Below, piece by piece: positions 1-64,000 of a stretch of 64,000 nt of DNA. The first letter of the stretch is position 1. Each line of letters starts with the position of its first letter. The stretch spans positions 49,698,158-49,762,157 of the forward strand of contig OY829540.1 in assembly GCA_963691705.1 (NCBI GenBank), in the 5' to 3' direction. A model generated the notes under the pieces. It was not told the origin of the DNA, did not search any database, and saw only the letters and a list, made by a program, of their open reading frames with translations. The DNA comes from Viola odorata (taxonomy: Eukaryota > Streptophyta > Magnoliopsida > Malpighiales > Violaceae). Made by a program: the position numbers and the translations under genes.

Positions 1-253
1 ATGTTTGGAAAGCTGGATTGAGATTTGATCGAAACGAAAGTGGGATTACCGCGGGAGAAGAAGTTAAGATAAGGTGGATGAAGTTGTTGGTGACGGATGA
101 TTTAAAGCAAGAGCTTTAGAACTCAAAACATCAGCTATGAGGAGTGTGGCAGAAAATGGTCATTCTAGCAAGAACTTGAAGAACTTCATTGAGTGGTTGA
201 AAACATATAAAGACTTGTTTGGTCCAACAAAATGTAATGATACGTTCAAATAA
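1..253 (+). pseudogene. 3' relic of a UDP-glycosyltransferase gene
   Basis: The segment aligns base by base with the last ~205 bases of the intact UGT downstream (2275-2481), including the run ending in an 'F-I-E-W' like C-terminus, and then continues to a TAA at 251-253. Two breaks are visible relative to that gene: a one-base deletion near 70-72 and an in-frame TGA at 98-100 where the intact gene has GAA. The rest of the copy lies left of the window. It is evidence for a tandem UGT array. It cannot encode a normal C-terminus as it stands. Confidence 0.85.
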
Positions 254-878
254 ATGCAATTCTTTCATGAATTTGCACGAAAAAAAGAATCCTGTAATGG
301 AGTTTTAATGTCTCGAATTTGAATTTTGGACGGGAGCAAAATTTATATCAGGAGAGTCGCCCATTTTGAGGGTTCAATAGTGTTCGAACGAGATTAGACT
401 TAGTTGAAAGGATTAGACAAAGAAAGATCAGAATGACTAACAGTTCCATTTGCACTAAAAAATATACACAACTAGCTATACATTTGCTAAAGTTTGCACA
501 GATGGATCGCTGGAAATTAACATCAAATTTCAAATGCCATTATTTGTCATTCATTACCTATCTGTATTTTTAAGTGAAAGTTAGATTTTTAATGTATGTA
601 AAAATAGGTGTTAGAAGTAAAAAAAAATTACTTTCACCTACTGCCATTATTTCTCATTATCTCTCTATGTTTAATTAACTAGTAGAATACCTAAGTTATT
701 TATGCAAAACATACATAAAATACAATAACTATGCAAGACTCCTAGATGTAGCACTCATATGGACCTTAGGATATCAAAAATACAAAATTCCAAAATTATC
801 AAAACAGAACAAGAGGAAGAGTGCTAAATTACAAAAAATCATGAGCATTGGCTTCTTGGTTTCTCCTCCTGCTCTTAC
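254..878. other. intergenic, AT-rich
   Basis: About 0.6 kb between the UGT relic and the intact UGT. It is AT-rich with short A and T runs. I see no supported gene, repeat or RNA here; the right part should contain the upstream promoter of the UGT. Confidence 0.6.
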
Positions 879-884
879 TATAAG
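879..884 (+). promoter_or_regulatory. candidate TATA box of the UGT gene
   Basis: TATAAG lies 72 bases before the chosen ATG (951), a normal plant distance. If used, transcription would begin near 905-915, so the in-frame ATG at 909 would be at or just outside the 5' end of the mRNA, which supports 951 as the start. Confidence 0.4.
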
Positions 885-950
885 TCATAGGTACTAGCAT
901 GAGGCAAAATGCAGAGCAGAAAGAGTTATTACAAACTAGAACGGAAAAAA

Positions 951-2481
951 ATGGGCAGAAGTACTCATGTTTTAGCCATACCTTATCCAGCACAAGGTCA
1001 TGTGATTCCTTTCATGGAACTGTCAAAATGTTTGACACAACATGGATTCAAAGTCACTTTTGTCAACACAGAGTTTAACCATAAGAGAGTTCTTAAAGCA
1101 ATGGCAGACGAAACCTTTTTTGGTGATGGATTGATTCATCTGGTTTCAATTCCTGATGGGTTGGAACCATTGGAGGATAGGAATGATTTGGGTAAGCTAA
1201 CCGAATCGATCCTTCAAGTCATGCCAGGGAAGCTGAAGGAGCTGATAGACAGGATCAATGCATCAGAAGAAGAAAATATCAGTTGTGTCATTGCAGATGA
1301 GAATATGGGATGGGCTCTAGAAGTAGCTGAGGAGATGAAAATCCACCGAGCTGCGTTTTGGCCTGCATCAGCTGCATTACTTTCCTTGCTTTTATTTGTC
1401 CCAAAGCTAGAAGATGATGAAATCATCAACAGCAATGGTAAGTTAATTACTCTTTTATCTCGTACCAACTTTCGTTTAAACTCTGGTTTTAGTAACTTTC
1501 GATCAAATTCTAGTAACTTTAACATTTTAATGATCAAGATTTGGCCACATAGTTCATGCGATCAGGCTTATTAGGTTTCTTTATTCTTGGTTTGCAGGAA
1601 CTCCAATGAAGAAGCAGATGTTTAAGCTGGCACCAGGAATTCCTGCCATGAATCCTGGAAACTTCGTGTGGGCCTGCATGGGAGATCCGATGACAGACAA
1701 GATTATATTCGATCTTGTAGTTGGAAACAACAAGGCTGTAAAATTAGCAGAATGTATAATCTGCAACTCTGCATATGACCTAGAGGCTGGAGCATTTACT
1801 TTCTCCCCAAACATATTACCAATCGGACCGCTTCTTGCAAGAAATCGGCCAGGAAATACATCAGGATACTTCTGGAAGGAAGACTCAAGTTGCTTGAAAT
1901 GGCTCGATCAACAACAACCTAACTCGGTCGTTTACGTTGCATTCGGTAGCTTCACTGTTTTCGACCAGACCCAGTTCAAGGAACTTGCACTTGGGCTAGA
2001 GCTATCCAAAAGGCCATTCTTGTGGGTGGTGAGGCCGGATCTTACCAGTGAGATGAATGCTGCGTACCCGGAAGGGTTTCAGGAGAGAATCGCGTCTCGA
2101 GGATGTATGGTTGGTTGGGCACCTCAAGATAAGGCTCTTAGCCACCCTTCTATTGCATGTTTCTTGAGCCATTGTGGTTGGAACTCAACCATGGAAGGTG
2201 TAAGCAGTGGTGTACCGTTCCTTTGCTGGCCATACTTTGCTGACCAGTTTCTTAATGAGAGCTACATTTGCGAAGAATGGAAGGTCGGATTGAGATTGAA
2301 GCGAAACGAAAATGGCATCATTACAAGAGAAGAAATTAAGAACAAGGTGGATGAAGTTGTTGGTAATGGAGAATTTAAAGCAAGAGCAACAGAACTGAAA
2401 ATGGTAGCCATGAACAGTGTGGCGGAAAATGGTGACTCAAGCAAGAATTTCCAGAATTTCATTGAATGGATTGAAATGTAA
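951..2481 (+). CDS. UDP-glycosyltransferase, UGT83A1-like (two exons)
   Basis: Family 1 glycosyltransferase of GT-B fold that moves a sugar, usually glucose from UDP-glucose, to a small acceptor in the cytosol. Exons 951-1437 and 1598-2481 join across a GT/AG intron (1438-1597) to give 456 residues, normal for the family. The ATG at 951 gives the usual UGT83 N-terminus (MGRSTHVLAIPYPAQGHV) with the catalytic His as H17; D116 in the IADENMG stretch is the likely partner Asp. The 44-residue PSPG box starting at WAPQ is encoded at 2116-2247, contains HCGWNS and ends in DQ, typical of UDP-glucose users. No break is visible. A broken UGT end lies upstream and an orphan 3'UTR copy at 26768-26910, so this is the survivor of a small tandem array. 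The acceptor cannot be read from sequence. UGT83A1-like is from recognition of the N-terminal pattern. Confidence 0.93.
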
Positions 2482-2543
2482 AGAAAGCAGTTATGTGTGA
2501 ACTTGTTGATCCGGAAGAATGTAATGAGTGAATTTAAGCTAAA

Positions 2544-2549
2544 AATAAA
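2544..2549 (+). terminator. candidate poly(A) signal of the UGT gene
   Basis: AATAAA 63 bases after the stop codon. The surrounding 3'UTR (2482-2620) is duplicated at 26768-26910 with this motif kept, which supports it as transcribed UTR. Confidence 0.5.
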
Positions 2550-2740
2550 TGAGATGGTGCTTGATTTGCAGAAAAAACAATCCCCACAGATCTTAATGTG
2601 GCACTGCATTGCATTACTGCCATCTCAAGTCAAATCCCTTGTTGACCCTAACAGAAAATCCAATTGCCTAGTACTCCAAAATTGCTCTTTTTTTTTTCTT
2701 TTTCTACGGATTGTTGTTTCTAACAAGAAAACGTTATAAG

Positions 2741-3179
2741 GTATCAAACTTTAATCTTAGTTGTTAGAATAATTTCTTTTCTAAATCAAAAAGGTGTTTG
2801 GAAAAAGATTTTTTTTATATAGAATTTACACAAAAAAATTATATAAAAAATCAAAACATTATTTTAAAAAATCAGAAAAAGAAGATTGATTTTTTTATGA
2901 TAATATTATTTAATAATAAAAAATTTAGAAAAATAGGAGGAAGTAAAAAAATATAGAAAAACAAATAGGAGAAATCAAAAATAACAAAAAATTCATAAAA
3001 TTACAAAAACATTATATAAAGAATTTGAAAAAACTATGAATAATTCAAAAGCTGGAGATTGAATTTTTGTACCCATAATTATAATTGATTAAATCTCCAT
3101 TTTTCTGAATTAAATTCCTAAAATTTAAAATTATAAATAATTAAATAAAATTATAAGAAATCCAAAACACCCAAGATGG
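2741..3179. other. AT-rich intergenic DNA
   Basis: Dominated by A and T runs; every ORF is trivial. No terminal repeats or duplications were recognised. Confidence 0.5.
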
Positions 3180-3254
3180 TGTTCAACTATCTCTCACAAC
3201 ATCCTTGTCATATCAGTCGATTCTCTTCATCTAATAAATTTCCCCCCAAGTATC

Positions 3255-3770
3255 TGATAAGATTCGGAGTTCTGGAGGATCGGGGGTGGGGGTATGGCCG
3301 TTCAGAGTTACTGTAGTTGCCGTCAAATGTACCTGCAAAGCGCCGGAGGGGGGGCTCCAACGTAAACACTCCAATGCTTAAGTTAGTATGACTGTTCAAA
3401 ATAGCAGGGGTTCCAGTAGCGATCTTAGGCTTACCTTGTGTTTCAAATGGTGGGGTATTTATAGGCCACGCGAGGGCGTTACCTCTAGGGGGAGGCGTTA
3501 TCGGGGGAGATAACGCCTCAGGTGACGTCATGGGCGGCAGTTTCAAGTGACGTCATGGCTGTCCTAGGATAGGATAACGCCGTTCGTGCGGATAGATGAC
3601 GCGTGAGACTCCCCCCACCCCCCCGCCACTGATGTCGACCATCCCAGGGTTCCTTGATGGCTAAGGGGCGTCAACCTTCCGCGGCTGACCCCTGGCAGAC
3701 GCGGTAGTGTTCCGGCTTTAACACTGGTACAAGGACGATAATACCCTTGGGGTTGCCTTAATTGTTATCA
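3255..3770 (-). repeat. E1 LTR, low-coordinate copy (3' LTR of the minus-strand element)
   Basis: 516 bp, TG...CA. About 28 substitutions and one 7-8 bp indel separate it from the other LTR (counted by eye, ~94-95% identity), so the insertion is old compared with E4. Confidence 0.92.
3456..3555 (-). promoter_or_regulatory. E1 LTR core promoter: TATA, hairpin and paired TGACGTCA
   Basis: Read on the minus strand, TATAAATA (3456-3463) is preceded upstream by a perfect 11 bp inverted repeat (GAGGCGTTATC, 6 nt loop, GATAACGCCTC; 3492-3519). Further upstream are two TGACGTCA palindromes (3533-3540, 3548-3555), which are bZIP/as-1 type core sites. In the other LTR the TATA and hairpin are identical but both palindromes read TGACATCA. 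Promoter activity is inferred. Confidence 0.55.
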
Positions 3771-3911
3771 TAAGCCCAACTGAAAACGAACCCGAGTGTT
3801 TACCAAGGGTTATCGTTTCAACTTCCTTTCAGATTGTGCCTGTCAATTCGCACGATAACGGGTGGCTCGGTCGTCGAGGAACACGTCTTTTCACCGCATT
3901 TTCTTGAAACT

Positions 3912-3917
3912 TATAAA
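3912..3917 (+). promoter_or_regulatory. candidate TATA box of cassette gene A (E1)
   Basis: TATAAA 66 bases before the ATG of gene A. The sister gene in E2 has TATAAA 67 bases before its ATG, so box and spacing are conserved although the surrounding DNA has diverged. Confidence 0.55.
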
Positions 3918-3977
3918 TTCAAATTTTCCCCGCGCCAATTACACATCTTTTCAGCATTTCTTCCTAGCATTTTCATT

Positions 3978-4361
3978 ATGGACAGTCTCACCAAGAACTT
4001 TCTGATCTCCAAAACCCACACTCTGAAGAACCTCAACGATGGTAACGTCAGCTTTCTAGAAAATGTACTGATCAAGACGTTCGAGGACGTTCTGGAGCTT
4101 CAAGGGATGCTGACTCCCCTTCGGTCCAGGCTTAGTACGACTTCTTTGGAGGATTTCAGTCCTCTAGAGAATGTGTCAAAGTTGGCTACCGTTGTCTCCC
4201 GCATCGAGGTGGTGATCACCATGCTGCAGCAGAGGAAGGATCTGCTGAACTGCTGCTTGAAGGGCATGAGGATTTCTTCCGCCGAGCTGACCTCTGTGGC
4301 GAACGCTTTGAGGGAGGTCCCTACTCTGCCGGAGGATGATGATGCTGGATCCCAGGCTTGA
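3978..4361 (+). CDS. cassette gene A of E1: 127-residue protein of unknown function
   Basis: An intact ORF antisense to gag-pol, between the 3' LTR and gene B. I do not recognise the family. Its relative in E2 (60046-60429) is also exactly 127 residues and aligns without a gap; I count 83 identical residues (65%). The best kept parts are the start (MDxLTxNFLISKTxTLKNL), a middle EDVLELQG, and MLQQRKDLL-x-CCLKGMR near residue 82. The sequence looks helical, with no signal peptide, membrane span or zinc site, and the C-terminus is acidic (DDAGS). It has its own TATA-like box (3912) and AATAAA (4434), so it looks like a separate transcription unit. Equal length with many substitutions suggests selection on the protein; no role can be assigned. 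Confidence 0.7.
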   Translation: MDSLTKNFLISKTHTLKNLNDGNVSFLENVLIKTFEDVLELQGMLTPLRSRLSTTSLEDFSPLENVSKLATVVSRIEVVITMLQQRKDLLNCCLKGMRISSAELTSVANALREVPTLPEDDDAGSQA

Positions 4362-4433
4362 TTGTTGACCGTCGCCATCCTATCTTTTCTTCTCTTTGTA
4401 TGAATGTATGCCCAGGCCTTTAGGCCATAAATG

Positions 4434-4439
4434 AATAAA
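4434..4439 (+). terminator. candidate poly(A) signal of gene A (E1)
   Basis: AATAAA, overlapped by ATAAATGAATAAATAAAA-like sequence, 73 bases after the gene A stop. The E2 copy has AATAAA at 60506 in the same relative place, after a shared 'ggccataaat' stretch. Confidence 0.5.
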
Positions 4440-4515
4440 TAAAACGTCTTTCTTTATTAGAGTCACAGTTTATTTTTGCAATGTGCCAGTTGACATTTCG
4501 GTTGATTGCCACATC

Positions 4516-4529
4516 AGCCCAACTGAAAA
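4516..4529. promoter_or_regulatory. repeated motif AGCCCAACTGAAAA before gene B (E1)
   Basis: The same 14 bases occur next to the LTR at 3773-3786, before gene A, and at the two equivalent places in E2 (59854-59867 and 60591-60604). Being kept at four positions in diverged DNA suggests function, but what it does is unknown. Confidence 0.4.
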
Positions 4530-4748
4530 CGAGTCCGTCCTTGGTTGGACTTTAGTAACAGTTATCCTCGCGAACTGTTCTGCATTAATTTCGCGCCGCC
4601 TCTTCAGTATCAACTGATTGGGCGGTTTTTTAGTGCCTATCGATCGGGGAGAAATTCCAATAGGCGTGATCACAAGATCCGATTCTGTGATTCAGATTGT
4701 TTCTCTCAAAAGTTGTGCAAGAAGATGGAAAAGCTCCTCCTCCTCAGC

Positions 4749-4755
4749 TATTTAA
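4749..4755 (+). promoter_or_regulatory. TATA-like box of cassette gene B (E1)
   Basis: TATTTAA 77 bases before the gene B ATG; E2 has a better TATATAA 73 bases before its gene B ATG. Confidence 0.35.
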
Positions 4756-4825
4756 TGGGATTTTCTCTCCCCTTTTCTGTTCATCTTCTTCTTCATATTT
4801 TCCTGTTAAAATCATTTGTGGTTTC

Positions 4826-5251
4826 ATGGCCGATTCATACTCTTTAGACCTTGCTGAATGCGGTTCTCCCCCAACTCCTCCAACCTCACCGGATTCTGGT
4901 AATCCTCCTTCACCCTCATGCCTGAAGAGGTGACTTCCTCGCCGTAAAAGTCGTAAGAGGTCGAAGAAGGGAAGGACTTCGAAGACGGTCGACCCGTCTC
5001 CTCACTTTTATATCCCACCCGTTCGGAAGGGTGACACACTATTTCCTCACATCGATCGTTTCATGGAAAGGAGTTCTGCTAGCGATATCGGTGCTGATAC
5101 CACAACCTCTGCTGCCAAAGGAGGGTCAAGCTCGCTAAACTTGGGTGAGAAGAGGCACGTTGAAGAACCTTTCCCGCCTATTGCAGAGGAGTTTCCGTCC
5201 TCGGGTGGGGAATACTGCTATTGGTCGTCTTATTGGCCTGACGATGATTAA
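4826..5251 (+). pseudogene. cassette gene B of E1 (one premature stop)
   Basis: The frame from the ATG at 4826 runs 142 codons to TAA at 5249-5251, with a single internal TGA at 4931-4933 (codon 36). Read through that break it is a small low-complexity protein: proline and serine rich at the start (PPTPPTSPDS), then a basic cluster (RRKSRKRSKKGR) like a nuclear localisation signal, then an acidic tail ending YWPDDD. The E2 copy (60918-61339) shares the PPTSPDS stretch, a basic cluster and the tail YWPDED. I recognise no family. TGA could come from CGA by cytosine deamination. It sits between genes A and C on the same strand. Confidence 0.55.
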
Positions 5252-5724
5252 TTTTGCATACTGTGCCTTTCTGTAGATGCCGTATGGCTTTTATGAAATG
5301 AAATTACGCTTTTCGTTTCTCTCCTTTCTTAGTCGCCCTTTCGCGTTAACTTCTTCTGTACTTGGTTAGTTATCGCTGAGAAGCTGGCTGCCGCTTGATG
5401 TAACCGTTCTGTCTTCAAAGATATAAACGCTTAGTCATAAATATCCTTCTGCGATTTTTCCACGTGTCATTTTCTGCTTTGCACGCGTCTCGTTTTTACA
5501 AGCTGTTGGATCCTCAGGTCAACCTTTAAAAGGAAACAACTGTTTTCTTTTAACACTTTTTCTCACGCTTTGAAATTCTTCCCCATCATCCTCTCTTTTC
5601 TGCTTCTTCTTTTACTTGAAGAAAATTTCTTCAACTGCTCATCGGCGCCGGCGGTCTACACACTGCTTTCTCATTCCAGGTATTTTGGTCCATCTTCCTC
5701 AGATTTTCTTCTCATTGGTTCATT
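5252..5724 (+). other. spacer between genes B and C of E1, with probable gene C promoter
   Basis: No ORF. The left end is the 3'UTR of gene B (TTTATGAAATGAAA, where E2 has TTTATGAATAAA). TTTAAAAGG at 5525 may serve as a weak TATA, with ~200 bases of pyrimidine-rich leader before the gene C ATG; E2 has CTTTAAGAAGG in the same region. Confidence 0.35.
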
Positions 5725-7735
5725 ATGCGTATGACTAGAGATCATAGGGGTCTTCAGATGCCTATAGACCCAAAAATTGAGAGAACACCCAGTCTCTTTA
5801 CTTGTGAAATCGTTCTGAAAGCTGCGTTGGAGGGTCAGGGTATCTCCTTTCCTCCTGGTTATTCCGTTAGAGTTCCTGAGGTGGGTCAGCAGCTTCATGA
5901 CCCCTTGTCCAAGAGTGATAGGATGGTCTATTTTAAGATGTTCCTTTATGGTTTTCGTTTCCCTATTCATGAGTCTGTAAAGAAGTTGCTGCGTCAGTAC
6001 GATAACGACCCAGCTCAGATAACCCCTTCCTCCTGGTGCGGAATTTATGCCTTTCTTCGCGCTTGCGAATTGCAGGGTGTATTTACTTCGTCTGTCAATT
6101 TATTCTGCAAATTTTTTAGCTTCAAGTGTCGCAACTGTTTGGTTGATATCGCCCCGAAGTGGAATGACGCATTCGTGCAGTCATTCTGGTAGAGGTTTCA
6201 GGGCTACGAGGGGACTATAGCGGATTGGAAAAGTGGCTTCTTCATTGTTAGACTGCTTTTCCGCCCTTGGCCTAGGGGCTTTAACTGCGGGCTTGTCGAT
6301 TCCATCTGGGTAAACCCAGTAGTGCTGTCTAGGGATGAGTTACGTCAGGCCAACGCCTTGCTAGAAATAAATTTCTCCTTCCGCATCCGAGAGTTTGCCA
6401 TGTACCGGCTTATGACGGAGTGTATTATAGGTGAGTTTCTTTCTTTGTGTTATCGTTTTGACTTGCTCATTACTCTAACATGTCTTGTTGGCAGATGATA
6501 CTGAAGATCAACCGCCTGGAAAGGATGACGCTCCTTTAAACGTGACACCGCTTCAAACGTTATCGGCCTCTCCACCGCCCGAGAGTTCCAGCCGTCAAAC
6601 TATTCTGCCAAGAAAGAGGAGGACTAAAACAGTTGCCGCGAGAGGGCACGATATTCCTACTCGGGCCTCTAGTTTTCTTAACAATTGGCTACCGATCCGA
6701 AGCAAGAAAACGACCACGAGCTGACCAGAAACTAAGATAGCTGAGAGCGACAGCGAGGACATGGACATCGAGACAGAGCTTCTCCATGCTTCCGCGGCTC
6801 AACGGAAGAAACTCAGAGTTGAGAAAACCACTCAAGTTGCTGGGATTTCCTCGAAGAAAGTTGATGAAGTCCCATTCACAAGCGTCGACACTTCTACCGT
6901 GGCGAGTACTTCTCAAGTGACAAAGGTCACTGAGGCGTCAACTGTCATCCCCCCCGAGGTCGCTGGAAACCCGTCGGTGTCAGACTCGCCTCCACCGACT
7001 GGCGTCCCTAACTCTCCCATTTCCTCTTATATTCCTGACGTGGTCGTGCCGATTCCCGACCCGAGCATTCCTTCTGACCCTCCTACAAGGAGTCCCCAAC
7101 CATTACTCTTTACATCCATTTCTAGCATCGGTGATTCCGTCGAAAGTTGCTCTCCTCCTTTTGTGGCCAACCTTTCTCCTCAAGGCTCCCAAGGGGTAGT
7201 TTCTTCTTACCGACTAGATCTGTCCACCTTTGGTACTAGCGGACTTCGTGCTCTAGGGATATCGGATCCGTTATTATGAGACCAGCCGGTAGGCTCCTTG
7301 GTGGGTGAGATATTTGGCTCTCCCAAGGATAAGGAGGAATTATTGCGGCTTCCCCTCGATATCCAACGTGCGCGGGTTCTGAATAACACTCTTGCTAGCT
7401 TCCGCGAGATGCATTATTTTCTCGGGGCTCATGATGACAAACTTCGGGGTTCCCCTGGCTCAAAGGAGCAGTTTGATGCCGCCCTAACTAAGGTGACGGA
7501 GTTGACTCGGCTTCAAAGTCGTACCCAGGCAGAGCTGAAAGATTGTCGCGCCGAGCTTGCAAGAGAAAAATCAAAGGGGAAGGCCAAAGTAGAACTTTTG
7601 GAAGCGGAATTGGCGGTGGCTAAGGTTGAGTTGGTGGCGGCTGACAAAAGAAACTCTTTCCTTCGTGAAGAGATATCGGCTCGCGATGCGGATCTGGCGA
7701 AGGTTCCTTCAAAGATAACCGAGGCGTTCCCATGA
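5725..7735 (+). pseudogene. cassette gene C of E1: PF04195-like domain plus coiled coil, spliced
   Basis: Exon 1 is 5725-6430 (706 nt); the intron is 6431-6494 (GTGAGT...GGCAG); exon 2 starts at 6495. E2's exon 1 is also exactly 706 nt with the same phase, strong support for start and splice site. The N-terminal half has FLYGFRFPIHE and QITPSSWCGIYAFLRACEL, the pattern of the 'putative gypsy type transposon' family. The rest is a proline/serine-rich linker with a basic patch (RKRRTK), then a coiled coil rich in E, K, A and L near 7500-7720. In-frame stops lie at 6190 (TAG), 6722 (TGA), 7277 (TGA) and 7733 (TGA); where the E2 copy can be aligned it has Gln or Arg, as expected from C-to-T decay. 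The molecular role of this family is unknown to me. Confidence 0.7.
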
Positions 7736-8397
7736 TCAGATAAGGTTAACGCCAGAGAGGACTTTACTTGTATTTCTCCCATCGATCATTGGCTCGATTC
7801 AGTTTGTAATAATCGATGACGCTTGTCATGTATTATTGTCTGTAATTCTATCTTGAACAACAAGTAATCTTTATTCTACTTTTTTGCGTTATCTTGTCAG
7901 CTACTAGTTCGATTATCGCCCAGTCGCGTTATCTCAATCATCGCGTCATCGCGCCATTGCGTCTGTCTTGTTTTGAAAAATTGATTCTACTTTTCAAAGC
8001 ATTTAATGCTCAGGATTTTCTCATTAATGCAAAAGAGGAGTCATGATGATCCAAAAGACACGTGTCAACTTGTAAGGGCGCCAAGAGTTAGCGTGCCCTA
8101 GGAATTGGTGAGATCAAAGCATCTTCTCGCTTCTCAAGAATCGTACTCATTACCTACGCCTGTTCCTTGAGACGCCGCAACGACTGTTACAACAGTCGTT
8201 TTACTTAGCCTCTGAGGCTATAAAACCTAACACTTGTTTCTTTTTTCCACTTTTGTCATTTTACGCTCTCCATATCCTTCTGAGTCGGCTTCTATTTCTC
8301 TTTTTCATCGTTTGGGTGTTCAGAGCTCCTCTTCTTAGAAATGTATTTCTTGTTTGTTTCTGTCGTCTTCTTCATCTTTTTACCCTTTATTTCTGCC
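7736..8397 (+). promoter_or_regulatory. spacer with candidate gene D promoter
   Basis: TATAAAA at 8219-8225 lies 173 bases before the gene D ATG (8398). Twenty bases upstream of it is a near-perfect palindrome at 8179-8200 with arms AACGACTGTT and AACAGTCGTT around a 2-base centre; the CTGTTA core resembles MYB sites. The left part (7736-7880) is tail and 3'UTR of gene C without a clear AATAAA. Use as a promoter is inferred. Confidence 0.45.
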
Positions 8398-10398
8398 ATG
8401 GCTAGAACTCATCGCTCTGAGTCTAAATCCGTTGACGAGGAAAAGATTGAGAATACCGTTAGTAGCATTACTTCTTTAACCGCTCTTAATGAGCATCTAG
8501 CCAATCATCATGCTAATATTCCTGAGGGTTATACGGTCTTCGTCGCCCCTGAATTATTACGCCTGAATAGCATTTTAACCGGTAAACGTAGGGTTCTATA
8601 TGCCCAGATGTTTCGTTATGGTTTCCGGTTTCCTATTGATCCCTTTGTAAAATATTTACTTGCTGCTCTTGATTTGAATCCTGTTCAGTTAACCCCAAAC
8701 GCATATTGTTGTGTTTATGCCTTTCTAGAACTTTGCAAGTACAAAGGGATTAACTCTCCTTCCCTTTTGCTGCTTAAGTCCCTTTTTAAACTGTACAGTC
8801 GTCGGGGTGTGATAGCAATATCACCCCGTTATGATGATGACTCGCTTAAAAACTTCACTTGGAAACTCTTTCACCTTGAGTCTTTCATTGAAGATTGGAA
8901 AAAGGATTTTTTTGTTATTGACCTTCCTGGCCTCTGGTGGCTATCTGGTTTTAATCAAGGCGTCAAGGATAGTGCCTAGGATTGGCAGGGGATACTTCGC
9001 CAGCCTGAGCGAGGCTGGCTAGACAAACTACTCCAGCTGGAAATCAACGTTCATACTCGCGATTTGGCATGCGGGATGGACATCCAAACTTGCATCAAAC
9101 GTGAGTGTTGTGTTGTTTTCTTCATCGTTGTAGTCGGTACTAATGCTAATGTTATCTCATGATTATGCAGTAACTGATCCCAATCGAAAGCCCGAGAGCG
9201 TCAAGAAACGGCTAAGAAGGGCTCAACAAAGGAGGGAAAAAGAAGAAGCTACTGCCGCTATTGCAGCCGCGGTTAATCCAATTGTACCACCTGTCGTTAC
9301 CGTGAGTCCCGTCCAGGCGTCTTCTTCCCCAGTTGGTGAGGAGTCCACCACTATTCCTCTTGGTGTTCCTGCCGTGTCTGTTGCCGCCTACCCTGTTCAG
9401 GCATCCTCCTCCAGGGCTCTAACGAAAGGAAAGAAAAAGAAAAGGACAAGAAGCGTTCCCGCTCTCACTCCGTCTTCAGACGTGGCGGCTTCCTCAGAAG
9501 TGCCTGTTAACGATATCGTTGCTGTAAGTGTTTCTTTCATAAATGTGTTATCTCACCCATTGCCTTTTAGTGTCATTTTTGCGTTTTCTTTTACTTTCTT
9601 ATCCCTCGCTTCATTTTCCTTTGCAAGACACCACTACTGCTTCCACTCTCGCATCCCCAACAAACAGTATGAACTTAGGCCACATACTGGATCGTCCTGT
9701 GAAGAGGGCGCGACCTGACGTGGGGGGCGCGAGTTCCCTGACTGGTCGCGCTGATACCGGGGGGAACACAATGTCGCCTTTGATTCCACGATGCCTTCCG
9801 AGGATCAATCTTCTGATTTTCTTGGGGGCATTGGTGTTCCAGGGCCCTTCGAGTCCTCACTGCATTCCTTTGACACCTCGGTTCCTTCCTTTTCCAGTGG
9901 TTTGGGTTTCAGCGAAGATTTGTCTAGTTTCTCGCCTCACGATTCCTTTGGGCTTAATGGGGGTACTTCTTCTCACTAACCTCCATCTCCCTCTATTGTG
10001 GTTTTTGTTCCTTCCAGCTCCCCGATGCTTCAGCGCTTTGGGGGAGGGGTTGTCGCGCCTCACCTCATGGCCGATCTGAGCTCGATAGGCGAATCCGGTC
10101 CTGTCACTCATCAGGTTGACTTGACCAAACTGCGTAGTTCCGATTTCCCGGCTGTTGGGGGCGACAGTTCCGTCGAAGTTTCTTCTCTCTTGGCTGCTTA
10201 TGCACTAACATCCCCTGAAGAGTGGGAGGCATTCCTTTCTCGATCCACAGACGAGTAGGTAAATTCATTGCGCTCCAAGCTCTTTACTTGTTTCTATGAG
10301 TTTCATTACTGGGAGGAGCATATGTCTCATAAGGTCGCTTCCCTTTCCGCCTCCTTAGACGAAAATGTTGACAAGTCTGTGCTTACTGCCGCAGAATA
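8398..10398 (+). pseudogene. cassette gene D of E1: diverged second copy of gene C
   Basis: The exon from ATG 8398 to 9100 is 703 nt, one codon shorter than exon 1 of gene C and in the same intron phase, which is why I prefer 8398 to the in-frame ATG at 8341. It carries FRYGFRFPIDPF and QLTPNAYCCVYAFLELC, a textbook PF04195-like pattern. The intron is 9101-9170 (GTGAGT...TGCAG); a second candidate is 9524-9627, whose phases do not match. Downstream are a basic stretch (KGKKKKRTR), a proline/serine linker and DLTKLRSSDFPAVG, matching gene C. Breaks include TAG at 8977, a frame change near 9780, TAA at 9977 and TAG at 10256. It is a paralogue in tandem with C, on the same strand. Confidence 0.65.
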
Positions 10399-10990
10399 AC
10401 GGATTTCCATAGGAGTATGCCAACTATCCCTTGGCTACCCATTTGATAAAATCGTGGATTGTGATGATGGGTGCTTTGGGAGATATTGCGACATGACCTC
10501 AACATGCGCATTTCAATTATCACTCAGTAGATAACCTCCGAGATAACAAACTTATAGAAAAGAAGGGTGATATCCGCTGCTTCTAGCTTCCCGCAATATA
10601 TAGCGTATAATCGCATTGTTATAGATGTTCTCAGTCGATGGCCAAGGATGCCATGTAGGTAGATTCCAATATATCCCTTTCCGTAGAGATGGTCGCCCGA
10701 TAAAGACATAATGCATATGCCCTTTAAACCATATTTTTCTAGTCACGATAACAAGATTGTCAATCCCGAATATGGATTTCGCGACCTTGTTGTCCGCATG
10801 GGGGTCAATCTCTTCGTCATCCGAACGATATCTCCGTGGGAGCCTTCTCGCCTCCGTCTCAGGGTATCGCTGTCGATGTCGCTCATATCGCTTTCTCCAC
10901 CAGCCATCTTCATTAGGGATTTCCCATTTGGTTACTCGCTGGGATTTCGCGATTCTTGGTGTTTCCATATTTCCACAGTCGGCCTGGAAA
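10399..10990. other. unassigned segment between gene D and the tandem array of E1
   Basis: The minus strand holds an open stretch at 10552-10968 (138 codons, basic) that matches nothing I know; on the plus strand there are only short frames. It may be old 3' sequence of gene D or UTR of E1. The only neighbouring sign is the array that starts at 10991. Confidence 0.3.
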
Positions 10991-11494
10991 GTGCCTCATC
11001 TTAGTGAGCCGTCAGATCAGGATTGCCCATCACAAGGCTAGGTTTTTCACTTTCAGGCGTTGTCCTCACATCCCGGAATCATGCCCTCGTCTTAGTGAGC
11101 CGTCTGTATTAGCCCGGTTATCACAAGGATAGGATTTTCACTTCCCGGATGGAGTTACTATCTCTCTAGGGCGTGCCTCACCAAGGCGAGCCGTCTTTAC
11201 AAGCACGGTCGACATGAGGGTAGGAATTTTCACTCCCAAGGATGCCGGGACGTGCCTCGTCTTAGTGGGCCGTCTATGTTAGCCCGGTTTACCATAAGGA
11301 TAGGAATTTTCAATCCCGGGGGCGTCGGGACGTGTCGTCTTCTTCATGGCCCACCTATGTTAGCGTGGCTACCACAAGGATAGGAGTTTTAACTCCCGAC
11401 GCTAAATTTTAGGTGTGCCAGGGCGTGCCTCATCTTAGTGAGCCATCTGATCAAGATCGACCATCACATGGATAGGACTTTTCACTCCTGGCAC
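10991..11494. repeat. degenerate tandem array, six units of ~80-93 bp, in E1
   Basis: Units begin near 10991, 11081, 11173, 11252, 11332 and 11425 with variants of GTGCCTCATCTTAGTGAGCC and end with variants of GGATAGGATTTTCACTCCCG. The array lies just after the integrase (minus strand), where Tat/Retand-type elements are known to carry short tandem repeats. No coding potential. Confidence 0.8.
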
Positions 11495-11648
11495 CCTTTA
11501 TTATCTACACACAGTCAGCCACAAAACACACAAGAATATTCTCTATTCAAGCGTTAGCGTAGTTAAGGCTGGCGTTAGTGAAATGTGCAGAGACATATCA
11601 AAGTCTAGCATGATATAATTTCAAACGAGCTATGTTCCAAGAGTTAGG

Positions 11649-12674
11649 TTAGGGAGTATCGTCAAGTGTTTCCAACTGATATGCTCCCTTCCCGATGACA
11701 CGGGTGACGCGGTATGGCTCGTCCCAGTTTGGACCGTGCTTCCCCACGCGCTGACCAGCTGCTCGTTTGTCTCTGAGTACCAGGTCACCTGCTTTCAGTA
11801 ATCGCTCTCTAACGGGCCTGTTGTGATATCGCGCAATTTTCTGTTTGTAATGCAGCATTTTCAGAAGGGTTTCCTCTTGCCATTCTGGTAACGCGTCTAG
11901 GTTAGCTCGTAACCTTTCCTCATTTAATTCTTCCCGAAAGTAGGCAACTCGTAGGCTCACGGTGCCAATTTCCACCGGCGTGATGTCCTCTGTACCAAAA
12001 GCCAACGTGAACGGTGTTTCTCCAATACTGGTTTTGACGGTCATGCGGTATGCCCACATCATATACAGTAGTTCGTCTGCCCATTTCTTTTTAGACCCTT
12101 CTAAGTTTTTCTTGATACCACTAAGGATACTTCGGTTTGTCACCTCCGCTTGACCATTGGTCTGCGGGTGGGCCACGGACGAGAACCTTTATTCAATCTG
12201 GAATTCTGCACATTGGTCTTTAAAGAATCGGCTGGTGAATTGCGTCCCGTTGTCGCTTACCAGCACACGGGGTACACCGAACCTCATGATAACTTGGTGT
12301 TTAAAGAAACGCCAAATTTTCTCCGTCGTGATGTTTGCCACCGCTTCTGCTTCTGCCCATTTCGTGAAGTAATCTACCGCCATGACTACAAATTTCAATT
12401 GAGACCTTGCCTTTGGGAACGGTCCTAGGATATCAATCCTCCATTTCGCAAAAGGACAAGGGGCCACGATTTCAAAGATTTTCGTGGCGGGCTGTCGAGG
12501 AATCCTAGATAACTCTTGACACTTTTGACAAGTTTGTACATAATTGTGGCAATCTCTTCAAATGGTTGGCCAATAAAATCCTGACCGGAATACTTGTGTG
12601 GCCATGGTTCCGCCTGATGCGTGCATACCGCATATTCCTTCATGGATTTCTCGCAAGGTGTGAATGCCTTCTCG
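11649..12674 (-). pseudogene. E1 integrase region
   Basis: Minus-strand frame with zinc-finger-like HEGICGMH and CQKCQ, then the catalytic core with WRIDILGPFP, VAVDYFTKW-like MAVDYFTKWAEAEA and VSDNGTQFTS. The HPQTNGQAEVTNR stretch carries the third acidic residue, and the C-terminal part ends GKHGPNWDEPYRVTRV. These are Tat-lineage patterns. Frame is kept for most of its length; a TGA near 12563 and a TAA near 12187 interrupt it. No chromodomain is seen. Confidence 0.8.
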
Positions 12675-13484
12675 TTATGTTATACACTTGGCCGCTAGGT
12701 GAGAGAAGCATCTACGAACCAGTTCCCCGTCATAATATGTACACCGTGCTGCTTGTTTCAGCACTTTCTTTTTCTCAGCGTTATCTGCAGGTAACTCTTT
12801 ATGTTTCAAATATTTTATTACGGGGATTCGCCAGTCATTTTCAATTTCTTCAACGCAAAGCGACACTTGCTCTTCCATGAAGGAAGGTACCAATATTTCT
12901 TGGTAGTATACGCCCTTAGGTATGGGTGCTTCCGGGTTCGCCGCAAGTTTGGCAAGGTTGTCTACCTCAGCGTTATCCTCTCGAGGGATGTGCTCGAAGC
13001 TGACTCGCATGCCACTGTTCTTTATTTTTAACAATTTGCGCTTCACTTTAGCGAGATATCGCACCATGATAGGCTCTCTAGCCCGGGAGTGTCCCAAGAC
13101 TTGGTCTATTATCAACTTGGAATCTCCACAAATCTTTAGTCGCAAGTCTCCCATCATTCCTGTATCGTGTATAACCTTGCTGGAGAAGTTTCTTCTGATC
13201 CTAAGCCCAGCCAATAGTGCCTCGTATTCTGCCGCGTTATTAGATAACGGCTGTAGAATCCTGATGGCGTATCGTATATGTATGTCACGTGGTCCGATCA
13301 TGAAGATTCCCGCTCCAACGAATTCTTGGTTCTTGTCCCCATCCACGTGGATGTCCCACAAATTAGTGTAGGTTTCAGGGAACGAGAGGTCCAAGTCATC
13401 TTTTTCCTCTTCCGGTAGGTCCGTTAATGGGTCCTCTGTGAAGGTGCACTCGACTATGAAGTCTGCTAGGACTTGGGCTTTCAC
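12675..13484 (-). pseudogene. E1 second (plant/archaeal-type) RNase H domain
   Basis: An open stretch of 269 codons with HVDGD, NNAAEYEALLAG, GDSKLIIDQV and REDNAEVDNLA, giving the D-E-D-D set of a type I RNase H of the extra kind found in Tat elements, between RT-RNase H and integrase. This domain is one of the reasons for the Tat call. It is in frame by itself but belongs to a polyprotein that is broken on both sides. Confidence 0.8.
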
Positions 13485-13489
13485 GGAGG

Positions 13490-14956
13490 GTCAGTTTTTA
13501 TACCGCAACCCATATTACTCAAGCTCAATGACCCAAATCAGCATTCTTCCCGAAGACTTAGGTTTTTGAAATATCCTTTTCAAAGGTTGAGATCAGTAAG
13601 CAAGATAACAAGATGAGCCTGGAAATATCTGTCCATTTTCCTCGTAGCTTGAATTAACGCAAATGCTATCTTCTCGATGCGAGCATATCGCAGCTCAGCG
13701 TCTTTCAGAACATGACTCACGAAGTAGACTGGACGATGCTAATGGTTGTCGTCTCAAACGTGGACGGCACTGACTACTTCATCAGCCACGCCGAGGTATA
13801 GATATAAGGTGTCTCCCGGTTCAGGTCTTGTCAACACCAAGTCCCATGATAAGTAAGCTTTCAAGCCCATAAATGCTTCTTCGCATTCTGCTGTCCAGGA
13901 GCTTTTTTGCGTATGACCTTGAAAAAGGGGAGGCATCTCTCATCTTGTTTTGAGATAAACCGTCCTAAGGCGATAACGCGGCCTGTTAGCTTTTACACCT
14001 CTTTGGCGGTTCGAGGAGATATCATGTCCTGTATAGCCTTTACTTTGGAAGGGTTGGGCTGAATACCTTTCTGGCTGACCACGTAGCCCAAAAATTTACC
14101 CGTTTGAAACGTGAACATGCATTTACGGGGGTTTAACTTCATCTGGTATTTTCTCATCACATTGAAAACTTCTCCCAGGTCAAACAAGTGATCCTGGAAG
14201 CTTTGGCTTTTGACCAGTATGTCGTCAACGTAGGCCTCTACATTCTTTCCGATTTGCTTGTCAAATATTTTATTTGCCATACGCTGGAAAGTCGCTCCTG
14301 CGTTCTTCAGTCCGAACGGCATCGCCGTATAGCAATAAGTGGCCTTCGGGGTAATAAAAGCAGTTTTCTCCTCATCCTCAACGGCCATGGGGATTTGATG
14401 GTATCCCGAATTAGCATCTAATGAACTTAGATAGGCATATCCGGCGGTCTGATCGACTAGCTGATCTATTCGAGGAAGTGGGTAGCAGTCTTTGGGGCAA
14501 GCATCGTTCAGGTCAGTAAAATTGATGCACATACGCCAATCTCTGTTGGGCTTCGGAATGAGCACTAGGTTAGCTAGCTAGGTTGGCTATTGAACTTCCC
14601 AGATGAAGCCTGCGTCTAGTAGCTTTATCACCTCCTTCTCGACGGCTAACGCTTTCTCCGCAGAAAATGCGCGTCGTTTCTGCTGGACCGACTTGACGTT
14701 GGAGTCAACATTGAGTCGGTGTTCCGCTACCTCTTGAGAGATACCTGACATGTCTGCGGGTTTCCATGCGAATTCTCCTTTGTACTTATTCAACAGTCGA
14801 GCTAGCTGTTTACTTTCTTCTGAGCTCGCTTACCAGGAAACTTGCTTCATTGATCCCGTTAACTGGCACAGTTATCATTTTGTCCACGGGCTGAGTGCGT
14901 TTCTCATCATTCTGTTCGTACGGATATACTGTTACACACACGTACCTATCACAACT
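13490..14956 (-). pseudogene. E1 reverse transcriptase and first RNase H region
   Basis: The minus strand at 13993-14565 gives NRDWRMCINFTDLNDACPKD, the SGYHQIPM stretch, MPFGLKNAGATFQ and AYVDDILVKS, the RT palm with its YVDD. Upstream, 14587-14793 is the N-terminal RT part; two stops lie between them near 14570-14585. Downstream, 13490-13990 is the RT-RNase H connection, broken several times. E4 interrupts the polyprotein at 14956, so protease and gag lie beyond 22735. Confidence 0.85.
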
Positions 14957-15940
14957 TGATAGGATCCTGGTTCCTTAGGATGCGTAGCACCAATTTTGAT
15001 CTTTGTTCAAAGACGAATTTCCCTGCGGAATAAGATAACTCACTTACACAATCTAAGTCTGCTGAACGCTAAGCAACAGCCACCCTAGATCCGAGCAAGA
15101 GAGGTTCCTTGATGTTACTGAACTTGCACAATTTAAGTCTGCTGAACGCTAAGCAACAGCCACCCTAAACCCGAACAAGAAGACAGACAACAAGTAGAAT
15201 GCAATTCCAAGATTTACTTGTATACGACTCAAGTATTGCGGACTCAAGAAGAACAAGGTTCAACCAACTTGAACAAGGGGCAGAAATTTGAAGAGAATAT
15301 CTCAATTTATCAAAATAACAGCCAAGTTTCTAAGGAGGCCAAGCGGCTCCTTATATAGGTTACAAGCAAACCCTAATCCCATAACAGGAATAATAATTAA
15401 AGTAAAACACTTAACTAATTAATTAAAGTGTCTAATTAATTAACTAAGCTAAAATAAATAGAAAGTCGCAGCCTTGCTAAAACAGTCAACGCGCGCCAAC
15501 TCCAGGAAGGCGAAACGGGCAGGAGCCGTTATCAACAAAAGGGCAGATAGGTGTGACGCGGAACGGGGACAGCAATCGGCATGCGCGACGGATGATGGAA
15601 TCGGCAACGGCTAAGTGAAAGGGTAAGTGCCGTTTTGACCCAATCGGGCAAGTGCCGTTTTGAGGGAAATGGACAGCTGCCGATTGGATGAAACGGTCAA
15701 GTGCCGTTTGCGTGAAACGGTTCCATGCCGTTTCTAGCAGACTCAACATCGGTCAAGTTGAAGGTGAGAAGATTCATCACTCTTGTTGTCTTCTCTCTCA
15801 GTGTAGCATTCTCACTTGTCATCTCAGACTCCAGCTCCCTGTGAAGGAGAGATGACAATCGGTCTTGAAGCTTTTGAGCTCTGGCTCGAGTCATTGGACC
15901 AGCTGGCGGTAAAGGCACCTGGATGCGTGGATTCGCATCA
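14957..15940 (-). repeat. E4 3' LTR (minus-strand sense)
   Basis: 984 bp. It contains an 80 bp direct duplication (starting near 15045 and 15125) that is shared with the other LTR. It also holds the last ~80 codons of the pol frame (15697-15940). Confidence 0.95.
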
Positions 15941-18900
15941 TTCCCTCCCCCTTTTGAAGGATTCGCCCTCGAATCCGAATCGTCATTATCAGCAAGTCCA
16001 TACTCGTCATCTGTATCAAACAAGACTAAGTCAGAAACATTGAAAGTGGAACTAACGGCACCATACTCACTCGGCAATGCCAGTTTGTAGGCATTGTTGT
16101 TGATCTTCTCAATAATCTGGAACGGTCCGTCTTCTCTAGGAGATAGCTTGCCGCGGCGTTGGTCAGGAAAACGCTCCTTGCGCATATGCAACCAGACCCA
16201 ATCGCCCACCTGGAACGTCACCAGCCGTCGGCCATCGTTCCGTTTCTGTATCAGCTTCTCATTCATTCGCTCAATGTTCTGTTTTGCCTTAGCATGTAAT
16301 TGCTTGACAAAATCAGCCTTCTGTGCACCATCTAAGCTTACAATATCACTCAACGGTAAAGGAGTTAAATCCAAAACAGTTCTAGGATTAAATCCATATA
16401 CGAGTTCAAACGGTGAGTAATGAGTAGTAGAATGAACAACACGGTTGTAAGCAAATTCAATAAATGGTAAATGATCAACCCAAGTAGAAACATGCTTACG
16501 AACTAACGTGCGTAAAAGTGAACCAAGCGTACGATTCACAACCTCAGTTTGACCATCCGTTTGTGGGTGATAAGAAGTGGAATATAACAATCGGGTACCA
16601 AGCTTTTTCCATAAAACACGCCAAAAATGACTAAGGAACTTAGTATCTCTATCACTCACAATAGTCAAAGGAACACCATGCAAACGGACTACTTCACGAA
16701 AGAATAAATCAGCAATCTGAGTAGCATCACAAGTAGTCGAACATGCAATAAAATGGGACATTTTCGAAAATCTGTCCACCACAACAAAGACACTATCCTT
16801 TCCATTTTTAGACCGAGGCAGCCCTACAACAAAATCCATGGATAGATCGGTCCAAGGATGAGAAGGAACAGGTAACGGCATGTATTCGCCATGACCAGTA
16901 GACTTAGACTTGGCTCTACGACAAATTAAACATCTAGCAATGATGCGTACTACATCACGCTTCATGTGAGGCCAATAAAAGTGATCATGTAACACATCCA
17001 AAGTTTTAGTCACGCCAAAGTGACCCATCAAACCCCCGCTATGGGCTTCATGCACAAGTAATTCACGAAGAGAGCAATGAGGAATACACAATTGTTTGCC
17101 CCGAAACAAATAACCCTCATGCTTATAAAATTTAGAACCCGAAATAGAAACGCCATGCAAATAAATGTCACCAAAATCAGAATCGGCAGCATAGAGTTCT
17201 ATAATGTGCGAAAATCCAAGCAATTTGGCATTAAGAGAAGTAATTAACGCGTACCTGCGTGATAAAGCATCAGCAACAACATTCTCTTTACCTTGCTTGT
17301 ACTGAATGTGATAAGGGAAAGCCTCAATAAATTCCATCCAGACGGCATGTCTCCGATTCAGCTTCCCTTGTCCCTTGAGGTACTTCAAGCTCAAATGGTC
17401 AGTATGGATGATGAACTCCCTCGGCATCAGGTAATGTTGCCAAGTCTCCAATGCTCGGACAAGAGCATAGAACTCCTTGTCATAGGTCGGATACCTGAGT
17501 TGAGCATCCTTGAGCTTTTCACTGAAAAAAGGCAATCGGTCATTTCTCTTGCATCAGAACGGCACCGATTCCCAACCCGCTGGCGTCACACTCTATCTCA
17601 AATGCCTTGTTGAAGTCGGGCAATGCTAGCACGGGAGCGGCACAGAGCCGTTCCTTGAGTGTAGCAAACGCTTCATCCTGCGGCTGTTCCCACCTGAAAG
17701 CAACATTCTTCTTTGTTAATTCATTCAAAGGGACAACAATGGTGCTAAAATCCTTGACAAAACGCCGATAGAAGCTCGCCAATCCATGGAACGATCTCAC
17801 ATCGGTAACGGCCTTCGGCGTCGGCCATTCCCGAATCGCGTGGATCTTCTCTTCATCCACTTGGACACCATCTGCACTCACAATAAAACCAAGAAAACCA
17901 ACTTGTTCCATTGCGAATGAACACTTACTAGGTTTAACATATAGTTTCTGTTCACGAAGTGTTAGAAAAACTTCCTTAAGATGTAAAACATGCTCATCAA
18001 AAGATTTGCTATAGATTAAAATATCATCAAAATAAACTACAACAAATTTGCCAATTAAGTGCCGAAGTACATGGTTCATTAACCTCATAAAGGTGCTAGG
18101 AGCATTAGTCAAGCCAAACGGCATAACCATCCATTCATATAAACCATACTTAGTTTTAAAAGCAGTTTTCCATTCATCCCCTTCTTTCATACGAATTTGG
18201 TGGTAGCCACTCATTAAATCAATTTTAGAAAATAACCTACTACCACTTAATTCATCTAACATATCATCTAATCTAGGAATAGGATGACGATACTTTACAG
18301 TGATTTTGTTGACTGCTCGACAATCAACACACATGCGCCAAGAGCCATCTTTTTTTGGAACTAGAATGACTGGAACGACACATGGGGACAGACTCTCCCG
18401 AACATAACCACGCGCAAGCAAATCGTCCACTTGCCGTTGCAGTTCCTTGGTCTCCTCTGGATTGGATCGGTAAGCTGGCCGATGTGGAATTGCCGATCCA
18501 GGAACAAAGTCGATCTGATGTTCTATGCCGCGGATCGGAGGTAAGCCAGGCGGCATCTCTTCGGGCAGTACGTCTCCAAATTCCTGCAAGAGAGAAGAAA
18601 TAGCAATTGGAACGGTAGGAGACCGTTCCGCGTCATCGGACGTCAGACAATAAGAGCGAAAACGGATTAGAAGAATAGGACGGCTTGCGTCAAAACAATT
18701 TTGTTGAAAAATCATGGCTCGCCTCACTTCGCTCCCTTTGGCATATACACTCAAATTCATTTTACTTGCCTCTCCTTTTCTCTCAATGCCACTCTCAGCA
18801 CGCTTACTTTTTTCGTGCGAATGTTTACTCTCCCCCTCTGCATGCTTACTGTTTTCATGCGAATGTTGAAGGCTCACACACTCATTGTGTCTCTCTTTAT

Positions 18901-19462
18901 TTGGCACACGCAAACCTTCTTTTTCTCTCTCAATCTGTTTTGTAATTTCATATTCAGTATAAGACTTAGCAAGCCATTGCTGATCTGCACATACTTCTGC
19001 TGGTGACAACGGGGCTAAGGTGAATTTTCGGCCATCTTTTACCAACTTATAGAAATTCCGTTTGCCCTCATGGGTCGCATCTCTGTCAAACTGCCATGGT
19101 CTGCCAAGAATAATATGACTTGCTTGCATTGGGACCACATCACAAAGCACTTCATCCTGGTATTTGCCGATACGGAAATTGACAAGTACCTGCCGATTTA
19201 CCTTGACACCGACTCCGTCTGTCATCCAATGGAGCTGATATGGCTTCGGATGTTTGATCGTTGGTAAGTCCAGTTTATCTACCATCATCCAACTCGCGCA
19301 ATTGGTGCAGCTGCCGTTGTCAATGATGATGGAACAACCCTTCTTGTCGATTACCCCATGGGTATGGAACAGATTTGTCCGTTGTTCCTCGTCACACACT
19401 TCCTCTGTGGCTTGCACACTGAGATTTCGACGGACAACAAGCAGATGAACCTGCTCATAGTT
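15697..19462 (-). pseudogene. E4 pol: protease, RT, RNase H, integrase
   Basis: In order on the minus strand: protease ([10 protein letters not shown]), RT ([22 protein letters not shown]), RNase H (FIIHTDHLSLKYL), then the integrase zinc finger (HEAHSGGLMGHFG with CLICRRAKS) and core with DFVVGLP, VSDRDTKFLSHFW and YHPQTDGQTEVVNR. The C-terminal part with SRANPSKGGGND runs into the LTR and ends at 15697. gag and pol lie in the same frame separated by one TAG (19463-19465). There is a TGA and a one-base shift in a T run near 17535-17542. The element would be near-functional at protein level but as it stands is broken. Confidence 0.9.
15941..15958 (-). promoter_or_regulatory. E4 polypurine tract
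   Basis: On the minus strand the sequence directly before the 3' LTR is AAAAGGGGGAGGGAA, the expected plus-strand primer for reverse transcription. Confidence 0.85.
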
Positions 19463-20755
19463 CTAACAGTCACCATCCGAATCGGCACAACCATCTCCCT
19501 CAGGTTCTGATTCCCCCTTATCATCATCCGATTCTTCCTCTCCATTCGGCTTGATGATGAAGACTCTTTTATTTGGGCATTCTGATTTCTTATGCCCTCG
19601 GCCGTTGCACTTAAAACAGACAATTTCCTTAGTAGCTGGCCGATCCACTGGTGGAGTATAAGGTTTGTGAGTAGCCGTTTTGGGAGGAAGAACGGCACTA
19701 GCAGATCCCTTCAAAACGGCAGGGACTGTTTTGTCGTCCTTAGTCCAAGACGTCTTCGTCCAAGGCGTCGACCCAGTAGACTTATAGGAACTCCTAGCTT
19801 TCCTATGTTTCTCAATCTTTTGGGCCATGTGAAGCATCTCCTCAAGAGTATTGTATTGCGTTAGCTCTAGGGCGTCGACAATCTCTGCATTCAAACCAAC
19901 AATGAACTGAGCCATTGTTAGCTCAGGTTCCTCAGTAATCTTTGCTTGAGCTAAAGCAATCTCCATCTCATTAAAGTAGGCACCAACGCCCTTGCTGCCC
20001 TGCTTCAAGGTCTGAAGCCGTTGATGAAGCTCTCGGTGAAAGTGCATCGGCACAAACCGTTGCCTCATCGCCTGTTTCATCTCACCCCAATCATTAATCG
20101 GACCAGCAAGAACAGCTGCTCTCTTCAGATTGAATTGCTCCCACCAATGACTAGCATATCCACTGAACTCCACTGCTGCGAGTTATACCTTTTTACCTTC
20201 CGAATAATTGTGGCATAAGAAAATAGCATCCACTTTCCGTTCCCATGTCAAGAATGCATCAGGGTCGTCAGTACCCTCAAATAGAGGTATTTTCATTTTG
20301 ATGCTACTGAGATTAGCATCAAATCGGTCCTCTTCCCGTTCTCGTCTACCATCCCGATCATCCCTTCTTCCCCCTCGCGGTCCGTCCCGAGCATATATCC
20401 AACCTTCTCCCCCGTCAGGTTCTTCCACCAGATCAGGTTGTGGGACTTGTGGCCCACGTCTAGCAGGTCGCCTGGGAGGAACGTTTGCCAGCTCACGTCG
20501 CCGATTCTCATCACGTGGTCGATGAGCGTTGTCATCTGCTTCGGACCAATCGGATATATGGCCGTCACGCTGATCCTCCGCTGCTCTAGGGTTCGGGTTT
20601 ATGGTAGCTAATGCTTCCACCCTAGCCATCCTTACATCGGCAGCCATCTGCCGCTCATTGGCAGCTACTTGCCGTTCATTCAAAGTTCGGAGCTGTTCCG
20701 TTATGGCAGTTAACATAGCCACCATATCGGGTTGTTGTACTCCTTCTTGAGACAT
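19463..20755 (-). pseudogene. E4 gag
   Basis: Capsid-type polyprotein from the ATG at 20755 (MSQEGVQQPDM) with an N-terminal coiled coil, an R/D-rich linker, the retrotransposon gag domain (WWEQFNLKRA, RFVPMHFHRELHQRLQTLKQG) and one CCHC zinc knuckle CFKCNGRGHKKSEC. One in-frame TAA at 20183-20185 lies just before the gag core; otherwise the frame is open to the TAG at 19463. Confidence 0.88.
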
Positions 20756-21746
20756 CTTTAACTCTCCTGAAATCACAACACAAAAGAAAAACGTAAAATT
20801 GTACTATTCCTAGCACTCCCTCACGTGTTTACTCTCGTGTTTAAACGCTCTAATATTCTCACTAAATCACACAAAATTCCTGCAATGTTCAAGCGTTAGT
20901 GAGACTCAAGAATCCAAGAAAAAGCTTCCAAGAAGACTCTCAAAGAAAACTAGCTTCAAACAAAACGGGATACTTGGTATTTGATTAATTGCAAGATCAA
21001 CCAATTAAACAAATAACAAGTGGAGTAGAAAACAATATTAAAGAATCAAAGGAAAGCTCTATTTGACTCGAACGGACTCATATAAAATTAATCTCCAATA
21101 TAATATTGTAGAGTTTATGCTGCATGGGTGAAAGAATAAACTAAGATTTGCCTTTAGAAAGTGGAGGACAAAAACAGAGAATATTCCAACTAACAAAGGT
21201 AGTGGGTGCGGGACAAAACAAAGTGGAAGGATGGGTTGCCCTCTACTTTTAGAATAAAGCTTAAAAGTACCAACTTTTTAAAGTATGTTTAACAAATGAT
21301 TGCACATGGGATTCCAAAGCTGGACGGATGTTGGATCTAACAACACAAACTGTTTTTCTTCTTGCTACTGAAACGGATCAAAGCAAGCTTTTGGACTGCT
21401 TTCTTGTAATATTTTTTTATTTTATTTTTTTGAATTCGCAAATCCCAGTTCAGTGAAACGATCGCAACTTTTTACTCAGTTATCCGAATCGACTGATTCT
21501 TCTTGATTCGGAAACCTCACAAGCACAACTTTCCAACAAGACCAAAATCACCCAAATTGAACTTCAACAGCTACACTTTAAAAATCAATTTCGACAACTG
21601 ACCAGAATTTGCACATTTACGAACCAAGCACAGCAAAGAAATCGGTTTTGAATGGAGTAGAAATAGATACCGATTTCAACAAAGAAAACTTGAAACAAAA
21701 TAAAGATAATTACCAATCTTTGAACGCCTTAAGCTCCGCTACCAAC
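20756..21746 (-). other. E4 leader with primer binding site
   Basis: Noncoding 5' leader. TGGTAGCGGAGC (minus strand, 21733-21744), two bases from the LTR, is the expected primer site beginning TGG, complementary to a tRNA ending in CCA. E5 and the copia element E6 have the same twelve bases after their LTRs. Confidence 0.8.
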
Positions 21747-22730
21747 TGATACGATCCTGGTTCCTTAGGATGCGTAGCACCAATTTTGATCTTTGTTCAA
21801 AGACGGATTTCCCTGCGGAATAAGATAACTCACTTACACAATCTAAGTCTGCTGAACGCTAAGCAACAGCCACCCTAGATCCGAGCAAGAGAGGTTCCTT
21901 GATGTTACTGAACTTGCACAATTTAAGTCTGCTGAACGCTAAGCAACAGCCACCCTAAACCCGAACAAGAAGACAGACAACAAGTAGAATGCAATTCCAA
22001 GATTTACTTGTATACGACTCAAGTATTGCGGACTCAAGAAGAACAAGGTTCAACCAACTTGAACAAGGGGCAGAAATTTGAAGAGAATATCTCAATTTAT
22101 CAAAATAACAGCCAAGTTTCTAAGGAGGCCAAGCGGCTCCTTATATAGGTTACAAGCAAACCCTAATCCCATAACAGGAATAATAATTAAAGTAAAACAC
22201 TTAACTAATTAATTAAAGTGTCTAATTAATTAACTAAGCTAAAATAAATAGAAAGTCGCAGCCTTGCTAAAGCAGTCAACGCGCGCCAACTCCAGGAAGG
22301 CGAAACGGGCAGGAGCCGTTATCAACAAAAGGGCAGATAGGTGTGACGCAGAACGGGGACAGCAATCGGCATGCGCGACGGATGATGGAATCGGCAACGG
22401 CTAAGTGAAAGGGTAAGTGCCGTTTTGACCCAATCGGGCAAGTGCCATTTTGAGGGAAACGGACAGCTGCCGATTGGATGAAACGGTCAAGTGCCGTTTG
22501 CGTGAAATGGTTCCATGCCGTTTCTAGCAGACTCAACATCGGTCAAGTTAAAGGTGAGAAGATTCATCACTCTTGTTGTCTTCTCTCTCAGTGTAGCATT
22601 CTCACTTGTCATCTCAGACTCCAGCTCCCTGTGAAGGAGAGATGACAATTGGTCTTGAAGCTTTTGAGCTCTGGCTCGAGTCATTGGACCAGCTGGCGGT
22701 AAAGGCACCTGGATGCGTGGATTCGCATCA
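21747..22730 (-). repeat. E4 5' LTR (minus-strand sense)
   Basis: 984 bp, near-identical to 14957-15940. Its left terminus is TGATACGATCC where the partner has TGATAGGATCC. Confidence 0.95.
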
Positions 22731-22735
22731 CAACT

Positions 22736-25239
22736 CTTCTGAGTCATGAGGAGGTAACACTCGGCCGCCAATTTCTGATTGCCTTTTATTGAGACTACTC
22801 CATCCCAGGAGGGATATTTCATCCTCAAATGTTTTTGCGATATCGCCGCTCCGAAGCGGTTGAGGAAAGGTCTTCCAAGAATAGCATTATAGGGCAGATT
22901 TAGGTCCACAATTAGGAATAGCAGCTTCTCCGATCGCTTGGAGGTATCCTCTCTGAAGTACACGGGCAAGGTGGTTACCCCGGTCACTGGGATTGGGACC
23001 CCGTCCACCCCAATTATTGGCTTATTGCAAGGCGTCAACTCGCTATCGGGGCGCTTCATAAGATTATAGGCTTTCAATGAAAATAAGTTCACGACGCTTC
23101 CGTTGTCCACGAGGGTTCTTCTAACCACGTGATTAGTGATAACAGGTGTGACCACTAACGCATCGTCATGTGGATAAATGACGCCTTTCTCATCCTCTTC
23201 GGAAAAAGACCACACCATCCTATCCAAAGCGCTTATCGCTTCGCTTTTGATTATCGCGCCCTCCCGCTTCCGCTTGTCCCCCGTCGCAGGTGTCAACTGT
23301 GCTGGTTCATCTAGGTAGGGGGTGCCTCCGGCTATGATGTTGATGATAGGGACCTCATCATCATCCACCATGAGTGTCTCTCTACCTCTTCCGGCGGGGG
23401 CAACGTTATTCCAGGGAACGCGAGGGGGCGCTGGTCTGTTATCAGCAGCTCTGTCCGTAGGATTGTTCCTAGCTTCCTCTCTGGTCTTAGTGGCGAATTC
23501 TCTGAGATAACCTTCCTCTACTAGGCGTTCTATCGCCAGCTTCAATTCTCTGCACACTTCTGTAGAGTGTCCCTTAGCTTTGTGAAACTTGCAAAAAGCA
23601 TTTTCTCTTCCTCTCATGACTACCCCAGGCTTAACGAAGGCTGGGTAACGAATGGGTAGATTCCAATGTTCCACAATCGCTAATATTTCCGCTCTTGGTA
23701 AAATGACGGAAGGGAGGTCCGGGTCATAAATTCGGCCCTTAGGAGGATCTCCCTGCCATCGAGTAAGGGAGTTACCAAACTTTCCTTTTGAGGAGTTGCC
23801 TCTTCGCCGATTGGAGGCCTTAGGAATGTGATCTTTTCGCCGTGCGTATTCATCAATAAAGCGATCCTCCGAAGTGGTGGTGGTAGGAGCGTTAGGGACT
23901 TGAGGTGCGTCTTGTAACACGTTCCGGGTTCTGTCCCTATTTTCTTCTTCTTCCATTCTTGCGTAGTTATGGGCTTTCAGCCTTAACGCATCCAAAGTCA
24001 TCGGGGGGTCCACCATCAACGTGTCTCTTAGCTTCCCGTAATGGCAGTTCCGCTTCAAGGCTTTCATGGCGAAGTCGACGGTAACGCCCGACGTTAACGA
24101 TATTTCCAAGTCGAAACGACTAAGGAAATCCTTCAAAGACTCCTGAGGCTTTCGGTGTATATCGAATAAGGCCGCGGTAGATTTTCTGATGGGGACCGTA
24201 GTGCTGAATCGACTTCGAAACTTAGATTCCAACTGTGGGAAACTGTCAATAGATCCGCCGGGAAGACCTTCAAACCAGAGGCGGGCAACCCCTGAGAACG
24301 TCATGACAAATATTTGGCACAAAGCTGCATCGCTGTGGGTCTGAAATTGTACAAAGTCCTTCACCTTGTTGAGGTGAGAAATGGGATCTTTGGTACCGTC
24401 GTAGGATTCTGTAGGAAGTTTCACATGTCGGCTGACCCTATGACGCCTTACACGATGGCTAAACGGGTGACCTGAAGTGTCGTCAAGGATTTCACGCGTA
24501 TGGCGAGGGGGTGACACTTCCAAATGACGCCTCCGATTACGCGGATCTAGAGTGTGATGTCTCCGTGGGGACTGGCTGCGACTCCTAGGCGAGCGGGTTC
24601 GATGTCTTCTACTGCTGGATCTCTCACTACGTTCAAGGGATACATTCCTATTCGCTTCTTCTCGTCGACCGTCCCAACGGTCTCTGTACTCGTCGAGCCG
24701 CCTTTCTCCTTGAGGGATGGGAAATTGTGGCGCTTACGGCACGTAAAACTCTATTTGTCCTTGATCAAGTCGCACAAGGCTAATTGGGGTATCCGTCGTG
24801 GGCATAGTCAACGGAACACTTCTGTGTTGTAAGGGCGATAAGGGTCGTTCGGCGACAATAGATGGTGTAAAAATAGCCTAGGGAGGAATACTCGACCCAG
24901 AAGCATCTGGCGTGATCCTCGCAGCCAGCTCAGTCAAGTAATCCAACCGAGCACGACGAGTGAATATTTCGCTCGCGAGGGGGTTGCTTACACCGTCAAG
25001 CGTGAGTCCCCTAGAAGGAGAAGTATAAGAACTGGATCCCCCCATCTGAGACAGGGGGATGCTTATCTAGGAGGAAGGCGTTCCTCCTACTGACCTAAAG
25101 GAGAGATCTGAAGGCTCCCGAGTGATTTCCTGCATTATAGTAGAATCATCAGCAATGGTGAAAGGAAAGAGTCGCCTACGGATCGCAAAGGGAATGCTAG
25201 AAGATGGAGGTTGAGTGGACTCTGAGTCAGAAGCCATGG
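22736..25239 (-). pseudogene. E1 gag and protease
   Basis: From a plausible ATG at 25237-25239 (MASDSESTQPP). The first ~240 codons contain three stops (near 25067, 24880 and 24738); from 24523 the frame is open to the E4 junction. It carries an R/S-rich linker, a gag domain (DPISHLNKVKDFVQFQTHSD, ARLWFEGLPGGSIDSF), FHKAKGHSTEVCREL, and the protease loop TLVDNGSVVNLFS with LPYNAILGRPFLN. At 22735 the reading frame passes by chance into the E4 LTR and ends at 22487; that tail is not part of E1. Confidence 0.85.
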
Positions 25240-25303
25240 TTGGTCCGATCTTTCAAGAAAAAACGGAGCTTGGCTGTCAAGGATGCTCACTTAACCAACC
25301 AAA

Positions 25304-25323
25304 GCTCTCAATGAAAGCACTAC
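25304..25323 (-). promoter_or_regulatory. E1 primer binding site, mutated
   Basis: Minus strand GTAGTGCTTTCATTGAGAGC right after the 5' LTR aligns with TTGGTGCTCTCGTTGAGAGC after the E3 LTR (57431). The essential TGG reads TAG here, a G-to-A change. Confidence 0.6.
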
Positions 25324-25325
25324 TT

Positions 25326-25833
25326 TGATAAGATTCGGAGTTCTGGAGGATCGGGGGTGGGGGTATGCCAGTTCAGAGTCACTGTAGTTGCCGTCAAATG
25401 TACCTACAAAGCGCCGGAGGGGGGGCTCCGGCGTAAACACTCCGATGCTTAAGTTAGTATGGTTGTTCAAAATAACAGGAGTTCCAATAGCGATCTTAGG
25501 CTTACCTTGCGTTTCAAATGGTGGGGTATTTATAGGCCACGCGAGGGCGTTACCTCTAGGGGGAGGCGTTATCGGGGGAGATAACGCCTCAGGTGACATC
25601 ATGGGCGCCAGCTTCAAGTGACATCATGGTTGTCCTGGGATGGGATAACGCCGTTCGTGCGGATAGATGACGCGTGAGACTCTCCCCCCCGCTGATGTCG
25701 ACCAACCCAAGGTTCCTTGCTGGCTAAGGGGCGTCAACCTTCCGCGGCTGACCCCTGGCAGGCGCGGTAGTGTTCCGGCCTTAACAATGGTACAAGGACG
25801 ATAATACCCTTGGGGTTGCCTTAATTGTTATCA
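25326..25833 (-). repeat. E1 LTR, high-coordinate copy (5' LTR of the minus-strand element)
   Basis: 508 bp partner of 3255-3770, followed by TSD GTATC. TATAAATA on the minus strand is kept; both TGACGTCA sites have become TGACATCA (25594, 25619). Confidence 0.92.
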
Positions 25834-25838
25834 GTATC

Positions 25839-26459
25839 CATCCTCCACGTCTTCTACGTATAGGTACTGTCCTCATAATAGTGAGAGGTTCGATCCTCAT
25901 TTCGTCCCTTGGTTCTTCTGCTATGCACACATAACGATCCCAATCCTCTGAAACCATCGCGAGCTAGCACTCTTCCGCTTGTCTTTGGTTTCTTCTTACT
26001 GACACTGTTTCATCTCACGAGGGAAATTTCAGCTTTAGATGTTTCTATGAAATCGCGGCTCCAAACTTATTCAAGAATGGTCTTTCGAGAATTACATTGT
26101 AGGGCAAGTTTAAGTCTATCACAAGAAAAAGTAGCTCTTCATCCCTCTTGTCCACGTCTTCCTCAAAGTGCACATGTAAGCAAAAGCAGCCCTTCACTGA
26201 TATAGGAATTCCATCCACGCCAATAATGAGTAAATCACAAGGGATAAAATCATTCATATCCAGCTTCATCTTAGTGAAAGTTCCTATGAAGAGCAAATTC
26301 ACTTGCAGTTGTATTGTCAACCAGAGTTCTCCAAATTTCACAATCGTTGATAATTGTCTTGATTACCAACTCGTTATTATGGGGATAAGTCACCCTGATC
26401 TCGTCTTCGCAGGAGAATGAAACAGGAAAAATGTCGAAAGGGCAAAAACTTTGCTGCAA
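25839..26459 (-). pseudogene. E0: older Tat-like protease relic that hosts E1
   Basis: Minus-strand sequence with RTLVDN, IGVDGIPISV, HFEEDVDKRDEELLFLVIDLNLPY and RPFLNKFGAAIS, clearly homologous to the E1 gag-protease end but strongly diverged and broken. About 70 bases left of E1 (3180-3249) probably continue the same relic on the other side of the insertion. No LTRs of its own were recognised. Confidence 0.65.
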
Positions 26460-26759
26460 AATAGTGTGTTTCCTTGTAACTTCTCTTGGACTCCCTGATT
26501 TTGTGCTAATTTTGATGAATATCTCTATTTATTTGTGTTTTTAGGTAAAGATACTAATGATTGTGTGTTATTTTCTCATCATTGTGCTGAATTGAGGATT
26601 CAAATGAGATAGAGAAGAAATGCTTACTCTTGCCCTAAAAGAAATTCTGGAGTGGACGACCTTAATCTAGGCCTAGAAAGTAGAGCAACAGAGTTTCTAA
26701 AAACATGGACCAAAGTGCAGATTTTTAGGGACAGAAGAAAGAAATGCAATCTGAACTCT
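26460..26759. other. unassigned 300 bp beside E0
   Basis: No ORF or repeat recognised; perhaps UTR or LTR of E0. Confidence 0.3.
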
Positions 26760-26767
26760 CCCCAACT

Positions 26768-26910
26768 GTAAGAAATAAATTATGAACTTGTTGATCCGGA
26801 AGAATGTAATGAAAGAATTAAGCTACAAATAAATGAGATGGTACTTCAATTTGCAGAAAAAATAAGTTCCACAGATCTTAATATTGCACTGCATTGCATT
26901 ACTTCCATTT
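26768..26910 (+). pseudogene. orphan copy of the UGT 3'UTR
   Basis: Matches 2483-2625 over ~140 bases, sharing GAACTTGTTGATCCGGAAGA, AAATAAATGAGATGGT and CACTGCATTGCATTAC, with scattered changes. No UGT coding sequence precedes it. It is what is left of a third UGT gene or of a duplication. Confidence 0.8.
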
Positions 26911-27999
26911 CCCCATTTGCTTGAATGAGAAGATACTGGACATTGTTTATTGTACTTTTGACAGGTTAAGAATAAAACTTGAAATGATTTGGAGAGGAAA
27001 AAGAAATCAATGTCCTATAAATCAAATGAACAATGTTAATTATGTTCGAATAGTAAAAAATTTGACCACTCTTAACTCATATTTCGTGTTTGAGTATGGG
27101 GATGTAGAAAATTAAACTAGTATTGATAAAATCAATGCATTTTACAAGTGAAAGAGCCTGCTATGATGCAACTCCTAGTTACTTGATAAAGCCAAACATG
27201 TAAAGGCAAAAGGGATAAAATTGTTTGACCAAAAAAGAACAATTTTCCTTGTTTCCACAAGAAAGAGGAAATCAATGCAATTACAATTTGACAAATGGAG
27301 ATACCAAGGTTGGAATAGGACACAATTTATTTATTTTTTTACACGGTAAAAGATAAACCACTATATATTTACTATTGGTTGAATACATAAATTCTTATTT
27401 TTGAATTGGTATTTCCGGATCAACAAGTTCACAAAATAAACCAAATAAGCAAACAAAATTAAGTGAAAAAATAGAGTGATTTATTATTTTCATCTCATTT
27501 GATGTTTTAACGTTGGAAAATAATATATTATTTTGATCCCGTTTGTTTTTTTTTATAATTTGATCCTATTTTTTTTTAATTGCATAATGAGTGTGTACTT
27601 TTTTGGTATATCATTTTATTAAAAAAAAATTCATATAAATACCAAAGTCTAGTTATTTTTATAAAAAAAGTGACTAATATAAACGAATAAATAAATATAA
27701 TAATTTATTTAACTCAATTACAAATATAATAATTTATCCTAACAAATGATATAAATGCAAAAGTGAATTTTAATTTATTGATTTTTAAAAAACGGTGAGG
27801 ATAAAGGAAAAATCAAAAAATTAAAAAAAATTGCAAAATACTACAAAACTTAGACCAATTTTTCGTTACTTTTCTTCTTGTGGATTTTTAGTCGTGCGCA
27901 AACCGTCCATCCAGACGGAATTCATACAACCATTTTAGAGCATCACCCGGTTTCCAAGGATCCGACCCGATAGCGACAGCAAAGTTCCTGGTCTGGTTC
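26911..27999. other. AT-rich intergenic DNA before the PPR gene
   Basis: No gene recognised. An 18-base piece of the UGT 3'UTR occurs inverted at 27414-27431 (TCCGGATCAACAAGTTCA). Homopolymer A and T runs are common from 27480 on. Any promoter of the PPR gene would lie at the right end but I see no clear TATA. Confidence 0.5.
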
Positions 28000-29822
28000 A
28001 TGGCGGTGATGGAGAGGATAAGAAGGGGAAGCGTTTTGTTTAGCATTTCTTCAGCTTTAACCAGGTTTGCAGATTCTCGGTGGCAAATGGATTTGTTCTC
28101 ATCTCCAACCTTTTTTCTTCTTCCCATCTCTCGTGATTATGGTTCCACTCGCCCTAGAAGTGGCTGCAAATTTGATGACATTGATGATGCCTTGGCTTCC
28201 TTTAATCGTATGATTTGCATGTCTCCTCCACCTTCTGTGGTGGAATTTAACAAATTATTATCGGTTGTTAAGAGAATGGGACACTATGGTACTGTGGTTT
28301 CTCTGTCCAAACAAATGCCATTTATGGGTGTTCAATCCGATGTCTGTACTCTTAACATTTTGATTAATTGCTTCTGCCGCTTGCACTGTGTGGGTTTTGG
28401 GTTCTCCATTTTAGGGAAAATCATCAAGCTTGGTTTTCAATGATGTAACTTTTTGTCCCTTAATTGATGGGCTCTGCAAAGAAGATAAGGTAGCTAATGC
28501 CGTAACCTTATTCAATAAGGTGGTGGCAAGTGGGCATTTCCCCAACTCGATCACTTGTGCTGTGATCATAAACGGTTTGTGTAAAGTCGGGCAAGCCAGC
28601 TTAGCTATTAGGCTGCTGAAGAAAATGGAATCGGAAGGATGTGAGCATCGGAAGGATGTGAGCCATACGTGGTTACATACAATACCATCATCGACAGCCT
28701 CTGCAAAGATAGACTGGTCAACGAGGCTTTAGATTTGTTCTCTGAGATGAAGGGTAAAGGAATCACACCTGATGTTGTCACTTACACCTCATTAATCCTT
28801 GGATTCTGCAATTCATGTCAATTAAGAGAAGCTAGAAAGTTGTTAAATGAAATGGTGGGCTGCAATATCATGCCAAATGGATTTACCTTCAACATCCTAG
28901 TTGACACACTCTGCAAGGAGGGAAGGGTCCAAGATGCATTGTGGAGCAAAAAATGATCAGATGTGGTGTGACGCCTGATGTTGTCACATATACCTCGTTG
29001 ATAAATGGATATTGTTTGAGAGGCGAAATAAATGAAGCTAAAAATGTATTCGAATTGATGGTAAGCAAAGGTTGCACGCCCAATGCTTTTAGTTTCAGCA
29101 GCTTGATTAATGGATATTGCAAGAGCGAAAAAACAGATGAGGCATGGCGACTTTTCAATGAAATGGCTTGTACAGGTTTAAGTCCAAATGTTGTTACATA
29201 TAATACTCTCATACATAGCTTCTGTTAAAAAGGGCAACTTAGGGCTGCAAAAGAGCTTTTTGAAGATATGTATGCTCACGGCCACACCCCAAACATAGTT
29301 ACTTACAATACTCTGCTTTGTGGCATGTGCAAGTATGGGCATCTTGATAAGGCAATTGAACTATTTCGAGAAATTCAAAAGAGCAACTTGAGACCTACTT
29401 TGACAACTTATAATATCCTAATTGATGCTTTGTGCAAAGGTGGTAGGCTTAAACATGCAATAGAAATACTTTCTGAACTTTCAAATTATGGGTTAAACCC
29501 TAATGTGTACATACATAATATTGTAATTGGTGGATTTTGCAAAGAAGGATTAGCAACTGAAGCATACAAGATTTTCAAAAAAATGGAAGATCTTGGTTGC
29601 TCTCTAGATAGTCTCTCATTTAACGTGATTATTCGTGGATTCCTCCTCATCAAGAATACATCAATGGCTGCACAACTTATTGGAGAAATGAGGGGCAGAG
29701 GATTCGCTGCAGATAATACCACTTTAGCATTAGTTATAAATCTTCTGTCTAATGATGATAGTCATGATCTAAAGAAGGCTCTAGGACTCTATGAAAGCCA
29801 TGATGATGGCAAGGTAAATTGA
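28000..29822 (+). pseudogene. RFL-type pentatricopeptide repeat (PPR) gene, decayed
   Basis: P-class PPR proteins bind organelle RNA; the RFL (restorer-of-fertility-like) group acts in mitochondria. The start (MAVMERIRRGSVLF...), rich in R and S, looks like a targeting peptide, and FDDIDDALASFNRM...PSVVEFNKLL is the RFL hallmark before the repeats. About 14-15 PPR motifs follow at 105 nt spacing (GxxPDVVTYTSLI, GYCxxGxxxEA). Breaks: frame change near 28440, a 17 bp tandem duplication near 28638-28672 that shifts frame, a frame change near 28938, and an in-frame TAA at 29226-29228. The last third is open to TGA at 29820-29822. As it stands no full protein can be made. Its 3' end is duplicated at 31137. 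Confidence 0.9.
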
Positions 29823-31136
29823 TTTTTTTGATGAATGCAGGCATTTTGTAGATTTTGCTTTCCTATTAGGCTGTTGTTGCTTAAATGTGTTTGCCTTGGA
29901 AGAAAATTCCGCTAGTTCCATTTTGTTGTAATCGAAAGAAAATAAGTAATTAACTGGTGGGAGTTCTACCAAAGGTCTATGGAAACCAACATTTTAGTTT
30001 CCCTTTGTTTGGTAGTTTTGACTTTTGTTGCTCACACTTTCTGGTGTCAAATTTCAGTTAAACCTTATTTTGTCAGAATATGTTGGATGATAATGGCTAG
30101 AAACTTCTGCCTTTAGGTTTGTCAACCTTGTGCTTATTTGTTCTTGTGAATGCTAACCAAACTGTAACTATTTGTTCTTACCTCAATCATGTTGTTGTGG
30201 TTTTAACAGCTGCTATGTTTAGTTTGGTCAAGGATGGTAAGGTGACTCATGTTGGAAGCATTTCTTGTGTTGTTGCGTCTGTTGGATTTGACCATTCGTA
30301 TAATTCAGCTACTAGCTTTTACTTCTAGGTATCAACACACAGATAGAGTTGTACCTTTTCGTTACCATATTGGCATCACTTAACCAAACTGGGGAGAAAA
30401 CTGTGTATTCTGCTCCAGTCTCTCAACTATATTCTTCTGATGGAGTTCTCTCTCTTGAATATAAAAGCTTTTGGGGCCCTGCAATGCAGCCTGCAGGTTA
30501 GTGGGGTGATTTTGCGAAAAAAAGTGCAAAAGTTGAGTTGTACGGGTTTAGAAGAAGGCTATAATTGGCGATTCTTGTCGAATAGACCTTGCCATGCCTG
30601 AATCACTCTTTCTAGTACAAAGTATGGACTAGTTGTCATAGTCAAAAGAGAAAAACACTGAACTATTTGTTAGAATCTTTTAGTAGAAGGTATTTATTTG
30701 CATTTCTGTATTTTCTGGAAAGCTATTTGATTTAGTTAGTGCTTGTCATGCTAAAGGTCCTAGACATTACATGTCAATATTGGTGTTTGCTGTTGTCATG
30801 TATATTGTTGTTGACGCGTTTTGATGCCTCTTTCAGCTGTAGACATGTTGAGCACTTTCTTGGTGGTAATCCACCTATTGAAAAATTATTTGGATTTAAG
30901 CAATCGATTTCTATTATAATTCTATAAAGCTTACTTTCATTCTTCTGCTTTTGTCTTTCTTAATGGAAATTAACTACTTGTTCAGGGGGTGAAGATGAAG
31001 ATACCTTCAAATGGGACGGAATAGGTGGTTGTTAAACAAATAGGGTAAACTCTGTGGACTAACGCTACAAGTCATCCTCAAGAAAACAGTGGTTGTGCAG
31101 TGTGACTATTGTGAAACCTGTAAGATGGACTGCAAC
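29823..31136 (+). other. PPR 3' flank with unrecognised gene-like fragments; copy 1 of a duplication
   Basis: Contains the PPR 3'UTR (29823-29975), a short open stretch at 30119-30328 and a block at 30535-31136 that is repeated at 56270-56880. The block has exon-like islands (for example 'KIPSNGT' near 31000) but no continuous frame; I cannot name the source gene. Confidence 0.5.
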
Positions 31137-31340
31137 AGAAAGGCTCCAGGACTCTCTATGAATGCTTTGGCTTTGATGGTGGCTAGGTAAATTGTCACTT
31201 TTTTAATGCAAGCAATTTGTACGTTTTCCTTTCCCTTTATGTTGGTTTTGCTCAAATTTGTTCTTTGAAGAAAATGCTGCTAGTTCCTTTCTGTTGTAAT
31301 TGGAAATAATTAAGTAACTCACTGGTGTGGGAGTTCTAAT
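31137..31340 (+). pseudogene. second copy of the PPR gene 3' end
   Basis: Aligns with 29770-29975: the last ~15 codons and the start of the 3'UTR, including 'ggctctaggactctatga', 'ggcaaggtaaatt' and 'ctgctagttcctttctgttgtaat'-like stretches. The rest of the gene body is missing, so this is a partial tandem duplicate. The duplicate flank continues to 31439, is interrupted by E5, and resumes at 56263. Confidence 0.75.
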
Positions 31341-31439
31341 ATTATGCTGGCTTTACATCTAGTGGTGCTTATTATGGCTTCTGATTCCTTATATCGGCAT
31401 GATTCAGCTACTAGCTTTTAGTTCTAGTAGTTGGCTATA

Positions 31440-31797
31440 TGATACGATCATGGACACGTCTACACCAAGCGTTGAGGCTAAGGTGAGTCAGGATGTGCGT
31501 CAAGATGAAATCCGGACCTCGGCGTACTGCTAAGCACTGTCACATTTTGGAGCAAATCTTGCCGAAGCTAATGGCATGCTGCCAAGCGCTGTCCAGAAAT
31601 GCAAACGTGGACATTTTGAAAGGCTTTCATGCTTATTTTGTGTAATAGTATAAATAGAACTCTTTAGCTCATTTCTCTTTAGTTTGTTGAGTGAGTTTCT
31701 CCCTTTTCACTCCTAAACTCTTTCCCATCCTTGGAAGGGTTAGCTTGAGTTGTGTTTACTCCTCCTTAACCCCTCTTGGGAACTATTTGTTGGGTAT
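31440..31797 (+). repeat. E5 5' LTR, left part
   Basis: Aligns with the start of the 3' LTR (55515 on), lacking ~45 bases present there. TATAAATA occurs near 31648. It is cut at 31797 by E6. Confidence 0.88.
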
Positions 31798-32008
31798 GTG
31801 GAGTTTGATATACCACATCGCTAACATAGGGAATGGAGGTCAGCCCTTTCCCTATAAATAGACTCTCTTGTATTTGTAAAAATAACGAATATTAAGATTA
31901 ATAATATTTGTGCGGTTTGTGGAGTGCGGCTACACCGATACCACGTTAATCTCTTGTCTTGTTTATTGTCGTTTATCTTTCGGTCTCCTACTCAGGTAAT
32001 TCCTAACA
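31798..32008 (+). repeat. E6 5' LTR
   Basis: 211 bp with TATAAATAGA near 31852. The primer site TGGTAGCGGAGC follows at 32011-32022. Confidence 0.92.
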
Positions 32009-32052
32009 ACTGGTAGCGGAGCAAGGTTAGCAAGTAGGAGCGATAGCAGACG

Positions 32053-35000
32053 ATGGGAAGATAAAGATCGACAAGTTTGATGGGACAGACTTTGGATTTT
32101 GTAAGATGCAAGTCGAGGATTTGTTGTATCAGAAGAAGTTGCACGAACCGTTAGAGGAGAAAAAGCCAGAGGCGATGAAACAACAAGATTGGGACTTATT
32201 GGATAGGCAGGCTCTGGGTGTGATACGGTTAACACCGGCGAAGAACGTTGCTTACAACATCGTTGGTGAGAAGACTACACACAGACTGATTAAGACGTTA
32301 TCAAATCTGTACGAAAAGCCCTCTGCAGCTAATAAGGTATATTTGATTCGTCTATTAGTCAATACGAGGATGAAAGAAGGTGGTTCTGTTGCTGATCATG
32401 TGAACGAATTTAATTTTATACTATCTAGATTAGTTTCCGTTGGGATTACATTTGATGGTGAAGTACAGGCCTTGTTGTTGTCCTCGTTACCTGACAGCTG
32501 GTCAGGGTTTGTCACAGCAGTTAGCAGTTCATCTGAGACTACTAAGCTAACGTTCACAGGAATTCGCGACTCAATTCCTGGGGAAGATATTCGTAGGAGG
32601 AATTCTGGGGAATCATCGGGATCTTTGTTGAGTATGGATGGTAGAGGCAGACAAGTTGGGAAGAGGCAGAATCAAGGGCGAAACAGATCGAAGTCCAGGA
32701 AGAGAGGGCAGTCCAAGAATTGCAAGGATATTGTGTGTTGGAACTGTCAAAAGACTGGTCACTTCAGGAATCAGTGTACGGCTCCTGCAGTTCCTAAACC
32801 AAAGAAGAATGATGATAACTCAGTTAACACACTGGAAGAAGTTAGTGATGATGCGCTGATTTATTGTGTTGAGTGTTCTATTAAATCTTGGGTCATGGAT
32901 TCTGGTGCATCATTCCATGCCACTCCAAGCAAGGATTCAATGTTAAATTTTAGATCTGGAAATTTCGGCAAAGTTCGTCTTGCTGATGACGAGGCTTTGG
33001 ACATTATAGGTATGGGAGACATCAAAGTTAGAACCTCTTTTGGAACAATCTGGTTGTTAAAAGATGTTAGATACGTTCCTGGACTCAAGAGGATGTTGCT
33101 CTCTATGGGTCAGTTGGATGAGGAAGGGTATCGTGTTATCTTTGGAAACAGACAATGGAAGGTTGTGAAGGGGAATTTGGTTGTTACTCGTGGTGATAAG
33201 GTTGGAACTTTTTATACTATGGAACAATCATGTGACGAGGTTAATGCAGTTACTGATGATGTTGGTCCATCGACTCTTTGGCACCAAAGGCTTGGGCATA
33301 TGAGTCAGAAGGGTGTGAAGTTGCTAGTTTCTAAAGGCAAGATTCCAGAACTGAAGAATGTGGAAGTTGGATTCTATGAACCATGTGTGTTTGGGAAGCA
33401 GAAACGAGTTACTTTTGCAAAATCAGGGAATGCACCCAAGTTTGGGAAGTTAGAGCTAGTTCATACAGATGTGTACGGACCGACTACAGTTACCTCCTTG
33501 GGAGGATCACACTACTATGTCACTTTCATTGATGATTCCACTAGAAAGGTATGGGTTTATTTTTTGAAAAATAAATCTGAAGTGTTTGAAACCTTTAAGA
33601 AGTGGAAGACAGAAGTTGAAAATCAGACAGGGTTGAAGATTAAGAGCCTGAAATCAGATAATGGGGGTGAATACAGCAGTGATGAGTTCAAAGCCTATTG
33701 TGAAAGATAGAACTTTGAATGAGAGAGCCAAGAGTATGAGGATACATGCAGGATTGCCAAAGATGTTTTGGGCAGATGTAGTTAGTACAGAGGCATATCT
33801 CATTAACAGAGGACCCTCAGTTCCTTTGGGATTCAAGATTCCTGAGGAAGAGTGGCAGAAGAAAGAGGTAAATCTCTCACACTTGAGAGTTTTTGGCTGT
33901 GTTTCTTATGTGCGAGTTAAAGATTCTGATAGGGATAAGCTTGATCCTAAAGCAAAGAAGGTTACTTTTATTGGCTACGGTTCAAATGAGATGGGGTACC
34001 GTTTCTGGGATGCGTTGAATTGGAAAGTCATTAGAAGCAGAGATGTCACCTTCAATGAGAATGCAGTGTATAAGGATAAGCTTGCGGCAGATTCTGAAAC
34101 TACAAAGAAACAAGAAATTAAAGAGCAGATTGTATTGGAAGACATTACAGAGGATGTTCTTGCATGGGACAGTGGGAGTTTGGCAAACAGAGATGCTGAG
34201 GAGGCAGTTCCAATTGCCCCAGATGTTGCAGTAAGAAGATCAAATAGAGTTTCGCGACCGCCACAAAGATACTCTCCTTCAGCTTATTACTTGCTTTTGA
34301 CTGAGGATGGTGATCCTGAGAGTTATTCAGATGCAATGCAGATGGATGAGTCAGTTCAGTGGGAGCTAGCCATGAACGAGGAGATGAGTTCGCTTGAGAA
34401 GAATGAGACTTGGTCGTTGACTAAGTTACCAGCAGGAAAGAAGACTTTGCAGAATAAATGGGTGTTCAAGATTAAATAAGAACTTGATGGCAGCAAGAGA
34501 TACAAGGCAAGGTTAGTGGTGAAAGGTTTTCAGCAGGAAAAGGGCATTGACTACAATGAGATTTTTTCTCCGGTTGTCAAGATGACTACTATCAGACTTG
34601 TTTTGGGTATCGTGACTGCAGAGGAATTACATCTAGAGCAGCTAGATATGAAGACCGTATTCTTACATGGTGATCTTGAGGAGGACATCTACATGATACA
34701 GCCAGAGGGATTTCCGGTAGCTGGGAAAGACGACATGGTTTGCAAGCTGAAAAAAGAGCTTGTATGGTTTGAAGCAAGCACCAAGACAGTGGTACTTGAA
34801 GTTTGATAGCTTTATGATGAGGAGTGGGTACACGAGGAGTACTATGGATCATTATTGCTATGTTAAGCAATTTGATTCATCTTATATTATATTGTTGTTG
34901 TATGTTGATGACATGTTAATTGTAGGATCTGACATGAGAGAAATCAACAAGTTCAAGAGACAAATGCCTCTAGATTTTGAGATGAAGGATTTGGGTCCCT

Positions 35001-35250
35001 CAAAGCAGATACTTGGTATGAGCATCATCAGAGATAGAAGTGAAGGTACTCTGAAATTGTCGCAAGAGAAGTACATTGGGAAGGTGTTAAATAAGTTTAA
35101 CCTCCAAGATGCGAAGATCAGAAGTACGCCTTTGGGAGCCCACTTCAATCTCACAAAAAAGCAGTCACCTCAAACGGATGAAGACAAGGAAGAAATGGCT
35201 AATGTTCCGTATGCATCTATAGTTGGTAGTTTGATGTATGCTATGGTGTG
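32053..35250 (+). pseudogene. E6 copia polyprotein, 5' part (gag to RT)
   Basis: Gag (FDGTDFGF..., LYEKPSAANKVYLIRLLVNTRM), zinc knuckle CWNCQKTGHFRNQC, protease VMDSGASFHATPS, pre-integrase LWHQRLGHMS, and integrase HTDVYGP and SDNGGEYSSDEF. Then a deletion after YCER removes the stretch that normally holds the third acidic integrase residue. RT follows with KARLVVKGFQQEKGIDY, MYGLKQAPRQWY and LYVDDMLIVG. The ATG at 32053 is out of frame with the body; there is a stop at 34477-34479 and a frame change near 34760. The frame is cut at 35250 by E7 and resumes exactly at 51092. Confidence 0.9.
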
Positions 35251-36216
35251 TGTTGCTACCCGATTTTTGACCACTTTTTTTTGTCACATTTACATAATTT
35301 TACGCTTATCACGTTTAATAGCTCGTCTAGATCAAATTTCTGTCGATTCTTGGTCCTAGGCTAGTTTGTTTAAAATTTCGTGTCATTTCGTGCCTTTTTA
35401 TTTTTTTCGTACTTTTAACTGTCTTTTCGCGAACTTCTTTCGATCCCGAGTAAGTTTCCCGGAACCGAGGGTTGAAAGCACTATTTATTTGTTTGATAAT
35501 TACGTGCTAATTTTCTCTTTCACGCCACCACATTCAGTTTCGTTTAATTTTTGTCGTAAGGACATTTATTTTGCGCACGAACATTTTGACACTTCCGAAA
35601 GAGAAAATAAAAATGTTAAATCAACTTTCGCATTTCTTCACTGTATATTAATTTTCTTGCCTTATTTTTCTACACATAGTTGTTCCCTCGGCTCGGATTT
35701 ATTTTCACTTTCGTACGATTTCGCTCGTACCAAAATATCCCATTCGTGCCAAAAAATGGGATAAATACCACATAAATGCATGTAAATCCTCCACCTCTTC
35801 GCCAACTCATCTAGATCACTACAAGCTCCTCTATGATCATTCTTGGCCACAAGAAACCCTAGCTAGCTCACTATTCTGGCCTAGAGTTGATCATCACCCT
35901 TGGATATTTTGTTCCCGTCCATTTGCAGCCACAAGCCCAACCGACTCCAACTTTTTTTCTCCTCTATAAATAGCTTGCTTCAACCAACAAGAAAAGGGCA
36001 CCAAAATCTCCTCTTATTCCCCATTTCTTGCTCATCCTTCTTGGCCAAAAATCTCTCCTGGAAAGTGAGCTCCCTCTCTCTAAAACTCTCTTTAATTTTC
36101 GTTTTTGCATGTATGGTGTAAATAAATTGCTATAACTTGCCTCACATGCTTAGTTTACTTGCTAGTTACACTTCCCTTGCCTCAATTTGATTGTATAACG
36201 TCTAGGCTAATTAATA

Positions 36217-36476
36217 CTCCCTCCGGTCCGAAATGTATGACATTTTAGCATTTGCTTTTACTGTTCCGGAACGTATCTTAAGAGGGCCGGAACAGTCACT
36301 ATTTGAGACAATTTTGCCCCGAATTTTTTCTCGGAAGTACGTTAAGGATTAACGTACGTTCGAAAAAAAGTGTGGAATTTTTTGGGGTCAAATAGTGCCT
36401 TATCCGGCCTCCTCGATATGCGTTCTCTACTGAATATTGGGATGCGAGGAAGTCATACATTTCGGACCAGAGGGAG
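36217..36476. mobile_element. Stowaway-like MITE in LTR-A
   Basis: 260 bp, ends CTCCCTCCGGTCCGAAATG and its inverse, TSD TA on both sides. The homologous LTR-B has the empty site at 41166-41180 (TAATTAATAGCCATA). Confidence 0.9.
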
Positions 36477-37089
36477 TAGCCATATATGCACATTAAATAG
36501 TTTATTATTCCATGTGAAAATTGGCCACTGTTTTGTTCAAATTAAATTGCTGTTTTCGTGGGGTTTAAATGTGGGGGAGTTGAGGGTTCGTTTGACATCA
36601 TTTTCGGTTGATTTGGTGGCCGGAGTGGCCACCCCTGTCGCCGGCAGTAGCGCCGGCGACGTGCTGGAGGAGAAGAACAGTTGCAGCATGGCTGCTTGTT
36701 CTTTCAATTGAAAGGTGACAGGCCAAGCCCGTCCCTTTCCTTTAATTTCCACGGATGGGCCTTGGCTTAAGCCAAGCCCATCCGTTCCCATTTCCTTTCC
36801 TTTTAACAAACCTAGCCCACCTTATGTTTTAAATTAAAATTTGGGCTTGGCTTGTGCCAAGCCCATTTTTTAATGTCCAAATTTCCAACGTGGGACCCGT
36901 TCATTTTATTTTTCGTCAAAATTATGTAATATGTTCCTATGCTTATGTAAAATGTTTAAAATGATAAAAAACGTTCATATGCTTATATAACATGTTTAAA
37001 ATAATCGAAATACTCGTATGCTATTTGCTTTCGTGTTTAAATGATGTTAAAACGTTCATGTGTTTAATTAAATTGCTTGCATGTTATAA

Positions 37090-37345
37090 ACGAGTTGTTA
37101 ATTTGTTTATGCCATGCTTATTTAATTAAATACATGCCGTAATTAATTTTTTTATGCCATGCTTATTTAATTAAATACATGTTGTAATTGATTTGTTTAT
37201 GCCATGTTTATTTAATTAAATGGATGCTGTAATTAATTTATTTATGCCATGTTTTATTTAATTAAATGCTTGCATGCTTTAATTAATTTGTTTATGCCAT
37301 GTTTATTTAATTAATTGCATGTTTGCCATAAATTAAATAAATGTT
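37090..37345. repeat. minisatellite in LTR-A
   Basis: About five units of 50-60 bp around TTTATGCCATGCTTATTTAA. LTR-B has the same repeat with about six units (41610-41950), so copy number varies between the two. Confidence 0.75.
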
Positions 37346-38597
37346 TTGCATGTGCTTTTCTTATTTATTATTTTGAGTTATCGCTAATACTCTCACTTCG
37401 TAGGATAAAATTCAAGTCTTCGCTCGCAATGAATTATCTTAATTTATCTCACTTGTTGTAATTAGTTGACGCTTTAATTAATTACTTCACTTGTTGTAAT
37501 AATTAGTTAGATTAATTATTCCGACCTCCAATTTGTAATAATTAGATAAACGGTTTTTATTATGAATTGTGGTTTGTAATAATTAGTTAAGTAGTTAAAA
37601 CTCGTGTATGCTGCTTATACCTGCGTATTTATGTCAATTGCCGCTAACGATCATTTTGAAGAGATGGATCGATCGGGGTTCATCAAATCGGGTAAGTTTA
37701 TCTTAAAACCCTTTTATTTATTTTTATGCTTTGAATGAATGTTTATCAAAAAGGTCCAAAGCCTCGATCATATCGTATGCATGACCACTTAGAATGCGTT
37801 AGAACCACCCTCGCGTATGCATGACATATAGAATTGCTAAACAATTAAAATCAATCTCACATGTTTATATGTTTAAATCACTCGCTTTATGCCATGAGAT
37901 TAATTGTTATATTTGATAATTGAGCATGGTGGCTTCGAATCCCACTCGGTTATGTGCATTCACAAAAATGGTACTATTTTAGTTTTTTACCATGTTAGGA
38001 TCACGTAGTAATTAATTAATTAATCATGCATGGCTCGATGAAAAGGGGGAACGTCCACTCTAGCATAACGAACAAACGGTAACCCCGTCCTTCGTGTCTC
38101 GATCGGAAATAACATGTCCCTACGAAAATGCTAAGATGTAACGTCACCTTTGAGTGCCAAATCACGTAAAAAATGTTTAAATAATTGGAAAGTGTCCCAA
38201 TTCGGTAAGCGGACTCTGTTGACATGATTCAATCATTGGCCTATGTAAATGATTGGAAAGTGACTTGAGTTCGTGGGAAGAATTGGTTGACATGCTTCGA
38301 TCATTAAACAAATCTTTGTATATCAAAACTGTTTACAAACACCTTTTTACCGGTAACCTTTTAAGGGTGTGACTTGGGTGCCTAACACCTTCCCAAGTCC
38401 ACAATACGACCTCGAACCTTTGTTCAATGGTTTAGACCAAGCCTTTAGTTTTTGTTTTTATGCCATGATGTTTAGGTTCCCTAAACCTTAGAAAAATAGG
38501 GTGGCGACTTCATTGCATTATGCGAAGCATCCATGTATGCTTAGCATTCGTCCCGAACCTTAAACTTATTTTTCAACGAAAAAGGGGGTGCGACAGT

Positions 38598-38615
38598 TTG
38601 GCGACTTCACTTGGG
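38598..38615 (+). promoter_or_regulatory. E7 primer-site candidate
   Basis: TGGCGACTTCACTTGGGA begins three bases after LTR-A. It starts with TGG as a primer site should and resembles sites reported for Ogre-type elements. Confidence 0.55.
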
Positions 38616-39919
38616 AGTTTCCAGTAGGCCAAAACACAAAAGATGTTCATCACACAATAAAATTACCCCATGCCAAATTTCAGGAAGTTCTGGGCGCCCA
38701 ATCACCCATAAAAAAATTCTAACGCAAGAAAAGCTGCTCCCTCTCGGCTTCAGCTGCGCGATCTTTTATCATGACCAAAATGAAAATGATTTACTCGGAG
38801 TTTCCACTAGGACAAAACACAAAAGATGTTCATCACACATTAAAATTCCCCCACGCCAAATTTCAGGAAGTTCTGAGCGCCCAATCTCCCATAAAAAATT
38901 TCTAACGCAGGAACAGCTGCTCCTCTCGGCTTCAGCTGCGCGATCTCTTGTCATGGCCAAAATAAAAATGATTTACCAGGAGTTTACACTAGGGAAAAAA
39001 ACAAAAGATTTTCATCACATATTACAATTCCCCCATGCAAAATTTCAGGAAGTTCTGGGCGCCCAATCTCCTATAAAAATTTTCTAACGCAGGAACAACT
39101 GCTCATCTCGGCTTCAGCTGCGCGATCTCTTGTCATGACCAAAATGAAAATGATTTACCAGGATTTTACACTAGGCCAAAATACAAAAGATGTTTATCAC
39201 ACATTAAAATTTCCTCATGACAAAGTTCAGGAAGTTCTGGGCGCCCAATCACCCATAAAAAGTTTCTAACGCAAGAAAAGTTGCTCCCTCTCGGCTCCAG
39301 CTGCGCGATCTTTTTTCATGACCAAAATAAAAATGATTTACTCGGAGTTTCTACTAGGCCAAAACACAAAAGATGTTCATCACACATTAAAATTCGCCCA
39401 TGATAAATTTAAGGAAGTTCTGGGTGCCCAATCTCCCATAAAAAATTTCTAACGCAAGAAAAGCTGCTCCCTCTCGGCTTCAGCTGCGCGATCGTTTGTC
39501 GTGACTAAAATGAAAATGATTTACTCGGATTTTCTACAAGGCCAAAACACAAAAGATGTTAATCACACATTAAAATTCCCCCATGACAAATATCAGGAAG
39601 TTCTGGGTGCCCAATCTCCCATAAAAAATTTCTAACGCAGGAACATCTGCTCCCCTCAGCCTCAGCTGCGCGATCTTTTGTCGTGACCAAAACGGAGATG
39701 ATTTGCTCTGAATTTCCTTTCGACCAAAACACAAAAGATGTTCATAACACATTGAAGTTAGCCTCTACCAAATATCAGAACTTTCCAAGGAGCATATCAC
39801 TCACAAATAAATTTGACGCAAAGAGGATAGTTCTTCGGTCACAACCACATGGTCCCTTTGCCTCAACCCGTATAAATGTGTTCGACTCCACATTCCCATT
39901 CAGCCAAAATACATAGAGT
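38616..39919. repeat. array A: direct tandem units of ~182 bp in E7
   Basis: Seven units with ACAAAAGATGTTCATCACAC cores starting near 38634, 38815, 38998, 39178, 39362, 39546 and 39727, with a truncated eighth near 39908. Each unit also holds AAATTTCAGGAAGTTCTGGG and CTCGGCTTCAGCTGCGCGAT. The short ORFs inside are by-products of the repeat. The same units occur inverted at 47940-49800. Confidence 0.85.
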
Positions 39920-39927
39920 CTCCCGGC

Positions 39928-40583
39928 TAGGGATGGCAATTGGGCGGGTATGGGCGGATATGGGTATGTTAAAGCGGGTATGGGCGGGTATGGGTAAATA
40001 TCCAACTCGTACCTGCAACTAAATATCCATTATTATCCATTCCCAATATGCCCAATACCCAATTGGGTATGTAATGGATATCCAATTACACTTACTTATT
40101 TATTATTTAACTTAATAAAATTATTTCACCAAATTTTTATTTTTTTATAATTAAGTAAAAATTTACTATAATTTTATTTTATTTATATTATTTTTTTATA
40201 GCATCATATTCCGTAAAACCCATTTATAAAAAAATTAAGAAAAATATGAAAAGTGGATGTCTAATTACTCATCTTGAGATAAAAATTATATTTTTATAAT
40301 TTTTAATTTATTTTGTTCAAAGTATTAAGCAAGAATATTGAGTTTTTATTACGAAAGAAAAATTAAAAAGATGAGAGAGGAAAGAGGAGAGAGACAAAAT
40401 CAAGAATTATTTTTTTTCAAGGAAGTTGAAAAAATTACGGGTATTTTGCGGGTACCATACCCAATTATACCCGCAATTATAAATGCGGGTATTATTCATA
40501 CCCAAACCATACCCGCAATTACCCGCTCAAGCGGGTATGGTTATGGGCGGGTATGCGGGTATGGGTACCCATTGCCATCTCTA
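39928..40583. mobile_element. hAT-type MITE in E7
   Basis: 656 bp; ends TAGGGATGGCAATTGG and CCATTGCCATCTCTA (imperfect inverted repeats); perfect 8 bp TSD CTCCCGGC at 39920-39927 and 40584-40591. Both ends are rich in GCGGGTATGGG subterminal motifs; the centre is AT-rich. No transposase. Confidence 0.88.
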
Positions 40584-40591
40584 CTCCCGGC

Positions 40592-40952
40592 ATGATCACC
40601 TTTCCCTTTCAAAATTAAAAAAATAAATAAATGGGCCCATTAACCCATCGCTAAAGAAAAAATTCCAAACAAAATGAAACCTGGCCCCTCGCACACATTT
40701 GTTCTGAAAAGTTCCACCCGAGGACATGTTGCGTCGTCACGATGGCTCCCTTTACGTCCTCACCAAGAAAGCCAGCCCAAGATGCACCCGTTTCTCGCTT
40801 ATACGCACATTATCACTTGAAAGAGTGGCTGGAGGATTGATCAAAGCAGCGTGGAGGCCTCGAGGTTACACATAATACGCACATTATCACTTATACTTAT
40901 TTCTCTTCACTTGTTTTCTTTTCAAGATAACGATAGCTCCTCGAAAGAAGAC
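40592..40952. other. E7 segment between hAT MITE and LTR-B
   Basis: No ORF. Contains TACGCACATTATCACTT twice (about 40803 and 40877). It takes the place that upstream LTR sequence (U3) should occupy before LTR-B, but shares nothing with LTR-A. Confidence 0.4.
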
Positions 40953-42929
40953 TACTCCACCAAAATCTCCTCTTAATCACCATTTCTTGCTCATCCTTCT
41001 TAGTCCAAAACTCTCCTGGAGAGGTAAGCTTTCTCACTCTAGCTTTTCTTTAATTTTCGTTTTCTTCCTTAATGCATGAATAAATTGCTCAAACTTGGTT
41101 CAAATGCTTAGTTTTTATGCCAATTTCATTTCCCTTGCCTCAATTTAATGACATGTTGCCTTGAGTAATTAATAGCCATAATGCATATTAATTAGCTTGT
41201 TTTTCCTTTAATTAAAACGCCACTGCCATGATAATTTTTCCTTGTTGTTTTTGTTGATATAAATCACTGCTATGTTGCTTGTGTTGTTGGGTGGGTTTTT
41301 GGGTTAATTTGCCATGTTGGGTTAGCTTGGTCTTTAGCCATGGAGGCTGGTTTGGAGAAGAAGAAGAAGGGAGAAGAAAGGTGATGGCGGGATTGAAAAA
41401 TAGAAAGGTGATGGGCTTGAGTTTGTCACAAGCCCATCTTGGTTTTTAAATGAGGGCTGGGCTTGATTTCATCCCAAGCCCAGCCACTGTTTTGATCAAA
41501 AATAGTGAGCCCGACCCATTTAATTTTCGTACAAAAGTTTCGTATGCATGTTGTTAAATTTTCGTAAACTTGCGTATTTAATTTCTCTTAATTCTTGCAT
41601 GCTTTAAATGCTTTGTTCATGCCATGTTTTATTTTATTTAATTAAATGCTTACATGATTCAAATAATTTGTTTATGCCATGTTTTATTTGATTAAATGCT
41701 TACATGATTTAAATTCTTTGTTCACGCCATGTTTTATTTAATTAAATGCTTACATGATTCAAATAATTTGTTTATGCCATGTTTTATTTAATTAAATGCT
41801 TACATGATTTAAATAATTTGTTTATGCTATGCTTTATTTAATTAAATGCTTGCATGATTTAAATAATTTGTTTATGTCATGTTCTATTTAATTAAATACT
41901 TGCATGTTTTAAATGATTTGTTTATTTGCTACGCCATGTTTTAGTTAACTAATTGCTTACTTGTCGTAAATTAATTAAATGTTTTGCATGCGCTCTTTAT
42001 TATTTATTTATTTTCAAACCATCGCTAACACTTTCAATTTGCAAGGTTGATCAAGTTCACGCAACGCAAGTATGCATTTCTTCTAGCCTCTTTTATTTAT
42101 TTAATATTTTTATTGCAAATATTATTTGTATACATGATATTTAAAAATGCTAAAAAAATCATATCTGCTTGCATGATAAAATCAACCCACGTGTTTACAT
42201 GTTTACGTCACTTGCTTTTTATGCCATGAGATTAATTGCTATATTGATATGTGAGCATGGTGGCTTCGATCCCACACGGTTATTTGCATTCATGAAAATG
42301 GTACAATGTTAGTTTTACCCATGTTAGGATCATGTAGTAATTAAATAATCATGCATGGCCCGATGATGAAAAAGGAGGAACGTCCGCTCTAGCATAACGA
42401 ACAAACGGTAACCCCATCCTTCGTGTCCCGATCGAAAATAACATGCCCCTATGAAAATGCTAAGATGTAACGTCACATTTGAGGGCCAAATCACGTCAAA
42501 AATGTTTAAATAATCGGAAAGTGTCCCAATTCGGTAAGCGGGCTCTATTGACATGATTCAATCATTGGCCTATGTAAATGATTGAAAAGTGACTTGAGTT
42601 CGTGGGAAGAATTGGTTGACATGCTTCGATCATTAAACAAATCTTTGTATATCAAAACTGTATTCAAACACCTTTTTACCGGTAACCTTTTTAAGGATGC
42701 GACTTGGGTGCCTAACACCTTCCCAAGTCCATAATACGACCTCGAACCTTCGTTCTTTGGTTTAGACCACATGTGCCTTAGTTTTTTTATTGTTTATGCC
42801 ATGACATTAGGTTCCCTAAACCTTAGAAAATAGGGTGGCGACTTCATTGCATTATGCGAGGCATCCATTTATGCTTAGCATCCGTCCCGAACCTTAAACT
42901 CGTTTTCAATAAAAAAAAGGGGTGCGACA
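40953..42929 (+). repeat. LTR-B: R-U5-like partial LTR in E7
   Basis: Homologous to 35998-38594, ending in GGTGCGACA and followed by TTTGGCGTTGCCCCCT instead of the LTR-A primer site. Homology begins ~33 bases downstream of the LTR-A TATA box, near where transcription should start. It lacks the MITE of LTR-A. Confidence 0.8.
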
Positions 42930-43082
42930 GTTTGGCGTTGCCCCCTCTTTACTGTCTGATCAAAAATACAGTGTAACTGAGATTTTTGATTTGCAGTAAA
43001 GACGGTTGCCCCAAGTACTGCCATGGTTTTGGAAATGATGAAGACTTACCTGGGAGTGGGGTGGGCTGTAAATTCTGGTTTG

Positions 43083-45002
43083 GGCGAGGCTATCGCATTG
43101 CTAGATGCTGGTAAATGAGATTGCAGGTCCGTGCGAGGCTATCGCTCTTCGGACGTTTGCTGCGGAAAATGTAGGTGTATGTCTGTGCGAGGCTATCGCT
43201 CTCCGGATGATGCGATCACGGACCCTCCCGAAGCCAATGTTGACATTCGACAAGGCCCGATCACCCGAAGCAAAGCAAGAGCATTGTCCTTATGGTTGGA
43301 AGGCAAAATGAGAGAGAACGGATCCACCCAAGTCAAGGAAAAGCCGGCCTATGTGATTTTCCATCGAACCAAGGAAGATGCATAACCGTGATCACGGTTC
43401 GCTCTAACCGTGAATCACGCCTGGAGAGTTTTGGGTAACGTGATCACGGTTAAGTCTAACCGTGAATCACGCTATCTTCTGATGTGGGAGCTGATCCTTG
43501 GGTGCCTTACCGTGATCACGGTTTGTTCTAACCGTGAATCACGGTAGGAGTTGTGCCGAGCGTGATCACGTTTAGTCCTTAACGTGAATCACGATAGTGA
43601 GTTTGTCTAACGTGATCACGGTTAGGCCTAACCGTGAATCACGTTAGCGTCGGATTTGTTGCCTTTTTGCTTACTTGTATAAATAGCTCTTGTCTCATTT
43701 CTTTTAGTTAGTTTTTGACTTTGAGTGATATTTTGTCAAGTGAGAATACTCCTTCTTTTTATCACCTAAGCCTTGAAACTCTTCACATTTTCCTTGAGCA
43801 AGAATCGTTTAAGTTGAGATTACTCCTTCCGATTATTGCTCGGGGATTCCTCGAATTTGTATGTGTAATTTTGGCAAGTTTCTTGAATGAATGAAGGTCT
43901 ATTAAATACTTATTCCAAGGATCGTGGATGTCTACTTGCTTGGATTAATTCTTGGATGCTCATGTGATCAATTTCAATCCTTTATCAATCCTAATCATTT
44001 CCGGGTACATATTTCCTTAATTCTCCGCTAAATATTACTTGTTCGTGTCCTTTCTTTCCTTGTGATCTTGTTGTCACCAGGTAATTCGATTCGGCTAGAT
44101 CCTCTATAAGCTCCATTGTAATTCGGCCTACTTACCCTAGGCAGGATCACATCACCGGATGTTGACATGCAAATGTGAATGAGGGTCCGTACGAGGCTAT
44201 CGCTCTTCGGATGTTGACATGGAAATGTGAATGAGGGTCCGTGCGAGGCTATCGCTCTTTGGATGTTGATGTGAAAATGTGAATGAGGGTCCGTGCGAGG
44301 CTATCGCTCTTTGGACGTTGATGTGGAAGTGTGAAAGCATGTCCGTGCAAGGCTATCGCTCTTTGGATGTTGATGTGGAAATGTGAATGAAGGTCCGTGC
44401 GAGGCTATCGCTCTTTGGACGTTGATGTGGAAATGTGAGTGAAGGTCCGTGCGAGGCTACCGCTCTTTGGACGTTGATGTGGAAGTGTGAAAGCATGTCC
44501 GTGCGAGGCTATCACTCTTTGGACGTTGATGTGGAAATGTGAATGAAGGTCCGTGCGAGGCTATCGCTCTCCGAACGTTGACGTGGAAAATGTGAATGTA
44601 GTTTCGTACGAGGCTATCGCTCTTTGGACGTTGACGTGGTAATGTGAAGGAATGTCCGTGCGAGGCTATCGCTCTCCGAACGTTGACGTGGAAATGTGAA
44701 GGAATGTCCGTGCGAGGCTATCGCTCTCCGAACGTTGACGTGGAAATGTGAAGGAATGTCCGTGCGAGGCTATCGCTCTCCAGATGTTGGTGTTGAAAAG
44801 GTAACTACAACCGTGCGAGGCTATCGCTCTCCGGATGTTGGTGTTGAAAATATAACTACACGACCGTGCGAGGCTATCGCTCTCCGGACGCTGGTGCTGA
44901 AAGTAACTACACAACCGTGCGAGGCTATCGCTCTCCGGATGTTGATGCTAAAAATAACTACACGACCGTGCGAGGCTATCGCTCTCCGGACGCTGGTGCT
45001 GA
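43083..45002. repeat. array B: ~19 short tandem units in E7, split by E8
   Basis: Core CCGTGCGAGGCTATCGCTCT repeats at ~45-55 bp spacing: three units before E8 and sixteen after it. The sequence between cores is also repeated (GTTGATGTGGAAATGTGAA). Frames across it are periodic peptides and not credible proteins. Function unknown. Confidence 0.85.
43208..44154 (+). mobile_element. E8: solo LTR inside array B
   Basis: 947 bp, TGATGCGATC...GATCACATCA, TSD CCGGA (43203-43207 and 44155-44159), which is part of the array core. Its first ~175 bases encode the end of a gypsy pol (DAITDPPEANVDIRQGPITR... to TAA at 43383), the same layout as the E4 LTR. Five paired CGTGATCACG / CGTGAATCACG motifs follow (43385-43640), and TATAAATAG near 43679. 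Confidence 0.85.
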
Positions 45003-47900
45003 AAGTATAGTCGCTCAAGGAGGAGTAATAATTATGTAGAAATGTAGAATTATGTAAGGTGAGGGTAACACTCACACTTCATACGTTTTGACAGAAAATG
45101 TAAATGAGAGTTGGAACGCACCTTTGGTTTAAGGCAACTTACCTTTGCACGAGCCTTCTGACGACTCAACCTGAATTCGCGAATGGTTGCTTTGGAAGGC
45201 CATTTCACTCTCCACAACTTGATTGGATTCGTTTGACAAAATCCGCGGCGAGGGCATTACAACGACATCTTTATCGAAGACCCATGGTTGAGGAGTGGTA
45301 ACGTTCTCTATTCGATTTGTTGATGGGATTTTGATGAAAATCCGAGATGACGAGGGCTTTACAACGATGTTGTGATCAAAGACCCATGGTTTATGCGATC
45401 CCATCAAAGCATATCTGTATCCTGCAAATAGGAAGGAAGCAAACATGCAGCAACGGATAGAAAAAGAGAGAGCAAATGATAATGTGAGAACTATCAAATA
45501 TTCCTACATTTAACTCATGGCTTGCCCCCAAGTTTTTTGTTTGGAATGAAAATGATTTCTTTGTTCAAGCATTTTTTTCTGGATAAATTGTTCGTCCAAT
45601 TTTGTTATTTAAATATGATTGATGCAAGTCTAGATAATGCCTGCGTCTTGTTCAGGAAATAACGACCTCAAGAACAAGACTTTCCCACGACATGCAGTTG
45701 TAAGCAATCCTCACTAGATATTAGTTTTTGCGCTCACGCTCAGAAAACTAGGTTATGTGTTTACACTCATAAAAATGCAATAAACATAGCACAAAAATTA
45801 AATTTGCAATGTCAATCCGAGTGAATAGACTTCAAATGAAGATGCTCATGCATGGGCCTTTTAAGAATCCAGAGGACTTTGCAAGAGATAAGAAGTGAGA
45901 GATTTTATGGAAAGGGAAAGTTTGTGGTGTTGTTGGTTTTTTGTTTGAGTTTGCGCTCATTGACTGATTGTGATGAGGGCAAATTATGGTGAAAGATGTT
46001 TTGGCGATTTGATGGTGGAGAAGAGCAACGTACACGAGTTCTTCTTCTTTTGTTGGGACATTCTTTCTCATGGTCATCTTTGATCGATCTCGATTCACTT
46101 GCTTTCGTTTTTATTGAGTTGGTGGTTCTTGAGACACATTTTCTTTATATTTCTTTCCTCTCTCTTCGTTTTTCCTTTTGTCCTTTTTTCATTTTCTTTT
46201 CTCTCTTTTTTTTTATTGATTTTTTCCCTCTCTTTTTTTTCTTCCTTTTTTTTCCCTTTTTTCTCTTGTAGGTATTAATAGCATGTGAAGTAGATGCGAT
46301 TTCCTTTGTTTCGGTTCTTTCGGGCAAAGGCCTTCTGATTGATTTCCTTTACTCTTCCGCGTATTAGCGCGGGTCGTCTCCCTTGGGGGGTTTTCTTGTC
46401 GTCTTGTTGATCCGTTGTAATGATCTTTAACATGCTCGTGGTGTCTTGGTCGGTCATTCTAGTTGAGCGTTTATTTGTTTGCGAAGAACTTCTTTTTCTT
46501 TTTTTTAAGGTGGCAAAAGGAATGTAGGGTGATGTAGTTTTAGTTGGAAAAATAAATTAAGAGGGGAGGAGAACGCAAAGTCCAATGTCATCTTATTGTT
46601 ATCCCATGTCTGATTGTTCATGTACCCTGGATATTATGCAAATCTAACTAGCACCTAGTTTAGCATTTACACTTATGAAGGAAATAAGGCATGAAGGCCC
46701 AAAATACTCACAGGGATATGTTTTGCGATTGCTTACATCTAAACATGTCGTGGATATAAGAGTTGACAGACAAGATCATGCATGCTTATATAACTTCTAA
46801 AGAACACTCAAGTTATCCGTGACGTGATAAAATGATGAACATGTTTGATCTAAGAAATGTTAAAACGTAGGATTTTCAAGCCAAGCAACATATATTTATT
46901 TTAGTTTAGTTTTTATTTGTGTTTTTTATTATTTTATGTTTTGCAAAAACTATGAATTTTAGTAGACATGACGCACACACTCTTGCAACAACATAAATTG
47001 CGGGAATTCTAAAATCGTGGAAACGTAAATTGCAAAAACGGAAATTGCGGAAACGGAAATTGCAAAAATATAAAAGGACAACTTCCCTGAAAAATGAGCT
47101 TGGACATTTTTCGACACCTTCTTTTGGTCGTTACTTCACTTGCTTACCCCCCAGTTTACAAGTCTCGTTGCACCTGAAATGTAAAATTGCGGACACACGA
47201 ATTACAGAAACGTAAATTGAGGAAAGGGAAACTGTAAACGTAAAGGAAAACTTCCTTGAAAAATGAGCTTTGAAATTTTTCAACGCCTTCCTTTGGTCGT
47301 TACTTCACTTGCTTGCCCCCAAGTTTGCAAGTCTCGTTGCACCTGAAATGAAGAGACAACTAAATAGTAAATTCATAGGGAAAAAGTATCCCAAGATGTT
47401 GAATTTAACGAAAACAGAAACATTGGAAAGAACACGTGGGTTGCCTCCCACAAAGCGCCCTTGTTTAAAGTCGTAGGCTCGACTAACGTGTACGGCTTCC
47501 CTTCATACCTTCGTCCTGCAAGAAAAGAAACTAATAAGTAGTGTCTAAAGTTAGAAATTTTGACGAAAATGAGGGTGTGAACCGCCACACAAAATTTGAT
47601 GAAAAGTGGGGGTTAGTTTGCTTCCTGGGAGCCATCGTTAACCTGAAAAGAAAAGTGAAAATAAATAAAAGTGAGTATGGGCGGTGCAATCCCGAGGCCT
47701 CCATGCTGCTTATTCCCTCTTCCGGCCACTCTTTCACTTAATACTTTCGGGGGGAACAAAAAGACGATGCATCTTGGGTTAGCATTTCCGATGGAGATGC
47801 GAAGGGAGCCTTTATTCATTCCAACGACATAGCATGATCTTAGGTGCTATCCATGAAAACCCTTGAAGCGACCCGGAGTAAGTAGCTAAAGTCATCATGC
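45003..47900. other. non-coding interior of E7
   Basis: No gene recognised in 2.9 kb. Visible structure: two diverged copies of a ~100 bp block (about 45215-45290 and 45325-45400, sharing AAGACCCATGGTT), a ~130-base polypyrimidine stretch at 46139-46270, and two copies of a ~105 bp block (about 47080-47180 and 47250-47350, sharing GGTCGTTACTTCACTTGCTT). Confidence 0.5.
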
Positions 47901-47939
47901 TCAGAAAATCTCTAAATTGTTTGCGAGAGGTCCGTCGCC

Positions 47940-49800
47940 CCTAAAAATTTGATTTTTGGTATGCGCATACTTCAATCCGTTATCAACATCTTTCGTGTTT
48001 TGGCCGAGCGGAAGTTCTGAGTCCATCGTATCCGTATTGGCCCAGGTAAAAGATCACGCGGCTGAGACCGGGAAAACTGTCATCCTTACGTCTAAATTTT
48101 TTGCGAGCGATGTGCTACTCGGAAAAATCCCATTTTTGGTATGGAAAATATTCAATGTGTTGTGAACATCTTTCTTGTTTTGTACGAGTGGAAATTACTA
48201 GCCAATTATGTTGATATTAGCCAAAACAAAAGAATGCGCAGCTGAGACCGAGTAGAGTAGCTATCCTCACGCCTAAATTATTTGCCAGAGATGTGTTGCC
48301 CCGAATGCTCTGAAATTTGGTGTGGACATACATCAATGTGTTTTGAACATCTTTCGTGTTTTGGTCGAACGAAAATTCTGAGCCCATCATGTTGATATCA
48401 GACAAAACAAACGAGTGTGCAGCCGAAACTGCTTGGAGAAAATGAACTTGAAAGGATTTGGAGCCGAAGCTAGCGACATGCCGCTAGGGGCCAGGTGACA
48501 TGCCGCCAGAGATGACCTTTCATGGGCCTTGCTTTTGGCTGAGGTGTACTGCTCCAAAAATTCTGAAATTTGGTAGGGGAGACCTTCAATATGTTACGAA
48601 CATCTTTCGTGTTTTGGCTGAACGAAAATTTGCAGCCAAACGCCTTCATATTGGCCGAGATAAAAGATCGCGCGGCTGAGACTGACAAGACTGTCCTCCT
48701 TACGTCCAAATTATTTTCAAGCAATGTGCTGCTCGGAAAAATCCCAATTTTGGCATGGGAAATCTTCAATGTTTTATGAACATCTTTTGTGTTTTGGCCA
48801 AAGGGAGGTTCCGAGTCCATCGTATTGATATTAGCCAAAACAAAATAACGCGCAGCTGGGGCCTAGTAGAGCAGCTGTCCTTGAGTTTAGAATTTGTTTC
48901 AAGAGATTGGATGCTCAGAACTTTCTGAAATTTATCATGGATGAACTTCAACATGTTGGGAACATCTTTCATGTTTTGGCAGAGTAGAAATTCTGAGTAA
49001 ATCACGTTGATATCGGCCAAAACAAATGATCGCGCAACTGAGCGGATGATTTTGGAGGCAAAAAAAAATGATTTTGATGGGATTTGGAGCGAAGCTAGCG
49101 ACATGCCGCTAGGGCTAGGCGGCATGCCGCCAGAGACAGGTTTGGGAGCCGATTGCGGCCTCCTTGGATGGAGCTACCCTGCTCCAAAAAATCTGAGATT
49201 TGGTATGGATGAACTTCAACAAGCTAGAAACATATTTCATGTTTTGGAGAAGTAGAAATTCTGAGTAAATCATGTTGATATTGGCCAAAACAAAAGATCG
49301 CGTAGCTGAGACGGAGGAGCATCTACCCATGCGTTCTAAATTTTTTTGTGAGAGATTTGCTATTCCAAAAATTCTGAAATTTGGTGGGGGTGGATTTCTA
49401 TGTGTGATGAACATCTTGCATGTTTTGGTTGAGTGAAAATTTGGAGCCAAACGTATTCGTATTGGCCGAGACAAAAGATTGCGCAGCTGGGGCCTAGAAA
49501 GTGCTAACTTCCCTTGCGTTCCGAATTTTGTTGTGAAAGATTGGCTGCCCAGAACTTTATGAAATTTTGTATGGTTAAATTTTAGCCTATTTTAAACATC
49601 TTTAATGTTTTGGTCTAGTGGAAATTCGATGCAAATCATCTTCATTTTGGCCAAGACAAAAGATTGCGCAGGTGAGGCCGAGAAATGGAGTTGTCTTTGT
49701 GTTCTGAATTCGTTTGGCGAAAATGGGCTATTCCGAAAATTATGAAATTTGGTAGGGGGGACTTTTATGTGTGATGAACATCTTTCGTGTTTTTTTTCCA
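47940..49800. repeat. array A': inverted tandem units of ~182 bp in E7
   Basis: About ten units with AACATCTTTCGTGTTTTGG cores (near 47987, 48166, 48345, 48600, 48778, 48960, 49229, 49409, 49597, 49777), the reverse complement of the array A unit. Two units contain an inserted GCGACATGCCGCTAGGG block (48470, 49090). Confidence 0.85.
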
Positions 49801-50880
49801 AGGTCAATCAATCGTGTTTTTTTTTGGTGGGCTTTATATATGGTTCATTTGGGGGGGGGAGGAGGTTGATTTGATTGTAGGCGATGGCCGTTCGATGTCT
49901 TTTGGATGTGCGAGAGAGAGAAAAACACATTTCGTAATTATCCAAATAACTACGAATTTTGTCATTAATCTTTTTTTCGTCCAAAAGGGGTTACAACCAT
50001 TACAAGTTGATTTAACTATCTAGATTTATCTAAAGGCTAGTAGATAAAGTCTAGGAACATTGTTACATGGGGTAAAAACAAAATCTAAGCAACAGATGCT
50101 CGATTCTGAAGGCGACAATCTTTGGAAGTCGAGATCCGTTTGCTCATAAAAAATGTTCTAATGACGCAATCTCTCCTTTTTACATCACCACTTCCTCTAT
50201 CCCAATCTTGTCCGCAATATCGGAAATGAAAACCGGATTTCAACATATCCCCTCGTGCAACTTGATTCCCGAAACTTCTTTCCCCAAAAAGTATCAAGTG
50301 AAAGTAGCGCAGGCACTGTCATTTGAACAAGCAGGATGGGTCCTGGGGAGAGTAAAACAGAGTTCCAGTATTAGTAATTAACACAAAATGTGTTACTAGG
50401 TTCTTTACATGTATTACTAAAAAGGGTGCGGAAAGGAGAAAAAACGTAGAAAACGTGGTAAACCAAGCCATGACAAAACAAGTATGATGCACGTGATGGG
50501 GGCTTTTGATGTCGACTAAAGTTCTAACGGCATGAAAGTTCCCGACGATACCATAGAATGGTCCAAAAAGTGTCGTAGAGCGACCACCTATTCCTTCCCA
50601 CGAACTCAGGTCACTTTCCAATCATTTACATAGGCCAATGATTGAATCATGTTAACCGAGTTCGCTTACCAGAATGGGGCCAACCGTCTGGCTAGCTTTA
50701 AGGGTTCGAGCGGGTTGGGTTTCAAGAACATTACCCAGGACTCGTGTCCCAGGGTGTCCTTACTCCCCGTCCTAAACTTATTTGGTAAGGCGACCCCTGG
50801 GTGTAGGGCCTATGCATGCAATGCGTATGACAGTTGATCAAAGCAATAACAAATAGTCACGAAAACAGTTTATTAAAGCA
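49801..50880. other. E7 interior right of array A'
   Basis: No gene recognised. 50598-50690 is the reverse complement of LTR-A 38195-38280 (shared AATGATTGAATCATGTTAAC-like stretch), so an LTR piece lies here inverted. Confidence 0.5.
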
Positions 50881-51086
50881 AGTAAATAAAAAAAAACAAA
50901 CACCTTAAAAAAACCGGCTTCGACTCTACTAGTCCCCAGTGAAGTCGCCAAACTGTCGCACCCCCTTTTTCGTTGAAAAACGAGTTTAAGGGTGGCGACT
51001 TCATTGCATTATGCGAAGCATCCATTTATGCTTAGCATCTGTCCCGAACCTTAAACTCGTTTTTCAACGAAAAAGGGGGTGCGACA
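50881..51086. repeat. E7 right end: inverted leader and LTR tip folded on direct LTR tip
   Basis: 50881-50953 reads, on the minus strand, as LTR tip followed by TTTGGCGACTTCACTGGGGA and leader. 50954-50991 is a perfect 38 bp inverted repeat of 51049-51086, with a 57-base loop. 50992-51086 is the last 95 bp of the LTR in direct orientation (as 38500-38594). Confidence 0.9.
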
Positions 51087-51702
51087 GTGTGCATGAGACC
51101 AGACATTGCTCATGCAGTGGGAGTTGTTAGCAGATTCATGTCTAATCCTGGGAGAGAGCATTGGGAGGCGGTTAAGTGGCTGCTACGCTACTTGAAAGGT
51201 ACCTCTAAGGTTGCATTATGTTTCCGCAGGAAAGATGTAATCTTGGAAGGATTCACTGATGCAGATTTGGGTGGTTGTGAGGATACAATAAAGAGTACTA
51301 CGAGATATACTTTTACTTTGGGTGGCACAACAGTTAGTTGGATGTCTCGACTTCAAAAGAGTGTTGCTCTTTCAACCACGGAAGCAGAGCATGGCTATTT
51401 CAGAAGCCAGCAAGAAAATGATTTGGTTGAAGAATTTTCTTGAGGAGTTAGGAAAGAAACAGAAAGACAACGCTCTGTACAGTGACAGTCAGAGTGTCAT
51501 TCATCTTGTGAAGAATCCTGTGTTTCATGCCAGGACAAAACCCATCCAGTTGAGATATCACTTTATCAGGGAGTTGATTAGTGATGGTACTTTGTCCTTG
51601 AAGAAAATCCTTGGTTCAAGGAATCCAGCAGATATGCTGACCAAGGTGGTTACTAAAGAGAAGTTGAAGTTTTGCATAGCTTCAACTGGCCTTCAGAACT
51701 GA
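51087..51702 (+). pseudogene. E6 copia polyprotein, 3' part (RT end and RNase H)
   Basis: Continues the frame interrupted at 35250: CMRPDIAHAVGVVSRFMSNPG, FTDADLGGCEDT, SWMSRLQKSVALSTTEAE, then a frame change near 51400 and KKMIWLKNFLEELG, YSDSQSVIHLVKNP, ADMLTKVVT, ending at 51702. It is the copia RNase H. Confidence 0.9.
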
Positions 51703-51806
51703 CTGTTGAAGAAGGCTCAGCACATATAGAGTTGCTTAATGCTGTTGGGTTTTACTAGAGTTACATGAGTGAAAGTGGACCTGTGATCAGTCTCCAAGTG
51801 GGAGAT

Positions 51807-52046
51807 TGTTGGGTATGTGGAGTCTGATATACCACATCGCTAACATAGGGAATGGAGGTCGGCCCTTTCCCTATAAATAGACTCTCTTGTAATTGTAAAA
51901 CTAACGAATATTAAGATTAATAATATTTGTGCGGTTTGTGGAGTGCGGCTAGACCGATACCACGTTAATCCCTTGTCTTATTTATTGTCGTTTATCTTTC
52001 TCAATCTAGGTTATCTTTCGGTCTCCTACTCAGGTAATTCCTAACA
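51807..52046 (+). repeat. E6 3' LTR
   Basis: 240 bp; preceded by CCAAGTGGGAGAT (purine tract). It has 29 bases more than the 5' LTR near 51998-52020, from an imperfect duplication of TTATCTTTC sequence. Confidence 0.92.
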
Positions 52047-52052
52047 ACTATT

Positions 52053-52372
52053 ATCATTGTAATCGTTTGAGTGTGAAATATTTGATCTGTTGCCTACTAT
52101 TTCTTGCTGCGAATCTCCAAGCTTTCAAGTGTGTGATACATCCATCATCGTGCTATAAATCATACATTCATCCAACCATACAACTCCACGGTAACATCTA
52201 TTCCCTTTCATTGCGTCTCTTATCATCTTCCTTTCCGTTGTGCCATTCCAAATCCTTCCTTTTCATTGTCGTATGGTTATCAATCATCTTGTGTGTAACA
52301 ACTCACGGTCTAGATCCTCCATTAAGAGCTTCATACTCTATGGTTCATTTAAAAATGAGTCAGAGCGTATCA
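52053..52372 (+). repeat. E5 5' LTR, right part
   Basis: Continues the LTR broken at 31797; aligns with 55925-56262 and ends GCGTATCA, followed by AATGGTAGCGGAGC. Confidence 0.88.
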
Positions 52373-53611
52373 AATGGTAGCGGAGCTTAGTTGCCTTGAG
52401 TTGTTCTTTTTGTGTCTACGTTTTACACCCGAAAAGGTTCACACTTTCTGTCAAGAAATCCATATTTCATGTGTCTAAGACATTAACCTTGAGTTTCTTG
52501 ATGTTTGGGTGAAGTTTGAGCCAATAGAGCACCAAAGTTGCAAGCTTGTATTTTTCCAGAAAATTGGTGTTCTTGGTGTTCATCTGAAATTGGTTTCTCT
52601 TTCTTGATTGAAACTTGTTATGCCAAGTCTTAAAAGAGTCCAGAGTCAAGTGCATAATTTTTTCACAATTGTTTTCCAAATTTTAGGATCAAACTTCGAA
52701 CATTACAGTCAAGAACATTCAAAGTTGTTCTTGAGTATTCTTGAGCTAGCTATTGAAAATCCTTGAGTTTGATCCATATTTCTGTTTCCCTAGATAAGCT
52801 CGGTGTTTCTTTCTTATTTTAATCCATTTCAAATTGAACAAAGTCAGTTTTCCTTTCCTACCACTCTTCTTTGCCCCAAACTAACCTCATTTGTGCAACA
52901 CCAAAAGAGAGGCTTCAAAAGCAACTGTCAACTTTCTATTTTTGTGCAAAAAACCTTCTCCTTAAATGCCCAGCTAAACCCTCACATGTCAAAACCTTTC
53001 ACCAAAAACCTACAGACAAGGACCTGAACCAAAAAAAAAAAAAGAAGACAGAAATACAAATTCCCCACCAGCTACCAGCTACAAAGAGGAAGGTGTGAGT
53101 GACCCCTACACCTTCACCTTCTACCCAAGAAAGAAACATCAAAAACGTCCACCTTGAGTCACTCCTTTCTCCCTTCCATTTCTCAAGTGATAAAGTCTTC
53201 CACGTCCTAAACTCAAGTCCTAAACAAAGGGCATAAAAGTTGCAAACAAGACATATTGCCAAAAAGACAAGTCTAAACTTCAAGTGAGTTGTCGTGTAAT
53301 TTGAGTCTTTCAACTTGAGTCCTTCCTCTCTTTTTTTTTCATTTATCTCTTGAGTCCTTGATTTTATTTTGCTTATTTATTTTCCTTCGAGTCCTTTATC
53401 TTGTGTTCTTCCTTGTCAAGTCGTGTGTTTGATACGTGAGACGAAAGGATTGGATGATAGTGGATACGTAACTTGCAACACAATTCGGAACCTAGGATTG
53501 AGCGATTTTTGGCGAGGACAACTTTTATGAGTGCTTAAACATGAGAGTACACACGTGAGGGAATGTTTATTTTCCTAACGTTTAATTGAGTGTGTAGGTA
53601 CGAATCAAATC
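52373..53611 (+). other. E5 leader
   Basis: 1.2 kb of untranslated leader from the primer site (52375-52386) to the gag ATG. AT-rich, no frame of note. Confidence 0.7.
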
Positions 53612-55577
53612 ATGTCCGACGCAAGTGTCGTGGGTAATAATAAAGCTAAGCCCGACGAGGTTGAGCAATCCTTGTCGATCCGAATCCTTGAGGCTATCGA
53701 GAGAGGTCAGGCCGCAGCCGACCACAAACATGCTGAATTAATGGCCATGCTCGGCTCCACGCTCCAGACTTTGCCATTGGCCATTGGCAAACCGACCGAG
53801 GCTCCCATAGTTCCTAGCGCAATAACTCCCACAGAGACTAATGAAGAGGAAGGCAAATGTGAGGATGTAGAGGAAGGCCCCGAAAGCGATGATGAGTGTG
53901 ATGTTTCCGAAAGGGTGGTCGGTCGAGACCTCCCAAATAAACCTGCCACGAAACCCAGAAAATAATTGGCTTTTTATGATCTGGTAGTGTCCAAGGAAAA
54001 GGCCCAAGCAATACAAAGCAAGTACCCCCAACTGAGCCAAGACTACCGTGTCCAAGGATGCCACACCACTAGGTCCCGGGGCCATGGACAATGCAACACC
54101 GAAGGTCCAACATCTAGCGGCATGCCACCAACCACTTGCGACATACTGCTAGCCTCAGTGAGTGGCACACAACAGCTTCAAGAGGCCATTCCCACTCCTA
54201 GCATTCCAGCACCTATTCCTCACTTTCATGCAAGCACCACACCTTATCAAGACCGAGAATTCTATGAGCTTGAGTATGAGAAAGCCAACGATGATTTTGA
54301 GGAGTTGGCAAAGAACCATAGAGTGAGGAGGCCACAACCGTGGCCACGTTTTGGTGCACACTATGAGCAACCCCTAGAACAAAGACTTGATGACAACATA
54401 AGTGGAATCAAGGTCCAAATCTTATCCTTCGCCGACACTACCAACCCATCCGAGTACCTAAAATGGGAAGGTAAAATTGAACGGATCTTTCAATGCCACC
54501 AATATTTCGACAATAAGAAAATCAAGCTGGCCGCTATGGAGTTTGATGGATATGTTGTTAATTGGTGGGAGAGAGTGAGCAAGGAAAGAGGTGAAGAACG
54601 AGTTGTACGTCATTGGGACGACATGAAAGCTGTGATATGAGAGGTTTGTGCCTTTACATTATAGGTGGGGATTGCAAAACAAGTTGCAAGGGCTCAACCA
54701 AGGTACAATGGCCGTAAGAGAATATTACAATGAGCTAGAGTCACTCCTTACCAAGACTGCAACCGAAGAGGATGAAGAGATTACAATGGCAAGATTCCTC
54801 AATGGGCTGAATGAAAGGATCAAGTATAAGCTTGAGTTGAAAGATTTTGTATGCTTGCAATCGATGCTCCATTTTGTAGTCAAGGTGGAATCCCATGCAG
54901 CTGCCAAGAGGAAAACCTTACCAAACCGAGACACTACATAACCCTATTCCTCCTCAACTAAACCACCATGGAAGTCATATCAACGTGACCAAGCCCCTTC
55001 TTCCAAAAGTGAGACCTCCAACCCATCGAGACCGCCAAATGACCCCCTTACGAATCCAAACCAACCAAGAAGATCATCAACCGTTGAGTGCTACAAATGC
55101 CACGGGAGAGGACACATCTCCTCCGAGTGTCCTAATCGTCGTGTGATAGTGATCCGGGAAGGTCACTATGAAACCGAAAGTGAAGGAGAGATAGATGATG
55201 ACGGGAAGGAAGAAGAAGTCGATAGCAGCGAGGAAGAAATCATTCCTTCCAAATTGACCTTAACTATGAGGCGGCGCGTGAATATTCCTGCCAAGGTTAA
55301 GACCGAGTGTGAGACACCAAGGGAACATCTATTCCACGTATCTAACATTCCCTCTCCTCTACCAAGTCCAAATGTTTCCTTCTCGCAGGAATGTGCAGCT
55401 GACCCGCACAGCTATGGTTCGTTACCGTTCCTCCACCACAACTACACCCACGGTTATGTCCTCGATCTACCAAAAATGGATTCGAGGGCAAATCCTTTCA
55501 AAGGAGGAGGAGATGATACGATTATGGACACGTCTACACCAAGCGTTGAGGCTAAGGTGAGTCAGGATGTGCGTTAA
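53612..55577 (+). pseudogene. E5 gag fused to a pol C-terminal tail
   Basis: ATG 53612 (MSDASVVGNNK). It encodes an acidic linker, the gag core (LKWEGKIERIFQCHQYFDNK, FDGYVVNWWERV, YRWGLQNKLQGLNQG) and one zinc knuckle CYKCHGRGHISSEC. Then KMDSRANPFKGGGDD follows directly and runs into the LTR, ending at 55577. Breaks: TAA at 53963, TGA at 54638 followed by a frame change, TAA at 54939. The absence of protease to integrase between the knuckle and the SRANPFKGGGDD tail shows an internal deletion of pol. Confidence 0.85.
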
Positions 55578-56262
55578 GACGAAGTCCGGACCTCGACGAT
55601 GGAGCGAAGAGCCAATCTCTCCATGTCTGGTGCTAGTGGCATACCGTTAAACACTATCACATTTTGGAGCAAATTTTACCGAAGATAATGGCATGCCGCC
55701 AAGCGTTGTCCAGAAATACAAACGTGGACATTTTGAAAGGCTTTCATACTTATTTTGTGCAATAGTATAAATAGAACTCTTTAGCTCATTTCTCCTTAGT
55801 TTAGACATTGAGTGTAATTGTTGAGTGAGTTTCTCCTCCCTTTTCACTCTTAAACTCTTTCCCATCCTTGGAAGGGTTAGCTTGAGTTGAGTTTACTCCT
55901 CCCTAACCCCTGCTAGGAACTATTATCATTGTAATCGTTTGAGTGTGAAATATTTGATCTGTTACCTAATATTTCTTGCTGCGAATCTCCAAGCTTTTAA
56001 GTGTGTGATACATCCATCGTCGTGCTCTAAATCATACATCCATTCATCCATACAAATCCACGGTAAAATCTATTCCCTTTCCTTGCGTCCCTTATCGTCT
56101 TCGGGTAGCAACAACTTCTTTTCCGCTGCGTCATTCCAAATCCTTCCTTTCCATTATCGTATGGTTATCAATCATCTTGTGTGTGACAACTCATGGACTA
56201 GATCCTCCATAAAGAGTTTTATATTCTCTACGGTTCATTTAAAAATGAACCGGAGCATATCA
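55515..56262 (+). repeat. E5 3' LTR
   Basis: 748 bp; TGATACGATT...CATATCA; TATAAATAG near 55766. It contains a ~45-base segment missing from the 5' LTR, and is clearly older than the E4 pair. Confidence 0.88.
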
Positions 56263-57038
56263 CTATAGTTGAGCTTTATGAGGGTTAACAGAAAGCTATA
56301 GTTGGCTACTCTTGTTGAATAGACCTTGCCAGTCGTCATGCCTGAAACACTCTTTCAAGGATGAAGTATGAACTAGTTGTTGTAGTCAAAAGGGAAAAAC
56401 AGTGAACTACTTGTTAGAATCTTTCATTAAAAAAACTTATTTCCATTTTAGTATTTTTTTCTGGAAAACAACTTGATTTAGTTATTGTTTAGGATGTGCA
56501 GAAGTTCCTCCTAGAGATTACATATCAATGTTGGTGTTTTCTGTTGTTATCAGCGCGTTTTCAGGCCTCTTTTTTCGCTGTAGACAAGTAGACCGCTTTG
56601 TTGGTGGTATTCCACATATTGAAAAAACTTTTGGTTGCTTTGATTCTTTTCCATTTGTTTTTCTTACTGGAAATTAACATATCATTGACTTGTGCAGGGG
56701 GTGAAGATACCTTCAAATGGGACTGAACAGGTGGTTGTTAAATGCAAAGAGGCTCCACTCCATGGTTGATGTTACATTACATCCTCAAGAAACACACTCG
56801 GAAGAAGCGCCGAACAAAACGAAGGTTCTTCAGTCTGTATATCGTGAGACCAGTAAGCTGGACTGCCACTGCAAGGATGTACTTTACCAATAGATTACGG
56901 AAGAAGCACAGGAAGAACTTGGAGAAATTGCCAGCGGCTGCTGCTGGCATTGCGCAGACGAGCAAGAAGAAGGCAGCTGAACCCGTTTGTTATGGTCCTA
57001 TTAGGCTAACCATAAAAGCCTTTGGAATGGAAGATGAC
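56263..57038 (+). other. copy 2 of the PPR downstream flank, resumed after E5
   Basis: 56270-56880 aligns with 30535-31136 (shared GAATAGACCTTGCCA, TTTCTGGAAA, GGGGGTGAAGATACCTTC-like stretches). Open pieces such as HPQETHSEEAPNKTK suggest exon remains of an unknown gene; frames are broken. E3 starts at 57039. Confidence 0.7.
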
Positions 57039-57428
57039 TGATAATACATAATCTGACTTCGGGGGCATCACAGACCTTTCCTCCCATCCAAACCGGGCCA
57101 GCACGCTTCTCCGGGCCAACGGACACCCAACGCGTCTGGGCGTGACACGTGTCCCGTTAACGGACACGGCTCCCTGGCGACACGTGTCCCACCGACTTGG
57201 ATGATGGAAGCCTATAAATACCCCCCATCGCCCACTCACGGGAGGTAAGCTAAAACACTGCACTACTCACTAAAATCCTGCATTACTCATACTACCCGTA
57301 CTAACTTGACCGTCGGAGCCTCTACGCCGGAGGCCCCCTCCGGTGCTTTTCAGGTACCCCGCCGCAAGCAGATTCACCCTACCCAACGCAATTACCAAAG
57401 AACCCTCACCCCGTCTCATAGACTATCA
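57039..57428 (+). repeat. E3 5' LTR with promoter
   Basis: 390 bp. TATAAATA at 57213-57220 sits in CCTATAAATACCCC, the same context as the E1 LTR TATA. Two copies of GACACGTGTCCC (57144-57155, 57179-57190), each with a CACGTG G-box, lie upstream of it. Confidence 0.75.
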
Positions 57429-57430
57429 TA

Positions 57431-57450
57431 TTGGTGCTCTCGTTGAGAGC
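57431..57450 (+). promoter_or_regulatory. E3 primer binding site
   Basis: TTGGTGCTCTCGTTGAGAGC two bases after the LTR; contains TGG and matches the mutated E1 site. Confidence 0.7.
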
Positions 57451-57524
57451 CTTGAGATTGTTAAGTGAGTCTACCTTGAGATCCAGGCTCATCCACCCCA
57501 ACACCGAACAACACGCTCCGCGCA

Positions 57525-59566
57525 ATGACATCCCCCCGGAACCTATCCCCCCGAAACCCTCAACCCTTCGCGCTTTTCGAAGAAACGGAGACACCCCTCC
57601 ACGATTTTTACACAAATCCACCCCGTGCCCCACGGTCGGAAATCCACCAGGCACCCCCAAGGGCCCCAACGGCGCCTCTAGGCCGCCGACTAGACTTCTC
57701 TGCTGATCGAGGAATGGGTCGACCGATAGCGATGGACGATAGGTTCGAGGCCAACAGCTCGCCCCCCCAGCGGCTTACCAATGGAATAACCCCTTCACCG
57801 GCGCAACGACCGACGCTCCTGCCACGGGGGTACCTAGAGTTGGCGCTCCCAACCCCATCCTTCCCCAATCCGAGACAGCCCTCCTACACCAAAGGATAGA
57901 CCAGATCTTGGCCATACTGGCCGCAGGGATCCCCCAACGGGCGAACCACCCAGGACCCCCTATTCCTCCGGTCCCACAGCCTTTCCCCGACCCGCACACC
58001 TTTGCTGACCCTCAGCCAGCGACCCCCGGGCCCCACCCGCACGGGCTGACGGAAGAATACGTGCCCCCAACGTTTCCTCCGTTTGCGCCGAGATGTTATC
58101 CTGACAGCCTGTTGGGCGAGTACGACCCGTATAACCGACGTCATGCGGCCTACCAGCCCTCCTGGGAACCTAACCTAGGAGGGTGTGAAGGGCAGAGGAG
58201 CCGACAGCTCGGTCCGGAGCCCCACCAGGACCACAAAGAACGATACCCTGCGGGCGTAAAGGAAGAACGCCCCCGATCCGTGTCATCTAGCGGCCGGAAG
58301 GAGCGGGACGGGAATCCGAAAAGTCCCCTAACCCATCGGGTCCGCAAGCACAAGGTCGACCGACGGACCAAGATACCAGCGGACGTCTACGCTGGCCTGA
58401 CTAACCCCGTTATCCATCTAACGCGGGTCAAAAACCAAGTGGCCTTCCAGACCTCAAGGGACGAGGTGTTGTGCCAAATCTTCGTGCTTTCCCTAGCAAG
58501 GATAGCCAGCAGGCTCGATCGATAGCTTCGCAAAATTAGAGAGGAAATTCCTGAGCCGATTCAGCACGGCGATTCCTCTGAAGAAAACCTCCGCGGCACT
58601 CTTCGACGTCATTCGGGGAGAGGACGAATCCCTTAAGGCATACCTCGAACGATTCAACACCGAGCTCGGCCAAACGACCGACGCCACCGTCGACTTCGCG
58701 ACAGAGGCATTAAGGAGGAACTGCGGGTATAACAAGCTAGGGGATCTACTCACCACCGACCCCCCACCAACCTTAGACCTTTTGCGAGCCAAGGCGAACA
58801 AATACATCAAAATGGAGGAGGAAGATTTCCTAAGGGGACAAGGCTGCGACACCTCCTCCCAAACAACGGCACAAGAGACAGCCACTCCAGCGGAAAAAGC
58901 AAGGGAATATCCGGCCGCAGGATATAAGACCCGAAGGGTCGAAACACGGCAGAGGAGACACACGGGCAGGGAAAGGAACCTCCAGCCCGGTAGATAGACG
59001 TATACAACGCACAACACCAGTTTCACGTTAGGACGGAGCGCGGAAATCCTAGCCGTCATCGAGAGCAAAGGCCTGCCCATCCGATACCCTTACACCCGAC
59101 CCGACGATGTCATCGGGGGCAACCGAGGCCTCTATTGTCGCTTTCACAAAGCAAACGGCCACGATACCGAAGGATGCAGATCCTTGAAATCGGCCATCGA
59201 ACGATTGATAGAGGGAGGCCACCTACCAGAATACGACCCACGCCCACAGCCAGCCATCGGCACGCCCGCCTTAGGGTCAGGACGCAGCGAAAGGCAAATC
59301 GCTACCGGCCCGAACGCCATTTCAATACCCCGTCCGAAGGGAAGAGAGGTACTGCTGACCACCGAGAATGGGGACAACATGATTAATTTCATTGCTGGCG
59401 GGGCCGTAAATCCTCCCGAAACCCCCGTGGGCGACAAACGAAAGCGCCCACTACCAACGGTCGACGATAGCGGTTTCAACTTTCTGGACCGAATGGCGTT
59501 ATCTTTCTCCGAGGAGGACTGCCGAGGGGTAAGGTACCTGCAGAACGATGCCCTTGTGATCACGAT
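57525..59566 (+). pseudogene. E3 gag, broken and truncated by E2
   Basis: Proline-rich N-terminus from 57525, then LTRVKNQVAFQTSRDEVLCQIF, DSFAKLERKFLSRFSTAIP, FHKANGHDTEGCRSLK, GDKRKRPLP and FLDRMALSFSEEDCRGVRYLQNDALVIT. At that point (59566) the E2 LTR begins; the E1 gag continues here with the protease. Frame changes near 57880 and a small deletion near 58505, and a stop at 58995, make it non-functional. Confidence 0.8.
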
Positions 59567-59851
59567 TGATACGCTACCTCGGCGGTAGGTGTTTTAGGTA
59601 GACATTGTCGCGGTAGGATAATGGCCAGAGCGTTAATCCTGACGCGTGGTTTCCTCTGGGGGTGAGATAACTCCTTGAGCCAAGCAGGAGGTCTGTGAGA
59701 GGAGCCGGTAGGGCCCCGTTAGCCTTTGTAGCGTTAGCCTTTGGGGAAGGTAGCAATCTTGTCCCTACCGTGGTGGTGCGAAATAGTAGCTATGCCTCTT
59801 CCCACCGGGTGATAGATGAAAATACCCTTTCTTTTAGGTGGATTGTTATCA
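59567..59851 (-). repeat. E2 LTR (3' LTR by analogy)
   Basis: 285 bp, TGATAC...GTTATCA. The last ~30 bases and the following ~45 bases (TAAGCCCAACTGAAAATGAG...) resemble the end of E1 LTR1 and its neighbour. Much shorter than the E1 LTR; no TATAAATA is visible, so it may be a variant or deleted LTR. Confidence 0.65.
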
Positions 59852-59978
59852 TAAGCCCAACTGAAAATGAGCCCAAGTGTTTACCAAGGGCTAACGTTCC
59901 TTCTCTCACGGAGAGTCCCTTTAAGTACCGGGGCGGTTTTGCCTCAGAAGATGGTCCTGACGGTTTTTTGTCAGGATC

Positions 59979-59984
59979 TATAAA
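59979..59984 (+). promoter_or_regulatory. candidate TATA box of gene A (E2)
   Basis: TATAAA in CTATAAATCAG, 67 bases before the ATG; spacing in E1 is 66. Confidence 0.55.
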
Positions 59985-60045
59985 TCAGAGGTTCCTCTGC
60001 GCCAGTTTCTTCGTATTTTCTCGTTCTTTCTTTTCATATTTCGTC

Positions 60046-60429
60046 ATGGATGAACTGACTCGCAATTTCCTGATCTCTAAAACTCTGACCCTGAAGAATC
60101 TTACTGAGGGTGATATCGGCTTCCTGGAGAGGATGATCACCAAGACCTCCGAGGATGTCCTGGAGTTGCAGGGGGTACTAACCCCTATTCTGTCTAGACA
60201 GCTGGGAATAACTCTGGAGGATTTTAATTCCCTAGAGAGTTTGGCGAAACTGGCCACTGTCAGTGCTCACCTTGATGTGGTGGCCTCGATGCTGCAGCAG
60301 AGGAAAGATCTGCTGGCCTGCTGCCTAAAGGGCATGAGAGCTTGCTCTTCCGAACTGACCTCCGTCGCTGACGCTTTAAGGGAGGTTCCCGTTGTGCCAG
60401 GGGAAGATGATGCGGGGTCCAATATCTGA
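60046..60429 (+). CDS. cassette gene A of E2: 127-residue protein of unknown function
   Basis: Intact ORF, ungapped partner of 3978-4361 (65% identical by my count). Differences are mostly conservative (I/L/V, D/E, S/T), while MLQQRKDLL-x-CCLKGMR, ELTSVA-x-ALREVP and the DDAGS tail are fixed. Followed by AATAAA at 60506 and, upstream, TATAAA at 59979. An ATG-containing frame opens further upstream at 59695, but conservation with E1 starts at 60046. Function unknown. Confidence 0.7.
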   Translation: MDELTRNFLISKTLTLKNLTEGDIGFLERMITKTSEDVLELQGVLTPILSRQLGITLEDFNSLESLAKLATVSAHLDVVASMLQQRKDLLACCLKGMRACSSELTSVADALREVPVVPGEDDAGSNI

Positions 60430-60505
60430 CCACTGGCTCCGCTTCTTCTCATTGTTTTTCTTATGTTTCTTGTACATATTTGAATGCTAAGGCCACCTGG
60501 CCATA

Positions 60506-60511
60506 AATAAA
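60506..60511 (+). terminator. candidate poly(A) signal of gene A (E2)
   Basis: AATAAA in CCATAAATAAATAACTG, 77 bases after the stop, equivalent to 4434 in E1. Confidence 0.5.
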
Positions 60512-60844
60512 TAACTGTCTCTGCTTTTTCCCAAGTCTTCTCTTTTTCTTGCGTGGTTGCTTGCTTTATTGGTTGGAAATATTTGTCATGAGCCCAACTG
60601 AAAATGGGTCTTCCTCGGGACATTGTATTGCAGTGGTCGCGTTCCGGGAATTAGCAATGAATGCTCTGTCTTGACTGTTACAGGGCCGTCTTTTCAGTGG
60701 CAGGTGGTTGGGCGGTTCTTTGGTGCCCTTTGATTGGTGCGTTCAACGAGCAGATGTGCCTGTGACGGATCGGATTCTGCAATTGCAGTTATTTTTTCCC
60801 AAGCGTCTTAACTGATTTTTCAGGGATCGAAATGCTCACTCGGC

Positions 60845-60851
60845 TATATAA
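60845..60851 (+). promoter_or_regulatory. candidate TATA box of gene B (E2)
   Basis: TATATAA in GGCTATATAAGGG, 73 bases before ATG 60918; the best of the cassette TATA boxes. Confidence 0.55.
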
Positions 60852-60917
60852 GGGAGTTTGGTTTCCCTTTCCTGTTCATCTTCATCCTTTTCCTTCTTTT
60901 TTGCTTTTGTAGGTGAC

Positions 60918-61339
60918 ATGGCATATTTTTATTTCTTAAGTTCCATGGATCGCGACTCCTTGCCGACCCCCCGACTTCGCCAGACTCAGATCATCCCCCT
61001 CCTTCGGCACCATGGAGGCCTCCGGTCCGCCGAAAGGGTCATAAGAAGCAGGGGAAACAGACTTCCCCGACGCCCTTTGCGACTTTGGCTTCTTCTGGTT
61101 CTGCTATTCAAGAGGGTGGCAAACGTTTTTCTTCCCCTGATTGCTCGCTGAACGAGGATTTTCCCATCAGTGCTGGTGCGAGGTTGGCAGATTCGAGCGC
61201 CAAAGGAAAATCATGCCCGTCAGGGTCCTGCCCAGAAAGGGAGGTAGACCAGCCGGTCCCGAATGCTGACGGGAAGATGCCGTTCCTTGATGATGACGGG
61301 GTTTATCACCATGGCATTTATTGGCCTGATGAGGATTAG
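60918..61339 (+). pseudogene. cassette gene B of E2 (frameshifted)
   Basis: ATG 60918 opens in a different frame from the conserved body. The body, from about 60965 to TAG 61337-61339, reads DPPTSPDSDHPP, a basic cluster RRKGHKKQGK, a serine-rich middle and the acidic end YHHGIYWPDED. It matches gene B of E1 in composition, motif order and tail. One frame change near 60960 is the only break seen. Confidence 0.5.
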
Positions 61340-61376
61340 CCGTTTTGCATTGTACCCGCCTATTGGCGTTTTATGA

Positions 61377-61382
61377 ATAAAA
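61377..61382 (+). terminator. candidate poly(A) signal of gene B (E2)
   Basis: AATAAA in TTTATGAATAAAATG, 38 bases after the stop; the E1 equivalent (TTTATGAAATGAAA) has lost it. Confidence 0.45.
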
Positions 61383-61834
61383 TGATGCTTTCTACTTTTC
61401 CTTTTTTGTCGTTACTTCCGTTAGCCTGCTGGTTCTTGGTGATAGCTAACGCAAGCGGTTGGCCTGACTGAGGCAATCGCTTCGCGGTTACTCTGACTGG
61501 GTCAATACTGTCTCGCCCTTTTGGGGAGTCTCGACGAATAACTTCTCTTTTTCAAATTTCTTTAATGTGCTTCCACGTGGCCAACTTCTTTTACACGCGT
61601 CTTCGCCCGATTGGTGACTCAATCAATGCGGTGGCATTTTTATCCTTTAAGAAGGGCCATTCTCCAATTTCTCAAAACTTTTGCCCTCACTTCGAATTTT
61701 CCGTTTTGTCTTCCTTCGTCTTCTTCTCCGAATACCTTTCGGCCGCTCGTCACTGTCCGCCGATTTCTCTGCGATTCTTCTCCTTTAAGGTATCAATTCG
61801 TCCCTTCTCAGATTTCCTTTTTTGTTGGTTTGCT

Positions 61835-64000
61835 ATGGTTAGGAATAGACCTCGCCAGATTATCTCTAGGCCCATGGATCCCGAGGTCGCCCAATCACCG
61901 AGTATTTTTACCTGCGATGTGGTTCTGAAAGCCGAATTGGAGGAACATGGTATTACCTTTCCTCCTGGGCATGAGCCTTCTATTCCCGGAAGTGATATGC
62001 GGCTTCATAATCCAGGGTGGGGCCACAGTAGGCTTCTTTATTTTAAAATGTTCCTTTATGGTTTCCACTTTCCCGTTCATGAGTCGATACTAACTCTGCT
62101 GCGGGAGTATAGCCTTAATCCTACATAGATAACTCCTTCCTCTTGGGGTGCGGTTTATGCTTTTCTTCGCGCTTGCGAGCTGAAGAACATTTTTACCCCA
62201 TCTATCAATTTGTTTCACAAATTCTTTAGCATGATTTGCTACAATTGTTTAATCGAGATTACTCCCCGGTGGGATGATGCGCTCGTGCAGTCGTTTTGGC
62301 AATGTTTTCACGGCTTCAAGAAGGGTGTAGCTGATTGGAAGAGCAGCTTCTTTGTTCTGGAGCTACCGTCACGTTTGTGGCGTATCAATTTCAATCAGGA
62401 ACTGGCAGGCCCCGTTTGGACAAATCCCGCGATTTTGTCCAGGACTGAGTTGGACCAGGCTAATGCTTTGTTAGACGAGAATACCCACTATCGTATTCGT
62501 GCCTTTGCTCTGTTCAAGCCTCTGGAAGAGTGCGTTATGGGTGAGCTTATTTCTTTCCATATTTTCTTTACTTTGGTCCTCGCATGCTTTGTTTGCTATA
62601 AGAAGCTAACGGTTGATTCCCAGGTGACACTGGTACTCCTCTGAACGTAATACCGCTTCAAACTTTACCGGCCTCGCCTTCGGCCGAGGGCTCAAGTCGG
62701 GGTGGCGTTCCTCCTTCGAGGAAGAGAACTAAAACGGTTGCCCGGGGAGGGCGAAGGCCCGTTAGCTCTGTGCGAACTTCTCGCTTTGTGGAAAATTGGC
62801 TACCGGAGCGTCGCAAGGGGACGGACTCCAGGCCTGTCGCAACAACGGTAATTACTAGCGATGATGAAGATGCGGATGCTAAGTCAGACCTTTGCCATGC
62901 TTCTTCCCTTGCTGCTTCCCAGCGTCGGAAAAAACTTCGAGTGGCCTTTGGTGGACAAGCTACCGGGACATCTCCTGTGGATGTGGCAACTGTTTCTACG
63001 CCTGCTATTTTGTCTGAGGCGGGCGCCTCTCAGCCAATAGGAGCCACTGAGGCGTTGGAAAAAACTTGTTCTTCTGAGGGAGAGGGCCTACCGATGGAAT
63101 GTCCTCCTCCCATATCTGACGCTCTCGATTCTCCGATTGCTCATTGTATTCCTGACGTAGTGGTCACACCTCCTATGGTGGATTCGACTGCTGAGCTACC
63201 ACCTAAGGTTACTCCGCAGCTGTTTTTTACTCCTTTCAAGAGTACTTCTTCTCAGGGCTCTTCTCCACCTCCCTCGATCAATCTTGCCTGTGGCGGTCCT
63301 GACGGGGTCCCGGCCTATCGTATGAATCTTGCAGGGTTCTGCTTTGATGCCCTTCGCGCTGTCGGGGTTCCCCAACCTTTTTCTCGAGATGAGTTTACTG
63401 CACTCTTGATAGGGGAGATGCTGAGTTCAAAAAAGGAGAAAGAGGAATTTCTTCAACTCCCTCCCTCGGCCCGCTTTCGCCATGTTCTGAATGATTCTCT
63501 GGACTTCTTCCGCCATCTGAATTATCAATTCGAAATTCACGATCGCGAGTCACGTAATTTTTCCAGCGCATTGTGTGTTGCAAGGGTGCAGCTTGAGAAG
63601 GCGGTGGAGCACTCTAGGTTGCTGACGCGTCTTTGTGAATCGTCCCAAACAGAATTGGACGGAGAAAAATCTATCGGGAAAGCCAAGATAGAAGTTCTGG
63701 AGGCGGAGTTGGACAGAGAAAAATCTATCGGGAAAGCCAAGATAGAAGTTCTAGAGGCGGAATTGGCGCTAGAAAAGAAGAAAAATCTCTTTCTCCGCGA
63801 AGAGGTACTTGCTCGAGATGAGGGGTCTGCTAGGGCGTCATTAAAGGAAGAGTTATGGACGAAGAAGGTTCTGGAGGCCTTCATTTCTGGATTTGCGTCC
63901 CGTTTCAAAGGTAACCCTTCGGATCCATCCCAGGTAGTTGATTACATCTCTATCGTGATGGGTGAGATTAGCAAAGGTGACAGCGGTTCTTCTGGCCCTT
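61835..64000 (+). pseudogene. cassette gene C of E2, partial at window end
   Basis: Exon 1 is 61835-62540 (706 nt, as in E1) with one TAG at codon 98 (62126-62128), where E1 has CAG. The intron is 62541-62623 (GTGAGC...CCCAG). Exon 2 is open from 62624 to the end of the window, about 459 codons. Exon 1 has FLYGFHFPVHE, ITPSSWGAVYAFLRACEL and the DW-KSSFFVLELP region. Exon 2 has PLNVIPLQTL, a basic patch, a long S/P linker with SPIAHCIPDVVV (as in E1), NLAGFCFDALRAVGV and a coiled coil with an in-frame 18-residue duplication (63655-63762). Apart from the single stop it is intact so far as visible. PF04195-like; role unknown. Confidence 0.75.

Follow-up and report, generated by a model that had tools for sequence, protein, structure and literature searches.

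We analysed a window of 64,000 nucleotides from Viola odorata, in which a minus-strand LTR retrotransposon (E1) carries four plus-strand genes, A to D, and a second element (E2) carries A, B and C (Table 1). The E1 LTR pair shared 93.2% identity. Its pol domains followed the order RT-RH-aRH-INT, that of Ogre/Retand elements, and confirmed the first-pass annotation, which had called E1 a Tat-type element. The integrase (INT) probably reaches 11652, and the stretch from its core to that position gave no family match above the cut-off. A second RNase H (aRH) between RNase H (RH) and INT is a lineage criterion for Retand and Ogre (PMC6317226); E1 has this order on its minus strand, and this trait, common to both lineages, combined with the antisense TRP28 genes, points to a Retand-type element. 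E1 is a decayed copy, because its gene C has three in-frame stops, B has one, and D has a stop as well as frame breaks. The E2 cassette appears to be antisense to its pol, which lies beyond the window, as judged from the LTR start and the junction motif, both of which lie left of A. A plus-strand gag at 57743-59564 is part of a different, oppositely oriented fragment joined to E2 there.

Table 1 Features of E1 and E2 in the window
Feature	Position	Strand	Remarks
E1	3255-25833	minus	Retand-type Ty3 LTR retrotransposon with nested Ty3 element; LTRs, TSD, Pfam
TSD of E1	3250-3254 and 25834-25838		GTATC, seen on both sides
E1 3' LTR	3255-3770	minus	plus-strand ends TGATAA...TTATCA
E1 GATAAC words	3497-23511	both	33, dispersed
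E1 junction motif	3773-3788	plus	AGCCCAACTGAAAAYG; adjoins 3' LTR start, upstream of A
E1 gene A	3978-4361	plus	127 aa, intact
E1 junction motif, second copy	4516-4531	plus	upstream of B
E1 gene B	4826-5251	plus	one in-frame stop
E1 gene C	5725-7735	plus	whole
E1 C exon 1	5725-6430	plus	Transposase_28 (PF04195); one in-frame stop
E1 C intron	6431-6494	plus	phase-1; contains GATAAC
E1 C exon 2	6495-7735	plus	two in-frame stops ahead of end
E1 gene D	8398-10398	plus	whole; a stop and frame breaks
E1 D exon 1	8398-9100	plus	Transposase_28 (PF04195)
E1 D intron	9101-9170	plus	phase-1, same site as in C; contains GATAAC
E1 D downstream exons	9171-10398	plus	frame broken
E1 pol side	10552-14951	minus	
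E1 integrase core (INT, rve)	12192-12557	minus	Pfam
E1 second RNase H (aRH; RVT_3)	12678-13490	minus	Pfam
E1 RNase H (RH)	13583-13939	minus	Pfam
E1 RT	13993-14565	minus	Pfam
Nested element inside E1	14957-22205		
E1 gag	22487-24523	minus	Pfam
E1 5' LTR	25326-25833	minus	
E2 3' LTR remnant	59571-59851	minus	begins TGATAACAAT as in E1; left edge approximate
E2 GCTAACG words	59717, 59732, 59890, 61419, 61445, 62605, 62760 (range 59717-62766)		7
E2 junction motif	59854-59869	plus	upstream of A
E2 gene A	60046-60429	plus	127 aa, intact
E2 junction motif	60591-60606	plus	upstream of B
E2 gene B	60918-61339	plus	frame broken
E2 C exon 1	61835-62540	plus	homologous to E1 C; one in-frame stop interrupting TRP28 domain
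E2 C intron	62541-62623	plus	contains GCTAACG
E2 C exon 2	62624-64000	plus	continues beyond window end

Genes A to D of E1 lie between the 3' LTR and the integrase, opposite to the element. The multi-gene antisense cassette proposed in the first-pass annotation was thus borne out, with A-D on the plus strand and gag-pol on the minus strand, and the order A-B-C was kept by homologous genes in E2. Its view that several antisense ORFs are non-standard was not supported. Retand elements are already known from the literature for TRP28 genes in antisense orientation, so this cassette represents a variant within a known kind. The paralogy of C and D, a repeated 16-base junction motif and dispersed element-specific words had all been overlooked. 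New here are the over-represented words in E1 and E2, and the presence of the 16-base motif at the LTR and before B in both elements.

Gene A is the best kept of the cassette genes. Its product, with three long predicted helices, was 65% identical between E1 and E2; nucleotide differences fell 32/23/67 by codon position, and a dN/dS of 0.17 indicates purifying selection, all conservation figures given here being drawn from two copies only, one of which (E1) is decayed. Gene B is, on alignment, homologous between E1 and E2 (score 118, with no more than 46 in any of 300 shuffles), broken in both and poorly conserved, with a pN/pS of 0.70 (0.57-0.87); the portion past the E1 stop alone gave 0.84 (0.64-1.09), that is, no clear constraint. 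Genes C and D of E1 matched PF04195 (Transposase_28, TRP28) at 1e-09 and 1.5e-08, respectively, exon 1 of D was 33% identical to C, and the two are paralogous TRP28 genes with a common phase-1 intron site. Between E1 and E2, exon 1 of C was 52% identical with a dN/dS of 0.17, which indicates purifying selection, and exon 2 was 44% identical with a pN/pS of 0.54. In E1, the tail of C exon 2 was coiled-coil-like as judged by eye, and an ATG at 8341 is an alternative possible start of D. In E2, the second half of the interrupted TRP28 domain reached only E 0.086 against PF04195. The structure model of TRP28 was poor (pLDDT 46), and its fold matches were weak. Of 63 Retand clusters with recent activity, 61 are reported to carry TRP28 genes, whose DNA binding is there a prediction and whose role is stated as unknown (PMC11963269).

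The conserved phase-1 intron of gene C was confirmed in both elements (GTGAG...CAG), its edges being placed by eye and the reading frame then checked. The promoter-like and poly(A)-like signals of the first-pass annotation were also found, the TATA distances of A and B being those given there. TATA-like boxes stood 66/67 nt before A and 77/73 nt before B in E1/E2 (in E1, TATAAA at 3912 and TATTTAA, respectively; in E2, at 59979 and 60845), and TATAAA at 8219 preceded D; AATAAA followed A in both elements (4434 and 4438 in E1) and B in E2. The TATA word count was not above chance (3 vs. 1.96 expected, matched in 63 of 200 simulations), and AATAAA numbered 3 vs. 0.88 expected (matched in 10 of 200), so the weight of these signals lies in their matching positions in E1 and E2, not in word number. 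Expression of the TRP28 proteins would likely start from antisense promoters of their own. Intron-bearing antisense genes could pass through reverse transcription with their introns kept, because antisense introns would escape splicing of the sense genomic RNA. Promoter-like boxes at matching positions would also suit a function of antisense transcription itself, in which dsRNA with genomic RNA gives rise to small RNAs and copy control, as has been proposed (PMC7264820). A purely RNA role, however, does not need the purifying selection on proteins A and C, and we consider it very unlikely.

Analysis of word composition showed that GATAAC was the most over-represented hexamer of E1 (33 copies vs. 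6.5 expected, z 10.4, counted with one LTR and without the nested element), whereas in 100 simulations no hexamer scored above z 5.9. Discarding copies in similar contexts left 31, 15 on the plus and 16 on the minus strand (z 9.6). With this filtering, the best both-strand word stayed below z 8 in 43 of 43 control viral loci, and in two 14-kb stretches taken from the window it scored z 5.3 and 2.9; without it, the top hexamer equalled or exceeded that of E1 in 3 of the 43 control loci (z 10.4-11.8). Of the 33 words, 14 lay in non-coding DNA (3.2 kb in all, with the two introns and the LTR among it), where 1.7 were expected, and the non-coding density was 4.3 vs. 1.6 per kb (2.6-fold, p 0.009), with 7.75 per kb in the LTR and 9.66 per kb in the stretch upstream of A. 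Flanks were random, orientation was mixed, and positions along E1 showed no departure from uniform (KS p 0.48). Between E1 and E2 (25839-57059, 31 kb), GATAAC was at background (12 vs. 13.8 expected). The balance of strands argues for a DNA-level rather than an RNA-level signal.

In E2, GCTAACG occurred 7 times vs. 0.2 expected (z 14.8, vs. 11.4 at most in 100 simulations), and most copies, 6 of the 7, were non-coding, in the LTR, the spacers and the C intron. Among E2 hexamers GCTAAC came second to CGGTAG, z 6.2 vs. a simulation maximum of 7.2, so the enrichment stands out only as a 7-mer; GCTAAC was also raised outside the elements (17 vs. 9.4 expected in 25839-57059). The nested element had a dispersed both-strand word of its own, AACGGC (z 8.0 after filtering), with 16 of 20 copies within ORFs and none in its LTRs. 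None of its four ORFs that reach 120 aa matched TRP28, which indicates that such words need no TRP28. Together with the three unfiltered control loci, this strong word suggests that natural word clustering may be stronger than the order-2 model allows for, and the words of E1 and E2 might then simply reflect sequence composition or codon use, with no factor involved. We give this very little chance, as strand balance, random flanks and the non-coding excess of GATAAC speak against it, and after filtering no both-strand word reached z 8 in any of the 43 control loci. Alternatively, the words could be sites for a host transcription factor, for instance a MYB- or GATA-like one, gathered to drive the LTR and antisense promoters while TRP28 has another job. 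The high densities in the LTR and upstream of A, and the different word of the nested element, would fit. This explanation is nevertheless doubtful, since the words also lie in pol, introns and spacers with no departure from a uniform distribution, differ between E1 and E2 in one genome, and in the case of GATAAC are at background between the elements.

The reading we tentatively prefer is that of antisense accessory genes of a Retand-type retrotransposon, namely A (small, conserved), B (poorly conserved) and the TRP28 paralogues C and D, whose TRP28 proteins may act on the element's DNA via the dispersed words as candidate docking sites. They would bind the short word scattered on their own element, GATAAC in E1 and GCTAACG in E2, and this binding would keep the element transcribable or tune copy number. 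On this reading the over-represented words are likely sites at which TRP28 would dock, somewhat like those of VANC/VANDAL anti-silencing. It is rather improbable, as a wider claim, that Retand elements run a VANC-like system in which TRP28 docks on a GNTAACG-type word and holds the element open against silencing, with protein and word co-evolving (GATAACG in E1, GCTAACG in E2). The cassette proteins might instead be particle or nuclear-entry factors with the words unrelated: the gene23 protein of maize Grande is nuclear and a retroviral-accessory-like role has been proposed for it (PMC7264820), and the helices predicted for A are compatible with this. Such factors would not explain why words on both strands are enriched in the LTR, the introns and the spacers, and we regard them as an unlikely explanation. 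The dispersed element-specific word of the preferred reading is a concrete candidate target for TRP28, and could help explain Retand activity under plant silencing. Gene A illustrates that conserved antisense genes can escape surveys that require at least 600 bp or 250 codons.

Like the Retand elements whose antisense TRP28 ORFs are covered by the survey of Vicient (2025, PMC11963269), E1 has an antisense PF04195 gene between pol and the 3' LTR and a long region there. Unlike them, E1 has two TRP28 paralogues as well as the small A and B, which at 384 and 426 bp lie under the 600 bp limit for TRP28-less ORFs in that survey; its region from 3771 to about 11650 exceeds the survey maximum, given as 6,566 bp in its text and 6,556 bp in its table, and dispersed words, a feature of E1 and E2 here, find no mention in the passages of that paper drawn on. 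Grande gene23 is likewise an antisense accessory gene, with its own promoter reported (PMC7264820); one gene is described there, whereas E1 has four, and the likeness drawn here is one of description. The junction motif, which directly adjoins the start of the LTR on the side of A and is repeated before B, resembles the multiple PPTs of Sireviruses and the extra PPT of Athila4/Calypso (PMC2829016) in that an LTR-adjacent sequence is repeated inside and varies in step within the element. It differs in being not purine-rich, in having one extra copy, and in its place before an antisense gene.

VANC proteins bind family-specific words in the non-coding DNA of VANDALs, where binding and demethylation have been demonstrated and the target words are tandem repeats in a single orientation (Hosaka 2017, PMC5735166). 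What our elements share with this system is a short word, particular to the family, that is enriched in non-coding DNA; between related families the words are likewise related yet not identical. VANDAL is a DNA transposon, whereas E1 is an LTR retrotransposon, and the two systems are likened on the basis of their words. Dense same-orientation tandem repeats were not found; because word orientation is mixed and there are 0 tandem arrays in 3255-10600, we do not file the cassette as a VANC-type member, but it likely has a similar way of working.

Pfam matches to the gag-pol pieces of E1, a Ty3 LTR retrotransposon on the minus strand, gave the domain order gag, RT, RNase H, second RNase H (RVT_3) and integrase. 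Having a second RNase H domain between RH and INT is a hallmark of Ogre and Retand elements, and the Transposase_28 domain (TRP28, PF04195) is present in 23% of Retand elements (PMC6317226, cited in part). E1 carries a cassette of four plus-strand genes, A to D, antisense to gag-pol, with the integrase on one side and the 3' LTR on the other. A, B and C recur in E2, a related partial element whose gene C contains the right end of the window. The first-pass annotation had regarded several antisense units as non-standard, a view that was not supported, since TRP28 genes in antisense orientation, elements with several antisense ORFs and antisense promoters are already published. Tandem TRP28 paralogues, gene A and a dispersed Retand word found no mention in the literature searched, which was covered in part, with supplements, subscription papers and Steinbauerova 2011 outside its scope.

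Coordinates and properties of the features in the window
Feature	Position	Strand	Observation
E1	3255-25833	minus	LTRs 93.2% identical, TG...CA ends; target duplication GTATC on both sides
Second Ty3 element, nested in E1	LTRs ~14952-15410 and ~21743-22200		LTRs 99.3% identical
Words of nested element	15525-21675	both	two dispersed words, AACGGC and AATCGG
Open frame between integrase and gene D	10555-10995	sense	147 aa; without Pfam match
GGCC...GGCC pair	4415-4443, 60491-60511		immediately 5' of AATAAA of gene A, both elements
Second E1 word, CGATATC	5083-22845	both	13 vs 1.6 expected, overlapping pairs; coding compartments only
Gag-protease-like fragment of another related element	57743-59851	plus	abuts truncated 3' LTR of E2 at ~59570
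Two repeat arrays, ~180-185 bp	38557-39813, 47898-49685	opposite orientation	72% alike where paired
52-bp array	44105-44885		rich in CGATAGC
UDP-glucosyltransferase, PPR-repeat and copia-type gag/integrase pieces	1606-2478, 28000-29819, 32106-34476		resemble plant nuclear DNA

Both C and D of E1 matched Transposase_28. They share 33% identity across the entire first exon and a phase-1 intron at the same site, which by sequence makes D a tandem paralogue that has diverged from C. The duplication likely predates the E1-E2 split, because C of E1 is nearer to C of E2 (52%) than to D (33%). The C exon of E2 aligned with that of E1 along its full length despite a stop, which splits it into halves that each scored under the Pfam cut-off for Transposase_28. 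Gene A (127 aa) is intact in both elements and more conserved than the first exon of C (65% vs 52% identity, E1 vs E2); its dN/dS is 0.17, and the changes fall mainly at third codon positions. Its predicted structure consists of three long helices (pLDDT 74), and the product may be a partner protein. Gene B is homologous between the elements (alignment score 118; the best of 300 shuffles reached 46), but both copies are broken and constraint is weak (pN/pS 0.70; 0.84, 0.64-1.09, past the E1 stop).

The TATA spacing reported earlier was confirmed, at 66/67 nt upstream of A and 77/73 nt upstream of B (E1/E2), as was an AATAAA downstream of A in both elements. The TATA-word count was near chance (3 vs 1.96 expected); therefore, only the matched positions carry weight. 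The 16-mer AGCCCAACTGAAAAYG has exactly four copies in the window, adjoining the LTR start before A and again before B in E1 and E2. Allowing up to 3 mismatches, 7 matches were found vs 1.34 expected, a number reached by 0 of 100 shuffles. At its variable position the E1 pair reads C and the E2 pair reads T, so that copies agree within an element at this one position. Repeated PPTs of Sireviruses likewise agree within an element, and Athila4 and Calypso carry one extra PPT (PMC2829016, cited in part). The motif, which is not purine-rich, may be a primer site or, alternatively, a promoter element for A and B.

GATAAC was the top over-represented hexamer of E1 (33 vs 6.5 expected, z 10.4), and the highest z in 100 order-2 simulations, each taking the best of all hexamers, was 5.9. 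This analysis was unplanned: GATAAC was spotted by eye and counted before ranked lists were made, and the family-wise simulation guards against post hoc word choice. The lists placed GATAAC first among E1 hexamers and CGTTAGC, the reverse complement of GCTAACG, first among 7-mers of the E2 region. GATAAC copies were strand-balanced with unrelated flanks, and their spread along E1 did not depart from uniform (KS p 0.48). Non-coding DNA contained 4.3 copies per kb (14 vs 1.7 expected) and coding DNA 1.6 per kb. Sites occurred within the LTR and ahead of A, in the C and D introns and in each of the A-B, B-C, C-D and D-INT spacers, with none in the 625 bases separating the 5' LTR from gag. No excess was seen in 25839-57059 (12 vs 13.8 expected). 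In a natural control set of 43 of 64 viral loci, those of at least 9 kb, no both-strand word reached z 8 after context filtering, and in two 14-kb stretches of the window the top value was z 5.3 and 2.9; before filtering, 3 of the 43 had a top hexamer with z 10.4 to 11.8.

The favoured 7-mer differed between elements. E1 held GATAACG (13 vs 1.8 expected), GGTAACG and GTTAACG (6 each vs 1.2) and GCTAACG at 2 vs 1.1; E2 held GCTAACG at 7 vs 0.2 and GATAACG at 0 vs 0.2. The seven copies on which the E2 signal depends lay in the LTR (2), upstream of A (1), between B and C (2), in the C intron (1) and in C exon 2 (1). The hexamer form ranked second in its region, inside the simulation range, and GCTAAC was somewhat raised in the remaining window (17 vs 9.4 expected).

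In the likely mode of action, TRP28 proteins would be DNA-binding regulators expressed from antisense promoters, with the words of the element that encodes them as putative target sites. TRP28 is predicted to bind DNA (PMC11963269, cited in part). Counting against this reading are the strong unfiltered hexamers of 3 control loci, the limits of the E2 signal, the unplanned word analysis and the nested element, in which a separate word, AACGGC (18 copies at z 8.0 once filtered), coexists with no TRP28 match in any of its four ORFs of at least 120 aa. Unlike the E1 word, 16 of 20 AACGGC copies lay in ORFs and none in the LTRs. Sunflower Retand elements are reported to show a local fall in CG methylation where CHG methylation remains high (PMC12844716, cited in part), a pattern that agrees in part with the proposed mode of action and proves nothing. 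The nearest worked-out system is that of VANC21 and VANC6 of Arabidopsis VANDALs, in which an element-coded protein binds short family-specific words in the element's non-coding DNA, and binding leads to methylation loss (PMC5735166, PMC10398659, both cited in part). The likeness to E1 and E2 is one of design only, and the words of the two systems differ in orientation and tandem arrangement.
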